This document shows positions 1 through 64,000 of a DNA stretch of 64,000 nucleotides, piece after piece. The stretch is from Imperialibacter sp. EC-SDR9 (lineage in GTDB: Bacteria; Bacteroidota; Bacteroidia; Cytophagales; Cyclobacteriaceae), in NCBI RefSeq assembly GCF_902498805.1, contig NZ_LR701583.1, forward strand, positions 62,001-126,000, written 5' to 3'. Positions within the stretch are counted from its first letter, which is position 1. Each line of letters opens with the position of its first letter. A program made the translations under genes and the position numbers. The notes beneath the pieces are model-generated. The model was not told the DNA's origin. It saw nothing but the letters and a program-made list of their open reading frames with translations, and ran no database searches.

Positions 1-304
1 TGCCGATGAAAAAGAACTAACATGGGTGGAAGCATCGTCAATCAAAGAGCTAAGCAAGCTGACTAGTTTTGAAACACACAGCATTGAAGTTGATTTCGAC
101 GTTTTCGAAAACGTGCCCATTCCCGACAAAAGGGGGCACGTTTACCCAGTTGAGGGTGTCAATTTTAGCCTAAAGAAAGGCAGCAAAGCAATCGACGCCG
201 GGGTATCAATTCCAAACATCACCGATGGATTCACGGGGAAAGCACCTGATTTGGGAGCATTGGAGGCTGGAGCGGCGTTGCCGGTTTATGGGCCGAGGAA
301 TTGA
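1..304 (+). CDS. C-terminal end of a probable parallel beta-helix surface protein (5' truncated)
   Basis: The reading frame is open from base 2, so the gene begins before the window and only about 100 C-terminal residues are visible. The tail carries the pattern GSKAIDAG, then about 17 residues, then PDLGALE. This closing motif is common at the end of right-handed parallel beta-helix proteins (choice-of-anchor Q / polysaccharide-lyase-like) of Bacteroidota, which are usually secreted. The GTG at 26 is internal and not a likely start. No T9SS sorting domain follows, since the protein ends soon after the motif at PVYGPRN. The substrate cannot be inferred from this fragment. Confidence 0.6.
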   Translation, partial: ADEKELTWVEASSIKELSKLTSFETHSIEVDFDVFENVPIPDKRGHVYPVEGVNFSLKKGSKAIDAGVSIPNITDGFTGKAPDLGALEAGAALPVYGPRN

Positions 305-529
305 GAGGCCTGTGCGTTGCTCAGAGCAAGGCTATTTTAAGGACATTTTGTAAGAACTCCTCCAGGGGTTCACAATCATATAGTCGCACTATGACCTTCT
401 ATTGCGCTCACTACAACAAACTCTTGGAGGGTTGTAAGTGAAAGCGATTACCGGAGCTTTCAAGACTAGTTAGTTCCGAAACCCAACAATTGACTAATTT
501 GGAGGCTTGGTATTCCTCGCACCCAACCA

Positions 530-1615
530 ATGGCACCAAACGATTCATTTTCCAGCAAGCAATTCGCTCCCTACAACACCCTGGTGCTGGCCGGGCTTTT
601 TGGCTTTGTATGGGCCAGAGAGGCATGGACTGATGGGTTAATCGTCGACAATATCCTTTTTTGGCCTGGCGGCTACTTCCTTTCCCTTTGGATACTAAGC
701 CCCTTAGCACTGTATTTCTTCAAATCGCTGGAAACAACTGGGCGGCGGGCTTTCATCAAACGACATTTGGCAATAAGCGCTGGCTTTGGCATACTTCATT
801 TTATCTTAACCGGTCTATTAATTATCTTATTAGAACGGTTTTTCCGTCTCCCCGAACATTACAATTTCTATCAATCTGGCAGCTACTTCAGGCAGTCCTG
901 GCCCTATGCGGTTGACGGCATGCTCTGGTATTGGAGCTATATTTTCATTTTTTTGTACCTACAAACCAGAGAGCGGCTAGCCGTTGAAAAGCAAAAATCG
1001 GAAGCTATTCAAAAAGAGCTGGCAGCGTCCGACCTTAGCGTGTTGCGAACAGAGCTCAACCCACACTTTCTTTTCAATGCTATGAACAGCATTGCCATGA
1101 AGGTGAGGCTCAAAGAGAACAAACTGGCTGTGGCCATGATAGCCTCCCTCAATGATCTTCTGAGGTCGGTGCTGTCAAGGAAACGAGAAAAAACGGTGCC
1201 TCTTTCTGAGGAAATTGAGCTACTGAACAAGTACCTGATGATTGAAAGGGTGAGGTTCGGTGACCAGGTAGAAGTAACACAAGATTTCAAGGAAGATTTG
1301 CTCCCGGCAAGTGTGCCACAAATGATATTACAACCGCTGGTTGAAAACGCCTTCAAACATGGAGTGAAAGACAGCCTGCAACAGCAAAAAATCAGCATTA
1401 CCGGAGCAAAGGAGAACGGCGCTCTGATCCTCACCGTCTTCAACACAACCGAACACATGCGACGGTTCGATACAGCCAACGGGTCGGAAGGCGTGGGTTT
1501 GCCCAATGTCATCCACCGGCTTCGCAGGCACTATGGCACTGACTTTCGGTTCCAAAGCATGAGCACTGGTGCTGGCATTGCTTTCAGAATTACTTTACCT
1601 TTTCGGTCGATATGA
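530..1615 (+). CDS. LytS/YehU-type sensor histidine kinase
   Basis: 361 residues. The N-terminal third has four hydrophobic segments (about residues 16-32, 44-64, 82-102 and 128-146) with no recognisable extracellular sensor domain. A short coiled coil leads into the His_kinase (PF06580) motif LNPHFLFNAMNSI, with the phosphoacceptor at His179. A HATPase_c domain follows, with its N box at LVENAFKHG and glycine box near GVGLPN. Such kinases sit in the inner membrane and phosphorylate LytTR regulators. The stop overlaps the ATG of the LytTR gene by 4 bases, so the two are translationally coupled. The start at 530 is the only ATG after an in-frame stop at 491. The signal sensed is unknown. Confidence 0.9.
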   Translation: MAPNDSFSSKQFAPYNTLVLAGLFGFVWAREAWTDGLIVDNILFWPGGYFLSLWILSPLALYFFKSLETTGRRAFIKRHLAISAGFGILHFILTGLLIILLERFFRLPEHYNFYQSGSYFRQSWPYAVDGMLWYWSYIFIFLYLQTRERLAVEKQKSEAIQKELAASDLSVLRTELNPHFLFNAMNSIAMKVRLKENKLAVAMIASLNDLLRSVLSRKREKTVPLSEEIELLNKYLMIERVRFGDQVEVTQDFKEDLLPASVPQMILQPLVENAFKHGVKDSLQQQKISITGAKENGALILTVFNTTEHMRRFDTANGSEGVGLPNVIHRLRRHYGTDFRFQSMSTGAGIAFRITLPFRSI

Positions 1616-2394
1616 AGATGAAGTGCCTGGTAATAGACGATGAGGAAACAGCCCGCAGAGGATTGGCTGTGCTGCTGGAAGATTATGAAGAGGTGGAGCT
1701 TATCGGACTCTGCATCAACGGTGTGGAAGCCATCGACCAGATCAGGGCACTGAAACCCGACCTGATCTTTCTGGATGTACAGATGCCGGGCGTGAATGGG
1801 TTTGAAGTACTGGCTAGCCTTCCAAAGCCCTGGCCTCAAGTCATTTTCATCACGGCCCACGATCAATTTGCGCTGAAAGCATTTGAGGTCAATGCAGTGG
1901 ATTACCTGCTTAAACCCTTCAGCGACGAACGATTCGAACAAGCGCTACACAGGGCGAAGGCGAAAATAAAGGCCCAGGGATTAGAAAACGTAGCAGTTAA
2001 AAACCTGATCGATCAAACGAAAGCCAGCCTGAAAGGCACGTCGTCACTTGTTCAAAATGATGGCGAGCAGGAACGGCTGGTGATCAAGGTAGACGGCAGC
2101 ATTCATTTGCTGGAACTTCCCGACATCCGGTATGTGGAGGCATTTGACTACTATGTAAAAATCCATGTGGCAGATCGCTTCTTCCTGCTAAGGGAAACCA
2201 TGAAAAAGATGGAGGAGCGCCTGCCTGACAGTAGTTTTACAAGAATACACAAGTCATACATTGTTAACCATGCGTTTGTCAAGGCCCTCCACAAACAGGA
2301 AAACAATGAATACGAAATCGAATTAGCCGATAGCTCCCAGCTAAAGGTGAGCCGAAACTTCCGTGCTCAGTTGCTGGAAAGGTTGGGTATATGA
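1612..2394 (+). CDS. LytTR-family response regulator
   Basis: 260 residues. The receiver domain (about 1-120) has the acidic pair DD at 9-10, the phosphoacceptor Asp55 in FLDVQMPG, and the conserved Lys in YLLKPF. A linker leads to a C-terminal LytTR DNA-binding domain (about 155-258), recognised by RYVEAFDYYVKIH and FTRIHKSYIVN. It overlaps the upstream LytS kinase by 4 bases and is therefore its cognate partner. The FtsX-type permease gene starts 95 bases downstream and is the obvious candidate target. A paralogous regulator lies at 12124-12930. Confidence 0.93.
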   Translation: MKMKCLVIDDEETARRGLAVLLEDYEEVELIGLCINGVEAIDQIRALKPDLIFLDVQMPGVNGFEVLASLPKPWPQVIFITAHDQFALKAFEVNAVDYLLKPFSDERFEQALHRAKAKIKAQGLENVAVKNLIDQTKASLKGTSSLVQNDGEQERLVIKVDGSIHLLELPDIRYVEAFDYYVKIHVADRFFLLRETMKKMEERLPDSSFTRIHKSYIVNHAFVKALHKQENNEYEIELADSSQLKVSRNFRAQLLERLGI

Positions 2395-2489
2395 CCTGTT
2401 CCTGCACCCCGCCTACCTCTTGCTGCAAGCTTCAGTCGTGGAATGCCAGCATTCGTTATTTTTGGTGTAACAACTCAAAATACTAGCTC

Positions 2490-4913
2490 ATGCTTCGCAA
2501 CCACCTCATCTTTGCCCTCAGGTTATTTCTAAAAGACAGCGTTTACTCCGTGCTCAACATTATGGGCCTGGCACTGGGTATCACTGTGGGCATCATTCTC
2601 CTGATCTTCCTCCAGGGAGAGCTCACTTACGACCAGCACTTTGCCAAACACAAGCAAATCTATCGCTTCACGAACCACCTGAAGGCTGATGGTGCCGATT
2701 TCAACACAGCCAATACAGCCAGGGAGCTGGCACCTATTCTCAAAGCCGATCTCCCCGAAGTGCTGGAATATGTGCGGTTTCTGGGATACAGCGAGTCGAT
2801 GGTAGAGTACAAGGAGCAAGATGGGGTGCATAAGCAATTCTACGAGGATAAGATTTGGAGGGCCGACAGCAATATGTTCTCCTTGTTTGATCACACTTTT
2901 TTTGAAGGTGACCCAAAATCGTGTCTGGAAGGCCCTGGCAAGGTCGTCATCACAAAGAGCATTGCTCAAAAGTATTTTGGAGAGGAAGAGGCGGTTGGCA
3001 AGCTGCTGATTTTCCCGGAAGGCGACACACGCAAAGTTACAGCTGTTATTTCTGACCTTCCTGACAACTCCCACCTGAAGTACGAGATCCTCTTATCTCA
3101 TATTGCTCCACGAAATTGGATTGAAGAAGGCGATGCTACCCGAAAATCGGAAGGGTTCTGGAATCCTAACGGGTACACCTACCTCCTCATGCCCCTCGAC
3201 TATGATCCCAACACTTTCTACGACAAATTCCCGGCTATATTTGACAAGACTTTTGGCCTTTTTGCCAAACGCATCAATGGAACTGTTACACCAAAATTAC
3301 AACCCCTTGCCGACATCCATTTCAATTCCGACTTTGCTGGCGATGAGCCGGTAGGCAACATCAACTATGTTTATACCTTCGCCATAGTAGGCATTTTCAT
3401 CATCATTTTGGCCTGTATTAACTACATGAACATGGCCACCGCTCGTTCCGTGGTGAGGACAGGTGAAATGGGTATTCGTAAAGTGCTGGGGTTTTCAAAG
3501 GCGGAGCTTTTCCGCAATGTGATGCTGGAGGCCATCCTGATTGCCTTCATTGCCATGCTAATTGCGATTGTGATATCATATGTGGTGTTGGAACTCACAC
3601 CTTTCAACTCCTGGATTGACAAAAACCTCTCTCTCAACTTCTTCACCAACCCATTCCTCACCTTCGGAATGATTAGCATCACGCTGCTAGTAGGTCTGAT
3701 TTCGGGAGTATACCCCGCTCTCTACATCCCCTCTGTGCCGGTGGTGCAGGCCCTCAAAGGCACCTTCACTGGCGACAAATCAGGCACCCTATTGAGAAAA
3801 GGACTCATCATATTTCAATTTGTGGTGTCATTGTTTGTTATCATTTGCACAGTGCTCATGGACAAGCAAATCGAATTTATGCAAAACAAGGAGCTGGGGT
3901 TCAAGAAAGAAAACGTGGTAGTGATAGAGGTCAAAGACACTGTTACGGCCAACCACATGGATGCCATTAGAACTGAGCTTAGAAAAAACCCCAATATCAT
4001 TAGTGCTGCGACCTCCTATGGCACGCCTGGAATGGGTTTTGGCGGTCAGGTGGTGTGGGTAGAACGGGACACAGCCATGGCACAGCAAAGCATGACCATG
4101 ATATGGTCGGGGCCCGATTACCTTGAAACCATGGGTATAGAACTAGTTGACGGGCGTGATTTTAATCCAGATTCTGAGGCAGAGTACGTTATGAAGTTTA
4201 TCGTCAACGAAACCGGCGCCAGAGAGTTAGGCTGGGGAGACAATGCTGTGGGCAAGAAGGTGAAGTATTTTCACGGCGAGGAGTTGGGTCAGGTGATAGG
4301 CGTGGTCAAGGATTTTAATTTCGAGTCTCTGCATAACCAAATTGAGCCACTATTCATTGTGCTGGACGAGAGCAACGGTGGGCGCATTCACATACGCATC
4401 AAAGGAGAAGACATGAAGGCAACAATTGCCGATATTGAAGAGATTTGGACCGGTTTTGACCCCAATCATCCTTTTGAATACACTTTTCTGGATCAGGAGT
4501 TTGCAAAACAATACCGGGCCGACCAAATTCAACTAAAACTCATTTCAACGTTGTCCTACATCTGCATTATTGTATCAATTCTGGGCCTTATCGGTTTGTC
4601 GGCTTTCACTGCCAGCCGCAAAGCCAAAGAAATCAGCATAAGAAAAGTGCTGGGGGCCAGCTCCGCTACCATAGTGTTGCTGTTTTCAAAAGACTACGTT
4701 AAGCTGATCCTCATCGCTTTTGTAATCTCAGTGCCGCTGGCGAACTACATCATCGTAGAATGGACCTCCAAGTTTGCCTACCAGATGTCCATCCATTGGT
4801 TCTATTTTGTGCTACCCGGAGTGTTGGTGCTTGCGCTCGGTCTTCTAACTGTGGGAGCACAATCGCTGCGGTCCGCCAGAGCGAACCCTGTTGACGGCCT
4901 GAGGAGAGAGTAG
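2490..4913 (+). CDS. FtsX/MacB-type ABC transporter permease
   Basis: 807 residues. There is one N-terminal membrane helix (about 20-42) and a MacB periplasmic core domain (about 45-285). An FtsX block of three helices (about 290-410) follows, with the coupling motif GEMGIRKVLG. A fourth helix (about 430-450) opens a second periplasmic domain, and a second FtsX block (about 690-800) carries the matching motif AKEISIRKVLG and ends in ANPVDGLRRE. This tandem layout is the usual one for Bacteroidota permeases of this class. No ABC ATPase is encoded beside it, so the ATPase must be supplied elsewhere or the protein is not a classical transporter. It lies 95 bases behind the kinase-regulator pair and probably belongs to the same regulon, perhaps sensing or exporting envelope-active compounds (inference). 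Confidence 0.88.
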   Translation: MLRNHLIFALRLFLKDSVYSVLNIMGLALGITVGIILLIFLQGELTYDQHFAKHKQIYRFTNHLKADGADFNTANTARELAPILKADLPEVLEYVRFLGYSESMVEYKEQDGVHKQFYEDKIWRADSNMFSLFDHTFFEGDPKSCLEGPGKVVITKSIAQKYFGEEEAVGKLLIFPEGDTRKVTAVISDLPDNSHLKYEILLSHIAPRNWIEEGDATRKSEGFWNPNGYTYLLMPLDYDPNTFYDKFPAIFDKTFGLFAKRINGTVTPKLQPLADIHFNSDFAGDEPVGNINYVYTFAIVGIFIIILACINYMNMATARSVVRTGEMGIRKVLGFSKAELFRNVMLEAILIAFIAMLIAIVISYVVLELTPFNSWIDKNLSLNFFTNPFLTFGMISITLLVGLISGVYPALYIPSVPVVQALKGTFTGDKSGTLLRKGLIIFQFVVSLFVIICTVLMDKQIEFMQNKELGFKKENVVVIEVKDTVTANHMDAIRTELRKNPNIISAATSYGTPGMGFGGQVVWVERDTAMAQQSMTMIWSGPDYLETMGIELVDGRDFNPDSEAEYVMKFIVNETGARELGWGDNAVGKKVKYFHGEELGQVIGVVKDFNFESLHNQIEPLFIVLDESNGGRIHIRIKGEDMKATIADIEEIWTGFDPNHPFEYTFLDQEFAKQYRADQIQLKLISTLSYICIIVSILGLIGLSAFTASRKAKEISIRKVLGASSATIVLLFSKDYVKLILIAFVISVPLANYIIVEWTSKFAYQMSIHWFYFVLPGVLVLALGLLTVGAQSLRSARANPVDGLRRE

Positions 4914-5170
4914 CTGAACGTATTTCTTGTTTAAGCGGACACCCTTTTCACTGATTTATGTCGTCACATACTACCCCCGGAAAGCTCGGCAAGCGGCGTT
5001 GTAACAGAACAAAGCAGGAATCTTTGCATTTCCGGAATGATAACCCTACAACCAGATTTGGGCGTTAATTCGTGGTAACACAAACTGAGTTAATAAATAC
5101 GGGAATCATCTGAATCTAAACTATTCCCTACCGCTAGCTGTTGTAATAATATAATCTAAACCATAAAATC

Positions 5171-5377
5171 ATGGACATAGCAGCGAAAGCAAAGGAAGAA
5201 ATTGAAAGCAGGCTCAAGAAAATTGAAAGCTTCATAGAAGAAAAAGGGCTTGGCTCTTCCTACCTAACAAAAGCAAGACGCACTCAGCGCAACGTAAATC
5301 TCGCCATTGCAGTGGGTACACTGATCACTGTGGCTGGCATTAGCATCTGGCTATTGAGCAGTTCTCGAAAAGACTAA
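5171..5377 (+). CDS. Small single-pass membrane protein, unknown
   Basis: 68 residues. The N-terminal half is highly charged and predicted helical (AKEEIESRLKKIESFIEEKG). It is followed by a basic stretch, one hydrophobic helix (about residues 43-63, NLAIAVGTLITVAGISIWLL) and a short charged tail. The arrangement suggests a cytoplasmic helix anchored in the inner membrane by its C-terminus. It stands alone, 257 bases after the permease and 278 bases before the ArsC-like gene. I do not recognise a family. Codon use and composition look like a real gene, but a spurious call is possible. Confidence 0.55.
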   Translation: MDIAAKAKEEIESRLKKIESFIEEKGLGSSYLTKARRTQRNVNLAIAVGTLITVAGISIWLLSSSRKD

Positions 5378-5655
5378 ATACTTTATCAAAATCTATTGAG
5401 ACTATAGTGACAGTGCGCTTACTTTTCGATCATTCCTGTGGTCACAAAGCAACTCAAGGGACTCCAATTTGCGAATTGAGAAGTCCGACTATTAATTCGT
5501 CAAATTTCCGGCCCAATATCTGTTAGCCTGGAACGCTATGGTCTTGAAAAGTCTGGAGCTGAAATTTATTTTGCATCCCTGCCTTTGAATTGGAAACCGG
5601 GGGCTTATATCGGCGGATCAAGGCCCAATTAAACAAATTTTCCTTTCTTTGCCAT

Positions 5656-6006
5656 ATGAAGAAAGTCTATCACCTCTCTACCTGTTCCACCTGCCAGCGA
5701 ATAATCAAAGAGCTCGGCATTGGCAAAGAGTTTATTTATCAGGACATCAAAAAGGAGGCTATTACCCCCGAACAAATCGACGAAATGAAAGCGATGGCGG
5801 GGTCTTATGAGGCCTTGTTTTCGAGAGTGGCCATGAAATACAAAGCCCTTGGCTTAAAGGATAAAAACCTTGGTGAGCACGATTACAGAAATTATATTCT
5901 TGAAGAGTATACCTTTCTAAAACGTCCAGTCTTTGTCATTGATGGAAAAATATTCATTGGGAACTCGCCAAAGAACGTGGCGGCGGTAAAAGAAGCCATT
6001 TCCTAA
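5656..6006 (+). CDS. ArsC/Spx-family thioredoxin-fold protein
   Basis: 116 residues from the ATG at 5656; an in-frame ATG at 5590 would add 22 residues that do not fit the family's N-terminus. The start MKKVYHLSTCSTC places a CxxC motif at Cys10 and Cys13, where the ArsC/Spx/YffB family has its redox cysteine. Later motifs include NYILEEYTFLKRPVFVIDG and the C-terminal IFIGNSPKN, typical of arsenate-reductase-like proteins. The chemistry could be arsenate reduction with thiols, or Spx-like redox regulation; the sequence does not decide. The 3' end overlaps the convergent CarboxypepD_reg-like gene by 4 bases. Confidence 0.82.
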   Translation: MKKVYHLSTCSTCQRIIKELGIGKEFIYQDIKKEAITPEQIDEMKAMAGSYEALFSRVAMKYKALGLKDKNLGEHDYRNYILEEYTFLKRPVFVIDGKIFIGNSPKNVAAVKEAIS

Positions 6007-7148
6007 GGGTTGTTGCTGGCGGGGTCATAATCGTTGGGCAGCATCATGGCCACCCAGCCCTGGCTCATAGCACCTGAAACCAGCAGCTGGTCGGGTTTTT
6101 GGTTAAGCCCGGTCTTAGTCACATCTATGTAGCCTTCCTTCACCTCCAGCCACGACACCTCCGCCAGTGTGTCGTTGTAAATCGTGTTTTTTGGCACACC
6201 CAGCTCCCTTTTGTAGTGCACCTCTACTTTGCCGTTGAGCAATATTCTGTAAAGCCCTGTCCGATATGATGCCCCCATCAGGTTTTCCATTGGGTAGTCT
6301 ATCAGGATTTCTTTTTTTGTTTTCTCAAGATCGGGGTGCCGCACAATGGGCCCTTCCCTGGGAAACTTCTCCTGATGCAAAGCAAAGCCTTCCTGCTGCA
6401 ATTGTCCCTTTTGAATATACTCATACAGAATGGCCAGAAAGAGGTGCCTCGTCGACCCTTTAAAAGCAATGACTCTGTTTTTGATCCACTGGCTCTTTTG
6501 CTGCTCATCTGCGGGAGTCATTTCTTCGAACCTGGTTTCTCCGGTAAAAAAGAAATATGTCGAATTGGCATTGAAAAGTCGCAAATGGTAAAATACCTTG
6601 TAGCCCAATGCCTGGTTTTCAATTTCCACTGGCTGGCTGGCCGTTGCTACCAGGCCCTTGTCTTTGTCTTCGGCAAACTCAAGCACCCAGGGGTTCAGTA
6701 TCCTACAGCGCTTTGAAAATTCCGTGTCTCCCAGAAACACTTTCGTGAATTTCGACAACTTCCTCTCCCACTTTTTGTCCTTCTTCGAAGCCACCTCCAC
6801 TGCAGCCAACTCTTCCAAAGCTGGCTCAAGCGCTATCGGTACGCTTAGGTTGGAGCTTTCCGTAAAATCAAAGTTGAATGTTTGATTTTGGTAGCCAACA
6901 TATGAAACGACAAGCCGCACCGCCCCAAAGGGGACTCTCTCAATCAGGAACGAGCCATCTAGCGCTGTGGTAGAACCCAAAGTCGTGCTACTGATAAAAA
7001 CATTGGCAAATGGCAACGGCTCTTCAGTACTGGCGTCTACCACCCTACCCGACAACGATCCTGTTTGCCCCAGGACAGCTAAAGAGCACGCAAGAAAAAA
7101 CAGGACAAAAAGAATTCGTTTTGATAATAATGCAGAGATCAGTTGCAT
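6003..7148 (-). CDS. Secreted CarboxypepD_reg-like domain protein
   Basis: 381 residues from the ATG at 7148, which gives a clean signal peptide (basic MQLISALLSKR, hydrophobic core, cleavage near VLGQ). An upstream in-frame ATG at 7202 would put 18 unrelated residues before it. Residues about 30-115 form a carboxypeptidase regulatory-like beta-sandwich (SGRVVDASTEEPLPFANVFI, later VVSYVGYQNQ), as found at the N-terminus of TonB-dependent receptors. The rest is a predominantly beta domain of unknown function, without a TonB plug or barrel signature. It is probably periplasmic or outer-membrane associated. It is divergent from the cyclophilin gene, whose start lies 96 bases away. Confidence 0.72.
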   Translation of the reverse strand: MQLISALLSKRILFVLFFLACSLAVLGQTGSLSGRVVDASTEEPLPFANVFISSTTLGSTTALDGSFLIERVPFGAVRLVVSYVGYQNQTFNFDFTESSNLSVPIALEPALEELAAVEVASKKDKKWERKLSKFTKVFLGDTEFSKRCRILNPWVLEFAEDKDKGLVATASQPVEIENQALGYKVFYHLRLFNANSTYFFFTGETRFEEMTPADEQQKSQWIKNRVIAFKGSTRHLFLAILYEYIQKGQLQQEGFALHQEKFPREGPIVRHPDLEKTKKEILIDYPMENLMGASYRTGLYRILLNGKVEVHYKRELGVPKNTIYNDTLAEVSWLEVKEGYIDVTKTGLNQKPDQLLVSGAMSQGWVAMMLPNDYDPASNNP

Positions 7149-7243
7149 ACAAATACTACTTTTGTGTGTTTTGCAAGCCGAAATAAGTATAACAACCAAC
7201 AAAGTGTCATCGCTTAATTTACGCTAAAATATCAACTAACATC

Positions 7244-7684
7244 ATGCAAATAGCTGAAATACACACCAAGAAAGGCGTTATGAAGATCAAGTTCTTCGAA
7301 AAAGACGCACCAAAGGCAGTAGCCAACTTTAAAGAACTGGCCAATCACAATTTCTATGACGGGCTTACCTTCCACAGGGTTATTCCTGATTTTGTTATTC
7401 AAGGTGGCTGCCCTAAAGGTACAGGAGCCGGCGGACCAGGCTACACCATCCCCTGCGAACTTGACGGCGAAAACCAATACCACGACCGTGGCGTACTCAG
7501 CATGGCGCACGCTGGCAGAAACACTGGCGGTTCACAATTCTTCATTTGCCACAGCCGCAAAAACACCGCACACCTCGATAGAAACCACACCGTTTTCGGC
7601 AAAGTGTTCGAAGGCCTTGACGTGATTGATGCGATCAGAGAGGGTGAAGTGATGGAGAAGGTGGTGATTGTTGAGGAAAAGTAG
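7244..7684 (+). CDS. Cyclophilin-type peptidyl-prolyl cis-trans isomerase
   Basis: 146 residues, the size of a compact single-domain bacterial cyclophilin without signal peptide, so cytoplasmic. The active-site signature [13 protein letters not shown] contains the catalytic Arg and the Phe and Gln of the binding pocket. [10 protein letters not shown] and [15 protein letters not shown] are the other family blocks. It catalyses proline isomerisation in protein folding. The stop codon is immediately followed by a GC-rich intergenic repeat region. Confidence 0.95.
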
Positions 7685-7950
7685 GAAGACCGAAGACGGG
7701 AGTCGGCACGATAGTGCTGGCATCGGTGGTAGCCATCGTCAGACGTCCGAAAGGTTGGAAGACAGGAGACCGAAGCAGGCGTCGGCATGGCCAGCGGGCC
7801 CAGGCGGTGGAGCCGTCAGATGCTGGGGAAGAACGTTGGGAGAATGAAGGCTGGAGGACTTAGCGTCTTGGTGCCTTCGTGGCAATATTTGACTAGTGTC
7901 GAAACGTCGGCCGCCCGAAAGGTCGGAAGAGAGACGGAAGTTGGCGTGTG
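7684..7950. repeat. Degenerate GC-rich intergenic repeats
   Basis: Three imperfect copies of a purine-rich element begin with GGAAGA and continue with variants of GACGGAAGTTGGC (about 7684-7713, 7758-7790 and 7924-7950). The second and third are each preceded by CCGAAAGGTTGGAAG or CCGAAAGGTCGGAAG. The stretch is much richer in G and C than other gaps in the window, and its small ORFs look unlike genes. I interpret it as a decayed dispersed-repeat cluster; the function is unknown. Confidence 0.5.
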
Positions 7951-7981
7951 CTCAATTACTCAAATCCCATTTCTTTCTGTG

Positions 7982-8051
7982 ACAGGTGGTTAATGTTTTT
8001 TTGTGACTGAATAGTAAATTTGGTCTGCAAGAAAAATCACTAACCACCTGT
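7982..8051. promoter_or_regulatory. Long-spaced inverted repeat flanking a promoter-like box
   Basis: ACAGGTGGTTA (7982-7992) is exactly complementary to TAACCACCTGT (8041-8051), with 48 bases between the arms. The TAAATTTG box at 8015-8022 lies between them, and the hydrolase ATG is 24 bases after the right arm. The arms could be paired operator half-sites for a regulator that bends or loops the promoter, or the ends of a small mobile element. Confidence 0.4.
8015..8022 (+). promoter_or_regulatory. Candidate Bacteroidota -7 promoter box for the serine hydrolase gene
   Basis: TAAATTTG matches the TAnnTTTG consensus exactly. It lies 53 bases before the ATG. No TTG is found at the expected 17-23 base spacing upstream, so support is partial. 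Confidence 0.35.
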
Positions 8052-8075
8052 TTCATTTTTAGCCCATCCAGCATC

Positions 8076-9308
8076 ATGAAGTTCAAAATTTGCCTTCTTT
8101 TCATTCTCACTACGGCCCCTGCTCTATTATTCAGTCAAAAAAGCAAAGCCCCGAAGCCTTACTTCCCTCCGGCAGGCGTCTGGGAAGAACGCACGCCCGC
8201 CTCCATGGGTGTAGATGCAGCCTTGCTCCAAGAGGCTGTTGATTTTGCCATTGCCAGTGAGTCGAAGGCTTCAAGAAACCTCAAGGAGGCTCACTACCTA
8301 AGCTTCGGGAAGGAGCCCTTTGGTGACGCCGTCGGTCCGCTAAAGGAAAGAGGCCCGGCCACAGGCATGGTGATCAAAAATGGTTACATCGTTGCCAAAT
8401 GGGGTGATCCTGACCGGGTAGACCAAACGTTTAGCGTTGCAAAAAGCTTTCTTTCCACCACTGTTGGCCTCGCTTACGACAAAGGCATGATCAGGGACGT
8501 GAACGACAAGGTTTATCCCTACATCGGGCCTGTGATTCCTTATGAGCCTGCCCGGATGTCGCTCAACAAAGCAGAGTCGTTTGAAGAGCCTGACGTGCTG
8601 GAGCTGTTTGCCTCTGAGCACAACCGCAAAATCACCTGGGACCATATGCTGCGCCAAACCAGCGACTGGGAAGGCACGCTCTGGGGCAAGCCCGATTGGG
8701 CCGACCGTCCGCCCCGTGACACTGAAGGATGGATTGGGAGAGAAAGAAACGAGCCGGGCAGCTTCTACAAGTACAACGATACCCGGGTAAACTTGCTGGC
8801 CTTGTGCATTCTCAACGTTTGGAGAAAGCCGCTACCAGAAGTGCTCAAAGAAAATATCATGGATCCTATTGGGGCCTCACCTACCTGGCGGTGGCTGGGC
8901 TACGAAAACTCGTGGATAGTGCTGGATGGCAAGCCGGTGCAGTCCGTCAGCGGTGGTTCTCACTGGGGAGGTGGCATGTTCATCAATGCCTATGACCAGG
9001 CCCGCTTTGGCTATCTAACACTACGCAACGGCAACTGGAATGGGCAGCAGCTGATCTCCGAAAAGTGGCTGAGCATGGCCAGAACGCCTACGCCCGTGCA
9101 GACTACTTATGGCTTCATGAACTTCTTCCTCAATACAGAGCAAAAACCTTTGCCAAGTGCCCCGGCCTCAGCGTTTTATCACCTGGGCGCAGGCGCCAAC
9201 ATGGTGTACGTAGACCAGGAAAACGACCTCGTCATCGTAGCCCGCTGGATCGACAGCAGCAGCATGGATGGGATTGTGGGGAGGGTGCTGAAGAGTGTTG
9301 GGAAATAA
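8076..9308 (+). CDS. Serine hydrolase, beta-lactamase/esterase (S12-like) family
   Basis: 410 residues. A signal peptide (about 1-20, cleavage near LLFSQ) sends it to the periplasm or outside. The penicillin-binding-protein fold motifs are visible: S-V-A-K at 120-123 supplies the nucleophilic Ser and general-base Lys, Y233-N-D resembles the YxN element, and HWGGGMFI replaces the third KTG-like block. This pattern is usual for secreted beta-lactamase-like esterases and peptidases in Bacteroidota rather than for true antibiotic resistance enzymes. The substrate cannot be told from sequence. It converges with the zinc-finger gene, leaving 3 bases between their stops. Confidence 0.87.
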   Translation: MKFKICLLFILTTAPALLFSQKSKAPKPYFPPAGVWEERTPASMGVDAALLQEAVDFAIASESKASRNLKEAHYLSFGKEPFGDAVGPLKERGPATGMVIKNGYIVAKWGDPDRVDQTFSVAKSFLSTTVGLAYDKGMIRDVNDKVYPYIGPVIPYEPARMSLNKAESFEEPDVLELFASEHNRKITWDHMLRQTSDWEGTLWGKPDWADRPPRDTEGWIGRERNEPGSFYKYNDTRVNLLALCILNVWRKPLPEVLKENIMDPIGASPTWRWLGYENSWIVLDGKPVQSVSGGSHWGGGMFINAYDQARFGYLTLRNGNWNGQQLISEKWLSMARTPTPVQTTYGFMNFFLNTEQKPLPSAPASAFYHLGAGANMVYVDQENDLVIVARWIDSSSMDGIVGRVLKSVGK

Positions 9309-9311
9309 CGT

Positions 9312-9587
9312 TCAGCCTGGTAAGTGATAACGCATAAAGGCGTCATCCTCGTAGCAGTAAGCCCAATACTCCTCAGGCTCAGCTGAAATAACCGCAGGGT
9401 GGCCGGTAGCCTGAAAATGCTTCGTCATGTGGGTGCCTGGTGAAGAGTTGCAGCAGAGGGTAACGCCGCAGGTTTGGCATGTACGAAGGTGCACCCAGCT
9501 CCCGCCCATTTTAACACATTCTTCGCAGACGTGAACATCTGAAGGTTTGGGCAGAAAGTTTTGGAGGTGTGAGCAGAGGGCTTCCAT
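9312..9587 (-). CDS. UBP-type zinc finger protein
   Basis: 91 residues, almost entirely one zf-UBP domain. Cys and His ligands are spaced as in the family: C5-x-H7, C18-EE-C21, C37-QT-C40, C45 and C46, and histidines in GTHMTKHFQATGHPAV. The C-terminal EYWAYCYEDDAF also fits. In eukaryotes this fold binds the free C-terminal Gly-Gly of ubiquitin; stand-alone bacterial versions are widespread, but their ligand is not established. It is a cytoplasmic protein with no operon partner. Confidence 0.85.
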   Translation of the reverse strand: MEALCSHLQNFLPKPSDVHVCEECVKMGGSWVHLRTCQTCGVTLCCNSSPGTHMTKHFQATGHPAVISAEPEEYWAYCYEDDAFMRYHLPG

Positions 9588-9668
9588 GTACTTTTTGTTT
9601 CAATTTAACATCAAGAGCTGAAATGTAAAAGTCCGACACTAAACTGGTCACAATCTTAAGATCAATTC

Positions 9669-12047
9669 TTATTCACACCTCAGCACCTCCACCGGATTAA
9701 CCCTCGTGGCTTTCACCGACTGAATGCTGATAACCGCTGCACAAATTCCAGCAAGAACAACCAACGGCAGCACCAGCATCCACCATCCCACTTCTATACG
9801 GTAGGCGAAGCTTTGCAGCCACTCGGTCAGGAGGTAGTTGGCCACGGGGATGGACAGCAAGGCCGCCCAGGCAATAAGCGCTACATAAGACCGGGAGAAA
9901 AGCAGAAGAATGCCTGAAGCGTTCGCCCCGAGTATCTTTCTGATGCCAATTTCCTTATTTCGCCGCCTCACCTCATAGGCTGTGACACCAAGCAGGCCTA
10001 AGCAGGCAATGAAGATGACAATACCTGTAAACACAGCCAGGAGATTAGCTCTCTTTTCATCTTCTTCATACTGAAGCTGAAACTTGCGATCAAGAAACGT
10101 CCAGGCAGGCAATTCTTCTCCTGCCACTTCCCTGGAAGCTTCCTGGATGATATCCATTGCTTCTGAGAAAGAGCCATTGTAGCGCACCAACATATTTCGA
10201 GACGGCATGTTGTAACGAAACACCAAAGGCTCCAGTTTATCGTGTAGTGAAACCACATGGAAGTCTTCCACCACACCAATAATTCTGTCTCCCCAATCAT
10301 GCGACCAAAGGCGCTTGCCGGGCACATCTGCCACCTGCCAGCCTGCGTGCTCAACAAAGGCCCTGTTGACCAAAACTCCTGATTGAGTAGTATCGTTCTC
10401 TGCCCGATAGCGAAAATCACGTCCCGCCAGCAAGGGCACTTTGATGGTTTTGAAGAAGCCTTCGTCCACCCACAGCTGCTGTATGATCTCCGTTCTCTCT
10501 CCTTCGTCGGTCTCATAAGTAAAGTCATTTACCGGTGGCTTTTCTCCCAGCGCATCTGTCATCGAGGCTACTCCGCCAATTTGAGTGTAAGTCATCAATC
10601 TTTCCCGGAGAGGATGATAGTTGCCAATGGCAGCATTCGGTAAATTAAACAACAGCACCTGCTCCTTCTCGAAGCCCAGGCTGTAACCGCTGATAAATCT
10701 TAGCTGTGTATATACGCCGGTGATCCCCACTATCATTAACAGCGACACCGAAAGCTGCAATACGATCAGTGCCTTTCGTAAGGCCAAGCCTCCTCCTGAT
10801 TTGCCTGCAGCATTGGTTTTGAGCACCTGCACCGGTTGAAAAGAGGAAATGAGAATGGCGGGATAAGCACCTGAGAGAAAGCTGATCATCAAAATAAAGA
10901 ACACCACCAAAACCGGCGCTTCCCAGCTTGCCATTAGTTCTGCGGGCAGGCTGTCTCCCGTGAAGTGCCGGAAAACCGGGTTCATGAAAATTAGTGTGAC
11001 AGCGGAAAACAGGGTGGCCAGCAGCACATGGGCAAAAGCTTCGGTGAAAAACTGCATCCTGAGCGCATTGGAATTGACGCCAAAGGCCTTTTTCACGCCT
11101 ACCTCTCTGGCTCGTTTTTGGGACTGAGCCGTGACAAGGTTAACGTAGTTAATGATGGCCAGCAGCAGTAGAAAGACCCCTACGATGGTAAAGCCCTGGA
11201 TAAATGCTCTGTTGCCTTCGTTGGGTTCCATTTCAAATTCGAGCCTGGAGGCATAATAGATGTCCGTCAGTTTCTGCGTAGAAAAAGTGATCTTGCCGCC
11301 TCCTTGCTGCTCAAGCTCCGGTGCCATGTTTTCATCAAATGCCTGTTGAAACACAGGCGTGAAGTCCTCACCTGGGTTTGACAACAACAGGTAAGTACAC
11401 CAGTTCCAATCTCTCCAGTTGGTCGGTTTTGAATCGTCCCAAAGGCTCACCAGGGCATTTGGCGTAAAGTGCCCTTTCTGGTTTACATCTTCAATTACAC
11501 CGGTCACTTTATATTGCGTACCGTCGTCTCTGGAAATAACCCCACCGACTGCTTTGTCAACTTCGCCAAAATACTTTTCAGCCAGCGACCGGTTCAACAC
11601 GATGGTATTGTGAGGCACAAGTGCCGTAGCCCTATCTCCGGCAAGCCAATCGTAGGTAAACATGTCCAGCACCCCCTGGCTGGCGTAGAACAACCCATGT
11701 TCGGCCACCACTTCATCGCCCTTCACCACCTGAAAGCCAGCATGAGGAATCGACCTCAGCATGGCATATTCCTCTACCGAAGGGGCATGTTCTTTCATAA
11801 AGTTGCCCAACGCAGCCGGCACCACAGCCACCGCCCGTGTATCGTCGCCAAAATTGACGTCCATCACTATCCGAATGATTCTGTCCTTGTTTTCGTGATG
11901 CTGGTCGTATTGTGACTCATTGTAGCTATAGGCAAACAGCAAAAGGGAGGCAGTAATGCCCACTGTAAGTCCGAGCAGGTTCATCGAAGAGTAAATCTTG
12001 TCTCTTTTGAAAACCCTGAAAGTAATTTTAAAGTAGTTTTTGATCAT
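9669..12047 (-). CDS. FtsX/MacB-type ABC transporter permease
   Basis: 792 residues from the ATG at 12047, giving the family-typical N-terminus MIKNYFKITFRVFKRDK; an upstream ATG at 12083 would add 12 atypical residues. The layout equals that of the permease at 2490-4913: one N-terminal helix, a MacB periplasmic domain, an FtsX block with REVGVKKAFG, a second periplasmic domain, and a final FtsX block with NKEIGIRKILG ending in RVNPVEVLRCE. No ATPase gene is adjacent. It lies downstream of its own LytTR/LytS pair (77-base gap), so the module order kinase-regulator-permease is conserved with the first copy but inverted in orientation. Confidence 0.88.
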   Translation of the reverse strand: MIKNYFKITFRVFKRDKIYSSMNLLGLTVGITASLLLFAYSYNESQYDQHHENKDRIIRIVMDVNFGDDTRAVAVVPAALGNFMKEHAPSVEEYAMLRSIPHAGFQVVKGDEVVAEHGLFYASQGVLDMFTYDWLAGDRATALVPHNTIVLNRSLAEKYFGEVDKAVGGVISRDDGTQYKVTGVIEDVNQKGHFTPNALVSLWDDSKPTNWRDWNWCTYLLLSNPGEDFTPVFQQAFDENMAPELEQQGGGKITFSTQKLTDIYYASRLEFEMEPNEGNRAFIQGFTIVGVFLLLLAIINYVNLVTAQSQKRAREVGVKKAFGVNSNALRMQFFTEAFAHVLLATLFSAVTLIFMNPVFRHFTGDSLPAELMASWEAPVLVVFFILMISFLSGAYPAILISSFQPVQVLKTNAAGKSGGGLALRKALIVLQLSVSLLMIVGITGVYTQLRFISGYSLGFEKEQVLLFNLPNAAIGNYHPLRERLMTYTQIGGVASMTDALGEKPPVNDFTYETDEGERTEIIQQLWVDEGFFKTIKVPLLAGRDFRYRAENDTTQSGVLVNRAFVEHAGWQVADVPGKRLWSHDWGDRIIGVVEDFHVVSLHDKLEPLVFRYNMPSRNMLVRYNGSFSEAMDIIQEASREVAGEELPAWTFLDRKFQLQYEEDEKRANLLAVFTGIVIFIACLGLLGVTAYEVRRRNKEIGIRKILGANASGILLLFSRSYVALIAWAALLSIPVANYLLTEWLQSFAYRIEVGWWMLVLPLVVLAGICAAVISIQSVKATRVNPVEVLRCE

Positions 12048-12123
12048 GGGCCAAATCAAACCATTTGAGGGTTGCACCTCCAAAATAATTGCAGTAACTC
12101 GTCAGTCCTATGCAGCCAACCGA

Positions 12124-12930
12124 TCACATAAGCCACTTTTGAAGGGAGGCTGAATAACTTCTGCTCGACTTTACTTTGACTCCACCCTGCAGCGTGATCA
12201 AATGGTCGTTGTTCGCCACAGGTTCAATGGAATGAATAAAGGAAGTATTCACTATGCCGGACTTGTGCACCCGCAGAAAAGCAGGCGCAGGCAACCTGGC
12301 TTCCATGCTTTTCATGCTTTCCCTCACCAGGTAATACTTATCCTTTGTGTGCACCTTCACATAGTAGTCGTAAGCCTGTATCCAGATAACGGAAGTCCAT
12401 TCGATAAAATACAACCTGCCATCAGTCTTAATGACGAGTTTGTCTGACAATTCATCACTATCGACTACACCATCAGAGCTGGCGTTGTCAGCAGGTAATT
12501 TAACTATTCGGCGTGTCTCTTTTGGCACCCCTTTCTCCTTATCCAAAAACATACTAACATGTGCGATAGCTTCGTCAAGCCGCTTTTTGGTAAATGGTTT
12601 GAGCAGGTAGTCGAGCGCATGCACTTCAAAAGCCTTGAGCGCATACTCGTCGAAGGCTGTGATGAATACAAAAGCCGGCAAGGGCGGTTCAAGGCTGTTG
12701 ACAACTTCAAACCCACTTACCTGTGGCATTTGGATATCTAAAAAAACAAGATCGGGGCGTAGCGTATCAATTTGCGTAATAGCTTCAAGCCCATTAGTGC
12801 ATATTCCAACAACCTCAAGCTGCTCATAAGCCTTCAGCATAAGAAAAAGACCTTCTCTGGCCCCTTTTTCATCATCAACAATCAAGCAGCGGACTCTTTT
12901 CAATGCTTTTCTATTTTGAGGGCATTTCAA
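12124..12930 (-). CDS. LytTR-family response regulator
   Basis: 268 residues. The receiver domain has DD at 19-20, phosphoacceptor Asp65 in FLDIQMPQ and the Lys in YLLKPF. The LytTR DNA-binding domain (about 160-267) contains WIQAYDYYVKVH and FLRVHKSGIVN. It overlaps the end of the LytS gene by 20 bases. A TTG nine codons further in would reduce the overlap and cannot be excluded as the start. It probably controls the FtsX permease just downstream. It is paralogous to the regulator at 1612-2394. Confidence 0.92.
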   Translation of the reverse strand: MKCPQNRKALKRVRCLIVDDEKGAREGLFLMLKAYEQLEVVGICTNGLEAITQIDTLRPDLVFLDIQMPQVSGFEVVNSLEPPLPAFVFITAFDEYALKAFEVHALDYLLKPFTKKRLDEAIAHVSMFLDKEKGVPKETRRIVKLPADNASSDGVVDSDELSDKLVIKTDGRLYFIEWTSVIWIQAYDYYVKVHTKDKYYLVRESMKSMEARLPAPAFLRVHKSGIVNTSFIHSIEPVANNDHLITLQGGVKVKSSRSYSASLQKWLM

Positions 12931-13972
12931 TAACTATCTCTACTCCACCGGGGAAATCCGTTGTGGTGAACGAGAAGTTGGTACCATAAATATAGCGCAG
13001 CCGGTGAATAGTGTTGATAAGGCCGATGCCCGACGAGTCCGTCAGTGTCCAACCTATGAGCCCTTTACCGGAATTAAACACTTTTAGTTGAACGGATTGC
13101 CCGACAACTGCTGCATTTATGCGCACCGTGGGTTCGGCAATTCCACTTTCCCTGGCAAACCTAAAAGCATTTTCCACAATGGGTTGTAGGAGCAACACAG
13201 GCACCATTGCAGCATTCGCTCCATCCACCACATCAACAGAAATGGATACTTTATCATCCCTCAGCCTTTCAATTGTGATGAAATTCTCAAGTAGGTCAAG
13301 TTCTTCCTGAAGCCTGATCATCTGCTCCTTGTCCCGTCGCATCACTTTTGATAAAATAGTGCTCAGGCTCACCAGAGCATCGACTGAGGCTTCCTTTTCG
13401 CCTTTTCTAACCATCATGGCGACATTGTTGAGCGAGTTGAAAAGAAAATGTGGTCGTAGCTGATATTGCAAGCTGCTCAGCGCTCCCTCCTTTAACTCGT
13501 TCTCTAATTCCAGCACCTTCTCCTTGTCCCTTACAATCTGATACTTCTGCCTTAGTAGCATCATCAAAAGTATTTGCAGGAAATAGAACATCATACCAGG
13601 TAAAATGGAAATCCAACCTGCAGCGTAGATCGAACCAAGGTTTTCAAAACGGTAGTGCTCATTGACCCTAAACAATCGTTCGAAAAGAATAGCGACAACC
13701 GGTGCCAGCAAAACCAATGAGAGACCGAAAGGAACGCTAATAAGAAAAACCAGCGTCAGTTTCTTTCTGTCATTGAAGGACATTAGCCATTCGTAGGTAT
13801 TGTACACAGGAACGACTAACAACAACGCCACCATTCCAAAGCCCAGCGGCCAATACATAATGGGCAAGTCGGTTATTGCGCCATTTCCAGAAATGCCACC
13901 GACTAGCTGTACCGTTAAGGCAAGCAGGGTGCAAATCACAATTAGCCCGGTTAAAACCTTCTTTTCTGTCAT
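12911..13972 (-). CDS. LytS/YehU-type sensor histidine kinase
   Basis: 353 residues with four hydrophobic segments in the first 140 residues, then a coiled linker and the His_kinase motif LRPHFLFNSLNNVAMM (phosphoacceptor His175). The HATPase_c N box is LLQPIVENAFRFA and the G box GIGLINTIHRLR. The N-terminal half resembles the kinase at 530-1615, including the shared stretch FERLFRVNEHYRFE / LERFFRLPEHYNFY, so the two are paralogues. It is the first gene of a minus-strand module with the LytTR regulator and the permease. Confidence 0.9.
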   Translation of the reverse strand: MTEKKVLTGLIVICTLLALTVQLVGGISGNGAITDLPIMYWPLGFGMVALLLVVPVYNTYEWLMSFNDRKKLTLVFLISVPFGLSLVLLAPVVAILFERLFRVNEHYRFENLGSIYAAGWISILPGMMFYFLQILLMMLLRQKYQIVRDKEKVLELENELKEGALSSLQYQLRPHFLFNSLNNVAMMVRKGEKEASVDALVSLSTILSKVMRRDKEQMIRLQEELDLLENFITIERLRDDKVSISVDVVDGANAAMVPVLLLQPIVENAFRFARESGIAEPTVRINAAVVGQSVQLKVFNSGKGLIGWTLTDSSGIGLINTIHRLRYIYGTNFSFTTTDFPGGVEIVIEMPSK

Positions 13973-14155
13973 GAAAACAATAAAAGTACTAGCTTGTACT
14001 TCGGGTCACTCCTGAAATTGATTCGCTTGAGTCAGGCAACGAACCGTTGATTAAAGAAAGAAAGAACCCAAGGAATTACCAGATTGTGGCTTATATTTCT
14101 TTATCAAACTGGCAGAACACGCCACAATTAAACTGTCCTTAAACAAACACTTAAC

Positions 14156-14620
14156 ATGAAACACATTTTCTCCATTCTCGCTGCGTCACTTATTTTCTGC
14201 GCTGGCAGCTTTGCCCAGTCCGCTCAGAAATTGCCCCCTCTATCGTTCGATCACTATGCGCTCTACGTTAAAGACATGAACGTTAGTGCTAAGTTTTATA
14301 TGAAGGCCCTTGGCCTGAAAGAAATGGATTGTCCGATCAAAGATGGCAGACACCGCTGGTTCTACCTCGGCAACGGGCAAGAGCTACACATTATACAGGG
14401 TGATAACAGCAAAATCCAGATGGAAAAGAACATGCACATCTGTCTGCATACAACAGATATCAAACCCTACATGAAACATTTAAACGAAGTAGGCATCCCT
14501 TTTGAAAGCTGGCAGGGCAAGCCTGGCGAATCGAATGTTCGTATCGATGGTGCCAGCCAAATATACATCGTAGACCCCGATGGCTACTGGGTGGAGATCA
14601 ATGATGCGAATACGAAATAG
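14156..14620 (+). CDS. Secreted VOC (glyoxalase/dioxygenase-fold) protein
   Basis: 154 residues. The signal peptide (about 1-20, ending SFAQ) makes it periplasmic or secreted, which is unusual for a fold that is mostly cytoplasmic. The rest is a single vicinal-oxygen-chelate domain with two beta-alpha-beta-beta-beta units. Likely metal ligands are His33 (FDHYALYV), Glu76 or His78 (QELHI), His94 or His98 (MHICLH) and Glu147 (YWVEIND). DPDGYWVEI is the family's C-terminal signature. The reaction is unknown. It stands alone between the LytS gene and the DUF1800 gene. Confidence 0.85.
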   Translation: MKHIFSILAASLIFCAGSFAQSAQKLPPLSFDHYALYVKDMNVSAKFYMKALGLKEMDCPIKDGRHRWFYLGNGQELHIIQGDNSKIQMEKNMHICLHTTDIKPYMKHLNEVGIPFESWQGKPGESNVRIDGASQIYIVDPDGYWVEINDANTK

Positions 14621-14715
14621 TTAATAATTGGCGACTCCTGACCCCAACTGGCAAGCTATTTGTCCGAGTTGTTGCTCGGACTGATCATCAAACCAGGCAT
14701 GAAAATTTTACTGTT

Positions 14716-16068
14716 ATGGGTAGAATGACGCAACAACAAGTTAAACATCTTTATTGGAGAGCTGGTTTTGGTATTACCAACAAGGAGCTAAAAAGAGCTA
14801 CTAAACGGGGAAGAGCCCGCCTCGTCAAGCAACTGCTAAAACCAAGAGAGGTGACTCAATTGCAGCTGCGCAGTGAGGAATTCGTTAAGGATGAAATACC
14901 TCCGAAAAAAATCAGCCCCTCCAGAATTAAGCAACAACAGAAACAGTACCTAAACTTTGACTGGCTCACTGAGATCATCTCTTCAGACTATGTTCTGAAT
15001 GAGAAAATGTCACTCCTTTGGCACGGACATTTTGCTTGCAATATTGGAAACGCACATTACCTGAAAGACCTGGTTAATACCATACGAAAGAATGCACTTG
15101 GGAACTTTGGCACCCTTCTGAGGGAGGCTTCCAAGTCGCCGGCGATGATGCAGTTTCTTAACACCGGACAAAATCAAAAGGAACACCCTAATGAAAATTT
15201 TGCCAGAGAACTCTTAGAGTTGTTTACTCTTGGTATAGGCAATTACACGGAGGAGGACATCAAAGAAGTAGCAAAGGCTTTTACTGGCTGGAAGACCAAT
15301 AAAGATGGTGACTTTTTTATCAACACAAAACAACATGACAATTCTCAAAAAACCTTCAAGGGGGTTACCGGCAACCTTGATGGAGATGGCATAATTGATA
15401 TAATCCTTGAACAAAAGGAAACGAGTATCTTCATTTGCCAAAAGATTTATAAGTCATTTGTTAATGAGCAAGTGGACGATAAGCTTGTGGAACTAATGGC
15501 CGATGTATTCCGGCGGAACTACAATATTTCGGAGCTTATGGAGTTCATCTTTACGTCCGATTGGTTTTACTCCCAAAACAACATCGGCTGCAATATCAAA
15601 TCACCGATTGACTTAGTAGTGGGGCTAAGCAAATCCTTTAAAGTTAGCTACACCAAGAAAGACGGCCTCCTGAGAGCTCAAAAAGCTCTAAATCAAAGAC
15701 TATTTTATCCTCCAAATGTAGCAGGGTGGCCTGGAGGGAAAACGTGGATTGACAACTCCACTCTTGCTTACCGACTTAGACTCCCATCATTGATATTGAA
15801 CAATGGCAGTCTGGATTGGGAGGATACTGATGGCGACGAAGACACTTTCTTAGAAAGTGACCCTTCCAAACGAAACCTCTTTTCCTCTGTAGATTGGGAT
15901 TTCTTTAAAAAAGATGTGAAAAAGCTTCCTCATGTTGAAATTCTAAGCCTTTTATTGCAAAGCAACCCTTTGACACTTCAGAACTATGAATACTCCTTTA
16001 ACGAGACCGACTCAATTGAGGAATTTACGCTGGCTGTTCTAAGTCTACCCGAATACCAAACTTATTAG
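14716..16068 (+). CDS. DUF1800 domain protein
   Basis: 450 residues. Family marks are LYWRAGFGIT near the N-terminus, MSLLWHGHFAC, MMQFLNTGQN, ENFARELLELFTLG, YTEEDIKEVAKAFTGW and PPNVAGWPGGKTWI. These blocks define DUF1800, a mostly helical family of unknown biochemical function. No signal peptide is obvious, although these proteins are often thought to act in the envelope with their DUF1501 partner. The DUF1501 gene starts 5 bases after its stop, the standard pairing for this family. The start could also be the Met at codon 4. Confidence 0.92.
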   Translation: MGRMTQQQVKHLYWRAGFGITNKELKRATKRGRARLVKQLLKPREVTQLQLRSEEFVKDEIPPKKISPSRIKQQQKQYLNFDWLTEIISSDYVLNEKMSLLWHGHFACNIGNAHYLKDLVNTIRKNALGNFGTLLREASKSPAMMQFLNTGQNQKEHPNENFARELLELFTLGIGNYTEEDIKEVAKAFTGWKTNKDGDFFINTKQHDNSQKTFKGVTGNLDGDGIIDIILEQKETSIFICQKIYKSFVNEQVDDKLVELMADVFRRNYNISELMEFIFTSDWFYSQNNIGCNIKSPIDLVVGLSKSFKVSYTKKDGLLRAQKALNQRLFYPPNVAGWPGGKTWIDNSTLAYRLRLPSLILNNGSLDWEDTDGDEDTFLESDPSKRNLFSSVDWDFFKKDVKKLPHVEILSLLLQSNPLTLQNYEYSFNETDSIEEFTLAVLSLPEYQTY

Positions 16069-16073
16069 AAAGC

Positions 16074-17264
16074 ATGAAAAGAAGACAGTTTATAAAGAGG
16101 ACATCATTTGCGACATCAGCTGCATTCGTCCCGCTTTTCCTTAAACCCTTCGAAAGTAGTGGGTCAATTACGTTCGAAGGCCGAAACCTTGTTATTATTC
16201 AGCTATCAGGAGGAAATGACGGCCTCAACACCCTCGTGCCGTTCAATAATGACTTGTACTATCAAAACCGGGCAAAGATAGGCTTGCCAAAAAGTGACCT
16301 TATTCTTCTAAATGATGAAATTGGATTAAATCGTGGCCTCATGCCATTTAAGCGACTTTATGACCAGGGCCATCTGGCGATAATCAACTCTGTTGGCTAC
16401 CCCAATCCAAACAGGTCACACTTTCGGTCGATGGACATCTGGCATTCCGCCTCTGACTCGGATCAATATCTGTCGTCAGGATGGATAGGCAGGTATCTTG
16501 ACGCTCAGTGCTACCCTCCCCACGGTGCCGTAGAGGCAACCTCAAGCCTTTCATTTGCATTAAAAGGAGAGAAGGTAAATGGATTTGCCACCGGGAGTTC
16601 ACTCGGATCAATGAATAGTCAAATCTATAATTCATTGTCAAAGAATTTTGCAGGAGATGGTAAAGAAATGTTGTCTGAAGGCAACCTTGGCTACCTGTAT
16701 AAGACAATTGCAGACACCCACTCTTCTATAGCTTACCTCAAAGGAAAGATGGATCAATCTCCAAGCGGCAGGGAGTATCCCGGCACTAGTTTGGGACGAG
16801 ATCTAAAACTGATTGCCGATTTAATTATTGGGGGATCCGAAACGTCGATCTATTATGCTTCATTGGGTGGTTTCGATTCTCACCAAAATCAGAGCAAAAC
16901 TCAAGAGACTCGTCTAAGTATTTACGCCGATGCCGTCGAATCATTCGTAAATGATTTAACTAAAAACGGCAAATTCAAGGAGACCGTGATTTTCACGTTT
17001 TCTGAGTTTGGCAGGCGAGTGCAAGAAAATGCCAGTGAGGGGACGGATCATGGCACTGCAAATGTAGCCTTTGTCATTGGAGACAATCTTAAACAACAAG
17101 GCCTGATCAATACCATGCCCGACCTTTCAAATCTCGACGAGAATGGGGATTTAATTTATGAGATTGATTTCAGAGCTATCTACTCTACCCTGCTGAGCAA
17201 GCATTTGAATGTGAAACATGAATCAATTATTGGTAGCTCATTTGATCCTTTGTATTTTTTGTGA
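16074..17264 (+). CDS. DUF1501 protein with Tat signal
   Basis: 396 residues. The N-terminus MKRRQFIKRTSFATSAAFVP is a twin-arginine signal (R-R-x-F-I-K), so the protein is probably exported folded. The mature part belongs to the DUF1501 family, related to sulfatase/alkaline-phosphatase folds: VIIQLSGGNDGLNTLVP at the N-terminus, SIYYASLGGFDSHQNQ in the middle, and EFGRRVQENASEGTDHGTA near the end with potential metal-binding Asp and His. Its gene is coupled to the DUF1800 gene (5-base gap). The pair is widespread in Bacteroidota, Planctomycetes and Proteobacteria, but the substrate is unknown. Confidence 0.92.
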   Translation: MKRRQFIKRTSFATSAAFVPLFLKPFESSGSITFEGRNLVIIQLSGGNDGLNTLVPFNNDLYYQNRAKIGLPKSDLILLNDEIGLNRGLMPFKRLYDQGHLAIINSVGYPNPNRSHFRSMDIWHSASDSDQYLSSGWIGRYLDAQCYPPHGAVEATSSLSFALKGEKVNGFATGSSLGSMNSQIYNSLSKNFAGDGKEMLSEGNLGYLYKTIADTHSSIAYLKGKMDQSPSGREYPGTSLGRDLKLIADLIIGGSETSIYYASLGGFDSHQNQSKTQETRLSIYADAVESFVNDLTKNGKFKETVIFTFSEFGRRVQENASEGTDHGTANVAFVIGDNLKQQGLINTMPDLSNLDENGDLIYEIDFRAIYSTLLSKHLNVKHESIIGSSFDPLYFL

Positions 17265-17484
17265 TTACTGTCCAAGTGACGGCATGATAATGTAGAATTT
17301 GAACGGCAACGGAAACTTTGGCTACCAGGGTAAATATTGCTAAAGATATGCAACCAGCCTGTGTCATACGTTGTCACAACATTTATTGATAAAAAAAGGT
17401 ACTTTATCGAACGATTCAAATTTCTCACCAAGCACACAGGTTTGTAAAGGTTACTTTGCTTCGTCTCACAAGATTCAATATACT

Positions 17485-18054
17485 ATGTTCAAACGCACAC
17501 GCTGGCTACTGGTTTTCTTGCTTCCGTTGCTCAGCTGTAGCAAGGAAGACACTATCATTACACCTCATGAACTACTTTCCGCTCACACCTGGGTGTCAAA
17601 CAAATACGTGTTTGAGGGAGAGGAGACTACCATTTTCAATTGGGATTGTTTATTCAATCAGGATATACCGGAGTTCAACTACAGCGCAGGTGACTCCGGC
17701 CGACTGGAGGTAAACTTTGAGTTGACCTTTTCGAAAGACAGCCTATATGAAAGAACCATCCTTGTATCCCGCTATTTGAAATGCGGCGATTGCAGCGAGT
17801 ATGAGTTTCAGGAACAAACTACAGATGTATTGCAGGCCATTTTTACAGCAGAGTCGGACAAGCTGTGGTTTGGAAGTAGGAATAACAGACTTCAATACTT
17901 CTTCCCTATTGAATACAGAAGCAAAAAGGAAATTGTTATTGAAGGGTTCTTTGAGGTCTCCAATGTGAGTGGCAACTCACAGTGCACCTTCAATGGTTTT
18001 GTGCTTAGAAACGACCGGAATTATGAGGTTGACTTTATTTTTCGCCCGAAATAA
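17485..18054 (+). CDS. Predicted lipoprotein, unknown
   Basis: 189 residues from the ATG at 17485. This start gives a type II signal peptide with lipobox LLSC (Cys19); a start at 17371 would bury it. The mature protein opens with LLSAHTWVSNKYVFEGEE, as in lipocalin-like Bacteroidota lipoproteins, and is rich in beta-strand patterns. It has a Cys pair KCGDCSEY, possibly a disulfide. No closer family is recognised. It is monocistronic, with gaps of 220 and 283 bases to its neighbours. Confidence 0.7.
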   Translation: MFKRTRWLLVFLLPLLSCSKEDTIITPHELLSAHTWVSNKYVFEGEETTIFNWDCLFNQDIPEFNYSAGDSGRLEVNFELTFSKDSLYERTILVSRYLKCGDCSEYEFQEQTTDVLQAIFTAESDKLWFGSRNNRLQYFFPIEYRSKKEIVIEGFFEVSNVSGNSQCTFNGFVLRNDRNYEVDFIFRPK

Positions 18055-18199
18055 CAGCAAAAACAGGGTCAAAAAAATAATTAGGTAAATAACACTACGC
18101 TAGGGGTACATCCAGTATCCGCTTATTCTTCGTAGATAGTCTAAAACGGGGTATACCGAATTTCAGAGCCATTTTTCAAAATCCCTAAATAGTCCAAGT

Positions 18200-18218
18200 A
18201 TGTTATAATTTATAACAT
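18200..18218. promoter_or_regulatory. Perfect 19-base palindrome upstream of the S74 repeat-protein operon
   Basis: ATGTTATAA, one central base, TTATAACAT: nine-base arms with no mismatch. It lies 119 bases before the start at 18338 and about 92 bases upstream of the TAGTTTTG box. It is a plausible operator for a dimeric regulator, although an AT-rich palindrome can arise by chance. Confidence 0.4.
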
Positions 18219-18310
18219 TGGAAAGGGGTTATTTTGTATGAAATTATGTGCATCTCGTAATTTTATCAGACCAGCTCTATTAAAATATCACAATTTCGGT
18301 TACATTGAAA

Positions 18311-18318
18311 TAGTTTTG
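18311..18318 (+). promoter_or_regulatory. Candidate -7 promoter box of the surface operon
   Basis: TAGTTTTG matches the Bacteroidota TAnnTTTG consensus. It lies 19 bases before the ATG, implying a very short leader. No well-spaced -33 TTG is visible. Confidence 0.3.
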
Positions 18319-18337
18319 TGTACCAACCTTTGAGCTT

Positions 18338-21300
18338 ATGTACCGTTTTAGTCACTATTTGGGCCTCGCCGGGCTCATTGTTGTAGCACTGTCTACTGAC
18401 GCATTTTCCCAGGGCAATTCTGTTGGCATCAACACCGCCACACCCAATCCCAACGCTGTCCTTCAACTCATTTCACCCAACAATAACCAGGGCCTTCTTA
18501 TTCCCCGCCTTACTACCTCCCAACGACTAGCCATGCAATTGCAGGCGTCGGAAAAAGGGCTGATGGTATTTGACGACACCGAAGGATTGTTCTACTATTG
18601 GAACGGATCGGCATGGAATAAATTGCTGGTATCACAAAATCTTCAAACGTTATCTCTTGATGGCAGTCTGCTTAAAGTGTCAGGCGCTAACGAAGTTGAC
18701 CTGGCCGACATCGACACCGACAAGCAGAACCTGACTTTTGAGGGTACCAACCTGTCCATCGACCGTGGCAACACAGTTGATTTGAGCAGCCTTATTACTA
18801 CCAGCGACGCTGACCCTGAAAACGAACTGCAATCACTTGAATTCAGCGGCGGGGAGCTCAAACTAACCAACGACCCCACCTCAGTCGTGGTTGACTTATC
18901 TAATTATGATACTGATGTAACCGACGATTTTGATGGCGATTACAACAGCCTAGCGAATCTACCTACGCTTTTTAGTGGTGATTTTGGTGATCTTGGGAAT
19001 GTGCCCGCCGACCTAGCCGATGGGGATGATGTGGATGATGCTGATGCCGATGCCAGTAACGAAATACAAACGATTATTGCCGGCACAGGAATGACGGTTA
19101 CACCTTCGGGAATAAACTACACTGTAACAAATGCTGCTCCCGATCAAACGGTAGCACTCAGTAACGGTGGATCCGGCAATCTTACAATTACCGGTAGCTA
19201 TCCGAATTTCACACTCGACGTACCATCTGTCAATGATGCCGATGCGGATCCAAACAATGAAGATCAAACTGTTTCCGCCGGGACAGGTATATCTGTCGTT
19301 CAAACAGGTGACGATTTTCAGGTAACGAATACCTCTCCTGATCAAACAGTAGCGCTTAACAATGGAGGCTCTGGTTTTCTAACGATTACTGGCACCTATC
19401 CTAACTTTACTCTGGACGTGCCGTCGGTGAATGATGCTGATGCCAGCACTGCAAATGAGATACAAACAATCACTGCCGGCACAGGAATGACCGTCACACC
19501 CTCGGGAATAAACTACACTGTAACAAATGCTGCTCCCGATCAAACGGTAGCACTCAATAACGGTGGATCCGGCAATCTTACAATTACCGGTAGCTATCCG
19601 AATTTCACACTCGACGTACCATCTGTCAATGATGCCGATGCGGATCCAAATAATGAAGATCAAACTGTTTCCGCCGGGACAGGTATATCTGTCGTTCAAA
19701 CAGGTGACGATTTTCAGGTAACGAATACCTCTCCTGATCAAACAGTAGCGCTTAACAATGGAGGCTCTGGTTTTCTAACGATTACTGGTACCTATCCTAA
19801 CTTTACTCTGGACGTGCCGTCGGTGAATGATGCTGATGCCAGCACTGCAAATGAGATACAAACAATCACTGCCGGCACAGGAATGACGGTTACACCTTCG
19901 GGAATAAACTACACTGTAACAAATGCTGCTCCCGATCAAACGGTAGCGCTCAATAACGGTGGATCCGGCAATCTTACAATTACCGGTAGCTATCCGAATT
20001 TCACACTCGACGTACCATCTGTCAATGATGCCGATGCGGATCCAAATAATGAAGATCAAACTGTTTCCGCCGGGACAGGTATATCTGTCGTTCAAACAGG
20101 TGACGATTTTCAGGTAACGAATACCTCTCCTGATCAAACAGTAGCGCTTAACAATGGAGGCTCTGGTTTTCTAACGATTACTGGTACCTATCCTAACTTT
20201 ACTCTGGACGTGCCGTCGGTGAATGATGCTGATGCCAGCACTGCAAATGAGATACAAACAATCACTGCCGGCACAGGAATGACGGTTACACCTTCGGGAA
20301 TAAACTACACTGTAACAAACGCTGCTCCCGACCAGACTGTAGTGCTTGCCGATGGCGGTGCTGGAAATGTAACCATAGGCGGCACCTACCCTAACCTTAC
20401 TATCGACGTGCTTTCGCTAGACGATGCTGATGCTGACCCAACCAACGAGATTCAAGACATCAGCACCGACGCAACGGCAGGAAATATCACCTTGTCATCA
20501 GGCTCAACATTGGCTCTTAATGTCGACGACGCAGATGCTGACCCAACCAACGAGATTCAAGATATCAGCACCGACGCAACTGCAGGAAATATCACCTTGT
20601 CATCAGGCTCAACACTGGCTCTTAATGTCGACGATGCAGATGCTGACCCAACCAACGAGATTCAAGACATCAGCACTGACGCAACTGCAGGAAATATCAC
20701 CTTGTCATCAGGCTCAACATTGGCTCTTAATGTCGACGATGCAGATGCTGACCCAACCAATGAAATTCAAGATATCAGCACCGACGCAACGGCAGGAAAT
20801 ATCACTTTGTCGTCAGGCTCAACATTGGCTCTTAATGTCGACGATGCAGATGCTGACCCAACCAACGAGATTCAAGACATCAGCACTGACGCAACTGCAG
20901 GAAATATCACCTTGTCGTCAGGCTCAACATTGGCTCTTAACGTCGACGATGCAGATCCTGACCCAACCAATGAAATTCAAGACATCAGCACGGACGCAAC
21001 GGCAGGAAATATCACTTTGTCATCTGGATCAACATTGGCCCTAAATGTTAACGATGCAGATGCTGACCCAACCAACGAGATTCAAGACCTGGACCTGACA
21101 GCGAATACACTCACTATCACCAACAACGGATCGGCCACAAACATTGACTTAAGCCCTTACCAGCAGGATATATCAATTTCCGGAAATACATTAAGCATTA
21201 GTGGAGGAACTGGTTTCAATCTGACCGCCACTTCCCCCAACCCAATGGAGGTGCTTAAATGGAATGGTACCAATTGGGACACTGGCACTGATAATGTAAA

Positions 21301-22171
21301 TGATGGTGATTCTAACCCGTCAAATGAGCTTCAAACGCTAAATCTCACCGGCACCAATTTGACAATATCCGGCTTCCCGCTTAGTCCAGTCGATCTTAGT
21401 CCGATTGGCGTGCTACCAGATCAAACCGGCCATACCGGCGAATATCTTACAACCAATGGTACTGGAGCCAGCTGGAACGCACTTGGGGCGTTGGCTTCGC
21501 AGAATTCAGTAACAACCGGTTTTATAACCGATGGTACTATCGCTGCAGCGGACTTGAATGCTACAGTAGCTGGAAATGGCTTATCTGGAGGGGCTGGCAC
21601 GCCACTAGCAGTCAATTTATCAGGCACATCCGGCCTTCAAATAACAACAGATCAGTTGGAGATGCCTACCCTTTTTCCAGGCGGCACCACAGTAGGCGGA
21701 GGAGCAACTACCGCAATCAATAGCTTAACTTTCGACGCCAAAGGTAGGTTTGTTAGTGCAACGACTATTATTGTCCTTTTGAGTGACAAACGTCTAAAGA
21801 AGGAGATTACCCAACTCGATAGTTCACTGGAGAAATTGATGCAGTTAAACGGATACAACTACTATCTTAAATCTGACTCCCTCAGCAAGGAACTAAAAAC
21901 CGGTGTCATAGCGCAAGAGGTCGAAAAAGTATTCCCGAATCTCATTTTGAATAGGCCTGATGGGTTTCTCGCAGTTGACTACCAGGGCCTCATCCCCATC
22001 CTCCTTGAAGCCCTCAAAGAAGAACACGCCAGAGTCTCCGGGCTTGAAAATGAGTTGGCCCAAATGAAAGTCCAGCTCTCCTCCAACGACGAGCGGTTCA
22101 AGGCCCTCGAAGCAAAACTTGACCTTCTCATCCAATCTACAGCTAAAGCCACTACTTCCAGTCAGGAATAG
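18338..22171 (+). CDS. Repeat-rich fibre-like surface protein with C-terminal S74 intramolecular chaperone
   Basis: 1277 residues. A signal peptide (about 1-24, ending AFSQ) is followed by the Bacteroidota fibre-head motif SVGINTATPNPNAVLQL and LLIPRLTTSQR. The centre is made of three 132-residue repeats (about 240-665) and six 35-residue repeats (about 695-904) of short beta elements rich in Asp, Asn, Thr and Gly, suggesting an elongated, probably trimeric, calcium-friendly fibre. The C-terminus (about 1140-1277) is a Peptidase_S74 domain: S1149-D-K-R-L-K1154 keeps the Ser/Lys dyad spacing of phage endosialidase chaperones, then GVIAQEVEKVFPNL and a terminal coiled coil. By analogy it would trimerise the fibre and cut itself off. 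The type B sorting-domain gene follows after 2 bases. No T9SS sorting domain remains at its own C-terminus. Confidence 0.85.
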   Translation: MYRFSHYLGLAGLIVVALSTDAFSQGNSVGINTATPNPNAVLQLISPNNNQGLLIPRLTTSQRLAMQLQASEKGLMVFDDTEGLFYYWNGSAWNKLLVSQNLQTLSLDGSLLKVSGANEVDLADIDTDKQNLTFEGTNLSIDRGNTVDLSSLITTSDADPENELQSLEFSGGELKLTNDPTSVVVDLSNYDTDVTDDFDGDYNSLANLPTLFSGDFGDLGNVPADLADGDDVDDADADASNEIQTIIAGTGMTVTPSGINYTVTNAAPDQTVALSNGGSGNLTITGSYPNFTLDVPSVNDADADPNNEDQTVSAGTGISVVQTGDDFQVTNTSPDQTVALNNGGSGFLTITGTYPNFTLDVPSVNDADASTANEIQTITAGTGMTVTPSGINYTVTNAAPDQTVALNNGGSGNLTITGSYPNFTLDVPSVNDADADPNNEDQTVSAGTGISVVQTGDDFQVTNTSPDQTVALNNGGSGFLTITGTYPNFTLDVPSVNDADASTANEIQTITAGTGMTVTPSGINYTVTNAAPDQTVALNNGGSGNLTITGSYPNFTLDVPSVNDADADPNNEDQTVSAGTGISVVQTGDDFQVTNTSPDQTVALNNGGSGFLTITGTYPNFTLDVPSVNDADASTANEIQTITAGTGMTVTPSGINYTVTNAAPDQTVVLADGGAGNVTIGGTYPNLTIDVLSLDDADADPTNEIQDISTDATAGNITLSSGSTLALNVDDADADPTNEIQDISTDATAGNITLSSGSTLALNVDDADADPTNEIQDISTDATAGNITLSSGSTLALNVDDADADPTNEIQDISTDATAGNITLSSGSTLALNVDDADADPTNEIQDISTDATAGNITLSSGSTLALNVDDADPDPTNEIQDISTDATAGNITLSSGSTLALNVNDADADPTNEIQDLDLTANTLTITNNGSATNIDLSPYQQDISISGNTLSISGGTGFNLTATSPNPMEVLKWNGTNWDTGTDNVNDGDSNPSNELQTLNLTGTNLTISGFPLSPVDLSPIGVLPDQTGHTGEYLTTNGTGASWNALGALASQNSVTTGFITDGTIAAADLNATVAGNGLSGGAGTPLAVNLSGTSGLQITTDQLEMPTLFPGGTTVGGGATTAINSLTFDAKGRFVSATTIIVLLSDKRLKKEITQLDSSLEKLMQLNGYNYYLKSDSLSKELKTGVIAQEVEKVFPNLILNRPDGFLAVDYQGLIPILLEALKEEHARVSGLENELAQMKVQLSSNDERFKALEAKLDLLIQSTAKATTSSQE
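19058..20330. repeat. 396-base tandem repeat inside the fibre gene
   Basis: About 3.2 copies with period 396 bases (132 codons), so the frame is kept. Copies start near 19058, 19454 and 19850, with a partial fourth from about 20246. They differ by only a few bases, mainly in the first copy, indicating recent duplication or gene conversion. Confidence 0.9.
20420..21070. repeat. 105-base tandem repeat inside the fibre gene
   Basis: Six full copies of a 105-base (35-codon) unit start at 20420, 20525, 20630, 20735, 20840 and 20945, with a seventh truncated after about 20 bases. The unit encodes DADADPTNEIQDISTDATAG followed by NITLSSGSTLALNV. Differences are mostly synonymous. Confidence 0.9.
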
Positions 22172-22173
22172 AG

Positions 22174-23376
22174 ATGCGTATTCTTTTCTTCATATCGATC
22201 CTTTTTGCAGGTGTGCAATGCCTGGCTCAACCGTTTACGCTACAGCCCAATGCCTCCTTGTTTGTTGAAGGAAATGCCTCCATTTATTTCAGCAATGAAG
22301 CCGCCTTCCAGGGCAAGCTCCAGAATCAGGGTACCTTTTTATTTAACAAGGATGTAGACTTCGGGGAAAATACTTCGGCCGGTTCGCTCGAGTTTGTGGG
22401 CACTGCAGACCAGGCGCTGACTGGAAATGAAGTCGCAGCAACCAATTTTTCGCTGAACAAGCAGGCCAGCCTGTTTCTTTCAGCCGGTGCATTAGAAATA
22501 TCCGGCACATTGGATATGACAAAAGGCTATCTTTTTCCCCAGTCCACTAGGGTTCATGTAGCAAGCGGACGGATTGCCGGTGGTTCAGCCGACAGCTATA
22601 TTGAGGGGGAAATAAGTCAAACATCGGCCGGAAATGTGCTCTACTATCCAATGGGGCTTAATGGTTATTTCAACAGTGTCTCTCTCCTTCAAACATCGCA
22701 GGGAGATAAAATCGCTGTTGAAATCACTATTCCTGACGCTTCTCTTTTGATCCCCGGTGATTCGCTGATTGGCTTAGCGGATGAAGTGCAGTGGATTGTT
22801 ACCAAAGAGAGCGAAGAAAATCTGGCCACCACTGTGGAGGTTAACTTTGACGGCTTCGAACTAAATTCGCTGGTGAACCCCCAAACCATACGGGCTCACA
22901 GGTATGGGCCGGTAGTAGCTCATTTAGATGCTGAAGAGGGGAAGTATTTACAGCTGGGCATAGGCTCACTCACCGACACCGATTCGCTGACTTACGGCAT
23001 GCTGACCTCTGCCAAAACCCTGGTACTGCGAAACGAGCCCAAGTACGTCAGCCTTGGCAGAATGCCTTTGAGCTCCGGGCCTGCGTTTTTCGTACCCAAC
23101 ATATTTGCACCCCGTGCGGCGCTGGAAGAAAACAGGCTTTTCAGGCCATTTCTTGCCGGGGTTCCTGTCGAACGGTTCACAATGGCGATCTGGGACGGCT
23201 ACAATGTAGAAATGTACAACGTCAATCAAACCGATGCGGTACTTGACGAGCTGGGTTGGGACGGAACTACAAACGGTGGTGCCACAGCCTCAGAAGGAGT
23301 TTACTACTATTCCATTCAGGTGGTTACGCCACAAGGGTCATTCAGTAAAAAAGGATCATTCATTTTACTGCGATGA
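22174..23376 (+). CDS. Secreted protein with type B T9SS (gliding-motility-associated) C-terminal domain
   Basis: 400 residues with a signal peptide (cleavage near CLAQ). The N-terminal part (about 20-280) consists of beta-strand-rich repeats (LFVEGNASIYFSNEAAF, GSLEFVGTADQAL) typical of Bacteroidota surface proteins. The last about 95 residues match the CHU_C/type B sorting domain: VPNIFAPR, FTMAIWDGYNVEMYN, LGWDGTTNGG, EGVYYYSIQV, KKGSFILLR. Type B substrates usually need a SprF-like partner, and the PorP/SprF gene overlaps this gene's stop by 4 bases. It lies 2 bases after the fibre gene, so it may anchor or co-export the fibre (inference). Confidence 0.85.
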   Translation: MRILFFISILFAGVQCLAQPFTLQPNASLFVEGNASIYFSNEAAFQGKLQNQGTFLFNKDVDFGENTSAGSLEFVGTADQALTGNEVAATNFSLNKQASLFLSAGALEISGTLDMTKGYLFPQSTRVHVASGRIAGGSADSYIEGEISQTSAGNVLYYPMGLNGYFNSVSLLQTSQGDKIAVEITIPDASLLIPGDSLIGLADEVQWIVTKESEENLATTVEVNFDGFELNSLVNPQTIRAHRYGPVVAHLDAEEGKYLQLGIGSLTDTDSLTYGMLTSAKTLVLRNEPKYVSLGRMPLSSGPAFFVPNIFAPRAALEENRLFRPFLAGVPVERFTMAIWDGYNVEMYNVNQTDAVLDELGWDGTTNGGATASEGVYYYSIQVVTPQGSFSKKGSFILLR

Positions 23377-24416
23377 AAAGAAGCACACTCACCGGCCTTA
23401 TTCTACTTCTGCTCATTGGACAGATAAAAGCCCAGGGTGGGCAGTTTTCGCAGTTTTACTCCAGCGCTATTTTTGTTAACCCGGCGTTTGCAGGAACAAA
23501 CCCGTATCTCTCCGCACGAATCAACTTCAACAAAAGCAAGCTGGCAGGCGATGGTTCCCTTCACGACCTCAGTCAGGCCACTGTCTCCTACCCTGTTTTT
23601 CAAAATACAAGCAGGAAATTTCAGGTTGGTGGTGCGGGTCTTACTTTCTTTAAGGAAACCCAGGGCATTCAGGGTGCCTTCTCTACACAAAAAATATTAC
23701 TTACGGGCGCCTATGCACTCAAGCTAAAAAGACTAAAGAACAATACCTTGATCTTTGGGTTGCAGGGAGGCGTTACACAAACAAGAATCTCTCTGAATGG
23801 ATTACAATGGGGCTCGCAGTACAACCCCTATATCGGCTTCGACAACACACAAAACCCTGAGGACATTGGCAAACTGTCGTCTTACCACCCTGTTTTCAAT
23901 TTTGGCGTTTTATATTCCGCCATCGACAATCCCAATGCGATGTTCAGGGATCGGTCGTTTACTATTGGGCTCTCTGCCGACAACCTCAATACTCCAAAAA
24001 GTCGGTTTGGCGGCCTCTACCTTTCGGATAATCCGATACTATTCAAGCTGGTATCAAACGCCAAGTTTATAGTAACGCCGAAAACATACGTACACCCTTC
24101 CCTTCTGGTGGCGTACTCATCACAAAGCTATCAGGTAAACTTCGGCACTTACCTGTCCCATCAGATCAATAGCACCATGTCCGATGTTGGCTTGACCCTG
24201 CAAGTGGGCACATGGTACCGGTTGTTTGATTCATTCATTGTATTGGGTGGGCTCAAAATCAATGACTTTAGTGTCGGCATTAGTTACGACCTCAATTCGA
24301 ATACTTATCGTAACAACGAGATTTATGGTCAAATTGCACCATCATTTGAAGTATCTTTGGGATATGACTTCAACTTCCGCAATAACCCGTTCAAGGTTAA
24401 TAGCCCAATATTCTAA
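23373..24416 (+). CDS. PorP/SprF-family T9SS outer-membrane protein
   Basis: 347 residues. After the signal peptide the diagnostic motif QFSQFYSSAIFVNPAFAGT appears (residues about 24-43), followed by a beta-barrel with alternating strands to the end. This family forms 14-stranded barrels that work in T9SS; SprF is needed for secretion of type B sorting-domain proteins such as SprB. The ATG overlaps the stop of the type B domain protein gene, and the PorE-like gene starts 3 bases downstream. This makes a dedicated export/attachment set for the proteins encoded upstream. Confidence 0.93.
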   Translation: MKRSTLTGLILLLLIGQIKAQGGQFSQFYSSAIFVNPAFAGTNPYLSARINFNKSKLAGDGSLHDLSQATVSYPVFQNTSRKFQVGGAGLTFFKETQGIQGAFSTQKILLTGAYALKLKRLKNNTLIFGLQGGVTQTRISLNGLQWGSQYNPYIGFDNTQNPEDIGKLSSYHPVFNFGVLYSAIDNPNAMFRDRSFTIGLSADNLNTPKSRFGGLYLSDNPILFKLVSNAKFIVTPKTYVHPSLLVAYSSQSYQVNFGTYLSHQINSTMSDVGLTLQVGTWYRLFDSFIVLGGLKINDFSVGISYDLNSNTYRNNEIYGQIAPSFEVSLGYDFNFRNNPFKVNSPIF

Positions 24417-24419
24417 GAC

Positions 24420-26750
24420 ATGAAATTTTTTTGGTCTGCGTTGCTGCTTGCTTTTTCACTGCATGTTTCCGGTCAGTCTGTCGAAAAACTAAAAAAGGTG
24501 GCTGACGAATACTACGATGCAGAAAGGTACCTTGAGGCAGCGGAGTTTTACGAAAAGGTTATCTCTCTTTCTCCCAGCGACCTTGAGTCGAGATACCGGC
24601 AGGCGTTTAGCTACTTAAAGAGTACCAACTACAACACGGCGGAAGAGAAATTCAGTGCGCTGAGTTTGGTTTCCGGCCCTCATCAACCGTCCTCCATTTA
24701 CTACCATGGGTTCCTGACAAAGATCAAGGGAGACTTTAAGGCTGCGGACTCCATCTTTAGCACCTTCCTGCAACTAGAACCAGCAAGCCAGCAAAAGCTT
24801 TTGTCGCTGGTTAAATTTCAGAAGGCTGGTTGTGAGCTGGGCATGAGGCTCCAGCGAGCCAAACCCAAGTATAAACTCACTTCTTTAACAGACGTTAATT
24901 CGGATCAAAACGACCTTGGGGTAATAGAGTGGGCTGTTAATGGCAACCTTGTGATGTCCACAACCCGAAAAGTACACTCTCTCCAATACTATGACCCTAA
25001 ATTTGGCGACTACCTGCCCAGTCTTATATCGTACGGCAAAGCCAACAACGATAAATGGAAAGAGACCTCATTTTTCAAAAAGCTCAACACCCGATGGTCG
25101 CAGGGCACTGGCTCATTTACTGCTGACGGACGCACGTTTTACTACAGCGACTGCAATAAAGAGAGTACCTGCAAAGTGCTGGTTACCACCTGGGATGGGA
25201 AAAACTGGACAGCGCCTGCGGAGCTTGACACTACTATCAACATGCCTGGCACTGATGTAAAGCATCCTTTTGTTACAGCAAGCGCCGACACCATCTTTTT
25301 CTCCTCCAACAGGCCCGGAGGTCAGGGCGGCCTCGATATTTGGATGAGTCTTCGGATTGACAGCAGCAGATGGACAACGGCTATCAACCTGGGGGAAAGA
25401 ATCAATACGCAGGGCGACGAAATAACTCCCTTCTACTCCCCTGCCTATAGCTGCCTCACATTTGCTTCCAACGGCTTGGCGGGCTACGGCGGCTTCGATC
25501 TGTACCTGGCTAAGCAGCTATCTTTTTTCGAACCGAAAGTATATAACCTGGGGGTGCCCTTCAATAGTACCCTGGACGACACCTATCTATTCCTGGGAAA
25601 AAGCGGCTATCTCTCATCTAACAGAGATGGCAAAGAACTTGACGTCATGACCTTTCCTTACGGCAGTCTTAAGGAGTTTTTTGAGTACATCATGACCAAC
25701 GATGCCATTATCGACTTTCAGTATTACACAGCCTCCTCACTTGATCTTTACACTTTCCGGATGGACGACTACCAGGGGTACGATATCTTTTTTCCAACAG
25801 GGAGAGACTCGGCCCCACCAACTTTCAATACAACAACGGAGCTTATCAATATACACGGCGCTGGTGTAACGCCTGGAGAGCTTGTCAGGCTGACCATTGA
25901 CTCCCGGACTGATATTCTGACACTGGCCAACCAGTCTGGCCGTTTTGCATATTTGCTATCTCCCGACAGTATCTCAAACAAATACACCATTACTACGACA
26001 AGCAAGCAGCGGGCAGTAGTGAATGAAGTAGATACAGCGGGGAGCTTTTATGAGTATGCTTACGAAAAAGTCTATTTTAACTATGGGAGCTCGCATTTAA
26101 GAAGCGAGACTTTTGTGGCACTCGATGACCTGGTGAGGCAGTTTGAAGAAAGCAATATTGCGCTGATTGACATTCAGACACATGCCGACAGCAGAGGCGA
26201 CAAGGATTACAATAGGACATTGAGCGAAAAAAGGGGTGTCTCTATCATGAAATACCTGCTATCGAAAGGGATACCCGAAGCCAAAATGAGGGTATTCGCT
26301 TTCGGGGAAGAGGAGCCGATTTCAGAAAATGACTCATGGTACGCCAGGTTCTTTAACAGGCGAGCCCAAATTATTATTCACACCGAAACTCAGGTCATCT
26401 ATAATAAGCCCGAAACGTTTTTGGTGATGAGGTCGCTGGATCTAAAGTCGGTGGCGCAGAATTTGGGCATCGCTTCAAACAAACTTAAAGAATGGAATGG
26501 TATCGACAATCGTGACCTGGCTGAAGGCCATACGCTGAGGGTTTTTGACGCCGAGCACAGAACACCAAGCATGCGCAACCTGATCAATCAAAAAGATATA
26601 GATGATAATTTCTTTCTGTACACAGTAAAACCTGGGGAGTCGCTTGAATCGATCGCCAGGAAATTCAAAACCATTGAAGAGCTCATATACGAAATAAATC
26701 AGCTCGAAGAAGACTTGAAACCAGGCGACGAAATAATAGTGATGTTGTAG
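24420..26750 (+). CDS. PorE-like TPR-PD40-OmpA protein with two LysM modules
   Basis: 776 residues with a signal peptide ending HVSGQ. Domains in order: TPR helices (about 20-140), a WD40-like PD40 propeller (about 155-420; FFSSNRPGGQGGLDIWMS is typical), an Ig-like/CRD segment (about 470-540) and an OmpA-type peptidoglycan-binding domain (about 545-660). The last keeps the binding Asp in THADSRGDKDYN and Arg in LSEKRG. Two LysM-like modules follow (about 670-715 and 728-776; YTVKPGESLESIARKF). PorE and related proteins link the T9SS machinery to peptidoglycan; the extra LysM pair would add glycan contacts. The gene ends the surface operon, and its stop directly abuts that of the convergent CHAT gene. 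Confidence 0.87.
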   Translation: MKFFWSALLLAFSLHVSGQSVEKLKKVADEYYDAERYLEAAEFYEKVISLSPSDLESRYRQAFSYLKSTNYNTAEEKFSALSLVSGPHQPSSIYYHGFLTKIKGDFKAADSIFSTFLQLEPASQQKLLSLVKFQKAGCELGMRLQRAKPKYKLTSLTDVNSDQNDLGVIEWAVNGNLVMSTTRKVHSLQYYDPKFGDYLPSLISYGKANNDKWKETSFFKKLNTRWSQGTGSFTADGRTFYYSDCNKESTCKVLVTTWDGKNWTAPAELDTTINMPGTDVKHPFVTASADTIFFSSNRPGGQGGLDIWMSLRIDSSRWTTAINLGERINTQGDEITPFYSPAYSCLTFASNGLAGYGGFDLYLAKQLSFFEPKVYNLGVPFNSTLDDTYLFLGKSGYLSSNRDGKELDVMTFPYGSLKEFFEYIMTNDAIIDFQYYTASSLDLYTFRMDDYQGYDIFFPTGRDSAPPTFNTTTELINIHGAGVTPGELVRLTIDSRTDILTLANQSGRFAYLLSPDSISNKYTITTTSKQRAVVNEVDTAGSFYEYAYEKVYFNYGSSHLRSETFVALDDLVRQFEESNIALIDIQTHADSRGDKDYNRTLSEKRGVSIMKYLLSKGIPEAKMRVFAFGEEEPISENDSWYARFFNRRAQIIIHTETQVIYNKPETFLVMRSLDLKSVAQNLGIASNKLKEWNGIDNRDLAEGHTLRVFDAEHRTPSMRNLINQKDIDDNFFLYTVKPGESLESIARKFKTIEELIYEINQLEEDLKPGDEIIVML

Positions 26751-29684
26751 TTACTTCTTCGCTACGAGAATAAAAGCACCCCAGGTAAATGGGTCAGGGT
26801 ATTGTTCCTTAAAACGCTGTCTTGCTGTGAAAAAAGAGTCCTCGATGGAATGCTCTTTCACAAACTCTGAATAAAACATGTTCATGAAGTTTTTGGTGGC
26901 GGTGTCATTCACCTTTACCAGAGAAATAATGAGGTTGCTTGCTCCAGCTACCAAAAAGGCACGCTGTAAGCCGTAAACACCCTCCCCATTCTTAACCGTT
27001 CCCAGTGCCGTTTCGCAAGCCGAGAGCACAACCAGCCTCGTTTGATCAAGCTTTAAGTTCATAGCCTCATAGGCTGTCAATATTCCATCCTCTTGTGTGC
27101 TCTTATCTCTGGCCAGATAAACGCCTGAGTTAAGCAACGCACTCTGCCGCTTGCTGTCTTCCTCAAAATAGCCATGAGTTGCCAGGTGAAGTATGCCGGG
27201 ATCCTGATTAAGTTTGAGGTTGCTCTCTGTTGCATTCAGGTAATAGAAGTCCGACACTTTCCACTTTCCTCCCTGCAGAATCTCAGTGACATCATCCGCC
27301 TCCCGCTCCGCTTCCGGCAATGCATTGAGTGGCTCAGTCAAATTGAGGCTGCTAAAGTCCGGATTACCAAAAATAGCCGCTGTGTAAAGCTTGTTCGCAG
27401 CAACCTTACCAGTTTGGATAAAGTCCTTGCCGCTGGTAATATGCACTAGCTTGTACTTGTCCGACACGTATTGCTGTGTGGCTGAATCATACAAAACGGC
27501 CGGGTTTAACTTGTGATAGATGCCGTCCGGGGCGTAATAAACCTTCTTGTCTGTTTTAACTTCATTGTCAATTTTTTTCCAGAATACATTATAGGAAGAA
27601 GCATCTTCAAGGCCGTATCTGAGGGAATTTTTATAGAAACTATACTGATCCACCAGCTGTTCACTGCCATCAAGCTTGATCCTTTTCAGCTGGTTAGAGC
27701 CTCCCTGGAGAATGAACACCACGTAGCTGCTTTGGTCGTCAAAACCCTGTTCCGCACCAAATTTACCCAGCTTGAGTGAGTAGTTCCTGAATTCAATCAC
27801 CTCTACTAAAACAGCGCTATCTGCAATATTCTTCTCTACATCTTGCCAGCTGTAGAAAGAGAGCTCACTCTGAGAGGAGAACGTTGACGAAAGAAGCGCC
27901 ATTTTTTTCTCCAGGTTGTTGCACTGATCTTCCAGGCTTGCAATATTGATCCCCCTCAGCGCCAGCTCATGTTCGGAAAGAAGGTAGCTTTGAGCCAACG
28001 TATACTTCGCCTCTCTCCATTTAATAAAGCTATTTTTCACGGCGGGATCTGAATTTTCCAACATGGTAGTCCGCATCTTGTCGGCCGCATAAAACAATAC
28101 TGATTTCGTGTTCAAATAGTAGTTGTAAACCTTTTCCGTCCACTCTGTTTCAAAATATCTTTTCCCGAAAGAAATACTCGCAAAACGTTCCAGGTTAAAC
28201 TTAATGTCTTCAAAAAATAGCTGCCTTTGTTGATCAGTGAGCACAGGAAACACCGACTGCATGTGATGAATTTCTGTTTTTAGTGCTTGGTCGAAATGCC
28301 CGAGAGCCTGAAGTGTGTCGCCCTTATTCAAAAAGTGGACGCCGAGGTCGTTGAGGCTCTTCGCATACATCGGGTGTTTCTCCCCCAGCTTCTCCTTCCT
28401 GATCTTCAGTGCCTGTTTCAAAAGCTTCTCCGACAATTCTACATACCCAAACGCCTGATAAATCAGTGCTATATTGTTAAGTGTAGTAGCATACCTGGGG
28501 TTTTCGGGGCCATAAATAGTCTTGTCCAGGTCAAGCACTCTCATATAGATATTAAGGGCGCTATTGATGTCTCCCAGGCTTTTCTGACAATTTGCCAAAT
28601 TGCTCAGCACGTTAGCATAATCGGGGTGAACGCCTCCATATAACTCCCGCATCGCAGCAGCACTCTCCTGAAACATGATGAAAGCCTGTTTGTACTCTTT
28701 CTTCTTTGAATAAATAGCCCCTATGTTATTGGTCACGTAGGGCAATATTTCAGTCCTGCTACCTGCATAGTTCAACAAGTTCTCAAAATATGCCTCTGAG
28801 GTCACAAGGTCATTGACCTTAAAGTACAATACAGCCAGGCTATTAAGTGTTTCGATTCTAAACAGTGAGTCCGAGGGATAGCGCTCCTTTTTCAATTGCA
28901 AATTGCTTAGCAACTGGTTTTCCGAGGCAGAAAACTCTCCCTGATCAAGTTTTATCGCTGCCAACCTGTCAAGTGCCCGCAAATGCATGACCTCATTCTT
29001 TCCCTTAAGCGCTTCTATCGCCTGGTTCAGGGCAACTTCACCTTCCTCATAGTCACCCATGTCCCTTAGCAGTGTCCCGTACTCGGTCAGCAAGGCTCCC
29101 TTTATGGAGTCATTTTCTGAAAAATACTGCGAGGTTAACCTGAGTGCCCGTTCAAACTGGAGTCGGCTCTTTTCATATTGACCAACTTCCATATAGAAGA
29201 GTCCATTTTTGTAAGTGGCGTCCAGGTATATAGGGCTCTGTTCGGAATAATTCTTTCGCACAAGCGAGTCTGCCCAAAGCAGATACGATTCAGCCGCCAG
29301 GTAGTCGCTATTGTTCTGATAAGCCACGGAAAGGTTCAAACATATCTTGATAAGCCCGGGGCTCAGGCTATCATATTGCTCCACTTCTTGCTTCAGGCTG
29401 TTCTGAATGGCTCTGATGGCCCTGTTGTGCTCTGCAAAGCCCAGGTAAATAAGTCCAATATTATTGTATGCCTCTGCGTACCCCACCTCCCTCTGACAAA
29501 GCCCGGAGTCGAGCCTTGAGATGAGTTGATCTGCAAAGTACAACGCCCTGACCCTATCTGTTTTTGAGTAGTAGTTGGCGCTGTCCAACTGTTCCAGGCA
29601 ATTTTGAGAAATGGCCAGAGTTGGAGTTAAAAAAAATGCAAACCAGAAAAGATAGAAAAGTAGTCTATTCATAATAGGATTCAA
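26751..29684 (-). CDS. TPR-CHAT (caspase-like peptidase) protein
   Basis: 977 residues. The N-terminus (MNPIMNRLLFYLFWFAFFL, ending AISQN) is a signal peptide, so the protein should reach the periplasm or outer membrane. Residues about 30-460 are TPR units, several with the kinesin-light-chain-like pattern (HPMYAKSLNDLG, NPRYATTLNNIALIYQ). The C-terminal CHAT domain has the caspase-type dyad His837 (LHLATHGYF) and Cys890 (LSACETALG), followed by GVYGLQRAFLVAGA. In the next block SLVKVND, Val stands where most relatives have Trp. CHAT proteases cut proteins in signalling or toxin systems; exported TPR-CHAT proteins are common in Bacteroidota, and their targets are not known. The kinase gene lies 145 bases upstream on the same strand. 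Confidence 0.9.
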   Translation of the reverse strand: MNPIMNRLLFYLFWFAFFLTPTLAISQNCLEQLDSANYYSKTDRVRALYFADQLISRLDSGLCQREVGYAEAYNNIGLIYLGFAEHNRAIRAIQNSLKQEVEQYDSLSPGLIKICLNLSVAYQNNSDYLAAESYLLWADSLVRKNYSEQSPIYLDATYKNGLFYMEVGQYEKSRLQFERALRLTSQYFSENDSIKGALLTEYGTLLRDMGDYEEGEVALNQAIEALKGKNEVMHLRALDRLAAIKLDQGEFSASENQLLSNLQLKKERYPSDSLFRIETLNSLAVLYFKVNDLVTSEAYFENLLNYAGSRTEILPYVTNNIGAIYSKKKEYKQAFIMFQESAAAMRELYGGVHPDYANVLSNLANCQKSLGDINSALNIYMRVLDLDKTIYGPENPRYATTLNNIALIYQAFGYVELSEKLLKQALKIRKEKLGEKHPMYAKSLNDLGVHFLNKGDTLQALGHFDQALKTEIHHMQSVFPVLTDQQRQLFFEDIKFNLERFASISFGKRYFETEWTEKVYNYYLNTKSVLFYAADKMRTTMLENSDPAVKNSFIKWREAKYTLAQSYLLSEHELALRGINIASLEDQCNNLEKKMALLSSTFSSQSELSFYSWQDVEKNIADSAVLVEVIEFRNYSLKLGKFGAEQGFDDQSSYVVFILQGGSNQLKRIKLDGSEQLVDQYSFYKNSLRYGLEDASSYNVFWKKIDNEVKTDKKVYYAPDGIYHKLNPAVLYDSATQQYVSDKYKLVHITSGKDFIQTGKVAANKLYTAAIFGNPDFSSLNLTEPLNALPEAEREADDVTEILQGGKWKVSDFYYLNATESNLKLNQDPGILHLATHGYFEEDSKRQSALLNSGVYLARDKSTQEDGILTAYEAMNLKLDQTRLVVLSACETALGTVKNGEGVYGLQRAFLVAGASNLIISLVKVNDTATKNFMNMFYSEFVKEHSIEDSFFTARQRFKEQYPDPFTWGAFILVAKK

Positions 29685-29829
29685 TCCTATATACGCACGA
29701 AACTAGCAGTTGTGGATTGGCAAAACATAAATTTTCCTTCAAATATTTATATGAAAAGGATGGGCGGTCTTCTGCATGTCAATCACATCGAGAAATACAA
29801 CAATAAATAACTTCAATGTAGTCTGACCA

Positions 29830-31197
29830 TCATTTTGCGAGATGCCGGGAAATAGTAAAGTAAAAGCTACTTCCGCTGCCTGCTTTTGACTCCACCCAAA
29901 TCTGACCTCCATGGAGTTCCACTATCTTTTTGCAGAATGCTAACCCTATTCCGGTCCCTTCGTAAGAGGCATCACTGTGAGCCCTTTTAAAAATAACGAA
30001 TATCTTATCGAGATTATCCTTATCTATTCCTATGCCATTATCCTTCACTAAAAATTCAAAAAAATCACTTCGTTCCTTGACTGACACTTCTATAACAGGT
30101 TTCACAGACATGCTCCTGAATTTAATAGCATTACTGATCAGGTTTTGAAACAACTGATTGAAGTCTAGCAGAAAAACTGCTATCGGGCCCATGCGCCTGA
30201 CTGACTCATCAATCAGCACCTTTGTGCCACTTTCTGAGATGGCCGAGTACAAGTCGCTGGCAACATTTTTTATCACCTCTTCGCTGCTAACTTCCTCCAC
30301 TGCCAGTTGCCTGCCAATGCGGGAATAGTCCAAAAGCCCTTTAATTAACAGCTTCAATCGTTCGACCGAAAAAGAAATGTAATCCAGGCTCTTTTCAAAA
30401 TCTCCTTCTCCTTTCTTTGAACTCGGCAGCTTAAGTATTTCAGTTATGCCCAGTATGGTATTGAGGGGTTCCTGAAGATCGTGTGAAGCTATATAAGTGA
30501 ACTGCTCCATTTCCTCGTTCTTGATTTTCAGCTCTTTGACAAGCCTCTCAGATTCAACCACCTCATTTTTTATATTTTCCTTGAGCATACTTTCCTTTTC
30601 AAGTGTTTGGGCAAAGCCCGAGGTGAGTATCTGAATAGAGACTGCAAACAAAACACTTAACAGCACCTGATTTGAAGCTACAGCCAGCCAGGCCTCAGGC
30701 GTGTAAATATTCACCAGAGCAGAATCCATCAAACCAAGGTTCATAAAAACCGCAAAAAGAACACAGATAGCTGCGTTGACAACAACACACCAATATGCCA
30801 GTTTGCTGGAGTAAATGAGACTCACAAAAATGACGGTAGACAACAAATAAAGAAGACCAGGCCCGTATACCCCCATATAGTACAACAGGGTGATTGACAG
30901 TAGGTACATTGTGCCCACAAACAAGAGCTTTCTCCAACGAAGACTTAGTTTCGTTGAAAACGTAACGACTACAATTAACGCTACAGCCAGGCTGTCATAA
31001 AATGCTATATAGGGCTGATCAAGGTAATAGCATAGAACCATTGCTGGTATGTAGGCAATCATACACACAGGTAATGTGTAGAGTACTATGACATGAAACA
31101 GCTTGTCTCGCCAATATCCCACTCCTTTTACATCAGGAACAGACCCATTTGATAGCCTTGACGCTACCAACTCCTTATACTTTGACCAAATACTCAT
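29830..31197 (-). CDS. Membrane sensor histidine kinase
   Basis: 455 residues. Six hydrophobic helices fill residues about 32-195 (7TM-like or MASE-like sensor without extracellular domain). A coiled coil (about 198-235) leads to a HisKA domain with phosphoacceptor His239 in YIASHDLQEPL. The HATPase_c domain (about 340-452) has NLISNAIKF, DNGIGID, FVIFKRAHSDASYEGTGIGL and GGQIWVES. No receiver or output domain is fused and no regulator gene is adjacent. The nearest candidate partners are the orphan receiver (35611) and Hpt protein (37247). It is a possible upstream partner of the CHAT gene in the same transcript. Confidence 0.9.
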   Translation of the reverse strand: MSIWSKYKELVASRLSNGSVPDVKGVGYWRDKLFHVIVLYTLPVCMIAYIPAMVLCYYLDQPYIAFYDSLAVALIVVVTFSTKLSLRWRKLLFVGTMYLLSITLLYYMGVYGPGLLYLLSTVIFVSLIYSSKLAYWCVVVNAAICVLFAVFMNLGLMDSALVNIYTPEAWLAVASNQVLLSVLFAVSIQILTSGFAQTLEKESMLKENIKNEVVESERLVKELKIKNEEMEQFTYIASHDLQEPLNTILGITEILKLPSSKKGEGDFEKSLDYISFSVERLKLLIKGLLDYSRIGRQLAVEEVSSEEVIKNVASDLYSAISESGTKVLIDESVRRMGPIAVFLLDFNQLFQNLISNAIKFRSMSVKPVIEVSVKERSDFFEFLVKDNGIGIDKDNLDKIFVIFKRAHSDASYEGTGIGLAFCKKIVELHGGQIWVESKAGSGSSFYFTISRHLAK

Positions 31198-31528
31198 GCA
31201 ACGTTTTTACTTCCTAAAAGCGAATTTTTGAACATAAAAAAACTCACTCAGATTGATGGAAGGAGTTAATTGTACAACGAAATTAACGAATGGCAAGACC
31301 GGAAGATGCCTAAGTGTATCCCAAATTCGACAAATGAAAACTCCAATAGTCTCCCAACACTGCTTAGAGGTCTTATTACGAATTGTGTTTCGACAAACAA
31401 TACAACCAGCAAGGCCAATAATAACCTAAGTTTTTTCTAAATTCACCTAACTAAACCCCTGGCGGCTAGTGAATGAGCAGGCATACTCCTCCTACGCCAG
31501 GGTTGTGCATCCTCTAAAAATCAAAATT
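31198..31528. other. Divergent intergenic region, nothing recognised
   Basis: 331 AT-rich bases between the kinase (minus) and the secreted-protein gene (plus). Both promoters must lie here, but I find no exact TAnnTTTG box in a convincing position and no RNA gene. An in-frame ATG at 31469 would extend the plus-strand gene by 20 residues that spoil its signal peptide. Confidence 0.4.
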
Positions 31529-32113
31529 ATGAAGACGATTACACTTGTTGGTCTTTTACTTCTTACTTACGTCAGTGGCTTTGGTCAGGACGTTCCCTCA
31601 TCAGATATTCAAATGAAAACAGCCTTGCTTGCCGCACCAACGGAGCTTAAGGACGGAGCCAAAATTTACGGCTACAATGGTGCAGGAGAGTTCATCACCC
31701 TCCGTGAGGGAACAAATGGGCTAATTTGCCTCTCCGACGACCCCAATTCAAAAGGCTTCAATGTGGCGTGTTATCAAAAGGACCTCGATCCGTTTATGGC
31801 GAGAGGCAGAGAATTAAAAAAGGAAGGCAAAACCTCGCAGGAAATATTCGACATCAGAGAAACTGAAACAAAAGCTGGGAAAATAAATATTCCCAAGGGC
31901 AGTACACTCTATGTTTACAATGCTGAGGATGGCGATGTTACCTGGGCTTCCGGTGAGGTGGTTAATGGCTACTTAAGATATGTGGTGTATGTTCCTTTTG
32001 AAACTTCTGAGTCAACCGGCCTTCCAACAAAACCCGAATTTGCAGGGCAGCCATGGATCATGAACCCTGGTACTCACAGAGCACATATTATGCTTAGTCC
32101 TCCTAGAGAATAA
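31529..32113 (+). CDS. Secreted protein of unknown function
   Basis: 194 residues from the ATG at 31529, which gives a good signal peptide (MKTITLVGLLLLTYVSGFGQ). The mature part alternates short beta strands and has two Cys (GLICLSDDP and NVACYQKD) that could form a disulfide. It ends with the striking motif PWIMNPGTHRAHIMLSPP. I recall no named family, and the His-rich end could be a metal site (inference). It is monocistronic; the GH16-fold gene converges on it with 53 bases between stops. Confidence 0.7.
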   Translation: MKTITLVGLLLLTYVSGFGQDVPSSDIQMKTALLAAPTELKDGAKIYGYNGAGEFITLREGTNGLICLSDDPNSKGFNVACYQKDLDPFMARGRELKKEGKTSQEIFDIRETETKAGKINIPKGSTLYVYNAEDGDVTWASGEVVNGYLRYVVYVPFETSESTGLPTKPEFAGQPWIMNPGTHRAHIMLSPPRE

Positions 32114-32166
32114 CAAACAGTATGGTTCTTATATAAGGTGCTGTTAACATGAATGGCTATACTTCA

Positions 32167-33018
32167 TCAAAAACCTTCATCCATAAATTCATCAACCTGA
32201 GGCCGTTTCTTCGGTTTTCGTTGATATACCCTAACAAAATCTACTTCCATCCGCTGGGGCCAACTGGTAGACTCCAAGCCCTGCCCCTGGCTTACAGACA
32301 AATTGAGAATGAGATAAAAAGGGTTAAAAAATGGCCAGCCATCTTTTCCTGTGCCGTCATCCACCACTTTGTGGTACTTCTTCCCATCAACAAACCATTC
32401 GATTTTGGTGGGAGTCCACTCTATAGAGAAAGTATGGAATCTCTTATCGACCGAGCTTAGCTGTATGTGTCCCATTCTTTCGGTACCAAGAGACAAATTA
32501 TAAGCCGAAGTGTGAACCATGCCGTGTATCACGTCCAGCTCAGCACCTGTATGTACCATGATGTCCAACTGCCCGTCCTCAGGTAACTTCACAGGCCTGT
32601 CGTCGAAGTAAGGGAGCATCCATATGGCAGGACTAGTGCCAGAGCCACCCGGGAGCCGTGCCCTCACCTCAATTTTTCCATATAGCCACTCGTTCTTTCC
32701 ACGGGTAACTACCCTGGCCGACGTGTAGTCAGCGTCTCCAAATTTTTCCTGATGTGCTTCAATTACGAGATAGCCTGACTCAACTCTCGCATTGTTGGTT
32801 CGCTTGTAGGTGTAATATTGCTCTTCAGAGCCTCCCCATCCGCAGAACACAGGGCACCCATCACCAACATCGTAGGTCCATTTAGTGCTGTCGGGCAACC
32901 CCTTATAATCGAATTCATCGGACCACGCAAGCCTGTAACGCTGCGCATCGGCACAATACCCAACCAAACTGACGGCGGCTGCCACCGCACCAACTATGAA
33001 CCTCCATTTACTCTTCAT
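32167..33018 (-). CDS. GH16-fold secreted protein lacking catalytic glutamates (putative pseudoenzyme)
   Basis: 283 residues with a signal peptide (about 1-25). It aligns over its whole length with GH16 laminarinase-type glucanases: LAWSDEFDYKGLPDSTKW, GYLVIEAHQE, YTSARVVTRGK, GKIEVRARLPGGSGTSPAIW, FHTFSIEWTPTKIEWFVDGK, VDFVRVYQR. At the catalytic segment, where the family has G-E-x-D-x-x-E, this protein reads G-Q150-L-D152-I-M-V155. Both the nucleophile Glu and the acid/base Glu are replaced, and only the middle Asp survives. The reading frame is intact and the flanking strands are well kept, so selection for a non-catalytic role such as glucan binding is likely (inference). There is no CBM and no T9SS tail. 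Confidence 0.85.
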   Translation of the reverse strand: MKSKWRFIVGAVAAAVSLVGYCADAQRYRLAWSDEFDYKGLPDSTKWTYDVGDGCPVFCGWGGSEEQYYTYKRTNNARVESGYLVIEAHQEKFGDADYTSARVVTRGKNEWLYGKIEVRARLPGGSGTSPAIWMLPYFDDRPVKLPEDGQLDIMVHTGAELDVIHGMVHTSAYNLSLGTERMGHIQLSSVDKRFHTFSIEWTPTKIEWFVDGKKYHKVVDDGTGKDGWPFFNPFYLILNLSVSQGQGLESTSWPQRMEVDFVRVYQRKPKKRPQVDEFMDEGF

Positions 33019-33323
33019 CCGAAAAAAATGCTTTGATGATTTTCCACAAACATTAAATGTAATTGAAAGTTAACTAAAACGAACAACTATCATTTTCAAT
33101 GTCAGATATTACAGCTATCTTTTCCGTGATTCAACTGAAGTTTGATATAATAAAGGAGGGCCTTTGCAAACAAATTTTTCATTTTATCCAGAATGATCTT
33201 TTATGACCACTCAAATTATTTGAAGCAAACAGAATTTTATTGTAATAAAACGTGTATTGATATATAGTTACCTACCTTTCGGTAAAATTCATCAAGCATA
33301 ACATTTAAAGAGTATCACAAACC
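33019..33323. other. Divergent AT-rich intergenic region
   Basis: 305 bases between the GH16-fold gene (minus) and the prohibitin-like gene (plus). It contains a small inverted repeat TTTTATT-GT-AATAAAA at 33235-33250, 74 bases before the plus-strand ATG. TACCTTTC, one base off the -7 consensus, lies near 33273. No RNA gene is recognised. Confidence 0.35.
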
Positions 33324-34148
33324 ATGGAAAATCGTCGTTTTGTCCCCGTCATCGTTGTCTTACTTATCGCAGTCATTCTTCTCATCTATCTTTCATCAAG
33401 TATCTTCTATACAATACGCCCTGGAGAAAGAGCAGTTCTTTTTTACAAATTTGGAAAAGGAATGGACAAGGAAAATATTCAAATGCCAGGCTTCCATGTG
33501 AAAGCACCCTACAATGAGTTGTTCGTATATGACGTAACCGAAAATCAAGTGGAAGAAACACTCGATGTGCTTGACAGAAACGGTTTGTCTATCAGCGTCG
33601 ATATCTCGGTGAGATTTCACCCAATGTTCGACAAAATCGGGTATATACAAGAGACTTTCCAGCAAGACTATGTCAACAGACTGGTTGTGCCCGAGGTGCG
33701 GTCTACCGTTCGTCAGGTAATGGGCAGGTTCTCAGCGGAAGAAATATACTCAACCAAAAGACCTGAAGTTGAAGGCGCTATCAAAACTGAAACTGAAGCA
33801 GTATTAGGTGCTGAAGGAAACTATATTCAAATGAGAGCACTACTTATCCGGTCGATCAAACTGCCGGAGCAAATAGGGCTTGCTATCGAAAATAAGCTGA
33901 AGCAAGAACAGGAAGCACTGGCCTATCAGTTCAGACTCGACAGAGAAAAAAGTGAGGCAGAACGTAAACGAATTGGTGCAGAAGGCGAAGCTGCCGCTAA
34001 CAAAATTATTAACAGCAGTTTGACGGACGAGTTGCTTAAGATGAGGGGTATTGAAGCCACTCAACAATTAGCCAACTCTCCTAACGCAAAAATTGTAGTT
34101 ATTGGTAGTGCAAAGGACGGGCTCCCTCTTATTTTGGGAAATAATTGA
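33324..34148 (+). CDS. Prohibitin-family (SPFH) membrane protein
   Basis: 274 residues. One N-terminal membrane helix (about 8-28) is followed by an SPFH/band 7 domain (about 28-205): YTIRPGERAVLFYKFGKG, GFHVKAPYNELFVYDV, VPEVRSTVRQVMGRFSAEEIY, and IRSIKLPEQIGLAIENKLKQEQ. A coiled coil rich in Glu, Lys and Arg (about 185-240) and a short C-terminal domain complete the protein. Prohibitins form large ring assemblies in the membrane that regulate proteases such as FtsH and organise lipid domains. The citrate synthase gene follows after 78 bases; a functional link is not evident. Confidence 0.92.
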   Translation: MENRRFVPVIVVLLIAVILLIYLSSSIFYTIRPGERAVLFYKFGKGMDKENIQMPGFHVKAPYNELFVYDVTENQVEETLDVLDRNGLSISVDISVRFHPMFDKIGYIQETFQQDYVNRLVVPEVRSTVRQVMGRFSAEEIYSTKRPEVEGAIKTETEAVLGAEGNYIQMRALLIRSIKLPEQIGLAIENKLKQEQEALAYQFRLDREKSEAERKRIGAEGEAAANKIINSSLTDELLKMRGIEATQQLANSPNAKIVVIGSAKDGLPLILGNN

Positions 34149-34226
34149 TCTTTCCTGATCCAATAATTTTACATATTTTAGGGCAGCATTATTTATCGTT
34201 AGTATCATATAAATTTATTCGAATCA

Positions 34227-35513
34227 ATGTCTAAAGTTGCTGAAATACATTACGACGGCCAGGTTTACGAAATGCCTGTGATTGAGGGTTCAGAAAATGA
34301 AAAAGCAATCGACATTAGTAGCCTCAGAGCAAAAAGCGGGCTGATCACCATTGATCAAGGCTTCAAAAACACGGGCTCTACTACGTCAGCCATCACCTTT
34401 CTCGATGGAGAGTTGGGCATTCTCAGGTACCGGGGCTACCCAATAGAGGATCTCGCTGAAAAATCGACTTTCCTTGAGGTGGCGTACCTGCTTATTTACG
34501 GAGAGCTACCGAAAAAAGAAACCTTCGACAGTTTCAAAAAAGACATCACGCACCATACACTTGTGCATGAGGACATCAAGAAAATACTGGAAGGGTTTCC
34601 AAGCAATGCCCACCCAATGGGCGTACTTTCTTCATTGGTTTGTTCGCTTACCGCTTTTTACCCTGAATCTCTCGACCCAAACAGGTCGTGGGACAAAGTG
34701 AATCTTGGTATTATCAGGCTGATCGCCAAAATGCCCACTTTTGCTGCCTGGGCATACAAGAACGAAATGGGGCATCCGGTCATTTATCCTGACAATAACC
34801 TCGACTACTGCGGCAACTTTCTGAAGATGATGTTTGCTCTTCCTGCCGATCAGTACGAAGCTGACCCTGTTGTTGCCAGCGCTTTGGACAAACTGCTCAT
34901 CCTCCATGCGGATCATGAACAAAACTGTTCAACGTCAACTGTACGAATTGTAGGCTCATCTCAGGCAAGCCTTTACTCTTCAGTATCTGCAGGTATCAAT
35001 GCGCTGTGGGGCCCGCTCCATGGTGGTGCCAATCAGGCGGTTATCGAAATGCTGGAAGCTATTAAAGAAGATGGTGGCAACAGCAAAAAGTGGTTGGAAA
35101 AAGCGAAAGACAAAGATGACCCTTTCCGTTTGATGGGATTTGGCCACAGAGTATACAAGAACTTTGATCCAAGGGCGAAGATTATCAAGAAAGCTGCTGA
35201 CGATGTTCTGGCGAAAATGGGTGTGAATGACCCGGTGCTCGATATAGCCAAAGAGTTGGAAGAAGCTGCATTGAAAGACCCTTATTTCGTAGAAAGAAAG
35301 CTTTACCCTAACGTAGATTTCTACAGCGGCATTATTTACAGGGCCATTGGCATACCTACGGAAATGTTCACTGTCATGTTTGCACTGGGAAGGCTTCCGG
35401 GTTGGATTGCTCAGTGGAAGGAAATGAGAGCCAACAGTGAACCGATCGGCAGACCAAGGCAAGTATATGTGGGAGAGGTGGAAAGAAACTACGTCCCAAT
35501 TAGTAAGAGATAA
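34227..35513 (+). CDS. gltA: Citrate synthase
   Basis: 428 residues, the length of type II (GltA-like) bacterial citrate synthases. The catalytic residues lie in the family blocks LILHADHEQNCSTSTVRIVG, WGPLHGGANQAVIEML (active-site His), MGFGHRVYKNFDPRA (His and Arg) and, toward the end, NVDFYSGIIYRAIGIP (Asp). An N-terminal extension of about 60 residues with ITIDQGFKNTGS is typical. It condenses acetyl-CoA and oxaloacetate to citrate at the entry of the TCA cycle. It is followed by a strong terminator, so transcription probably ends here. Confidence 0.97.
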   Translation: MSKVAEIHYDGQVYEMPVIEGSENEKAIDISSLRAKSGLITIDQGFKNTGSTTSAITFLDGELGILRYRGYPIEDLAEKSTFLEVAYLLIYGELPKKETFDSFKKDITHHTLVHEDIKKILEGFPSNAHPMGVLSSLVCSLTAFYPESLDPNRSWDKVNLGIIRLIAKMPTFAAWAYKNEMGHPVIYPDNNLDYCGNFLKMMFALPADQYEADPVVASALDKLLILHADHEQNCSTSTVRIVGSSQASLYSSVSAGINALWGPLHGGANQAVIEMLEAIKEDGGNSKKWLEKAKDKDDPFRLMGFGHRVYKNFDPRAKIIKKAADDVLAKMGVNDPVLDIAKELEEAALKDPYFVERKLYPNVDFYSGIIYRAIGIPTEMFTVMFALGRLPGWIAQWKEMRANSEPIGRPRQVYVGEVERNYVPISKR

Positions 35514-35537
35514 GATCGTTTTTATTGAAAATAACTT

Positions 35538-35566
35538 AGCCCTGTCTTGCGATAGGGCTTTTTTTT
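35538..35566 (+). terminator. Rho-independent terminator of citrate synthase
   Basis: AGCCCTGTC, a four-base loop TTGC, then GATAGGGCT (9-base stem with one G-U pair) followed by eight T. It begins 25 bases after the citrate synthase stop. Confidence 0.9.
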
Positions 35567-35610
35567 AGCCAATTTGATCAGGACACTGAGCCTGTAATAA
35601 TCGACCCGGG

Positions 35611-36021
35611 ATGGCAGCTAAGAAATTTCATGTTTTCATTGTAGACGATGATCCATCTTTTCGTTTCATAACAAAAAAATTGTGTGAGAAGGAGCCTTCG
35701 ATTGGTCTGATAGAGGACTTTGAAGATATTTATGATGCCCTAAGGCAAATCATGCTCCACAAGAAAAGTGCCGAGAATCTGCCGGACGTAATCCTTCTTG
35801 ATTTGAATTTTCCGACATTAAACGGCTGGGAGTTTCTGGAAGGCTTCGTAGATCTTCAGGTATCTCTTGCTAAAAAAATACCTGTGTTTGTCATCAGCTC
35901 GTCACTACTGAACTCCGACAGGGCAAGAGCAAAGGAAATTGATATTGTAAAGGGCTTTTTTTCTAAGCCAATCACCCTTGAGCAGGTCACGTCGATCATG
36001 CAGTCGCTTACCCCACTCTAG
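35611..36021 (+). CDS. Single-domain response regulator (receiver only)
   Basis: 136 residues consisting of one REC domain: acidic cluster VDDDP at 11-15, phosphoacceptor Asp in VILLDLNFPTLNGWEF, Ser/Thr switch near VISSSL and conserved Lys in FFSKPITLEQV. The absence of an output domain points to a phosphorelay intermediate or protein-interaction regulator. No kinase is adjacent; an Hpt protein (37247) and a hybrid-less kinase (29830) are nearby. The stop overlaps the convergent rhomboid gene by 4 bases. Confidence 0.92.
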   Translation: MAAKKFHVFIVDDDPSFRFITKKLCEKEPSIGLIEDFEDIYDALRQIMLHKKSAENLPDVILLDLNFPTLNGWEFLEGFVDLQVSLAKKIPVFVISSSLLNSDRARAKEIDIVKGFFSKPITLEQVTSIMQSLTPL

Positions 36022-36575
36022 GACGAGGAAACTGATCTTACTTTCGACAACGTAAACGCCGTTGTCACACCTACAATGGCACCCATCAAGTGTGACTCCC
36101 AACTCACCCCCGGCTGCGAAGGGAAAATCCCATAGATGATGCTGCCATACAGCACCACCACTACAATAGAAATGAACAATGATTGGAAATCCTTCCGAAA
36201 AATACCAAACGAAATGAGGAAAAAAGCCAACCCGTATATCAATCCACTGGCACCAACATGGTAGAAAGGCCTGCCAAACAACCATACAAATATCCCCGTG
36301 AAAAGATAACACTGGAGAAATACCCTGGTGGCAATCTTGTCATAGAAATAGTAAAGGGCTCCACCCAAAAAAAGTAAAGGGAGTGTATTGGATGTGATGT
36401 GCATCCAGCTACCGTGGATCATAGGGCCGGTAAGTATGCCGATCAATCCGTGGAGTGTCCTTGGATAAATGCCAAGAAAGCCAAGATCAATAGACACGTA
36501 GTTTTCCACAGCAAAGAAAGCCCACATTAAGAAGACAAGCCTGAGGGGGGGAAGAATGTACTTTCCGTTAAGCAT
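36018..36575 (-). CDS. Rhomboid-family intramembrane serine protease
   Basis: 185 residues, six hydrophobic helices. The rhomboid marks are present: H59-x-x-x-N63 (HITSN, oxyanion region), the nucleophile Ser110 in GASGLIYG and the catalytic His162 in SWESHLMGAIVG. It would cut membrane proteins within the bilayer. It is a shorter paralogue of the rhomboid at 60230-60979; both share FLGIYPRTL and the SWESHL motif. Its start codon sits one base after the T-run of an upstream terminator. Confidence 0.92.
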   Translation of the reverse strand: MLNGKYILPPLRLVFLMWAFFAVENYVSIDLGFLGIYPRTLHGLIGILTGPMIHGSWMHITSNTLPLLFLGGALYYFYDKIATRVFLQCYLFTGIFVWLFGRPFYHVGASGLIYGLAFFLISFGIFRKDFQSLFISIVVVVLYGSIIYGIFPSQPGVSWESHLMGAIVGVTTAFTLSKVRSVSSS

Positions 36576-36576
36576 G

Positions 36577-36599
36577 AAAAAACCCAGGGACTGCCTGGG
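36577..36599 (-). terminator. Terminator between the TerB-like gene and the rhomboid gene
   Basis: On the minus strand CCCAGG, a five-base loop, CCTGGG, then six T (36582-36577). The rhomboid ATG begins at 36575, so the hairpin occupies its usual ribosome-binding region. Confidence 0.7.
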
Positions 36600-36621
36600 C
36601 TGTTTATTGTCAAATAGGTTT

Positions 36622-37089
36622 TTACTTCTTTGCCGGGTCGTTGATCATCGTCAACTCCATCAATTTGGCCTCCTCATAACTAACCGACAAATATCCCAGA
36701 ATGCCGCCAGAGGATTCAGCAATCTTCTTGGCAATATCCTTCAGACTGGCATAAAATTCAGTAGAAAAGGTTTTGTTTAGCTTTGGCAAAATGAGGTTCA
36801 ACTTTTTCAGTTCTCTGTTGATGGCCGGCCCTCTCTCGGATGCGTTGTGAGGCAGCTCCTCTATCATGGTCATGAAATCGTTTTCAAACCTCTCCCCTAC
36901 TGCCTTATAGTAGCCTAGCAGCGACTCCCTTGCTTTCTGCTGTTTCACCTTAGCCAGCTGAATTGCCTTTTGAATCTCTGACTTATCAATATTATCGTCT
37001 GCGCCCGCAATCAGCACCGATACATAGGCAGGTGCCTTTAGCAAAATTTCTACTTCGTCGTCACGAAGTTTCTCAAATTCAGGTATCAT
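36622..37089 (-). CDS. Small helical protein, possibly TerB-like
   Basis: 155 residues, no signal peptide or membrane helix, predicted almost all helical. The segment LLKAPAYVSVLIAGADDNIDKSEIQKAIQL resembles the first acidic motif of TerB/TerB-like proteins, where two Asp-rich turns bind metal, but the second half does not clearly match. I therefore treat the relation as tentative. It is a single-gene unit bounded by its own terminator. Confidence 0.7.
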   Translation of the reverse strand: MIPEFEKLRDDEVEILLKAPAYVSVLIAGADDNIDKSEIQKAIQLAKVKQQKARESLLGYYKAVGERFENDFMTMIEELPHNASERGPAINRELKKLNLILPKLNKTFSTEFYASLKDIAKKIAESSGGILGYLSVSYEEAKLMELTMINDPAKK

Positions 37090-37246
37090 TAGATATCGTT
37101 TGTTGAAATGAATGTCTTATGCGAAAATATCAAAATTTGCGTTACTGAAAACGATGAGTCATCACTTTTACTAACAAACATTTAAACCTCACTATATTTC
37201 TAATGTTTTACTTAAATTTAAAGACTTGGAAAGCTAAAAAGAAAAT

Positions 37247-37594
37247 ATGGCCAACATAATAGATTTATCTTATTTGGAAAAAGTTTGTGAAGGAGATACT
37301 GAATTCATGAAAGAAATGATTGAGGCATTTATCGAGACTATCCCAGAGAATTTGACTGAAATGCAAAACGCTCACAATGCCGCCGACTGGCCTCTGCTGG
37401 CACGAATAGTTCATAAAATGAAGCCCTCCATCGCATTTATGGGCATAGAGGAGCTAAAAGCTAATGTACTTGAGCTGGAAACGCTTGCCAAAGAGGGGAA
37501 AAAGCCTGCCGAAATAAAGACACTTGTTGCCAAAGTGGATAGCACCACCACTCAGGCGATTGCTGAATTGAGTGAGCTGCTAAAGACATTCTAG
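37247..37594 (+). CDS. Hpt-domain phosphotransfer protein
   Basis: 115 residues forming one histidine phosphotransfer four-helix bundle. The phosphorylatable His56 lies in LARIVHKMKPSIAFMGIEEL, matching the H-x-L-K-x-x-x-x-x-x-G pattern of Hpt domains with Met for Leu. The end has a helical tail that closes the bundle. It should shuttle phosphate between receiver domains. No hybrid kinase is adjacent; the orphan receiver at 35611 is the closest candidate partner. A bidirectional terminator follows. Confidence 0.9.
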   Translation: MANIIDLSYLEKVCEGDTEFMKEMIEAFIETIPENLTEMQNAHNAADWPLLARIVHKMKPSIAFMGIEELKANVLELETLAKEGKKPAEIKTLVAKVDSTTTQAIAELSELLKTF

Positions 37595-37614
37595 CAACCC
37601 TATTGTATGTAAGC

Positions 37615-37652
37615 AAAAAAAGGCTGTGCTTCATGGAAGCACAGCCTTTTTT
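37615..37652. terminator. Bidirectional terminator between hpt and the giant surface gene
   Basis: AAAAAA then GGCTGTGCTT, a five-base loop, AAGCACAGCC then TTTTTT: a perfect 10-base stem flanked by A and T runs, so it works for both convergent genes. Confidence 0.92.
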
Positions 37653-37669
37653 GCTGGATCGCCAACGGA

Positions 37670-40600
37670 TCAATGAATAATCAACAGCTTCTTAGGTTCG
37701 AACCTGGCATTCTCGTTGCTGATGATCACAAAGTACATGCCACTGGGCACGGACCTTGTGTCGAATGTTGCCGCTTCACTCCCCTTCTGGACCCTTCCGT
37801 TCGAAATGGTAGCTCCCGCCTGATCAATCAGCCTCCATTCAAAGTCGTTGTTTAGTTGACTATCAAACCTGACACCAACTTCTGTATTGGCCGGGTTCGG
37901 GTAAAGGGCGTAGGATGAGGCTATTTCGCCGGGAAGGTCTACGCCGGTTTCTGTAGCCTGCTTGCCTTTAATGTCCAGAGACGCAGCTTGATAAATCAAC
38001 TTAGTGTCGTTGCTCTGAATAAACGCCACCACTTTCAAATGATCGGGGTCCTTTACAAGCTTCCCACTAATTTCCCAGGTGTAAGGGAAGGTTAGCACTG
38101 TTTCCGTGCTTAGCCCGGCAAACCCACTGATGATCTCGCCATTACCATTGGGTAGTAACTTACGCATAACACTTTGGTATGGTTTGCCCTGAAACTCAAG
38201 AGAATCTTCTACGATGGCTACATACAAGCGATGCTCACCACTTGAAGGTACAGTTCCATTTGTAGAAGCCTTTCTGCTTACCTTAACATTGAACGACAGC
38301 TCAGTATCACCGGCACTTAGCTGTTCGATGGATATGCCTGCCAGAGGATCCCGAAGCGACGACCTGGATAACTCCAGTTCACGAAAAGGTCTTCCACTGG
38401 CACCTGCCGCCCGATAAGTTTCTTCCGACACGTTGCCAGAGAGAATTGAAGTGGGCACATCTGTAATACCATAGAAAAGAACCCTTGACCCGGCATCGGC
38501 CTTGTTGAGCTGGTTAAACGGATCACTGCCCTCCCCTCCTTTGAATTCGGTATGATAAGCTATCGGGATAATATCATTATTGTTGTTAGTAAGAACCGCA
38601 AGTTCCTTTTGAAGTTGTGTGTCAACCTCATTGCTCAACGAGTTAGTTGTTGAGCTAAATTTCTCAAGCAGCACCTGTTTGGTTCGGTTGCCTATCCAGA
38701 AGTTATCAAATGCAAAGCCCTCGTCGGTTGGATCTTCTGAGGCGTTGGACGCAAACGCAAACCGAAAAATAACTTGCTTTTTGTCACCGGGAATCAGATC
38801 CAGTTTCTGTCGGGCCGATGCGTAGGTAAAGTCCACCTGACCGGTCTTCAGGCTCGTTCCAGCCCAGCCTACTCTGCTGCTTGAGGTACTGAAAAAATCC
38901 TGGCTTCCCGGATCAGAAGAGATGCCGTCGATTGTATACCAATTTTCTCCAGTTGACTGATCTTCGAGTGGTTCGTAACTTCCAAGCACCTTCCAGGTAT
39001 CTCCATTGTCGACAGAGTATTGAAATACAACGCCGTCCTTCCTGGCCTCTGTTAGAAACATCCTGTCGAAGCTCACCATTGGGCGTGTAAGTGCTGAGAG
39101 ATCAAAAGCAGGTGACATCACCCAGGCGGTTTGATTGATTTGATAGAGGCCTCCGGCTTTTGTAAACATCGCCCTCTCCCCAACACTGGCTGAGTTGAGA
39201 TTTTGTCCGCCGCTGGTACCTGTCTCCCAATCATTGGGACGGACGGCTTTTGAAAACTTATCCTCAGTAGGCGTAAACAGAAATGTATTATCTACCCACC
39301 AGCCATCAGTGCCAGCCTCAAAGCTGTGCGGAGTGAAATTTTCGCCGACACTAACAAGGGGTAAAATGTGAACCACCCTCTCGGTAGCAGCAACACACTC
39401 GTTCACAGAAACCATTGTCAACCTCACAGTGTAATCGCCCTCTCCAGGGAAAGTAAAGCCTCCGTACTCAGCGTCAAAATAGGCCCGAGCAAAATCATTG
39501 CTATTCTGGGTATCAGGGTTGCTGCTCCTCTCCATGATTAAAATGTCCCCGCTAGCGGTTACCCACTCAAGCTTCATGTATTTCAAAAACTGATCGGGCA
39601 ATATTCGGTTGTCAAACGAGAAAATAGTCGGGCTACCGGCTACGACATGCCTCCAGGCAATATAGGGGTCGGGCGAACTACCGATATTTCTAACTACCTC
39701 TACCGAATTAACAGTACCATTAACACCAGTAACTTTCGCCTTGAAGATATAGTTACCAGGCGTAGGTTTTTCAGTATAAATGAAATTAGTTCCTGTACCT
39801 ATAACAGTTTCCACAGCATTGGCGGCATCTCCCTTAATCGTCCATTCTACTGAGCTAATACCACCTAAAGCTTCTGCGTTGGGAACATTGGCTGTTAAAT
39901 CAATATCAAACGATGAACATCCACCAGTCACAACTAAATCAACCTGAGGAATGGGCTGCACAGTAACTGTTTTTGTGACCTCATTGTAGCAGCCATTTGT
40001 ACCAGAAGATCCGTAGGTTATCGGATAGCTGGTGTTAGCTCCATACAAATCTTCGCCTCTCGCAACCAACGGAGCAAATACTGCTGTGGTGAGACTTGTA
40101 GTAGTGGTACCAGTGCCGGTAAATGTACCATTGCTCTGATTGCCGGTAAACCGGATAACCTGACTTTCCGACACATCTACTAACAGGTTACTGTTTTCTT
40201 CATCAAAAGAAATTGTGCTGGAAAAATCAACCACTGTCAAAGGCTTCACCCGAACCACCCTTTGGAGAGAGTCGATACAACCATTGGCATTTGTCAATGT
40301 GTACGTAATCGTAAACTCTGGATTTTCCGCAGCAGGCAACTCTTGTGGATCCGTGAGCCCCACTGCCAACAGAGGATCAAAAATGGCAGTTCCATCGCCA
40401 TTGTCTGTAATACCGGTTCCCTTAAAGGTGCCGGCCAGCGTTCCCGCCAAAGAACCAACAAGGTTAAATGTTCCATTATCTACGCAAATGGCATAGGTAC
40501 CTGGCACAGGTGTGTTATCATCATCATCAAAGGTCATTGTGACCGTTGGAAGTGCGTTGATGATGACCTGTACCTCGGTAGCGGCACTACGGCAGCCTTC

Positions 40601-43600
40601 GCCGGTTACCTCAGAGGTGACATAGAATCGATAAGTGTCCGGTGTCTCCGAGTCAAAAACCGGATTTAGGTTTGGTACGAGATTGTTATTGTCAGCAGTT
40701 GTCGTTGTTAAGAGGTTATTCAGTACCTGATCACTATACCACCTATAAGTGAAATCAGAATTTGGGTTATCTATCTGGATATTGCCTATATCTTCACCTA
40801 TGCAATAGGTGTAAACATTGTTCTCACCGTTATTTCCAATCACAAGAGGAGTTGACGCTGTTGGCACATGGAAATATTTAAAAGTTTCCGTCTCACTCTC
40901 GCAGCCGGTAAACGCTCCGTCCAGATCAAATCCATTTGTCTGTGTAACCGTGAACAACCATGGTTCCTGCCTGGCATAGTATTTTGGGGTAATACCGTCT
41001 GCTTGAAGTTCGTCGGGAGTAAAGCTATTAATCTCCGAAACCAGCAAACCATCTTCATTCCATATTCGGACACGTGACCCCGGAAATCTGTTTGATATGC
41101 TAAAAGTGGGGAAGTTATTCTCGTTTTCACACTTCGAATAAATAGGGTCGCTATCATCAGAAACATTGCTCATGGTAGGTTCCAGCGGCACTGGGACTAT
41201 AGTAATCGTTATTGTCCTGGAACTGCTTTCACATCCTTCGTAGGAAATCGTTCCATCAATATTACTTGTTCTCGTTGCCTGGAAAGTATAAACTTTGTTC
41301 TTGTTGAGATCTGTTATCGGTTTAGTTATTCCCAAATTTGCGGCAGAGGCAGAAGTAGACCCGACCGCACCTTCATAGACGAAGCTAGAAATACCAGTAA
41401 GTTCATCAACGAGGTACCAGCGATAGCGCTCACTTGGGCTTACCTGAGTCAATTGAAAATCTGGAATTGGATCAGTATCGTTACAATAAAAGTAGTTGTT
41501 GATCCCACTCAGGGTGGTAGGTGGATTTGGCTTGCTGTACAACGTTACTTTCACAGCTATAGGAGGAGTTTCGCAACCTGCCCAATTTCCATCATTCCTA
41601 ATGTCGGTTGTTTGTGTTACTAGAAAATACCTGGAAGAAGATCCTCCGTTAGGCGGAGCAGTAGCACCAACAAGAAACAAGTCACTAGCTGTAGCGGTTT
41701 TCTGCTCTGGATCGGTTGACGAGCCGGAGATAAATATTGGTGTGGTAAGACTCTTAACTATATTCCCACCTACCTCTGCTGCCAGGAACCAGTTATATTT
41801 TGTTTTTGCGTCAGCAGACGAGTAGCTATTTTGAACAACAAACTCGACATCAGATGTAACCTCATCGGTGCAATATTTAAACTCAAATACATCCGTTCCT
41901 CCTATATCTACTGCGGGTAGGGCACCGTGATTCACATTGCTGGCTATTACTGGCTGAGAATAGTCGGGATAAACTGTAATTTCAATAAGCGTCGCAGGGC
42001 CCTCACAACCATCAAACTCTGTTTCATCATTCTCACCTTCTGTCCTGGTTAGCCAAACTCTGTGAGTTCCAGGATCATTTTTATTGAAATCCTTTGCTGC
42101 CAACTGTGCACTTGTAATACTATTAGCCTTTGCAACAAACTTGTCTGTTGCGTCAAATTCGCCATTCTCATCGTTGTCAAAATACCAGGTGTACAACACT
42201 CCCGTTGCTGCCGTCGCTGTAAGGTTTTCGACATCATCACCCTGGCAGGTATAATAGCTTGTCTTCAACGACGCCCCCAACGCAATAGCGGGTGACAACG
42301 GCGTTGCTGTCACATCCACTACAATCTTTCTGGGAGTCGACACACAGCCACTTGCAAAATTTCCTTCCCCCATATAGCTGGTCTGCTCAACGAAGAATAT
42401 ATATTCTTTTGGTGTTAGGTCGCCTGGAGTTAGACCGCCTGGTTCCAAAGGCAAAATTAGCTCTTCGGCAGTAGCGGTTACGCCTTTCGCTGAAGCAATA
42501 GCGATGGGCGAGCCATAGTTGATATTGCCGGAACCATCTGCGTTATACCATGTGAAGAAAGTCCCAGCGGGATATCCTGTATCCAAAGTAGAATTATCAA
42601 GCGTGATACCACTAATAGCTGCGTCCTTCTGACAATACTCAAACCGATACTCCCCGCTAGCTACAAGCGTTTCATCTTCAATAACTGGTGCCTGTGGCCG
42701 GTAAAATACATTGATGGTCAACACTCGCTCGGGCCCCTCACAGTCTTGGTAAGTTTGAGTGACATAAATCTTGGTTGGTTTTCTTGGAGACCCACTAGTG
42801 ACTGAACCCGAAATATTTGCCAAGCCCATTATACTTGGAGTGACCACCCCAGTGGTGTTTTGTGCCAATAACGGGCCTCTTACACCTGCGTTATCCTGAT
42901 AGAAGGAATAGGTTACTGTGGAGGTAAAGGTGGAAGTAAAAGAAAAATTACTTACTGTCTCATCATTACAAAAGTTGTAAGTGTATTCACCAGAAGCCAG
43001 ATTTGAAATACCAGGCACTTTGTTAACTCTAAAAACTGCAGATGCTTCTAAAGATTCGCAGCTACCCTGTGGGTGAGGATCCTCCGACCCTGGTGCTTTT
43101 AAATATAGCCTATACGTAGTGGTATTACTTGTCACTCCGATAGTGCCATCACTGGCCAGTTGGTCTATTACAATTTCCGTCGCTTCTGAACCAGGAGGAA
43201 AGGTAAAGGTTTTTGAAATTCCTCTCGTAACGTTTTCGACTCTATAAGATGCCCACTCGGTCAGACTAGCTAAGCCACTGAAACTTCCGTTGTTGATTAG
43301 CACATCGAAATCATATTTTTCTCCGGGCTCCAAACAGTAAGTATTACCAATTAGGTTTTGAATCGCTAAGGTAGGTTGTGAGTATATATTAATTGTCTCT
43401 GAGTCGTATCGATAAACCGGGGAGTAAGTTGCTAAACCCGTTTCATACCAGTAATTCCTGTAAACCCTGAAACCACCAGCTCCATATTCCTTATTATAGT
43501 ATGAAATGTCTATCGACCAGGACGATGAAGGCGCTGTATAAATAACGCCATTCCAGGAAGCAGCAGTGCCTGTTAAACCAGCATTATCCTCAACACCATT

Positions 43601-46600
43601 TGGGGTAACCACTGTGTACCGACTAAATTTCACACCGTACCCAACCAGGTCAGTATCGTAATACGTAAAAACCGGATCTATATCATTAGCGCAATATTCA
43701 AGCGCAATGTTATTACTGCCATCCACATCGTTATTTTCTGCAAAAACTGATACATAGGCGTTGACGTTCATCTGCCTTGTATAATCAGCTGTGACTCCAG
43801 TCACCGTGTTTGTCATAGTATATTTGATATTATGCAATCCCTGGCCAGCCAGCAAAGGGGTAAATTTTGTCGTGACTTGGCCCCCACTGGTTGTCTGGGT
43901 TCCCAGACCAGGCCCGGTGAATACCCCCGTGTGATTAGCAGGTGCATACCCTTTTAGGGTCACTGGGTTATCATCATTTTCCGTAAAATTGGTCGTATAA
44001 GGATCTTGATATAACCTAATGTGCTTTAAGCTTACCTTGGTCGGCAGACTCTTGCAACCAGAGGCCGCATCAGTTTGAATAACCCAGTAGGTAGCTATTC
44101 CCGCTGAGGATGGATCCGGATAGTCATTGTAAGGGTCCCCGCCATCAGCCAAACCCCACTGAGTAAAGGAGGGGTTCGTGAGACCGTCTAAAGCACCTCC
44201 TTGGCCGGGAACCGTTAAATTAGCATCGGCAAACCATTCTAACGAATTATTATTGGAAGTAAAGTTTATTGGGTTCGGGCTGTAATAATATGGGTTATCA
44301 TAGTCGACTGAATTGTAGGTATATGACTCGGTGAAATAATTAAACTCGGTGGGCGAAGCAACAGGTGCGTCAGGTTTTACACTGCCCACATCACCCAGGT
44401 CCGTGCCCACGTCTAATCCAAGTATGCTGGCAGCACCTCCAAGATTAAGTACATCAGCGGTGGCGGTGGCGGTGGCCAAATTCGTGCCCACTTGCACGTT
44501 TGCTATCGTGATATCGTTTAGTTGACCAAGGCTACCGGCGCTGGCAGTGTACGTAACACGAAGCACATTGTTGGCCGGGAAGCTCACAGAGCCTGTAACC
44601 GGGTTGCCGCCACCTTGAGTATCTGAAAATGTCGGTATCACCGCAGTATTGAAAACAAACCCATTGGGCAATTGAACGCTGAACACCTTACTCGTGCCCT
44701 GCTGAATGTCACCGTCTTGTGTTTCAGTAATGGCAAAAGACCCTGTTCGATACCCCCCGTCTACACATATTTGAGTAAGGTCTAAAGCTGTGATATTAAC
44801 CCCGTTTGAAATCAGGAGTTCGTTATCGGTAAGGTCGGCCGAACTGTTTGATTCGGCGTCGAGGCCGGTTACGTTAACACTGAAGGTTCCAAGAGGCAGG
44901 GTAGTCGGCACGTTCAGGGACCAGCTACCACCTGAAAGCGTAACAGCACCTCCTGATACATAGGGGCCATAAGGGCCGCCCGGGCCATCGATAGTAATGC
45001 TAACAGATGCAGCACCGGTAGCAAGACCTTCCAAAAGAGGGGTTTGGTCTATCGTAATCAGAGAATACACTGTAAGTGCAGGCCCCTGACTGTCAACTGT
45101 CACATTAAGCGTCGAATTAGTTGTGGAGTTAAGGTTAACGCTTGCGTCGGTCGCCGTGATTGGTATATTTCTTATCCCATTGTTTAAGAACTTGGCAGGA
45201 ATGGGCAATTGGTAAGTATAAACACCCGTAGCTCCTACTTCTGTCATAGGTTGAGTTGCAGACAATGAAAGAAGGAGGTTGGTCAAATCAGCTGTGACGG
45301 TCAGCCCAGACTCTCCTAAGTCTGCTGAAATTGTGATGAGCTCATCGGAGCTGAAGATGCCCGCCGATCCTACGACATTACTTCCTGTTGCCACCGGATT
45401 TGGTGAGAAAACAGGAGCAGCCTCATCAGCGAGATAAAATGTGAACTGGTTGGCGGCTATGTCCAACATAAATTTGGTGGGATCCGCTTTGGCGCTTATC
45501 TGGGAGTTGTTCCTGACCTTTAATGTATATGTTTCCTTTCCTGTAGGAGTACCAACTATATCATTCAAATAGAGCCTGAATGACGGCCCCGAGTAGTTGT
45601 CATTATTACCAAAGATACTTTTTGGGCTTTGGTTCCTGGCCCACTGGATATCTGCATCATCATTGTCATTGATCACAACGCCTGTTCCATTGTCATTGTA
45701 AATCAAACAGAGCTCATCTTCATCGCAAAGCGAGCTGCCATTGGTATAGTCATCCCTTTTTATTTGGCCATTATTCGAATTGGCGATGTGTACAACTCTA
45801 TCGCTGGTACCGTCTCTGTAAACTTCTTCAGAAAAGGTAATTGTTACATACGAGTTGTCAGGCTGAGGGACTGCGCTAATAATCCTTATGAGGTTGCTAA
45901 CATCAATCAAATTTAAGTTCTGGTTACCCGTATTCCCTACTAACGTATTATCGCTGCCGTCTTTGACATTGGTACCATTCACTGCAACACTTACCGTCTC
46001 AGCTCCGGTGACGTCAAGCACGGTTGGGGTCGCTGTAAGGATAAACCGAATGATGGCACTACCGGTCGCAGTTAAGTCCTGATCCAGATCGTCTTGCAGA
46101 GTTGAACCAATAGAAATAGTAGCTCCACCGTTTGGCGCAGTAGCGGTGGTGAAGTCAGCCTTCGCCAAAGTGCCGCCGCCCTGCTTCACAACAACTTCTG
46201 AAAAAACTACCTCAAAATAGGCGTTTGCTGATTGTACAGAAGAGGAAACAATGTAAGGTGCAGCCCCATCTGAGGCACCAACAGTCGCTGCAATGGCTGC
46301 AACAGCATTTAAATCTGTCACCTGAGAAGCGACGATATCCACATCTGGGGTAACTCCAGTATCCGGAGAGCCACCAGTATTGAGTGTCAAAGTTACCTCA
46401 TTGGCAGCCGATACTGCCGCAGATAAAATGGTATAACCTGCAACGGAGAAATCATCGGATCCACCGTCTACATCAATAGAACCGGCAGCAATGTCCTCTG
46501 AAAAAGTAATGACGATTTGGTCAATATAACCATCGGGCGTGTTGTCTTTGGTTACAGCCGAGACAACCGTTGGTGCCACCCCATCTGCTACCGTTCGATC

Positions 46601-48682
46601 TGCTATCGCTGCTATGCCATTGGTCAATGCCCCGACATCCTTCACGGCATCAACAGCTATGTCCAGATCGGTAGAAGTGAAATCTGTTCCGCTCAACGTA
46701 TTCACCGTCAGATCAACCTGGCTAGTTCCAAAAACCACTGCGCTGGTCACTGTGAAGTCACCTCCGCTTGAAGAAAAATCGCCTCCACCCGCTGTCGTTA
46801 CTGTAATTTGTTCGGAAAACGTCACCCTGATATTGGTCAGGCTGGTTGTTTGGGCACTTACAAAAGTTGGAGCGATGCCGTCATCAACCGTCTGACCCAA
46901 TGCAGTCGCATTGCCTATCGTGCCAGCACTTACGTCTTTTACAGCGTCGACTGCTATATTCAAATCTGTGGAGCTAAAAGCACCATCGGCTATCCCGGCT
47001 ACAGTTAAATCTACCAGTGCACCCCCTGCTGAGGTTGCCGCTGACACTGTAAAATCTCCTGACGTAAATTCTGTACCCGCCGGGGTTGATACAGTGACAT
47101 CTTCCGAAAAAGTAAGCCTGATGTTGGTCAAACTCGTCGTTTGCGCACTTAACAACACAGGAGCCGCACCGTCGGTGATTATCTGATCCGGTGTAGAGGC
47201 AATTGGATTAGCCCCCCCGTCTTCAACCGCTCCGGCTGATATGTCTAAATCTATCGATGTAAAATCTGTTCCGCTTAACGGATCAACTGTCAGGTCAACC
47301 TCTGTAGCACTAAAAGAAGCAGCGCCTGTTATCGTCACACCACCTATCGCAAAGTCGGCTCCTGAGGCAGTTACAACCGTCACAGCCTCCGAAAACGTCA
47401 CCCTGATATTGGTCAGGCTGGTTGTTTGGGCACTTACAAAAGTTGGAGCGATGCCGTCATCAACCGTCTGACCCAATGCAGTCGCATTGCCTATCGTGCC
47501 AGCACTTACGTCTTTTACAGCGTCGACTGCTATATTCAAATCTGTGGAGCTAAAAGCACCATCGGCTATCCCGGCTACATTTAAATCTACCAGTGCACCC
47601 CCTGCTGAGGTTGCCGCTGACACTGTAAAATCTCCTGACGTAAATTCTGTACCCGCCGGGGTTGATACAGTGACATCTTCCGAAAAAGTAAGCCTGATGT
47701 TGGTCAAACTCGTCGTTTGCGCACTTAACAACACAGGAGCCGCACCGTCGGTGATTATCTGATCCGGTGTAGAGGCAATTGGATTAGCCCCCCCGTCTTC
47801 AACCGCTCCGGCTGATATGTCTAAATCTATCGATGTAAAATCTGTTCCGCTTAACGGATCAACTGTCAGGTCAACCTCTGTAGCACTAAAAGAAGCAGCG
47901 CCTGTTATCGTCACACCACCTATCGCAAAGTCGGCTCCTGAGGCAGTTACAACCGTCACAGCCTCCGAAAACGTCACCCTGATATTGGTCAGGCTGGTTG
48001 TTTGGGCACTTACAAAAGTTGGAGCGATGCCGTCATCAACCGTCTGACCCAATGCAGTCGCATTGCCTATCGTGCCAGCACTTACGTCTTTTACAGCGTC
48101 GACTGCTATATTCAAATCTGTGGAGCTAAAAGCACCATCGGCTATCCCGGCTACATTTAAATCTACCAGTGCACCCCCTGCTGAGGTTGCCGCTGACACT
48201 GTAAAATCTCCTGACGTAAATTCTGTACCCGCCGGGGTTGATACAGTGACATCTTCCGAAAAAGTAAGCCTGATATTGGTCAAACTCGTCGTTTGCGCAC
48301 TTAACAACACAGGAGCCGCACCGTCGTCAACGGCCAATTCGTCCTGAAGCACACTGGCACCGCCAGCATCAGTGACGGCACCCGCTGCCAGTGACATTCC
48401 TCCCGGCCCCGCCGGTAACGAAAAATCGGTACCAAATGGGTCACAAGTTAAAAGCGCTTTCGTATCGTCTCCCGGATCAACAATGGCTGCGGTAATATTG
48501 ACACCGGGAATAGTGAATAATCCGGTAGCCCCTATTGCTGTCAAACTGGTGTTGAAGGTTATTTCTACTTGCGTTGCGCTAATCGTACTGGCACTATTGT
48601 AGGTCGGTTGGGCATATGCTCCAACGCTAAAAAACATTCCAGCTAAAAAAATCAGGCCAATGTGTCGATATATATTTCTCAT
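37670..48682 (-). CDS. Giant T9SS-exported surface protein (3670 residues)
   Basis: A signal peptide (ending GAYAQ) is followed by about ten SwmB/Ig-like repeats of about 95 residues (TSLTNIRLTFSEDVTV type; about 30-820), of which residues about 120-623 form nearly identical 192-residue double units. Further Ig-like modules lie at about 900-1600. At about 1780-2650 are some eight diverged modules that each open with a Cys motif (TYCLEPGE, EYCQKDAAI, KYCTDEVTS, FYCNDTDP, TYCIGEDI). Near the C-terminus are a jelly-roll/MAM-like domain (about 3110-3330), an Omp28-like domain (about 3335-3560) and a type A T9SS sorting domain (about 3590-3670; YALYPNPANTEVGVRF, ending KKLLIIH). Size and modules fit an adhesin. 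It is the last gene behind the TIR/STAND/barrel/lipoprotein cluster, 66 bases after the lipoprotein start region. Confidence 0.9.
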   Translation of the reverse strand: MRNIYRHIGLIFLAGMFFSVGAYAQPTYNSASTISATQVEITFNTSLTAIGATGLFTIPGVNITAAIVDPGDDTKALLTCDPFGTDFSLPAGPGGMSLAAGAVTDAGGASVLQDELAVDDGAAPVLLSAQTTSLTNIRLTFSEDVTVSTPAGTEFTSGDFTVSAATSAGGALVDLNVAGIADGAFSSTDLNIAVDAVKDVSAGTIGNATALGQTVDDGIAPTFVSAQTTSLTNIRVTFSEAVTVVTASGADFAIGGVTITGAASFSATEVDLTVDPLSGTDFTSIDLDISAGAVEDGGANPIASTPDQIITDGAAPVLLSAQTTSLTNIRLTFSEDVTVSTPAGTEFTSGDFTVSAATSAGGALVDLNVAGIADGAFSSTDLNIAVDAVKDVSAGTIGNATALGQTVDDGIAPTFVSAQTTSLTNIRVTFSEAVTVVTASGADFAIGGVTITGAASFSATEVDLTVDPLSGTDFTSIDLDISAGAVEDGGANPIASTPDQIITDGAAPVLLSAQTTSLTNIRLTFSEDVTVSTPAGTEFTSGDFTVSAATSAGGALVDLTVAGIADGAFSSTDLNIAVDAVKDVSAGTIGNATALGQTVDDGIAPTFVSAQTTSLTNIRVTFSEQITVTTAGGGDFSSSGGDFTVTSAVVFGTSQVDLTVNTLSGTDFTSTDLDIAVDAVKDVGALTNGIAAIADRTVADGVAPTVVSAVTKDNTPDGYIDQIVITFSEDIAAGSIDVDGGSDDFSVAGYTILSAAVSAANEVTLTLNTGGSPDTGVTPDVDIVASQVTDLNAVAAIAATVGASDGAAPYIVSSSVQSANAYFEVVFSEVVVKQGGGTLAKADFTTATAPNGGATISIGSTLQDDLDQDLTATGSAIIRFILTATPTVLDVTGAETVSVAVNGTNVKDGSDNTLVGNTGNQNLNLIDVSNLIRIISAVPQPDNSYVTITFSEEVYRDGTSDRVVHIANSNNGQIKRDDYTNGSSLCDEDELCLIYNDNGTGVVINDNDDADIQWARNQSPKSIFGNNDNYSGPSFRLYLNDIVGTPTGKETYTLKVRNNSQISAKADPTKFMLDIAANQFTFYLADEAAPVFSPNPVATGSNVVGSAGIFSSDELITISADLGESGLTVTADLTNLLLSLSATQPMTEVGATGVYTYQLPIPAKFLNNGIRNIPITATDASVNLNSTTNSTLNVTVDSQGPALTVYSLITIDQTPLLEGLATGAASVSITIDGPGGPYGPYVSGGAVTLSGGSWSLNVPTTLPLGTFSVNVTGLDAESNSSADLTDNELLISNGVNITALDLTQICVDGGYRTGSFAITETQDGDIQQGTSKVFSVQLPNGFVFNTAVIPTFSDTQGGGNPVTGSVSFPANNVLRVTYTASAGSLGQLNDITIANVQVGTNLATATATADVLNLGGAASILGLDVGTDLGDVGSVKPDAPVASPTEFNYFTESYTYNSVDYDNPYYYSPNPINFTSNNNSLEWFADANLTVPGQGGALDGLTNPSFTQWGLADGGDPYNDYPDPSSAGIATYWVIQTDAASGCKSLPTKVSLKHIRLYQDPYTTNFTENDDNPVTLKGYAPANHTGVFTGPGLGTQTTSGGQVTTKFTPLLAGQGLHNIKYTMTNTVTGVTADYTRQMNVNAYVSVFAENNDVDGSNNIALEYCANDIDPVFTYYDTDLVGYGVKFSRYTVVTPNGVEDNAGLTGTAASWNGVIYTAPSSSWSIDISYYNKEYGAGGFRVYRNYWYETGLATYSPVYRYDSETINIYSQPTLAIQNLIGNTYCLEPGEKYDFDVLINNGSFSGLASLTEWASYRVENVTRGISKTFTFPPGSEATEIVIDQLASDGTIGVTSNTTTYRLYLKAPGSEDPHPQGSCESLEASAVFRVNKVPGISNLASGEYTYNFCNDETVSNFSFTSTFTSTVTYSFYQDNAGVRGPLLAQNTTGVVTPSIMGLANISGSVTSGSPRKPTKIYVTQTYQDCEGPERVLTINVFYRPQAPVIEDETLVASGEYRFEYCQKDAAISGITLDNSTLDTGYPAGTFFTWYNADGSGNINYGSPIAIASAKGVTATAEELILPLEPGGLTPGDLTPKEYIFFVEQTSYMGEGNFASGCVSTPRKIVVDVTATPLSPAIALGASLKTSYYTCQGDDVENLTATAATGVLYTWYFDNDENGEFDATDKFVAKANSITSAQLAAKDFNKNDPGTHRVWLTRTEGENDETEFDGCEGPATLIEITVYPDYSQPVIASNVNHGALPAVDIGGTDVFEFKYCTDEVTSDVEFVVQNSYSSADAKTKYNWFLAAEVGGNIVKSLTTPIFISGSSTDPEQKTATASDLFLVGATAPPNGGSSSRYFLVTQTTDIRNDGNWAGCETPPIAVKVTLYSKPNPPTTLSGINNYFYCNDTDPIPDFQLTQVSPSERYRWYLVDELTGISSFVYEGAVGSTSASAANLGITKPITDLNKNKVYTFQATRTSNIDGTISYEGCESSSRTITITIVPVPLEPTMSNVSDDSDPIYSKCENENNFPTFSISNRFPGSRVRIWNEDGLLVSEINSFTPDELQADGITPKYYARQEPWLFTVTQTNGFDLDGAFTGCESETETFKYFHVPTASTPLVIGNNGENNVYTYCIGEDIGNIQIDNPNSDFTYRWYSDQVLNNLLTTTTADNNNLVPNLNPVFDSETPDTYRFYVTSEVTGEGCRSAATEVQVIINALPTVTMTFDDDDNTPVPGTYAICVDNGTFNLVGSLAGTLAGTFKGTGITDNGDGTAIFDPLLAVGLTDPQELPAAENPEFTITYTLTNANGCIDSLQRVVRVKPLTVVDFSSTISFDEENSNLLVDVSESQVIRFTGNQSNGTFTGTGTTTTSLTTAVFAPLVARGEDLYGANTSYPITYGSSGTNGCYNEVTKTVTVQPIPQVDLVVTGGCSSFDIDLTANVPNAEALGGISSVEWTIKGDAANAVETVIGTGTNFIYTEKPTPGNYIFKAKVTGVNGTVNSVEVVRNIGSSPDPYIAWRHVVAGSPTIFSFDNRILPDQFLKYMKLEWVTASGDILIMERSSNPDTQNSNDFARAYFDAEYGGFTFPGEGDYTVRLTMVSVNECVAATERVVHILPLVSVGENFTPHSFEAGTDGWWVDNTFLFTPTEDKFSKAVRPNDWETGTSGGQNLNSASVGERAMFTKAGGLYQINQTAWVMSPAFDLSALTRPMVSFDRMFLTEARKDGVVFQYSVDNGDTWKVLGSYEPLEDQSTGENWYTIDGISSDPGSQDFFSTSSSRVGWAGTSLKTGQVDFTYASARQKLDLIPGDKKQVIFRFAFASNASEDPTDEGFAFDNFWIGNRTKQVLLEKFSSTTNSLSNEVDTQLQKELAVLTNNNNDIIPIAYHTEFKGGEGSDPFNQLNKADAGSRVLFYGITDVPTSILSGNVSEETYRAAGASGRPFRELELSRSSLRDPLAGISIEQLSAGDTELSFNVKVSRKASTNGTVPSSGEHRLYVAIVEDSLEFQGKPYQSVMRKLLPNGNGEIISGFAGLSTETVLTFPYTWEISGKLVKDPDHLKVVAFIQSNDTKLIYQAASLDIKGKQATETGVDLPGEIASSYALYPNPANTEVGVRFDSQLNNDFEWRLIDQAGATISNGRVQKGSEAATFDTRSVPSGMYFVIISNENARFEPKKLLIIH
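46814..48324. repeat. 576-base near-identical tandem repeat in the giant gene
   Basis: About 2.6 copies with period 576 bases (192 codons). By eye I find only two substitutions between copies: Thr/Asn at 46999 versus 47575 and 48151, and a G/A at 47122 and 47698 versus 48274. The array encodes the N-terminal Ig-like double units. Confidence 0.92.
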
Positions 48683-48748
48683 AGTAATGAGGATTGATCA
48701 ATCTATAAAAATAAACAAAAAGTGAAATTAAATGCGGGAATTATACAA

Positions 48749-50161
48749 TTATTTCCCAAGTACACCGTTTTTATTGGTTTTTATTAAACCAATGACTGTC
48801 TGCGGGTTGTTATCAATTTCTATAGTTGTTAGCATGACAAACTTACCGTCCGGGAGTTGAACAATGGCATTGGCTTGGTCATTGCCACTTCCTCCATACC
48901 TGTGCCCCAGGTAACCGGCTTCACCAAAATTGCTGGTCTCGCCACCAAAATCATCAGTTCTCATGAGAAGTAACTGCGATCCATTAGCTCCGCCTTCATC
49001 CGTTTCTGCTGTAGTAGCCGCATATACGAATCTACCACCAAGTGTTCTATAAAAATCAGCCACCTGAACCCCAACCGGTACATCTATTTGGCTTGAGAGC
49101 TGAATCTCACCACTAGTAATTCTCATCAAAAAAGGTGTCAAATTTTGCATCGTAAGTGACAACCTGTTCCCTGCTAAAAAAATATCAGCGTCTGACAACT
49201 TAAGCATCCTGACCACCTTTTCATTAACATCCGCATTTCCCGATTGCGTAAATCGAATACTTTCGTTGCTTACTGGGCCCTGTACCGGAATTGTTGCAGT
49301 AGCTGCATTGAACAATGACCGATTGTTTCCTTTGGTATGTCCGGCGATGACTACCTGGCTGCCATTTTGAATGCTAACAACAGCAACCCCCTCATCATCA
49401 GAGGCTGTCCCCTCGGTCTTTGCCCACACGGTATTGAGGTCTGTATCAAGCTTGACAAGGAAAAAATCACTTAAGTCCTGCACCTGATCATCTCTGAGTG
49501 GAACGTTTTCGGTTGAACCAACAGCGAAATATCCATCGGCTATTTCTACTATATCAGCCCCTTTTTGGCTAAGCGATAATGTATCAAATAACCCGCTTGA
49601 CCCTATCTCAACTGTTTTATAATTGCTACCAAACACCCGGACATCTGAAACACGGTCATAGTTTCCGTTGGCATCCAACCTCACTATCAGCATCGCAGAT
49701 TGTTGAAAACTATTCGTACTTTTATTTTCATATATACTGCCATAGGTGATCCACCCAATAAGCAAGTATCCCCCATTTGCAGTCTTCTTTATTCGAACCG
49801 GGGTACACGTCACTTTCCCCGTGGACGAAAAATAAGGCAATAATGGGAGAAAGTCTGCCGTAGGAAAACGCCTGATGCCATTTGGTAAGAGATTACCACC
49901 CTTATCTGCAAAAAGCACAACCCACTCCGTGTTTCCAGTTTGCTCTGTCAGCAAATAGCTGTCACTTGAACCGAAAATCGCATAGTTTTCCACTTCCGAC
50001 CCTTGCAGGTTCACGACAAAGTCTGCTCCCTTATCAATACCCTCACCGCCAAAATATTTAACAAAAACCTCGTCTGGGGCTAAAGAGTTGGGGTCTTCAG
50101 GTGTGCATCCTGCTAAACCACCTACTACCGCAAAGCACATCGCTCTTAATATCCTCTTCAT
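48749..50161 (-). CDS. Lipoprotein with beta-propeller-like repeats
   Basis: 470 residues. A type II signal peptide has lipobox LAGC (Cys19). The mature protein has repeated strands of the form GGYLLIGWITYGS, FLVKLDTDLNTVWAKTEG, VVIAGHTKG and GGSGNDQANAIVQLPDGKFVML. This is the pattern of Bacteroidota SBBP/delta-60-like propellers and suggests six or seven blades. It is probably an outer-membrane lipoprotein that binds the barrel or the giant surface protein encoded beside it (inference). Its ATG overlaps the stop of the barrel gene by 4 bases, implying translational coupling. Confidence 0.8.
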   Translation of the reverse strand: MKRILRAMCFAVVGGLAGCTPEDPNSLAPDEVFVKYFGGEGIDKGADFVVNLQGSEVENYAIFGSSDSYLLTEQTGNTEWVVLFADKGGNLLPNGIRRFPTADFLPLLPYFSSTGKVTCTPVRIKKTANGGYLLIGWITYGSIYENKSTNSFQQSAMLIVRLDANGNYDRVSDVRVFGSNYKTVEIGSSGLFDTLSLSQKGADIVEIADGYFAVGSTENVPLRDDQVQDLSDFFLVKLDTDLNTVWAKTEGTASDDEGVAVVSIQNGSQVVIAGHTKGNNRSLFNAATATIPVQGPVSNESIRFTQSGNADVNEKVVRMLKLSDADIFLAGNRLSLTMQNLTPFLMRITSGEIQLSSQIDVPVGVQVADFYRTLGGRFVYAATTAETDEGGANGSQLLLMRTDDFGGETSNFGEAGYLGHRYGGSGNDQANAIVQLPDGKFVMLTTIEIDNNPQTVIGLIKTNKNGVLGK

Positions 50162-51330
50162 TTAAGTCTCTTCTCTTTTAGTTTCTGTGGATTGTAGATC
50201 GATAGCTGAAATCCACCTACAACTGTGACGCCATCGAGTGTGAAATCATTGTCGACCAACCCGATGTTAAAAATACTCTCCTGCTTGTTTCCATCCGCTG
50301 TGATTTCCGACGGAAATCTATTATCACCGTTGACGATGTTCATCATGCCGTGGTTGTACCTGGCCTCTACAAAAAAGAAATGTGTCTTTCTTCGGATTTT
50401 TACGCCTAATCCGGCAAAACCATAGTAAGTCAATGCTTTTCTTCGTTCATCCGCTACCAGGTTGGGATCAGGGAGTGTAGCCGACGCCTTCACCCCATCA
50501 CGCTCTGACTGATTCGCTCTTCTTGTTGAGGTCTGCTTGGCATTGACCAGGTAATCAAAACTCATCCCAGCAAAAACGTACGGATTGAATGTTCTCTCTC
50601 CATCTCCATAATAGGTGTATTTTACAAAAACAGGAGCTTCCAATACAGCGTAGTTCTCTGAGTACGTAGCCAGGTTACCCAAACCTTGCGCAACAGTCAG
50701 TGGGTCAGATGCGTCGCTGGCGGCCTTGCCGTATATTACCTCGCTTTCTGCCGAAAATGTCTTCAACACATAGCCTAAGCCCAGGCCCACATCGAAGCCG
50801 GGATATACCTCTTTCTCGATCTGGGCAAACCCATTGAATTGTATGCCGGGCGTATAAACCGACTGATCATCTTCTGACCAAAGAGAGTAACTTGTTATCA
50901 ACCTATAGGAACTCCGGTTCAACCCAATACTGCCACTCACCCTAAAAATAGGTTTATATCTGAATTTCTCCTTGTGCAAAATGATTTCCTGCGGATCCAA
51001 AGAAGGATCCAGCTTATGTTCTGGGTCTGCCTTTAACAGTTCAATCATCCAAATATCGGCATTGGCCAGATCGTCCTGGTAGAGGTAAGTCTCTGTCATT
51101 ATCTCAAGCGCCCTTATCGTCTCTTCTTTAGAAAAGCCTCCACCTTTAATACAAGGCATTAGTAAAGTTGGAATACCAGGAAGGTCGCCGATATCGAACA
51201 TTGCTTGCGCCCGATCCAAATTTTGAGTACAAACAACGCTCTGCGCAAATGCCCCTCTGGAAGTCAGAACAATGAAAACGCTAAACAAAGCGATTACCAG
51301 TAACACATTTCTCTTTGTATCCTTCATCAT
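50158..51330 (-). CDS. Outer-membrane beta-barrel protein with periplasmic helical N-domain
   Basis: 390 residues from the ATG at 51330 (a second Met follows at once); a longer frame begins inside the STAND gene and would bury the signal peptide (about 1-30, ending AFAQ). Residues about 31-125 look like a helical TPR-like domain (LDRAQAMFDIGDLPGIPTLL, EETIRALEIMTETYLYQDD) with two Cys. Residues about 130-390 are amphipathic strands of a PorT/OMP_b-brl type barrel (GFDVGLGLGYVLKTF, FNPYVFAGMSFDYLV, YYGFAGLGVKIRRKTHFFFV). The gene starts 1 base after the stop of the STAND gene and overlaps the lipoprotein gene by 4 bases. A periplasmic adaptor domain on a barrel would suit contact with the STAND protein's outer part (inference). 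Confidence 0.82.
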   Translation of the reverse strand: MMKDTKRNVLLVIALFSVFIVLTSRGAFAQSVVCTQNLDRAQAMFDIGDLPGIPTLLMPCIKGGGFSKEETIRALEIMTETYLYQDDLANADIWMIELLKADPEHKLDPSLDPQEIILHKEKFRYKPIFRVSGSIGLNRSSYRLITSYSLWSEDDQSVYTPGIQFNGFAQIEKEVYPGFDVGLGLGYVLKTFSAESEVIYGKAASDASDPLTVAQGLGNLATYSENYAVLEAPVFVKYTYYGDGERTFNPYVFAGMSFDYLVNAKQTSTRRANQSERDGVKASATLPDPNLVADERRKALTYYGFAGLGVKIRRKTHFFFVEARYNHGMMNIVNGDNRFPSEITADGNKQESIFNIGLVDNDFTLDGVTVVGGFQLSIYNPQKLKEKRLK

Positions 51331-51331
51331 T

Positions 51332-54300
51332 TTATTGTTCAGCCCCGCTTGGATAATCCGGACAGGTAATTTCGTAATCGATGTCGCTGCCAACATATTG
51401 GTTCCATTCTGTTTGGTCAAGGTTCCGGTCAATTTCGTTGCACAATCCAGCAGCAATCATGTCGGGTTTGGTGGGCCACACCCTCAGGAACTTGTCATTG
51501 CTCGCCGAAGCCAAATAATGACCATCGGGAGAAAATGAAACAGCGTTGACATAGTCGCCGTGGTCATTCAAAATCGTAGGCAATCCGAAAATGTCGTTAA
51601 GCACCCAAAGCTTTGCCGTTTTGTCCCAACCTGATGATGCCAGCAGGGTGGTAAGCCCATTGAATTCAAGATCCGAGACTGTACTTTCATGGCCATTTAA
51701 CTCCGCCAGAGGCGTCTTTGCAACGATATCCTGAATGACGATTCTGCCGGATTGATCGCCATAAGCCAGAAACTGTCCGTTTCGGCTGAAGGCCACCGAG
51801 GTGATTGGAACATTGTCGGCATTGACAATTGTGGCCTGTAGGTTATTATTAGCCATGCTGTATAAGTATACGTTGCCATCAGTCCCTCCTGCCGCAAGTG
51901 TTTTTCCATCGTCACTGATTGCCAGCTTTTTGACTGGCTGATCAAGGGTCGCAATCGAAGAAAAAGAGGAGAAATTGCTTCTTTGAATTTTCCCATCGGT
52001 TCCTGCTGACACAAACCCACTCGCATCTGGCAGGAAGACCAAATCATACACCGTGCCCCCATGGGCGTCAAGTAAGTTGGGAGCGGCAGGGTTGGACAGG
52101 TCAATTAGTTGTATATGGTCTTCATTGCCAACCGCCAGGTACTTTTCATCCGGGCTAACGGCCACAACCCTGTTTACGCTTGAGTTTGGAGCTGGTAACA
52201 TGTCAACCCCTTCTCTGGCGTTGTTGGCTATGTTCCACTTTAGCACTCTTCCATCAGACCCGGCTGTGTACATACTTTGACCGTCTTTACTGTAAACTAC
52301 CGACTTAACACCACCAGTATGTCCCTTCCATTTTACCACGTCCGCCCCGTTCTCCGTTGTCCATGCGTTGTAGAGACCCTGATAAATATCACCGTTGTAC
52401 GGCTTGTTACTATATTCTCTAAAAAAGTTGAATGCCTGCATGGCAATTAGCGTCTTTCGGGTGGTATCCTTCACCTGAGCAGTTTTGATCGCCATGGACT
52501 GCGCAACGGCCTGGTAACGAAGGTCTTCAGCGTTTTTTCTCGCTTCGTCCGCTTGTACTCTGGCAGCCGTGGCAAGGTCTTTTTGCTCGTTGGCAATTGT
52601 TGCTTGCTTTACGGCTTCCTCCTGTGCAATCACTGCATCCTTTCTGGCAGCCTCAGCCTGTAATGTAGCAGCCTCAGCATTTCTTCTTTGTTGATCTGCT
52701 TCGTTTTTTTGTTCAATCGCCTCGGTAGTGGCTAGCTCGGCCTTTTCCCGTTGATCGTTGGCTTCTTTCGCAGATTCCACTGCCAATCCCCGTTGCTTTT
52801 CAGCATCGGCCTGGGCAATTTTTGCATTTTCAGCCTCGGTAACAGCAAGTGCCTCTTGCTTGGTCGCCTCAGCCGCCAAAATAAACGCATAAATCATCAT
52901 GAAAATACACACAAGCGCAGCACCAGCCAGCACAAGTGCAAAGATCCTGGACCGGCGTATCTGCCTCTTCTGGAGAAGCTCTTTGTTTCTTTGCTCGGTT
53001 TCGTAGGCACGCTTGCTCGTTTCAAGAAAAACAATCGTACGCTCATAAGCTGTGTTATACCTTTGACCCCACACCAGCGTAGGTCTGTTTTCCTCCTGCC
53101 AGTTGAGGGCCAGTTGCAAATCGGGCATTTTCCAAAGACCGGCCCGCCCTTCCTGATACCTTCCCGCCGACTCCGATAGCTTGAGGTACATTTCAGCCGA
53201 CCTGCTTTCTTCATCCAGCCACGACTTCAGCCTGGTCCAGATGCGCATCAAGCTTTCGTGAGAAATGTCAATTACAGTCTCAGATTCTAGCTGTTTGCCA
53301 TGAGGTGGCATCAGCAAAGACCTGCCTGGTTCACGGAATTTATCGACCACCCGGTACACCTCGTCCTCGGTTACGCCAGCAATGGACGCAATGACGCTCA
53401 GCTTGGTAGGCCTTCTAATGCCCTGATTTTCTGATCCCCGTTCGGTGAGTGCCTTGAACATGGTCTCGCATATCTGCTTCTCCCTTTTGGAGAGCATGTC
53501 GTAGGCCTCGTTGGCATGCTGCGACAGCGCCTCTTTCAGCGTACCAATAGCATTATAATGCCGGATGTCCATTGACTCGGCTTCCTTGTGATTATCAGCC
53601 CAGAATGACCAGGTTCGCATCAGGGAGTGCTGAAGGATGGGTAGCTGATCGGGGTTGTCTCCCACGTCGTTTAACAGCTGTTGTACCAAACGAGGTGCGA
53701 TGGTACCTCCACCTACCGCCACCGGGCCTTCAATCGCCAGTCTCTTCTGATCCCTGGTCATTTGCGGGATGAGGTAGTGGCTGTCGTTGATCATTTGTGT
53801 GAGCTCCGGAAAAACTGCGCACTCACCTATGAAGTCGGACCGCATGGTGATGGTGACATAAATAGGCTCATCGAACTGATGAACTGCTTCCATCAGCAAG
53901 TTCACGAATGCAGAAGACTCGTCCTGAGACGAAGTCATACTTTCTGTCTTCTTATAGCGAAAGAGTTCTTCAAACTGATCGACAAGGATCAGGATGTTCT
54001 CATCTTCCGATTTTTTTAGTTGCTTAACCGCCTCAACTAGTCCGAGAGAACTACTCCTGAGCACTGTAGCGGTAATCGTCTTCCTTATCAGCCGTTCCTC
54101 TTCTTCCAGCCCTGCGTATTCATCGTCTTTTTCCACCAGCGACTCTGCCAGGTTGTCGATCGGCCCCCCGCCCGGTCGCAACACCACAATTTTCCAGTTG
54201 GAGCCTGCCTGTGTCATGAATCCCCCGTAGAGCGTTGGAATCAGTCCACAATACATCAACGACGACTTACCACTTCCCGATGATCCCAACACTGCCGAGA

Positions 54301-54502
54301 ACCTGTTCTCTGCCAGCTTTACAAGGACTTCATCACTCTGGCCCTCACGGCCAAAGAAAAGATGGGATTCTTCCACACCGAATGGCCTAAGGCCAGGGAA
54401 TGGATTGAACAAGGTAGTGGTGCTACCTCTTGAAATAGTGCCAGACGAAACCTGATCAGGTCTTCCGTCGGACTCGTTGGGGTCAAGGTTGCTAGCGCTC
54501 AT
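51332..54502 (-). CDS. Membrane-anchored nSTAND1-type ATPase with coiled coil and WD40 propeller
   Basis: 1056 residues. NPFPGLRPFGVEESHLFFGR opens an nSTAND1 NTPase domain with Walker A GSSGSGKS (73-80), Walker B LILVDQFEE (171-179) and a winged-helix-like region (about 335-430, DISHESLMRIWTRL). A strongly basic stretch (KRQIRRSR, 512-519) precedes a single membrane helix (about 520-543). An Ala/Glu/Lys/Gln-rich coiled coil (about 544-670) and six to seven WD40 repeats follow (about 725-1030; SVVYSKDGQSMYTAGSDGRV, AVSFSPDGHYLASASND). By the positive-inside rule the ATPase is cytoplasmic and the coiled coil plus WD40 propeller are periplasmic. The gene begins 3 bases after the TIR-like gene and ends 1 base before the barrel gene. 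STAND proteins are signal-driven oligomerisation switches. Confidence 0.88.
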   Translation of the reverse strand: MSASNLDPNESDGRPDQVSSGTISRGSTTTLFNPFPGLRPFGVEESHLFFGREGQSDEVLVKLAENRFSAVLGSSGSGKSSLMYCGLIPTLYGGFMTQAGSNWKIVVLRPGGGPIDNLAESLVEKDDEYAGLEEEERLIRKTITATVLRSSSLGLVEAVKQLKKSEDENILILVDQFEELFRYKKTESMTSSQDESSAFVNLLMEAVHQFDEPIYVTITMRSDFIGECAVFPELTQMINDSHYLIPQMTRDQKRLAIEGPVAVGGGTIAPRLVQQLLNDVGDNPDQLPILQHSLMRTWSFWADNHKEAESMDIRHYNAIGTLKEALSQHANEAYDMLSKREKQICETMFKALTERGSENQGIRRPTKLSVIASIAGVTEDEVYRVVDKFREPGRSLLMPPHGKQLESETVIDISHESLMRIWTRLKSWLDEESRSAEMYLKLSESAGRYQEGRAGLWKMPDLQLALNWQEENRPTLVWGQRYNTAYERTIVFLETSKRAYETEQRNKELLQKRQIRRSRIFALVLAGAALVCIFMMIYAFILAAEATKQEALAVTEAENAKIAQADAEKQRGLAVESAKEANDQREKAELATTEAIEQKNEADQQRRNAEAATLQAEAARKDAVIAQEEAVKQATIANEQKDLATAARVQADEARKNAEDLRYQAVAQSMAIKTAQVKDTTRKTLIAMQAFNFFREYSNKPYNGDIYQGLYNAWTTENGADVVKWKGHTGGVKSVVYSKDGQSMYTAGSDGRVLKWNIANNAREGVDMLPAPNSSVNRVVAVSPDEKYLAVGNEDHIQLIDLSNPAAPNLLDAHGGTVYDLVFLPDASGFVSAGTDGKIQRSNFSSFSSIATLDQPVKKLAISDDGKTLAAGGTDGNVYLYSMANNNLQATIVNADNVPITSVAFSRNGQFLAYGDQSGRIVIQDIVAKTPLAELNGHESTVSDLEFNGLTTLLASSGWDKTAKLWVLNDIFGLPTILNDHGDYVNAVSFSPDGHYLASASNDKFLRVWPTKPDMIAAGLCNEIDRNLDQTEWNQYVGSDIDYEITCPDYPSGAEQ

Positions 54503-54505
54503 AAT

Positions 54506-56002
54506 TTACTTTTCAATTTTCTCCAGGAATGGTTTTAAAGAATCGGCTTTGAATTCGCCGTTACCAGTTAAAATCAGGGTGCCTTCTTCTTTAAACTCCT
54601 CAGCCTTCACTTTGGCCTCCCCTGCCACATAAATTGCTTTTGCCTTTAAGGGCTTAATTCTGCCAAACCCGGGTGCTTTCAAAAGATCCTGAAGCTTGGC
54701 TTTTATCCAGTGATGATTGGCTTTTCCGAAATAAATCAGCGAAGCATCACAGCGTCTCAAGTTTTCCTGATGCAGGTATCGCAAATCGATCAGGTCACCA
54801 TCAAAAAGGGACGTCATCACCTCGCATCCTTTGGCAGTCAGCGCTTTAGCAATGGGCTGAGCCGCCTCGGCGTCAGATTTATCACAAATCAGGTAGATCA
54901 TTTTCCCGCCTTTGCTCTCTTCCTCCTCCCTTGCGTAATGATCCCTTGTTTTGAACCTTCCGCCGGTAAGCAGTTCCTCCCTTACAATGGATTTAAGCTC
55001 TTGCAGTGTAATTTGAAGAACCTCGGCTTCTTCCACTGCAGCGGCATCAGACTTTAAGTCCTCAATAAAAATCTTTTGCCTCTCCGACACATTAACCATG
55101 TCGGGTGAAAGCCAAATCAATCTTGAAAAAGGCTCTCTATTGGCACTTTTACTATTGTGCTCGATTACCTTCAGCACATATTCCGAGGCTATCTTATTCT
55201 GCATATCTACGATCGACAGATCAGAGCCCTTCGGCTTATAACCATAGTCCTCCCCAATCAGGTGAATGGATAAACGGCACTTTTCCAAATCCGCCTTTAC
55301 CATTGCCTCCAGCAGTTTGGCTTCCTTCGGGAGAGACTGTTCAGGCAGCACCCTGTAACCATGGCGCAACAATTCCCTTTTGATAATGTCTCGTTGAATC
55401 AGAATATCTACACCTGTGCTAGCCAGGTAAACTGTGCGTTCTTTCGGAACCGTATCTTTTGCAATCTTCTTTGTGGATCCAATTTTTTCGAGGATCTGGT
55501 AAATATCGTACGACATATCTACCAATTTCAGCCAGTAACTTCTCTCCGCTTCCGAGCCAAAATACCGGGTGTATTCCTGCGCCTCACCAGTCATTGGATC
55601 GATCTGAAACAGGTCGTACGGTAAAATTTCCTCGTAATTGGGAAGGACACTGTCAATCTCGACCGGGTGTTTCAACACCTTGAACATCCTTGACTTCCCC
55701 GCAAGACTTAGGTTCTTTTCAGCAGTGGCCTTATCGCCAAAGTGTGTAATGCCTTTTATCAGTTTGGCGTCTGCCTTGAAGTTGTTTGACAGTATGGCAA
55801 TCAAAACAGCTGCCTTTTCGATTTCCTCCGGGTGCTGCTGATTTTCGTCAACCATTCTCACATGAGGCTCCTCCTTCATTATTTGTGTAAGAAGTGTGGT
55901 GAGGAACTTACAAAAGCTCGTCACCCAGCCTCTGTCGCCCGCTATCCTTGGATGGTTATCTTCTGAGGAAAAACTAATTAAAATTTCTTTTCCAACTGCC
56001 AT
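54506..56002 (-). CDS. Three-domain TIR/DUF4062-like signalling protein
   Basis: 498 residues, no signal peptide or membrane helix. Domain 1 (about 5-175) is TIR-like: EILISFSSEDN, DRGWVTSFCKFLTTLL, AAVLIAILSNNF and a C-terminal ERSYWLKLVDMSYDIY. Domain 2 (about 188-345) resembles DUF4062: RTVYLASTGVDILIQRDIIK, GYRVLPEQSLP, CRLSIHLIGEDYG. Domain 3 (about 367-495) is a second TIR-like alpha/beta unit: KMIYLICDKSDAEAAQPIAK, GCEVMTSLFDGDLI, CDASLIYFGKANHHWI. I cannot assign a catalytic NADase Glu with confidence. It is encoded 3 bases upstream of the STAND gene, so it is probably its effector or adaptor acting in trans. Confidence 0.82.
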   Translation of the reverse strand: MAVGKEILISFSSEDNHPRIAGDRGWVTSFCKFLTTLLTQIMKEEPHVRMVDENQQHPEEIEKAAVLIAILSNNFKADAKLIKGITHFGDKATAEKNLSLAGKSRMFKVLKHPVEIDSVLPNYEEILPYDLFQIDPMTGEAQEYTRYFGSEAERSYWLKLVDMSYDIYQILEKIGSTKKIAKDTVPKERTVYLASTGVDILIQRDIIKRELLRHGYRVLPEQSLPKEAKLLEAMVKADLEKCRLSIHLIGEDYGYKPKGSDLSIVDMQNKIASEYVLKVIEHNSKSANREPFSRLIWLSPDMVNVSERQKIFIEDLKSDAAAVEEAEVLQITLQELKSIVREELLTGGRFKTRDHYAREEEESKGGKMIYLICDKSDAEAAQPIAKALTAKGCEVMTSLFDGDLIDLRYLHQENLRRCDASLIYFGKANHHWIKAKLQDLLKAPGFGRIKPLKAKAIYVAGEAKVKAEEFKEEGTLILTGNGEFKADSLKPFLEKIEK

Positions 56003-56057
56003 TTTTTTCAGGTCAAAATCTCATATTCCTTTTAAAAACTCGATAAATATTGTCCTA

Positions 56058-59000
56058 CTATTGACTAAAAAGCAACAGTCTTTCTTCATCCATCACCTCA
56101 TCTTCTGCCTCGATCTGGTCAGAGTCTTTCACTGACAAAAGTGTTGCCTCAACCATCTCAATGTTTTTGCTCATTAAATCGAACAGCGCCTCCATTGAAA
56201 TAGTCAAAAAGATCGCCTCGCTGGTCGTTGTATAGTTGTATTCAAATTGGTCTGTCTCAACCAATTTATTGAAACCGATCACATCTCTACTGCCCAGTGT
56301 TCTCTGGCGCCCATTGTCGTCTTGTTCAAGCACACTGCCCTTTACAATAATGTAAATTGGTGCATTGCCATTATCTCCTTTATTGATGAAGGTTACCCCT
56401 TGCCTCATTCTTACTTCTTCTGAGGCGTCTACCACGTCCGTTAACACTGACCCAGGGATCGTTTTAAATAAATCCAACCCTTTCACAAACACAGCCTTCT
56501 CAATGAGCAGCATCTTCATGTGCAGGTCCTCCTCTGTCTCAACAAATGTTGGCGGCACTATGGCCCTGTCCAGGTCTTTCTTAACACCCGGGCGTATTCT
56601 TCTGGTGTGACGCTGATACTCCGCCTTGTCTTTTTGGTAAATGATCCAGGCAGATGTTTGAAGAATGAGCTTATCAGGGTTGAAAAGATTGGCAATAAGA
56701 TCTGCTGAAACTTTTGTTTCATCCATCATGGACAACCTGTACAATGCCACTGCCTTGGTCCACCTGTTTATGTGATTATAATCCCTGTTGACTATGGAAA
56801 GGAGCAAGTCTTCATAACCTCTAAAAGTCTCAGGTGCATAGAAGTCATTGAGTTGGCTCAACCTGTCCTGGGGCTTGAGTTCGTCGAAAACCGGAAATAA
56901 CTTTGGCTTCAATTCATCCTCCAGGATAATATCGAGCATTTCGACTGCGAACGTGACGCTTTCACTGGTGCCTACATTGATATTCTCTTTGACAAGCTCC
57001 ACAGCCTGAGAGTCGTAGATAAGCGCCAAAAGCATATAAATATCATCATAGTTTTGGGCGTTCTCCTCTTCCATTGCCTGAACGAGCAATTGGTCGGTTT
57101 CATTTTCAGTTGGAATTTCAGTGAGCACTTTAATATTCCAGGCCAAGTCACCAATTTCAGCCTCGATCTGAATCTTGATTCGTGCCGCCTGAAAGTCTTT
57201 GGCGTGGTAGCCAATATAGCTTAGCGATAACAAGATTTCTGAAACGATGGCTTTATCAGGGAAGTCAATCTTTTTCCAGAGGCGTTCAACCCCCTCGGGG
57301 CCGCCTATTCGTCCAAGAATCTGCACAACTCTGAACATTGTACTTCCTTGCTGCCCGGTTTTGTAAAAAGCGGTATCCACGGTATGCAAGGTCGCTTCCC
57401 CCCCGGCCGTCAGCGCAGCCTTGGCAACATTAGAATAAATAGGCACATGAAGGTTCTCAATCAAAATGGGCCAAAGCTCCGGCCACTTATTAATTCCGGC
57501 ACTAGCAATGGCTGCTGTCCTTACATTAACATTGATGTCTCTGGCAAGCTCCACGAGCAAGGGGATATACTTTTCTTCGTCTAGTTTTGCCAACACCTGA
57601 GCTGCGAATACCCGATCATCCTTGTCAACAGACCTAACAAGTTTTCTGATACTGACCTCGTTCAGTTTGTAGTCTTCAGCCAACTGTAGGAACGCAATTA
57701 CTTCTATCGCCAGGTTCCTTATTTGCTCTTCTTGCTCATAGGAAGCCAGCTTTTTGATTTCTGCCAGCTTCTCAAAGTTGTTTACCTGCCTGCACTTGGC
57801 ATAAGCATATTTTCGCACCTCTGGATGAGGGCTCTTGAGCGTTTCCACCAGAATCTTTCTGAATTCTATCGGTTCCAACTTTTCAAATAACTTCATCGAC
57901 AGAATAATACTCTCTGCATTGTGCTCATCGAACTCCCGCTGAAGCACGTTCACCGTACTATTCTCATTCTTCTTCCCTTTGGATCCAAGTGCCTCCTTTT
58001 GCCTTGTTAAAGTAATTTTCAATGTTCCCTTATACTCATCGTAGAGTTTCACGGCTACGTATATGACACCAACTGCCAAAAAGATGATGATGTACGAAAA
58101 GTGAATCAATTTGAAGAAACTCAGCAAACCCAGACCAATCAATGCGGCACCTGAGATGAGTGCAGCAAATTCATTCACTACACCTTCAACCCTGGATTGA
58201 ATATCAAACCGGATTTTAATATCCAGAGGCAAGAAGAAAATCTTGAAGGCCGGGTTTTCCAAAGCGTCTTTCAGGGAGGCGGTCAAAAGTCTGGCTAGTC
58301 CGGTAAAAAGAAAGAACAAGATGTATTCTTCGTTTTTTACTTCGAAACCAAAAATATGCCCCGATACGATGGCCCCTATTGTTAGTCCGGCGAGTACAAT
58401 AGGCATTACCATAAGCGATACTTTCAGTCCAAATTTACCTATGATAAGATCGTTGAGAAAGCTCTGAATAATGAAGCTAATAACGATGATCGACCCGTCG
58501 TAGAACGACAAAAAGTTGGAGAGTTCCGTTTCGTTCGGGTACATAACGTTCACCGACTCATAAAAGCTGTATTCAACAAATACGTTGGCCGACGCCGAAA
58601 AAATCAAAAACATTGACAACAGCCCAAGGTACTTGCTTTTGAATAGGTCGGAATAGCTCGTATTTGGCCTCTCCCTGGAAACCTTTTTGGTCGCACCATC
58701 AAGGTTGTAATTTTTAACTATAAGAAGAGTAAAAATAAAAATACCGAAGGCACCGGCAATGGAAATAAACAACAAATCAGTTGTATCATTTATCAACTGA
58801 AGTCTCCTTAACCCTGGAATTGAAAAGAAAGCAAGACAAGTCGCCAGAAGCTGACCTGTATCAATACCTCCCATTATCCTCTTGGAGGCTCTCAGATTGA
58901 ACATTCTGCCAAAGACACCCCAGAAAGTCAGCAGTGTAACTGCAGTTATGGGGCCCATCATCACAAAGAAGGCAAAACTGATCCAGGGACTATCGTAAAA

Positions 59001-59309
59001 CTCATATGTTCCTCTCAGTAAGGTAACATACGCCAGGATCAAGAAGGTATTGGTAATGGCGAGACTCGAGAAATTAATATTGCGTTGGAGGGAAACAAAA
59101 ACAATGGTACTTACGATGCCTAAGAACCCACCAGTAAAAAAGGCGATTCCCAACAAACCCTCTCCCATTCGGCTGATAAACAGCGTTTCTGCGCCTACAG
59201 TATAGGTAGCCAGGAAGATGCCCATAAAAAAGCCCTTGCCAAGGAGTAGCCACATTTGCTTCTCCTCGCCTGGCTCACCTCCTAAAAATTTTAAGAAAGC
59301 TTGCAGCAC
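56058..59309 (-). CDS. Nucleotide-transporter-like (NTT/MFS) protein fused to HEAT repeats and a cNMP-binding domain
   Basis: 1083 residues. Residues about 1-425 form about twelve membrane helices; FWGVFGRMFNLRASKRIMGGIDTGQ fits ADP/ATP-translocase (TlcA/NTT)-like carriers. Residues about 455-900 are HEAT/armadillo-type helical repeats (HPEVRKYAYAKC, DINVNVRTAAIASAG). Residues about 950-1050 form a cyclic-nucleotide-binding domain (GVTFINKGDNGNAPIYIIVK, GSRDVIGFNKL), although the phosphate-binding cassette is not canonical. Similar fusions are known in Bacteroidota and some other phyla, without a settled substrate. The TIR-like gene starts 55 bases downstream on the same strand, so co-transcription is possible. 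Confidence 0.83.
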   Translation of the reverse strand: MLQAFLKFLGGEPGEEKQMWLLLGKGFFMGIFLATYTVGAETLFISRMGEGLLGIAFFTGGFLGIVSTIVFVSLQRNINFSSLAITNTFLILAYVTLLRGTYEFYDSPWISFAFFVMMGPITAVTLLTFWGVFGRMFNLRASKRIMGGIDTGQLLATCLAFFSIPGLRRLQLINDTTDLLFISIAGAFGIFIFTLLIVKNYNLDGATKKVSRERPNTSYSDLFKSKYLGLLSMFLIFSASANVFVEYSFYESVNVMYPNETELSNFLSFYDGSIIVISFIIQSFLNDLIIGKFGLKVSLMVMPIVLAGLTIGAIVSGHIFGFEVKNEEYILFFLFTGLARLLTASLKDALENPAFKIFFLPLDIKIRFDIQSRVEGVVNEFAALISGAALIGLGLLSFFKLIHFSYIIIFLAVGVIYVAVKLYDEYKGTLKITLTRQKEALGSKGKKNENSTVNVLQREFDEHNAESIILSMKLFEKLEPIEFRKILVETLKSPHPEVRKYAYAKCRQVNNFEKLAEIKKLASYEQEEQIRNLAIEVIAFLQLAEDYKLNEVSIRKLVRSVDKDDRVFAAQVLAKLDEEKYIPLLVELARDINVNVRTAAIASAGINKWPELWPILIENLHVPIYSNVAKAALTAGGEATLHTVDTAFYKTGQQGSTMFRVVQILGRIGGPEGVERLWKKIDFPDKAIVSEILLSLSYIGYHAKDFQAARIKIQIEAEIGDLAWNIKVLTEIPTENETDQLLVQAMEEENAQNYDDIYMLLALIYDSQAVELVKENINVGTSESVTFAVEMLDIILEDELKPKLFPVFDELKPQDRLSQLNDFYAPETFRGYEDLLLSIVNRDYNHINRWTKAVALYRLSMMDETKVSADLIANLFNPDKLILQTSAWIIYQKDKAEYQRHTRRIRPGVKKDLDRAIVPPTFVETEEDLHMKMLLIEKAVFVKGLDLFKTIPGSVLTDVVDASEEVRMRQGVTFINKGDNGNAPIYIIVKGSVLEQDDNGRQRTLGSRDVIGFNKLVETDQFEYNYTTTSEAIFLTISMEALFDLMSKNIEMVEATLLSVKDSDQIEAEDEVMDEERLLLFSQ

Positions 59310-59525
59310 GAATCAGTATAGTTAGGTTGACATTTCCGGCACACAGAGCACACCAGAATATTGCCAAAGTACCAAAAAAAATTGTCTTTAGAAAGCTTAC
59401 AATGAATTAGATGCAGGCTCACAAGCAGCGTCAAAAAAATAGCCGGCAAATACAGTTACAATTGTACTTAAAATTTCATTAATCATCAACTTAACATGAA
59501 AAAATAGCAAATTTTACTGCACCAC

Positions 59526-60173
59526 CTATTTGGTGGTGGCAGTAGAATCGGTTTTGTCAGAGGGGATGACACCCTTCGACTGAAGATAGCTCTTATTCAA
59601 TCCTTTTATCACTTCATCAGTGATATCAAGTCTTTTATCCGCATAAAGTACGCCACTACCCTTCGTGTAGGTCAATACAAGGTGGTATTTGTTACTTCCG
59701 CTAAACTCAGACAGGTAGCCGCTAACAGCATTATACAGTTGTTCGTTGAGCTTGGTCTCTTCTTCAACCAACTGCTGTCCCAGTGTTTGCTGATACTGAT
59801 AGAGGTTTTGTTGTTTAACAGTAAGTTCCTCCTCCTTGGCCCTGGCCTGGTTCATCGTCATGTTCTGGGCACTGTTCTGGAAGTTCTGTATTTCTCTCTG
59901 GAGGCCCTCTGCCCGATTCCTGTACTCAGACTCCAACTTCGCTCTCTTTTTTTCCAGATCACTGCTGATATCCTTGAAATATTCATATTTACTCAGCAGC
60001 GTGTCTGAGTTGACATAGGCAATCGAAAGATCTCCACTGATTCTGTCAATGGAAGAATCAAGATTAGCTAGCTCAGGTTCTGAAGATGCAGCCTTATTGC
60101 TAAGCACCAGATAAAACAACACAGCAACTGCTGCTAAAAGGACGACACTAAGTACAGTGGATAGATTTTTCAC
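59526..60173 (-). CDS. OmpH/Skp-family periplasmic chaperone-like protein
   Basis: 215 residues. An uncleaved signal or anchor helix (about 6-26) is followed by a short strand containing LSIAYVNSDTLLSKYEYFKD, the classic Skp/OmpH opening. A long coiled coil (about 65-145) and a returning strand (YHLVLTYTKGSGVLYADKRLDIT) complete the fold. Skp-like proteins hold unfolded outer-membrane proteins in the periplasm. It is encoded 56 bases after the second rhomboid gene in the same direction, upstream of the transporter-HEAT gene (216-base gap). Confidence 0.9.
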   Translation of the reverse strand: MKNLSTVLSVVLLAAVAVLFYLVLSNKAASSEPELANLDSSIDRISGDLSIAYVNSDTLLSKYEYFKDISSDLEKKRAKLESEYRNRAEGLQREIQNFQNSAQNMTMNQARAKEEELTVKQQNLYQYQQTLGQQLVEEETKLNEQLYNAVSGYLSEFSGSNKYHLVLTYTKGSGVLYADKRLDITDEVIKGLNKSYLQSKGVIPSDKTDSTATTK

Positions 60174-60229
60174 GCTCTAGTTTTGATTAAGAAGCGGCAA
60201 ATATATAGAAACTATTTGAACGGCAATGG

Positions 60230-60979
60230 CTAATGCAATGAGATAATATCATCGCTGGCATCTTCCTCGTTTTTAGTCGAATTTGTAAACCTTATCAAAA
60301 GACTGGAGGGTATTTGAACCTGTTCGGCCACGGTGCCAGGAATCTCATCTCCATCACTGGCCTGGCCTTCCGCAGTGAGCTCATCATGCTGAATTACCTG
60401 GTTTACCGTTAATTCTTCTTCGGTAACACACTTGTTTCTGAAATGGATGGCGCAAAATAGCCCCGACAGGCCGCCAAATAGATGTGACTCCCAGCTTATC
60501 TGGTCTGAAAAAGGAAAAATACCGGCAAAAAGGCCGTGGTAAAGAAAAACAACTATCATACTTACAGCCAGCGACCTAGCATCCCGCTTGATGAGTCCAA
60601 AAAAGAAAAGGAAGGAAACCAACCCGTAAATAATACCGCTGGCACCGATATGAAAAGCCGGGCGGGCTGTTGTCCAAACCCAAAAGCCGGTAGACAGGTA
60701 CACGATAACAAAAACCTCGATGGCTATCTTTCTAAAAAAGAAAAAAAGCCCTATCCCAAGGATCGCAAGAGGAAACGTATTGGAGAGCAGGTGCTGAATA
60801 TCGCCGTGGATAAACGGGGACGTAACAATCCCCAGAGAGCCTTTCAAAGTCCTGGGGTATATGCCAAGAAACGACAGGTCAACTGAAGTTGCGTACTCCC
60901 ATGACTTGATACACCACAGCACTCCCACAAAAGCAAGTGTGATGAAAACGCTTTCTCTGAAAAGCTTGCGCTCGTTCAT
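60230..60979 (-). CDS. Rhomboid-family intramembrane serine protease
   Basis: 249 residues, six hydrophobic helices plus an acidic cytoplasmic tail of about 65 residues after residue 185. The catalytic marks are H63-x-x-x-N67 (HLLSN), Ser114 in GASGIIYG and His166 in SWESHLFGG. It is paralogous to the rhomboid at 36018-36575, with the same FLGIYPRTLKG segment before the first helix pair. Substrates are unknown. It is preceded by the HDAC-fold gene (41-base gap) and followed by OmpH, all on the same strand. Confidence 0.92.
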   Translation of the reverse strand: MNERKLFRESVFITLAFVGVLWCIKSWEYATSVDLSFLGIYPRTLKGSLGIVTSPFIHGDIQHLLSNTFPLAILGIGLFFFFRKIAIEVFVIVYLSTGFWVWTTARPAFHIGASGIIYGLVSFLFFFGLIKRDARSLAVSMIVVFLYHGLFAGIFPFSDQISWESHLFGGLSGLFCAIHFRNKCVTEEELTVNQVIQHDELTAEGQASDGDEIPGTVAEQVQIPSSLLIRFTNSTKNEEDASDDIISLH

Positions 60980-61020
60980 TATTGAATTAAGCTATTTTCT
61001 AGCAAAATTGTAAGCGTGGG

Positions 61021-61923
61021 TCAAAAGTAAATATCCTGTGCAAGCCTGAAAGTATTGGCGTGCGCCTCCACAATGTCAGTGATTTTTTCAGAATAACCAC
61101 CTCCCATGGTCACCACCACGGGGAGCCCACAGGCTTTACAAAGCTGCAAAACCAACCGATCCCTTTCCTTGCATCCTGATTGACTCAAGGCTAGTCTACC
61201 CAGCTTGTCGGTGGCCAGCACATCAACACCAGCCTGATAAAATGCGAAGTCAGGCTGAAAGTCATCCAAAATGCTTTTAAGGTTCGCCTCAAGTAGTTTA
61301 AGGTACAGCTTATCGTCAGTACCGTCGGCCAGCCCAATATCGAGGCTCGACTGCTCCTTTCTGGCAGGATAGTTTCTGGCACCATGCATGCTCAGCGTAA
61401 ACACCTGTTTGTTTCCGGTAAATATTTCAGCGGTTCCATTGCCCTGATGAACATCCAGATCGATCATCAGGATTTTTGAGGCAAGGGAATTTGCCAGCAG
61501 ATCGCTGGCTGCAATGGCCATGTCGTTCAACAGACAGAAACCTTCTCCCCTATCGGTAAAGGCATGGTGTGTGCCTCCGGCAATATTGAATGACACACCG
61601 TGCTTCAACGCATGTTGACAACACTCAACAGTGCCAGCGGCAATGTTTACTTCTCGCTCAATAAGTACCTCGGAGTGCGGAAAACCAGTTTTTCTTACTT
61701 CTGCTGACGAGAGGTTCAGGCTGCTTAACCTCTGCCAGTAGTTGGCGTCGTGTGTCCGGAGGATTTGTTCAGGTTGGAGGCGCCCGGGGATGAACAACTG
61801 ACTTTCTTTGATAGTCCCCTCGTAAATGAGTTGTTCCGGAAGCAGCTCATATTTCATCATCGGAAACCTGTGCTTGTCAGGTAGCGGATGGTTGTACGCC
61901 TTTGACCAAGCCACTCGAAGCAT
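61021..61923 (-). CDS. Histone-deacetylase-family (AcuC-like) hydrolase
   Basis: 300 residues, cytoplasmic. The arginase/deacetylase fold motifs are present: tandem His in GGTHHAF, zinc ligands in IDLDVHQGNGTAEIF and in QAGVDVLA, and the C-terminal VTMGGGYS that forms the active-site rim. The HDAC class with this short length in bacteria deacetylates acetyl-lysine, acetylpolyamines or small amides; the exact substrate is not predictable. It is the middle gene of a close series (16 bases after the acidic-protein gene, 41 bases before the rhomboid). Confidence 0.93.
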   Translation of the reverse strand: MLRVAWSKAYNHPLPDKHRFPMMKYELLPEQLIYEGTIKESQLFIPGRLQPEQILRTHDANYWQRLSSLNLSSAEVRKTGFPHSEVLIEREVNIAAGTVECCQHALKHGVSFNIAGGTHHAFTDRGEGFCLLNDMAIAASDLLANSLASKILMIDLDVHQGNGTAEIFTGNKQVFTLSMHGARNYPARKEQSSLDIGLADGTDDKLYLKLLEANLKSILDDFQPDFAFYQAGVDVLATDKLGRLALSQSGCKERDRLVLQLCKACGLPVVVTMGGGYSEKITDIVEAHANTFRLAQDIYF

Positions 61924-61939
61924 GCCGCCTTTTTTTTAA

Positions 61940-62497
61940 TTAGTCGTCGCTTTCATCCGACTCGAAGCTGTAGAGTGTGGGATCAAGCCTGAGCTGACCG
62001 GAGTTAAAGTCGCTGATAAACTTTTCAACCACCGCTGGAGTAACTTTATCTACATTGAGGCAGACATCGATTCCCACACGGGCTTCAAGCTCCTCGTCCA
62101 GCTCCATGTGCTCTTTCACCTTTACTGACTCCTCCTCTTCGAGATCAAGCATTGTCTCAGTTATGAAAATGCCTATTTCTTCTTCAAGTTTTGCCGGCAA
62201 CACGCCTTCACGAATCTCTATTCCTTTGTTGACCAAATCCCTGTACTCCGGGAATCTCTTCATGGCTTGCTTTTCAGCTTCATCATACAACTCACTTTCG
62301 TGATGTAGCTGTAAAGTATACAAGGCAGCATCAAACAACATTTCGGCACCGTTGTGTTTGCCTACAAAAAGAAACTCCAAATAGTCGTCTGAGTTGTCGT
62401 CGGTTTCGTTGATCACATAAGTGGAATCAAGCGCTTTCATCTCTTCCTTCACCTTCCCAATGCTCTTTTCGTCAAACTCAAATTCACTTATTCTCAT
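61940..62497 (-). CDS. Acidic cytoplasmic protein of unknown function
   Basis: 185 residues, strongly acidic (Glu and Asp make up more than a quarter by eye), no signal peptide or membrane helix. The middle part (about 55-150) is predicted helical, with a long charged stretch around MLDLEEEESVKVKEHMELDE. The tail ends in FESDESDD. I do not recognise the family. It is encoded 1 base after the barrel-protein gene and 16 bases before the HDAC-fold gene. Confidence 0.75.
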   Translation of the reverse strand: MRISEFEFDEKSIGKVKEEMKALDSTYVINETDDNSDDYLEFLFVGKHNGAEMLFDAALYTLQLHHESELYDEAEKQAMKRFPEYRDLVNKGIEIREGVLPAKLEEEIGIFITETMLDLEEEESVKVKEHMELDEELEARVGIDVCLNVDKVTPAVVEKFISDFNSGQLRLDPTLYSFESDESDD

Positions 62498-62498
62498 A

Positions 62499-63302
62499 TC
62501 ATTTTACTTTGCTTGTGCTGCGGCCTTTTTTCCTGAGCTGTGTATTGTAGTCTAACAAAAACGCCAGTGATATTTCAACGTTCCGGTTTGAGCCTTCAAA
62601 ATTCTCTTTGTATTTATTAAGCCCAAAGAAGTTATCTTCCTTTTCCCCGATATTGGTGTGCCCCATATTGTATCTGAAATCGAGTTGCACAATTTGGTCC
62701 TCCAGCACTGGAAATTCAAAACCACCTCCAAAACTGAGTCCCACCTGTAGTCTGTTGGCATTTGGCACTTCTATGATACCATTTGCGATTGGATAGTCTC
62801 TTTCATCCGGGCGTGGGGAATCATATTTTGTGAAATCATAATGGTAATTCACCGTACCCACCTTCCCCTCATCCAGTTCGGATGACGATATCTGACCATT
62901 TCCATACACCCAATAGCTTAGGGCGGGGCCAGCATTCACGTACCATTTGAGCGACCCCATTTGAAAAGTGCCCCTGAACATAGCTGGCATATCGATATTA
63001 TGGAATCGTGTTACGTTTTTCACGTAGTCCAAACCTCTTTTCTGAATAGTCCTCCCTTTTGTGGAATAATACAATTCTCCATGGAACGACCAAACAGTCG
63101 ACTTTGAAGCAGAATAGTTGAACACCCACCCGCCACTAAACCCTGGTCTCCAAACGGTCTCGTAGTCCCGGGTATATTGCTTCTCGTCGAAATGCATAGT
63201 GGAGAGGTTGATCCCAACCTTTGGCCCGGTCAATATCTGCCCTTTTGCCAGGTAACTGCTTAAAAATAAAGTAACTAGAATAACAAATGAGGTTCTTGTC
63301 AT
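62499..63302 (-). CDS. PorT-like outer-membrane beta-barrel protein
   Basis: 267 residues from the ATG at 63302, which gives a clean signal peptide (MTRTSFVILVTLFLSSYLAKGQ). A start at 63329 would add nine residues and is also possible. The mature part opens with GPKVGINLSTMHFDEK, typical of the PorT/OMP_b-brl_2 family, and continues with amphipathic strands (WSFHGELYYSTKGRTIQ, LQVGLSFGGGFEFPV, VQLDFRYNMGHTNIGE). It belongs to small eight-stranded outer-membrane barrels; the specific T9SS role of PorT cannot be assumed. It is the first gene of the minus-strand series. Confidence 0.85.
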   Translation of the reverse strand: MTRTSFVILVTLFLSSYLAKGQILTGPKVGINLSTMHFDEKQYTRDYETVWRPGFSGGWVFNYSASKSTVWSFHGELYYSTKGRTIQKRGLDYVKNVTRFHNIDMPAMFRGTFQMGSLKWYVNAGPALSYWVYGNGQISSSELDEGKVGTVNYHYDFTKYDSPRPDERDYPIANGIIEVPNANRLQVGLSFGGGFEFPVLEDQIVQLDFRYNMGHTNIGEKEDNFFGLNKYKENFEGSNRNVEISLAFLLDYNTQLRKKGRSTSKVK

Positions 63303-63603
63303 AGAAAACCCTGAAGGCGATTTATTCAATTATCCGAAATTTAGGGTTTAAAAACAGATTTTTACTCTCAAATTAAAAAAATCTAATTTGAAGTTGAAAT
63401 TTTACTATAAGAATAAATCTCGCTAGCTTGCGTTAAAAGTGAGTTCTATTCTTTAGGAATTGCCTTTTTTAGGCCGGTTCTGTAAAGATTATTATAAGCT
63501 GTAAATTAATTTTGATAAATTTCGATTTCTGTTTTCTATCTGCTTTTGACCCGCTACTGAGAACTGGTTTAAAAGAATAGTAATATTATCCAATAGCGTT
63601 GAC
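63303..63603. other. Divergent AT-rich intergenic region
   Basis: 301 bases between the barrel gene (minus) and the PorP/SprF gene (plus). Apart from the TAATTTTG box at 63507 I see no RNA gene, hairpin terminator or repeat. Confidence 0.4.
63507..63514 (+). promoter_or_regulatory. Candidate -7 promoter box of the terminal PorP/SprF gene
   Basis: TAATTTTG matches TAnnTTTG exactly, 89 bases before the ATG at 63604. No -33 TTG at the right distance is visible. Confidence 0.3.
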
Positions 63604-64000
63604 ATGAGAAAACGTATACTTTGGCTTTTTCTGAGTTTTTTACCCTTTCTATCAGAAGCCCAGCAAGTACCTGTTTATAGCCAGTTCTTCATGAATCCCT
63701 ACCTCTACAACCCTGCTTTTGCGGGTATTGAAGGGCATACTGTTGTGTATTTTATGCACCGGCAACAATGGGTTGGCATTGAAGGAGCCCCTCAATATTC
63801 CCACGTGGTTTTTCATACTCCTTTAAAAAACCGACTCGCACTGGGAGGTGAAATTAGTACGGACAGGCAAGGGCCGTTGACGGATAATTCATTCAGAGTA
63901 ACCGGCGGCTACCTGCTGCCTCTCGACAGGAAACACTATTTGAGGTTCGGTCTTTCGTTAGGTGCGGGAAACAATGCAGTGGATTTGGACGCCATTGGCA
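63604..64000 (+). CDS. PorP/SprF-family T9SS protein (3' truncated)
   Basis: The gene starts at the ATG at 63604 and remains open to the window end, giving about 132 visible residues. A signal peptide (MRKRILWLFLSFLPFLSEAQ) is followed at once by the family motif QVPVYSQFFMNPYLYNPAFAG, then HRQQWVGIEGAPQ and GGEISTDRQGPLTDNSF, which are characteristic of PorP/SprF proteins. It is more canonical than the copy at 23373. Downstream partners, often a type B sorting-domain protein or PorE-like gene, lie outside the window. Confidence 0.92.
   Translation, partial: MRKRILWLFLSFLPFLSEAQQVPVYSQFFMNPYLYNPAFAGIEGHTVVYFMHRQQWVGIEGAPQYSHVVFHTPLKNRLALGGEISTDRQGPLTDNSFRVTGGYLLPLDRKHYLRFGLSLGAGNNAVDLDAIG

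Follow-up and report, generated by a model that had tools for sequence, protein, structure and literature searches.

A putative surface fibre without a sorting domain and its probable T9SS adaptor in Imperialibacter sp. EC-SDR9

Background

T9SS cargo is usually sought by way of its C-terminal sorting domain (CTD). How could a fibre protein that has no such domain reach the cell surface and be held there? The question is raised by an operon of Imperialibacter sp. EC-SDR9 lying in a stretch of 64,000 nucleotides (contig NZ_LR701583.1, positions 62,001 to 126,000), which we call the window. The first-pass annotation of this DNA had read a fibre with a phage-type S74 chaperone, a type B sorting-domain protein, PorP/SprF and a PorE-like protein as a dedicated device, and had suggested that the fibre may be attached through the sorting-domain protein encoded beside it. 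If fibres without a CTD do ride on such adaptors, many surface proteins of Bacteroidota have so far been missed, and the two domains described below, head and adaptor, would be a simple search handle for them.

Results

The four genes annotated earlier are real: four open reading frames follow one another on the + strand at 18338-22171, 22174-23376, 23373-24416 and 24420-26750, with gaps of 2, -4 and 3 bases. Their domain content was established by computation. The first (18338..22171) encodes the fibre, a protein of 1277 aa which begins with a Sec-type leader (18338..18412, read from the sequence without a predictor), directly followed by a domain without a Pfam family, head1 (18413..18640). 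The stalk contains a 396-bp repeat (19064..20342, 3.2 copies, 98% matches) and a 105-bp repeat (20420..21088, 6.4 copies, 92% matches); it is followed by the S74 core (21782..22039) and by a C-terminal tail (22040..22168) whose conservation in the sister species is higher (31/38 in the last alignment block). The fibre has no cysteine, and a profile scan found no T9SS CTD match in it. The second gene (22174..23376) encodes the adaptor, 400 aa long, with an N-terminal beta-solenoid (the 'adap' domain, about residues 20-176, 22231..22701), also without a Pfam family, and a C-terminal Ig-like sorting domain (residues 302-400, 23077..23373). A PorP/SprF-family outer-membrane protein (23373..24416) and a PorE-like protein (24420..26750) complete the operon, which is abutted on the - strand by a convergent gene for a TPR-CHAT protein with a leader-like N-terminus (26751..29684). 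This abutting gene was absent from the first-pass annotation, as were two further cassettes. The genome thus holds three cassettes, the window's included, each with a convergent TPR-CHAT gene, and the fibre of one of them, cassette B, is without S74. SprA is encoded in the genome, spread over two contigs.

The S74 domain claimed for the fibre was recovered at residues 1149-1203 (Pfam Peptidase_S74, 56.8 bits for a cut-off of 22), with the catalytic Ser1149 and Lys1154 five residues apart. The accessible part of PMC3742443 gives an equal spacing for the dyad of MYRF (S578/K583), and cleavage is predicted just before Ser1149 (codon at 21782). S74/ICA proteins in the PDB include 6f45, 8jov, 3gud and 7dc3. 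A Ser-x4-Lys motif stands at the start of 68 out of 69 S74 domains of the surveyed loci; hence the dyad of the window is nothing special among S74 domains.

The type B sorting domain attributed to the adaptor is supported by its relatives and not by its own scores, which stay under the curated cut-offs (TIGR04131, 15.5 and 18.3 bits against 35; CHU_C, 22.2 against 27). Among 34 PorP-adjacent proteins, that of the window included, 26 match TIGR04131 at E<=0.05 and 3 match type A. When adaptor residues 302-400 were compared with known structures (VIA-align), streptococcal protease domains came out on top (Z 9.9) and outranked the T9SS CTD entries (6za2, Z 7.9, rmsd 4.2, 91 aligned; 8glk_D, Z 7.7, rmsd 2.5, 75 aligned). 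This means that an Ig-like fold alone is not diagnostic of a CTD. The domain is probably of type B, as supported by its relatives, and the structural model is compatible with this. Where adaptor-domain proteins are not PorP-adjacent, type A matches were found in 10/16 and type B matches in 9/16. We counted this in favour of the adaptor model, as the same domain is borne by two kinds of sorting domain. The solenoid has no viral structure match at E<=0.001, and a Foldseek search with the whole adaptor gave nothing informative.

The PorP/SprF assignment made earlier is sound (TIGR03519, 152.7 bits for a cut-off of 90.55). The gene lies directly downstream of the adaptor gene with an overlap of 4 bases, an arrangement which for PorP/SprF and type B CTD genes is common, although not universal. 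The protein lacks any cysteine and therefore has none in its C-tail, where the SprB/SprF carrier has them. An alignment of 12 diverse PorP sequences yielded no usable search pattern. As for the PorE-like protein, the domains expected of it are there (TPR, PD40, which is of beta-propeller type, OmpA and two LysM stretches), but its NF052230 score is 216 bits for a cut-off of 600, so that we name it PorE-like only. Its first cysteine is at residue 138, with no lipobox cysteine, and it does not qualify as a lipoprotein, which PorE is according to the part of PMC9143113 available.

Is S74 the mark of these devices? We surveyed 57 S74 loci, one listed match per genome, in genomes picked by eye for few contigs from a pool of 91 other genomes with S74 (at one of these loci, L091, our own S74 model found nothing; six phage-type-looking loci were excluded from the neighbour scans). 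PorP is in the same gene cluster at 7 of the 57, and at an eighth (L063) a PorP fragment lies about 12 kb off. We therefore rejected PorP/SprF as a general neighbour of S74, contrary to the earlier expectation. Rarity of PorP/SprF beside homologues, named beforehand as a refutation, is thus a fact for S74 at large, but not for the PorP-linked adaptor cassettes, approached from the PorP side. S74 itself was rejected as a marker, and with it its place as the defining part: among the 30 fibres that could be assessed in PorP-led adaptor cassettes 11 end in S74, and it is lacking in cassette B. Ekhidna lutea DSM 19307 and Reichenbachiella faecimaris DSM 26133 likewise carry a head1 cassette that has no S74. 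In the last 200 residues of ten related fibres that were scanned, four have a C1q, YadA-head or phage-depolymerase C-terminal match (the YadA head repeat in one fibre, L104) and the other six gave no Pfam hit at E<=0.01. S74, C1q, YadA-head and phage-depolymerase C-terminal modules are all of trimeric kinds.

What is constant is found at the other end. Among the S74 loci, an adaptor domain is encoded on the same stretch in 16 out of 19 with head1 and in none out of 15 with a second head class, head2 (Fisher p=4.5e-7). One adaptor (L049) was counted from a longer stretch, L154, the shorter one alone giving 15/19, and in four of the 16 (L064, L086, L089, L100) the stretch includes the adaptor, yet not as the next gene or only at several hundred bases' distance. 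Neither head was found at 23 of the 57 loci, three of which (L076, L077, L079) are cut before the head and have an adaptor-domain neighbour each. The downstream neighbour of head2 fibres matches a type A CTD in 14 cases out of 15; upstream neighbours match type A in 3/30, and the 25 families listed for them, of 191, do not include type B. Hence, in S74 fibres, the kind of partner follows the class of head.

This pairing was established in 45 genomes of the family, starting from the head. Of the strong head1 fibres (E<1e-18), 31 could be assessed, four more being cut by contig ends; 30 of these 31 have an adaptor-domain gene on the same strand within 15 kb, the lone one without a nearby partner being G032:C12, L159. 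Among head1-like proteins with weaker matches (E 1e-18 to 1e-10), 1 is paired, 14 are unpaired and 2 are cut. The count used all 52 head matches and 51 of the 77 adaptor matches, the 26 omitted being weaker and able only to add pairs. From the adaptor side, head1 is missing from the surrounding 15 kb for 8 of the 31 small adaptor proteins (four of these are near contig ends), and large adaptor-domain proteins have one nearby in 6/20. Across the phylum, 90 genomes were compared: head1 occurs in 20 and the adaptor domain in 39, often separately. We count these unpaired cases against the adaptor model, as we do the low CTD scores of the adaptor.

We also started from PorP, reading by hand 57 PorP-led places (32 places and 27 loci, two shared). 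The neighbour has the adaptor domain in 31, sister-species orthologues counted, is type-B-like without it in 12, type-B-like but cut in 2 (L126, L142), and was not recognised in 12. A fibre ORF is in the cluster for 30/30 assessable adaptor-domain proteins (L113 being cut), 24 through an HMM match (weak in L138, 3e-5) and 6 as ORFs cut by a contig end. For the 12 type-B-like proteins that lack the adaptor domain, which are larger, the stretch carries no head1; at L141 the stretch is filled by the gene itself. The fibre gene stands either upstream of the adaptor gene or after the PorE-like gene, and since it occurs in both positions the link between fibre and adaptor survives reordering. We concluded that the constant pair is the N-terminal head of the fibre and the N-terminal beta-solenoid of its neighbour, and not S74. 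Of the earlier interpretation, the tie between a CTD-less fibre and a neighbouring sorting-domain protein is retained; S74 as the defining part, and PorP/SprF as what usually adjoins S74 fibres, find no support.

One can object that such genes are merely co-regulated surface genes, the fibre being independent (periplasmic or otherwise exported) and the adaptor being itself an adhesin. Strong co-variation of head and adaptor had to be rejected: over 24 cassettes their distances correlate modestly (0.40, or 0.27 as a partial correlation given PorP), and those of adaptor and PorP at 0.68. Moreover, the solenoid resembles adhesive solenoids, namely tapirin (6n2b, Z 10.2, rmsd 2.4 over 121) and the Ssp autotransporter (8e7f, Z 9.3, rmsd 3.7 over 149), and it varies fast in cassette A, where 21/40 and 25/40 positions in two blocks are identical to the sister species, against 54/60 and 56/60 in the head. 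A diverged solenoid facing a stable head is unlike what a tight fixed interface predicts. However, independence accounts poorly for a pairing kept under gene reordering, for a partner specific to the head class and for a fibre ORF in every assessable PorP-led adaptor cassette, and we consider it unlikely.

The comparison with the sister species locates the change. The S74 core is 52% identical, the head 93% and PorP 98%, and the core is nearer to that of another genus (79%) than to the sister's; in cassettes A and B variation is found at the tip of the fibre and in the adaptor's 5' part. The adaptor could then be a decoration at the outer end of the fibre, rather than its base, the fibre being held otherwise. 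In cassette C, however, a changed tip goes with an adaptor that is still 94.2% identical over its part on contig C54, and it is the adaptor, not the fibre, that bears a sorting domain and has PorP beside it; we find this outer placement rather improbable. The tips diverge, in these alignments, in mosaic fashion between close relatives, as if they had been exchanged, which suggests that these bacteria diversify surface binding as phages do.

That the fibre is an enzyme or a toxin-delivery device, and not adhesive, has a precedent in the TANFOR toxins, which lack a CTD and whose genes lie next to those of proteins with one (PMC7073777, in the part available). It seems very unlikely here, as no enzyme or toxin domain scores above a curated cut-off in the fibre and a weak PHROG 'toxin' match (E 0.0022, residues 244-280) sits in the repeats. 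Capture of a tail fibre from a phage or an injection particle is scarcely credible, for despite PHROG tail-fibre matches in the C-terminal region and S74 homologues in 965 phage records (all below 60% identity, the best-ranked at 46%), the N-terminus is leader-like, no phage gene was recognised among nine window proteins scanned, the window's head1, as a single query, has no match among 50,697 phage records (tblastn, E<=1e-5), and the nearest S74 core found is bacterial, from another genus (79% identity).

Discussion

The cassette is probably a two-partner T9SS surface fibre, in which a fibre without a CTD is carried and anchored by an adaptor bearing one, S74 being an exchangeable trimerising end. 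Exported by Sec, the fibre would form trimers in the periplasm with the help of the S74 chaperone at its C-terminus, which, by analogy with published relatives, may then cut itself off before Ser1149. Its N-terminal head would dock on the beta-solenoid of the adaptor, and the sorting domain of the latter would take the complex through the SprA translocon. PorP/SprF would receive and hold it and the PorE-like protein would tie PorP to the cell wall, as the available parts of the literature suggest: P. gingivalis has a PG1035-PorP-PorE complex (PMC9143113), F. johnsoniae has type B-SprF pairs with PorE-like genes (e.g. Fjoh_3952-3951-3950), and a PorE-like gene has been linked to static anchoring (both PMC12618676). 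The outcome would be a static surface fibre with an exchangeable outer tip.

YadA-type trimeric autotransporters are likewise head-stalk fibres, and a related fibre even has a YadA head repeat, but that of the window has no recognised membrane anchor of its own; the anchor proposed is a separate T9SS protein. The operon resembles those of F. johnsoniae in its type B-like, PorP/SprF and PorE-like genes, as far as these are described in the part of PMC12618676 consulted; it differs by a CTD-less fibre gene beside a small, solenoid-built type B-like protein and, in cassettes of this type, by a frequent TPR-CHAT gene. With the SprB-SprF gliding adhesin (PMC12635249 and PMC12618676, in part) it shares a substrate, here of probable type B, that is served by a PorP/SprF carrier of its own, but the cysteines of the SprF C-tail, which matter for movement (PMC12635249), are missing and a PorE-like gene is present. 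The S74/ICA proteins, i.e. phage tail spikes or fibres and MYRF, resemble the fibre, in the accessible part of PMC3742443, in that a repeat stalk leads into an S74 domain with Ser-x4-Lys; here the protein is bacterial and bears a leader, a non-phage head and a sorting-domain partner, and its cleavage is a prediction. The TANFOR toxins, also leader-bearing and proposed as T9SS cargo in what was available of PMC7073777, differ in that the present pairing is between two particular domains. In titles and abstract openings, our literature search turned up nothing about T9SS adaptors of S74 fibres; the single paper found for 'Peptidase S74' and 'Bacteroidetes' concerns, in the part available, contractile injection systems (PMC8213781).

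More tentatively, there may exist a T9SS two-partner route for an entire class of trimeric fibres that lack a CTD, marked by their N-terminal head and exported and anchored only by the cognate adaptor (head1 with the solenoid, head2 with another, type A partner), whose tip and chaperone are exchanged between strains in a phage-like manner. The assembly might, in one lineage, be processed by a caspase-like CHAT protease that is exported and dedicated to this task. The CHAT domain of the convergent protein scores 176.2 bits (PF12770), and its His837 and Cys890 are kept in all 18 aligned sequences.

The window cassette

The four genes reported by the first-pass annotation at 18338-26750 on the forward strand (S74 fibre, type B sorting-domain protein, PorP/SprF and PorE-like protein) are present as described, and this observation stands. 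In the fibre, the leader is directly followed by a head of about 70 residues (head1), then by a repeat stalk, the S74 domain with its dyad Ser1149/Lys1154, and a tail; a scan with domain models found no sorting domain of the type IX secretion system (T9SS) in this protein. The neighboring 400-residue protein (22174-23376), which we call the adaptor, precedes the PorP/SprF gene and then the PorE-like gene. Its structure model, of good confidence (mean pLDDT 87.5), predicts from the N- to the C-terminus a beta-solenoid, a middle beta domain and an Ig-like domain.

A convergent gene for a TPR-CHAT protein (26751-29684, reverse strand) abuts the PorE-like gene. CHAT genes were seen beside 18 cassettes; the protein has a leader-like start, and its His/Cys pair is intact in 18/18 aligned sequences. 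At two loci (L133 and L147) the CHAT and PorE-like genes lie together on the strand opposite to fibre, adaptor and PorP. Our guess is that the CHAT protein could have a processing role.

Elsewhere in the window, a DUF1800 and DUF1501 gene pair lies upstream of the cassette (14716-17264, forward strand), and a protein of 3670 residues (37670-48682, reverse strand) scores 44.8 bits for a type A sorting domain and also contains an Omp28-like region below threshold. At 51332-56002, also on the reverse strand, a STAND NTPase with WD40 repeats (nSTAND1, 328.6 bits) adjoins a protein that has DUF4062 and, below threshold, matches TIR; the two resemble a signalling or defence pair.

Pairing of fibre head and adaptor

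We built profiles of the fibre head (A5) and of the N-terminal solenoid of the adaptor (A4). Neither corresponds to a Pfam family, no model matching more than 1/26 or 1/30 members (E<=0.05). Among 57 S74 loci, taken one per genome, an adaptor-domain protein lies on the same stretch as 16 of the 19 head1 fibres (the adaptor of L049 being counted through L154; the first fetch alone gave 15/19) and as 0/15 fibres of a second head class. Another survey started from the head rather than from S74 and covered 45 genomes of the family: strong heads (E<1e-18) have an adaptor within 15 kb in 30/31 assessable cases, four more being cut by contig ends, while weaker heads (E 1e-18 to 1e-10) are mostly without partner (1/15 assessable paired). 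Seen from the adaptor side, head1 lies within 15 kb of 23/31 small and 6/20 large adaptor-domain proteins. Across the phylum (90 genomes), head1 occurs in 20 genomes and the adaptor domain in 39, which means that outside the family they are often apart.

A search led by PorP gave 31 distinct cassettes with adaptor, whose holders include Ekhidna lutea (L120) and Reichenbachiella faecimaris (L112). All 30 assessable ones have a fibre ORF in the cluster, which in 24 was recognised by profile and in 6 is an ORF leaving the contig end; no head1 was seen at 12 PorP loci whose type-B-like protein is larger and devoid of the adaptor domain. Adaptor-domain proteins with an adjacent PorP match TIGR04131 (type B-like) in 26/34 cases and type A in 3/34; those without PorP match type A in 10/16 and type B in 9/16. 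The genome of the window holds a pair of the latter kind on contig C2 (a 1542-residue head1 fibre and an 835-residue adaptor protein); the ORFs listed for that place include no PorP.

Tandem arrangements were also seen: two fibre-adaptor pairs at L145, with PorP after the second only, and three short head1-like proteins (275-277 residues) at L167 (5705-8195, reverse strand), a stretch with no adaptor match.

The second class of S74 heads bears the motif PFQGxL (15/57 S74 loci, plus L010 and L043; one gene in the window genome). Downstream of its fibres, the next protein matches the type A sorting domain in 14/15 cases; among upstream neighbors, 3/30 match it. This is a pairing parallel to that of head1 and adaptor.

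Proposed anchoring

The sorting domain of the adaptor would be exported and held by PorP, by analogy with PG1035-PorP-PorE (PMC9143113) and with the type B operons of F. johnsoniae (PMC12618676), and the PorE-like protein would likewise tie the PorP-held adaptor to the wall. The fibre, having no sorting domain of its own, would use its head to travel with the adaptor. The S74 step would proceed as in phage and MYRF proteins (PMC3742443). For gliding, a disulfide link is reported (PMC12635249); the window PorP has no Cys, in keeping with static anchoring rather than with the disulfide-linked gliding type. We rate the cassette as a kind of T9SS surface adhesin.

Related cassettes in the same genome and in the sister species

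S74 is present at three places in the window genome. Besides the window cassette (A), cassette B (contig C34) comprises fibre, adaptor, PorP, PorE-like protein and convergent CHAT, and contigs C54 and C3 apparently carry the two ends of a cassette C, where a CHAT gene is likewise convergent. The third S74 gene (C37) differs in its head, and after it comes a large repeat protein that by eye resembles fibronectin III. The genome of a sister species (G028) holds cassettes C (L044), A (L045) and B (L130). There, C lies on a single stretch, which cuts the fibre, and its CHAT gene is in two ORFs (13626-16685, reverse strand); beyond the CHAT gene of A, a head1 protein of 246 residues abuts an adaptor-domain protein of 498 residues (299-2535). 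No S74 was seen in the cassette B fibre of either species. This fibre is split in its repeat region into two ORFs of 807 and 780 residues in the window genome (L011, 2629-7352), which may be a real break or an assembly fault; in the sister species it is one frame of 1707 residues.

Variable fibre ends and their proposed exchange

S74 ends 11/30 fibres of the PorP-led adaptor cassettes. The first-pass annotation was probably right in giving the neighbor an anchoring role but wrong in taking S74 as an essential part of the device. We scanned the last 200 residues of ten other fibres or relatives with Pfam: C1q was found at L147 (45.1 bits), a YadA head repeat at L104 (32.4 bits) and a phage depolymerase C-terminal domain at L105 (25.7 bits, for a cut-off of 25) and L137 (34.3 bits), while 6/10 had no match in this region. 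A single S74 domain out of 69 (L096, 5254-6363) lacks the dyad Ser, with Cys instead; its protein has no leader by eye.

Between the window and the sister species, the proteins of cassette A are 97.7% (PorP), 95.9% (PorE-like), 94.4% (CHAT) and 82% (adaptor) identical, the adaptor falling as low as 21/40 per block in its N-terminal half and keeping 35-39/40 in its C-terminal half. In the fibre, the head is 93% identical and the S74 core 52%. The window S74 core shares 79% identity with the core of a locus from another genus (L159); other heads come closer to the window head than the L159 one. In the cassette B fibre, the three blocks before the tip reach 57-60/60 and the tip 36/56 and 26/41. 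Our reading of the sequences of the three cassettes is that tip and chaperone would have been replaced by recombination; fast point evolution could alternatively account for the tip divergence, above all in cassette B. In the cassette C fibre the last 62 residues are identical between the two species, the blocks upstream show 27/40, then 8-14 of 28-39, and the DNA shifts abruptly from 32/60 to 58/60.
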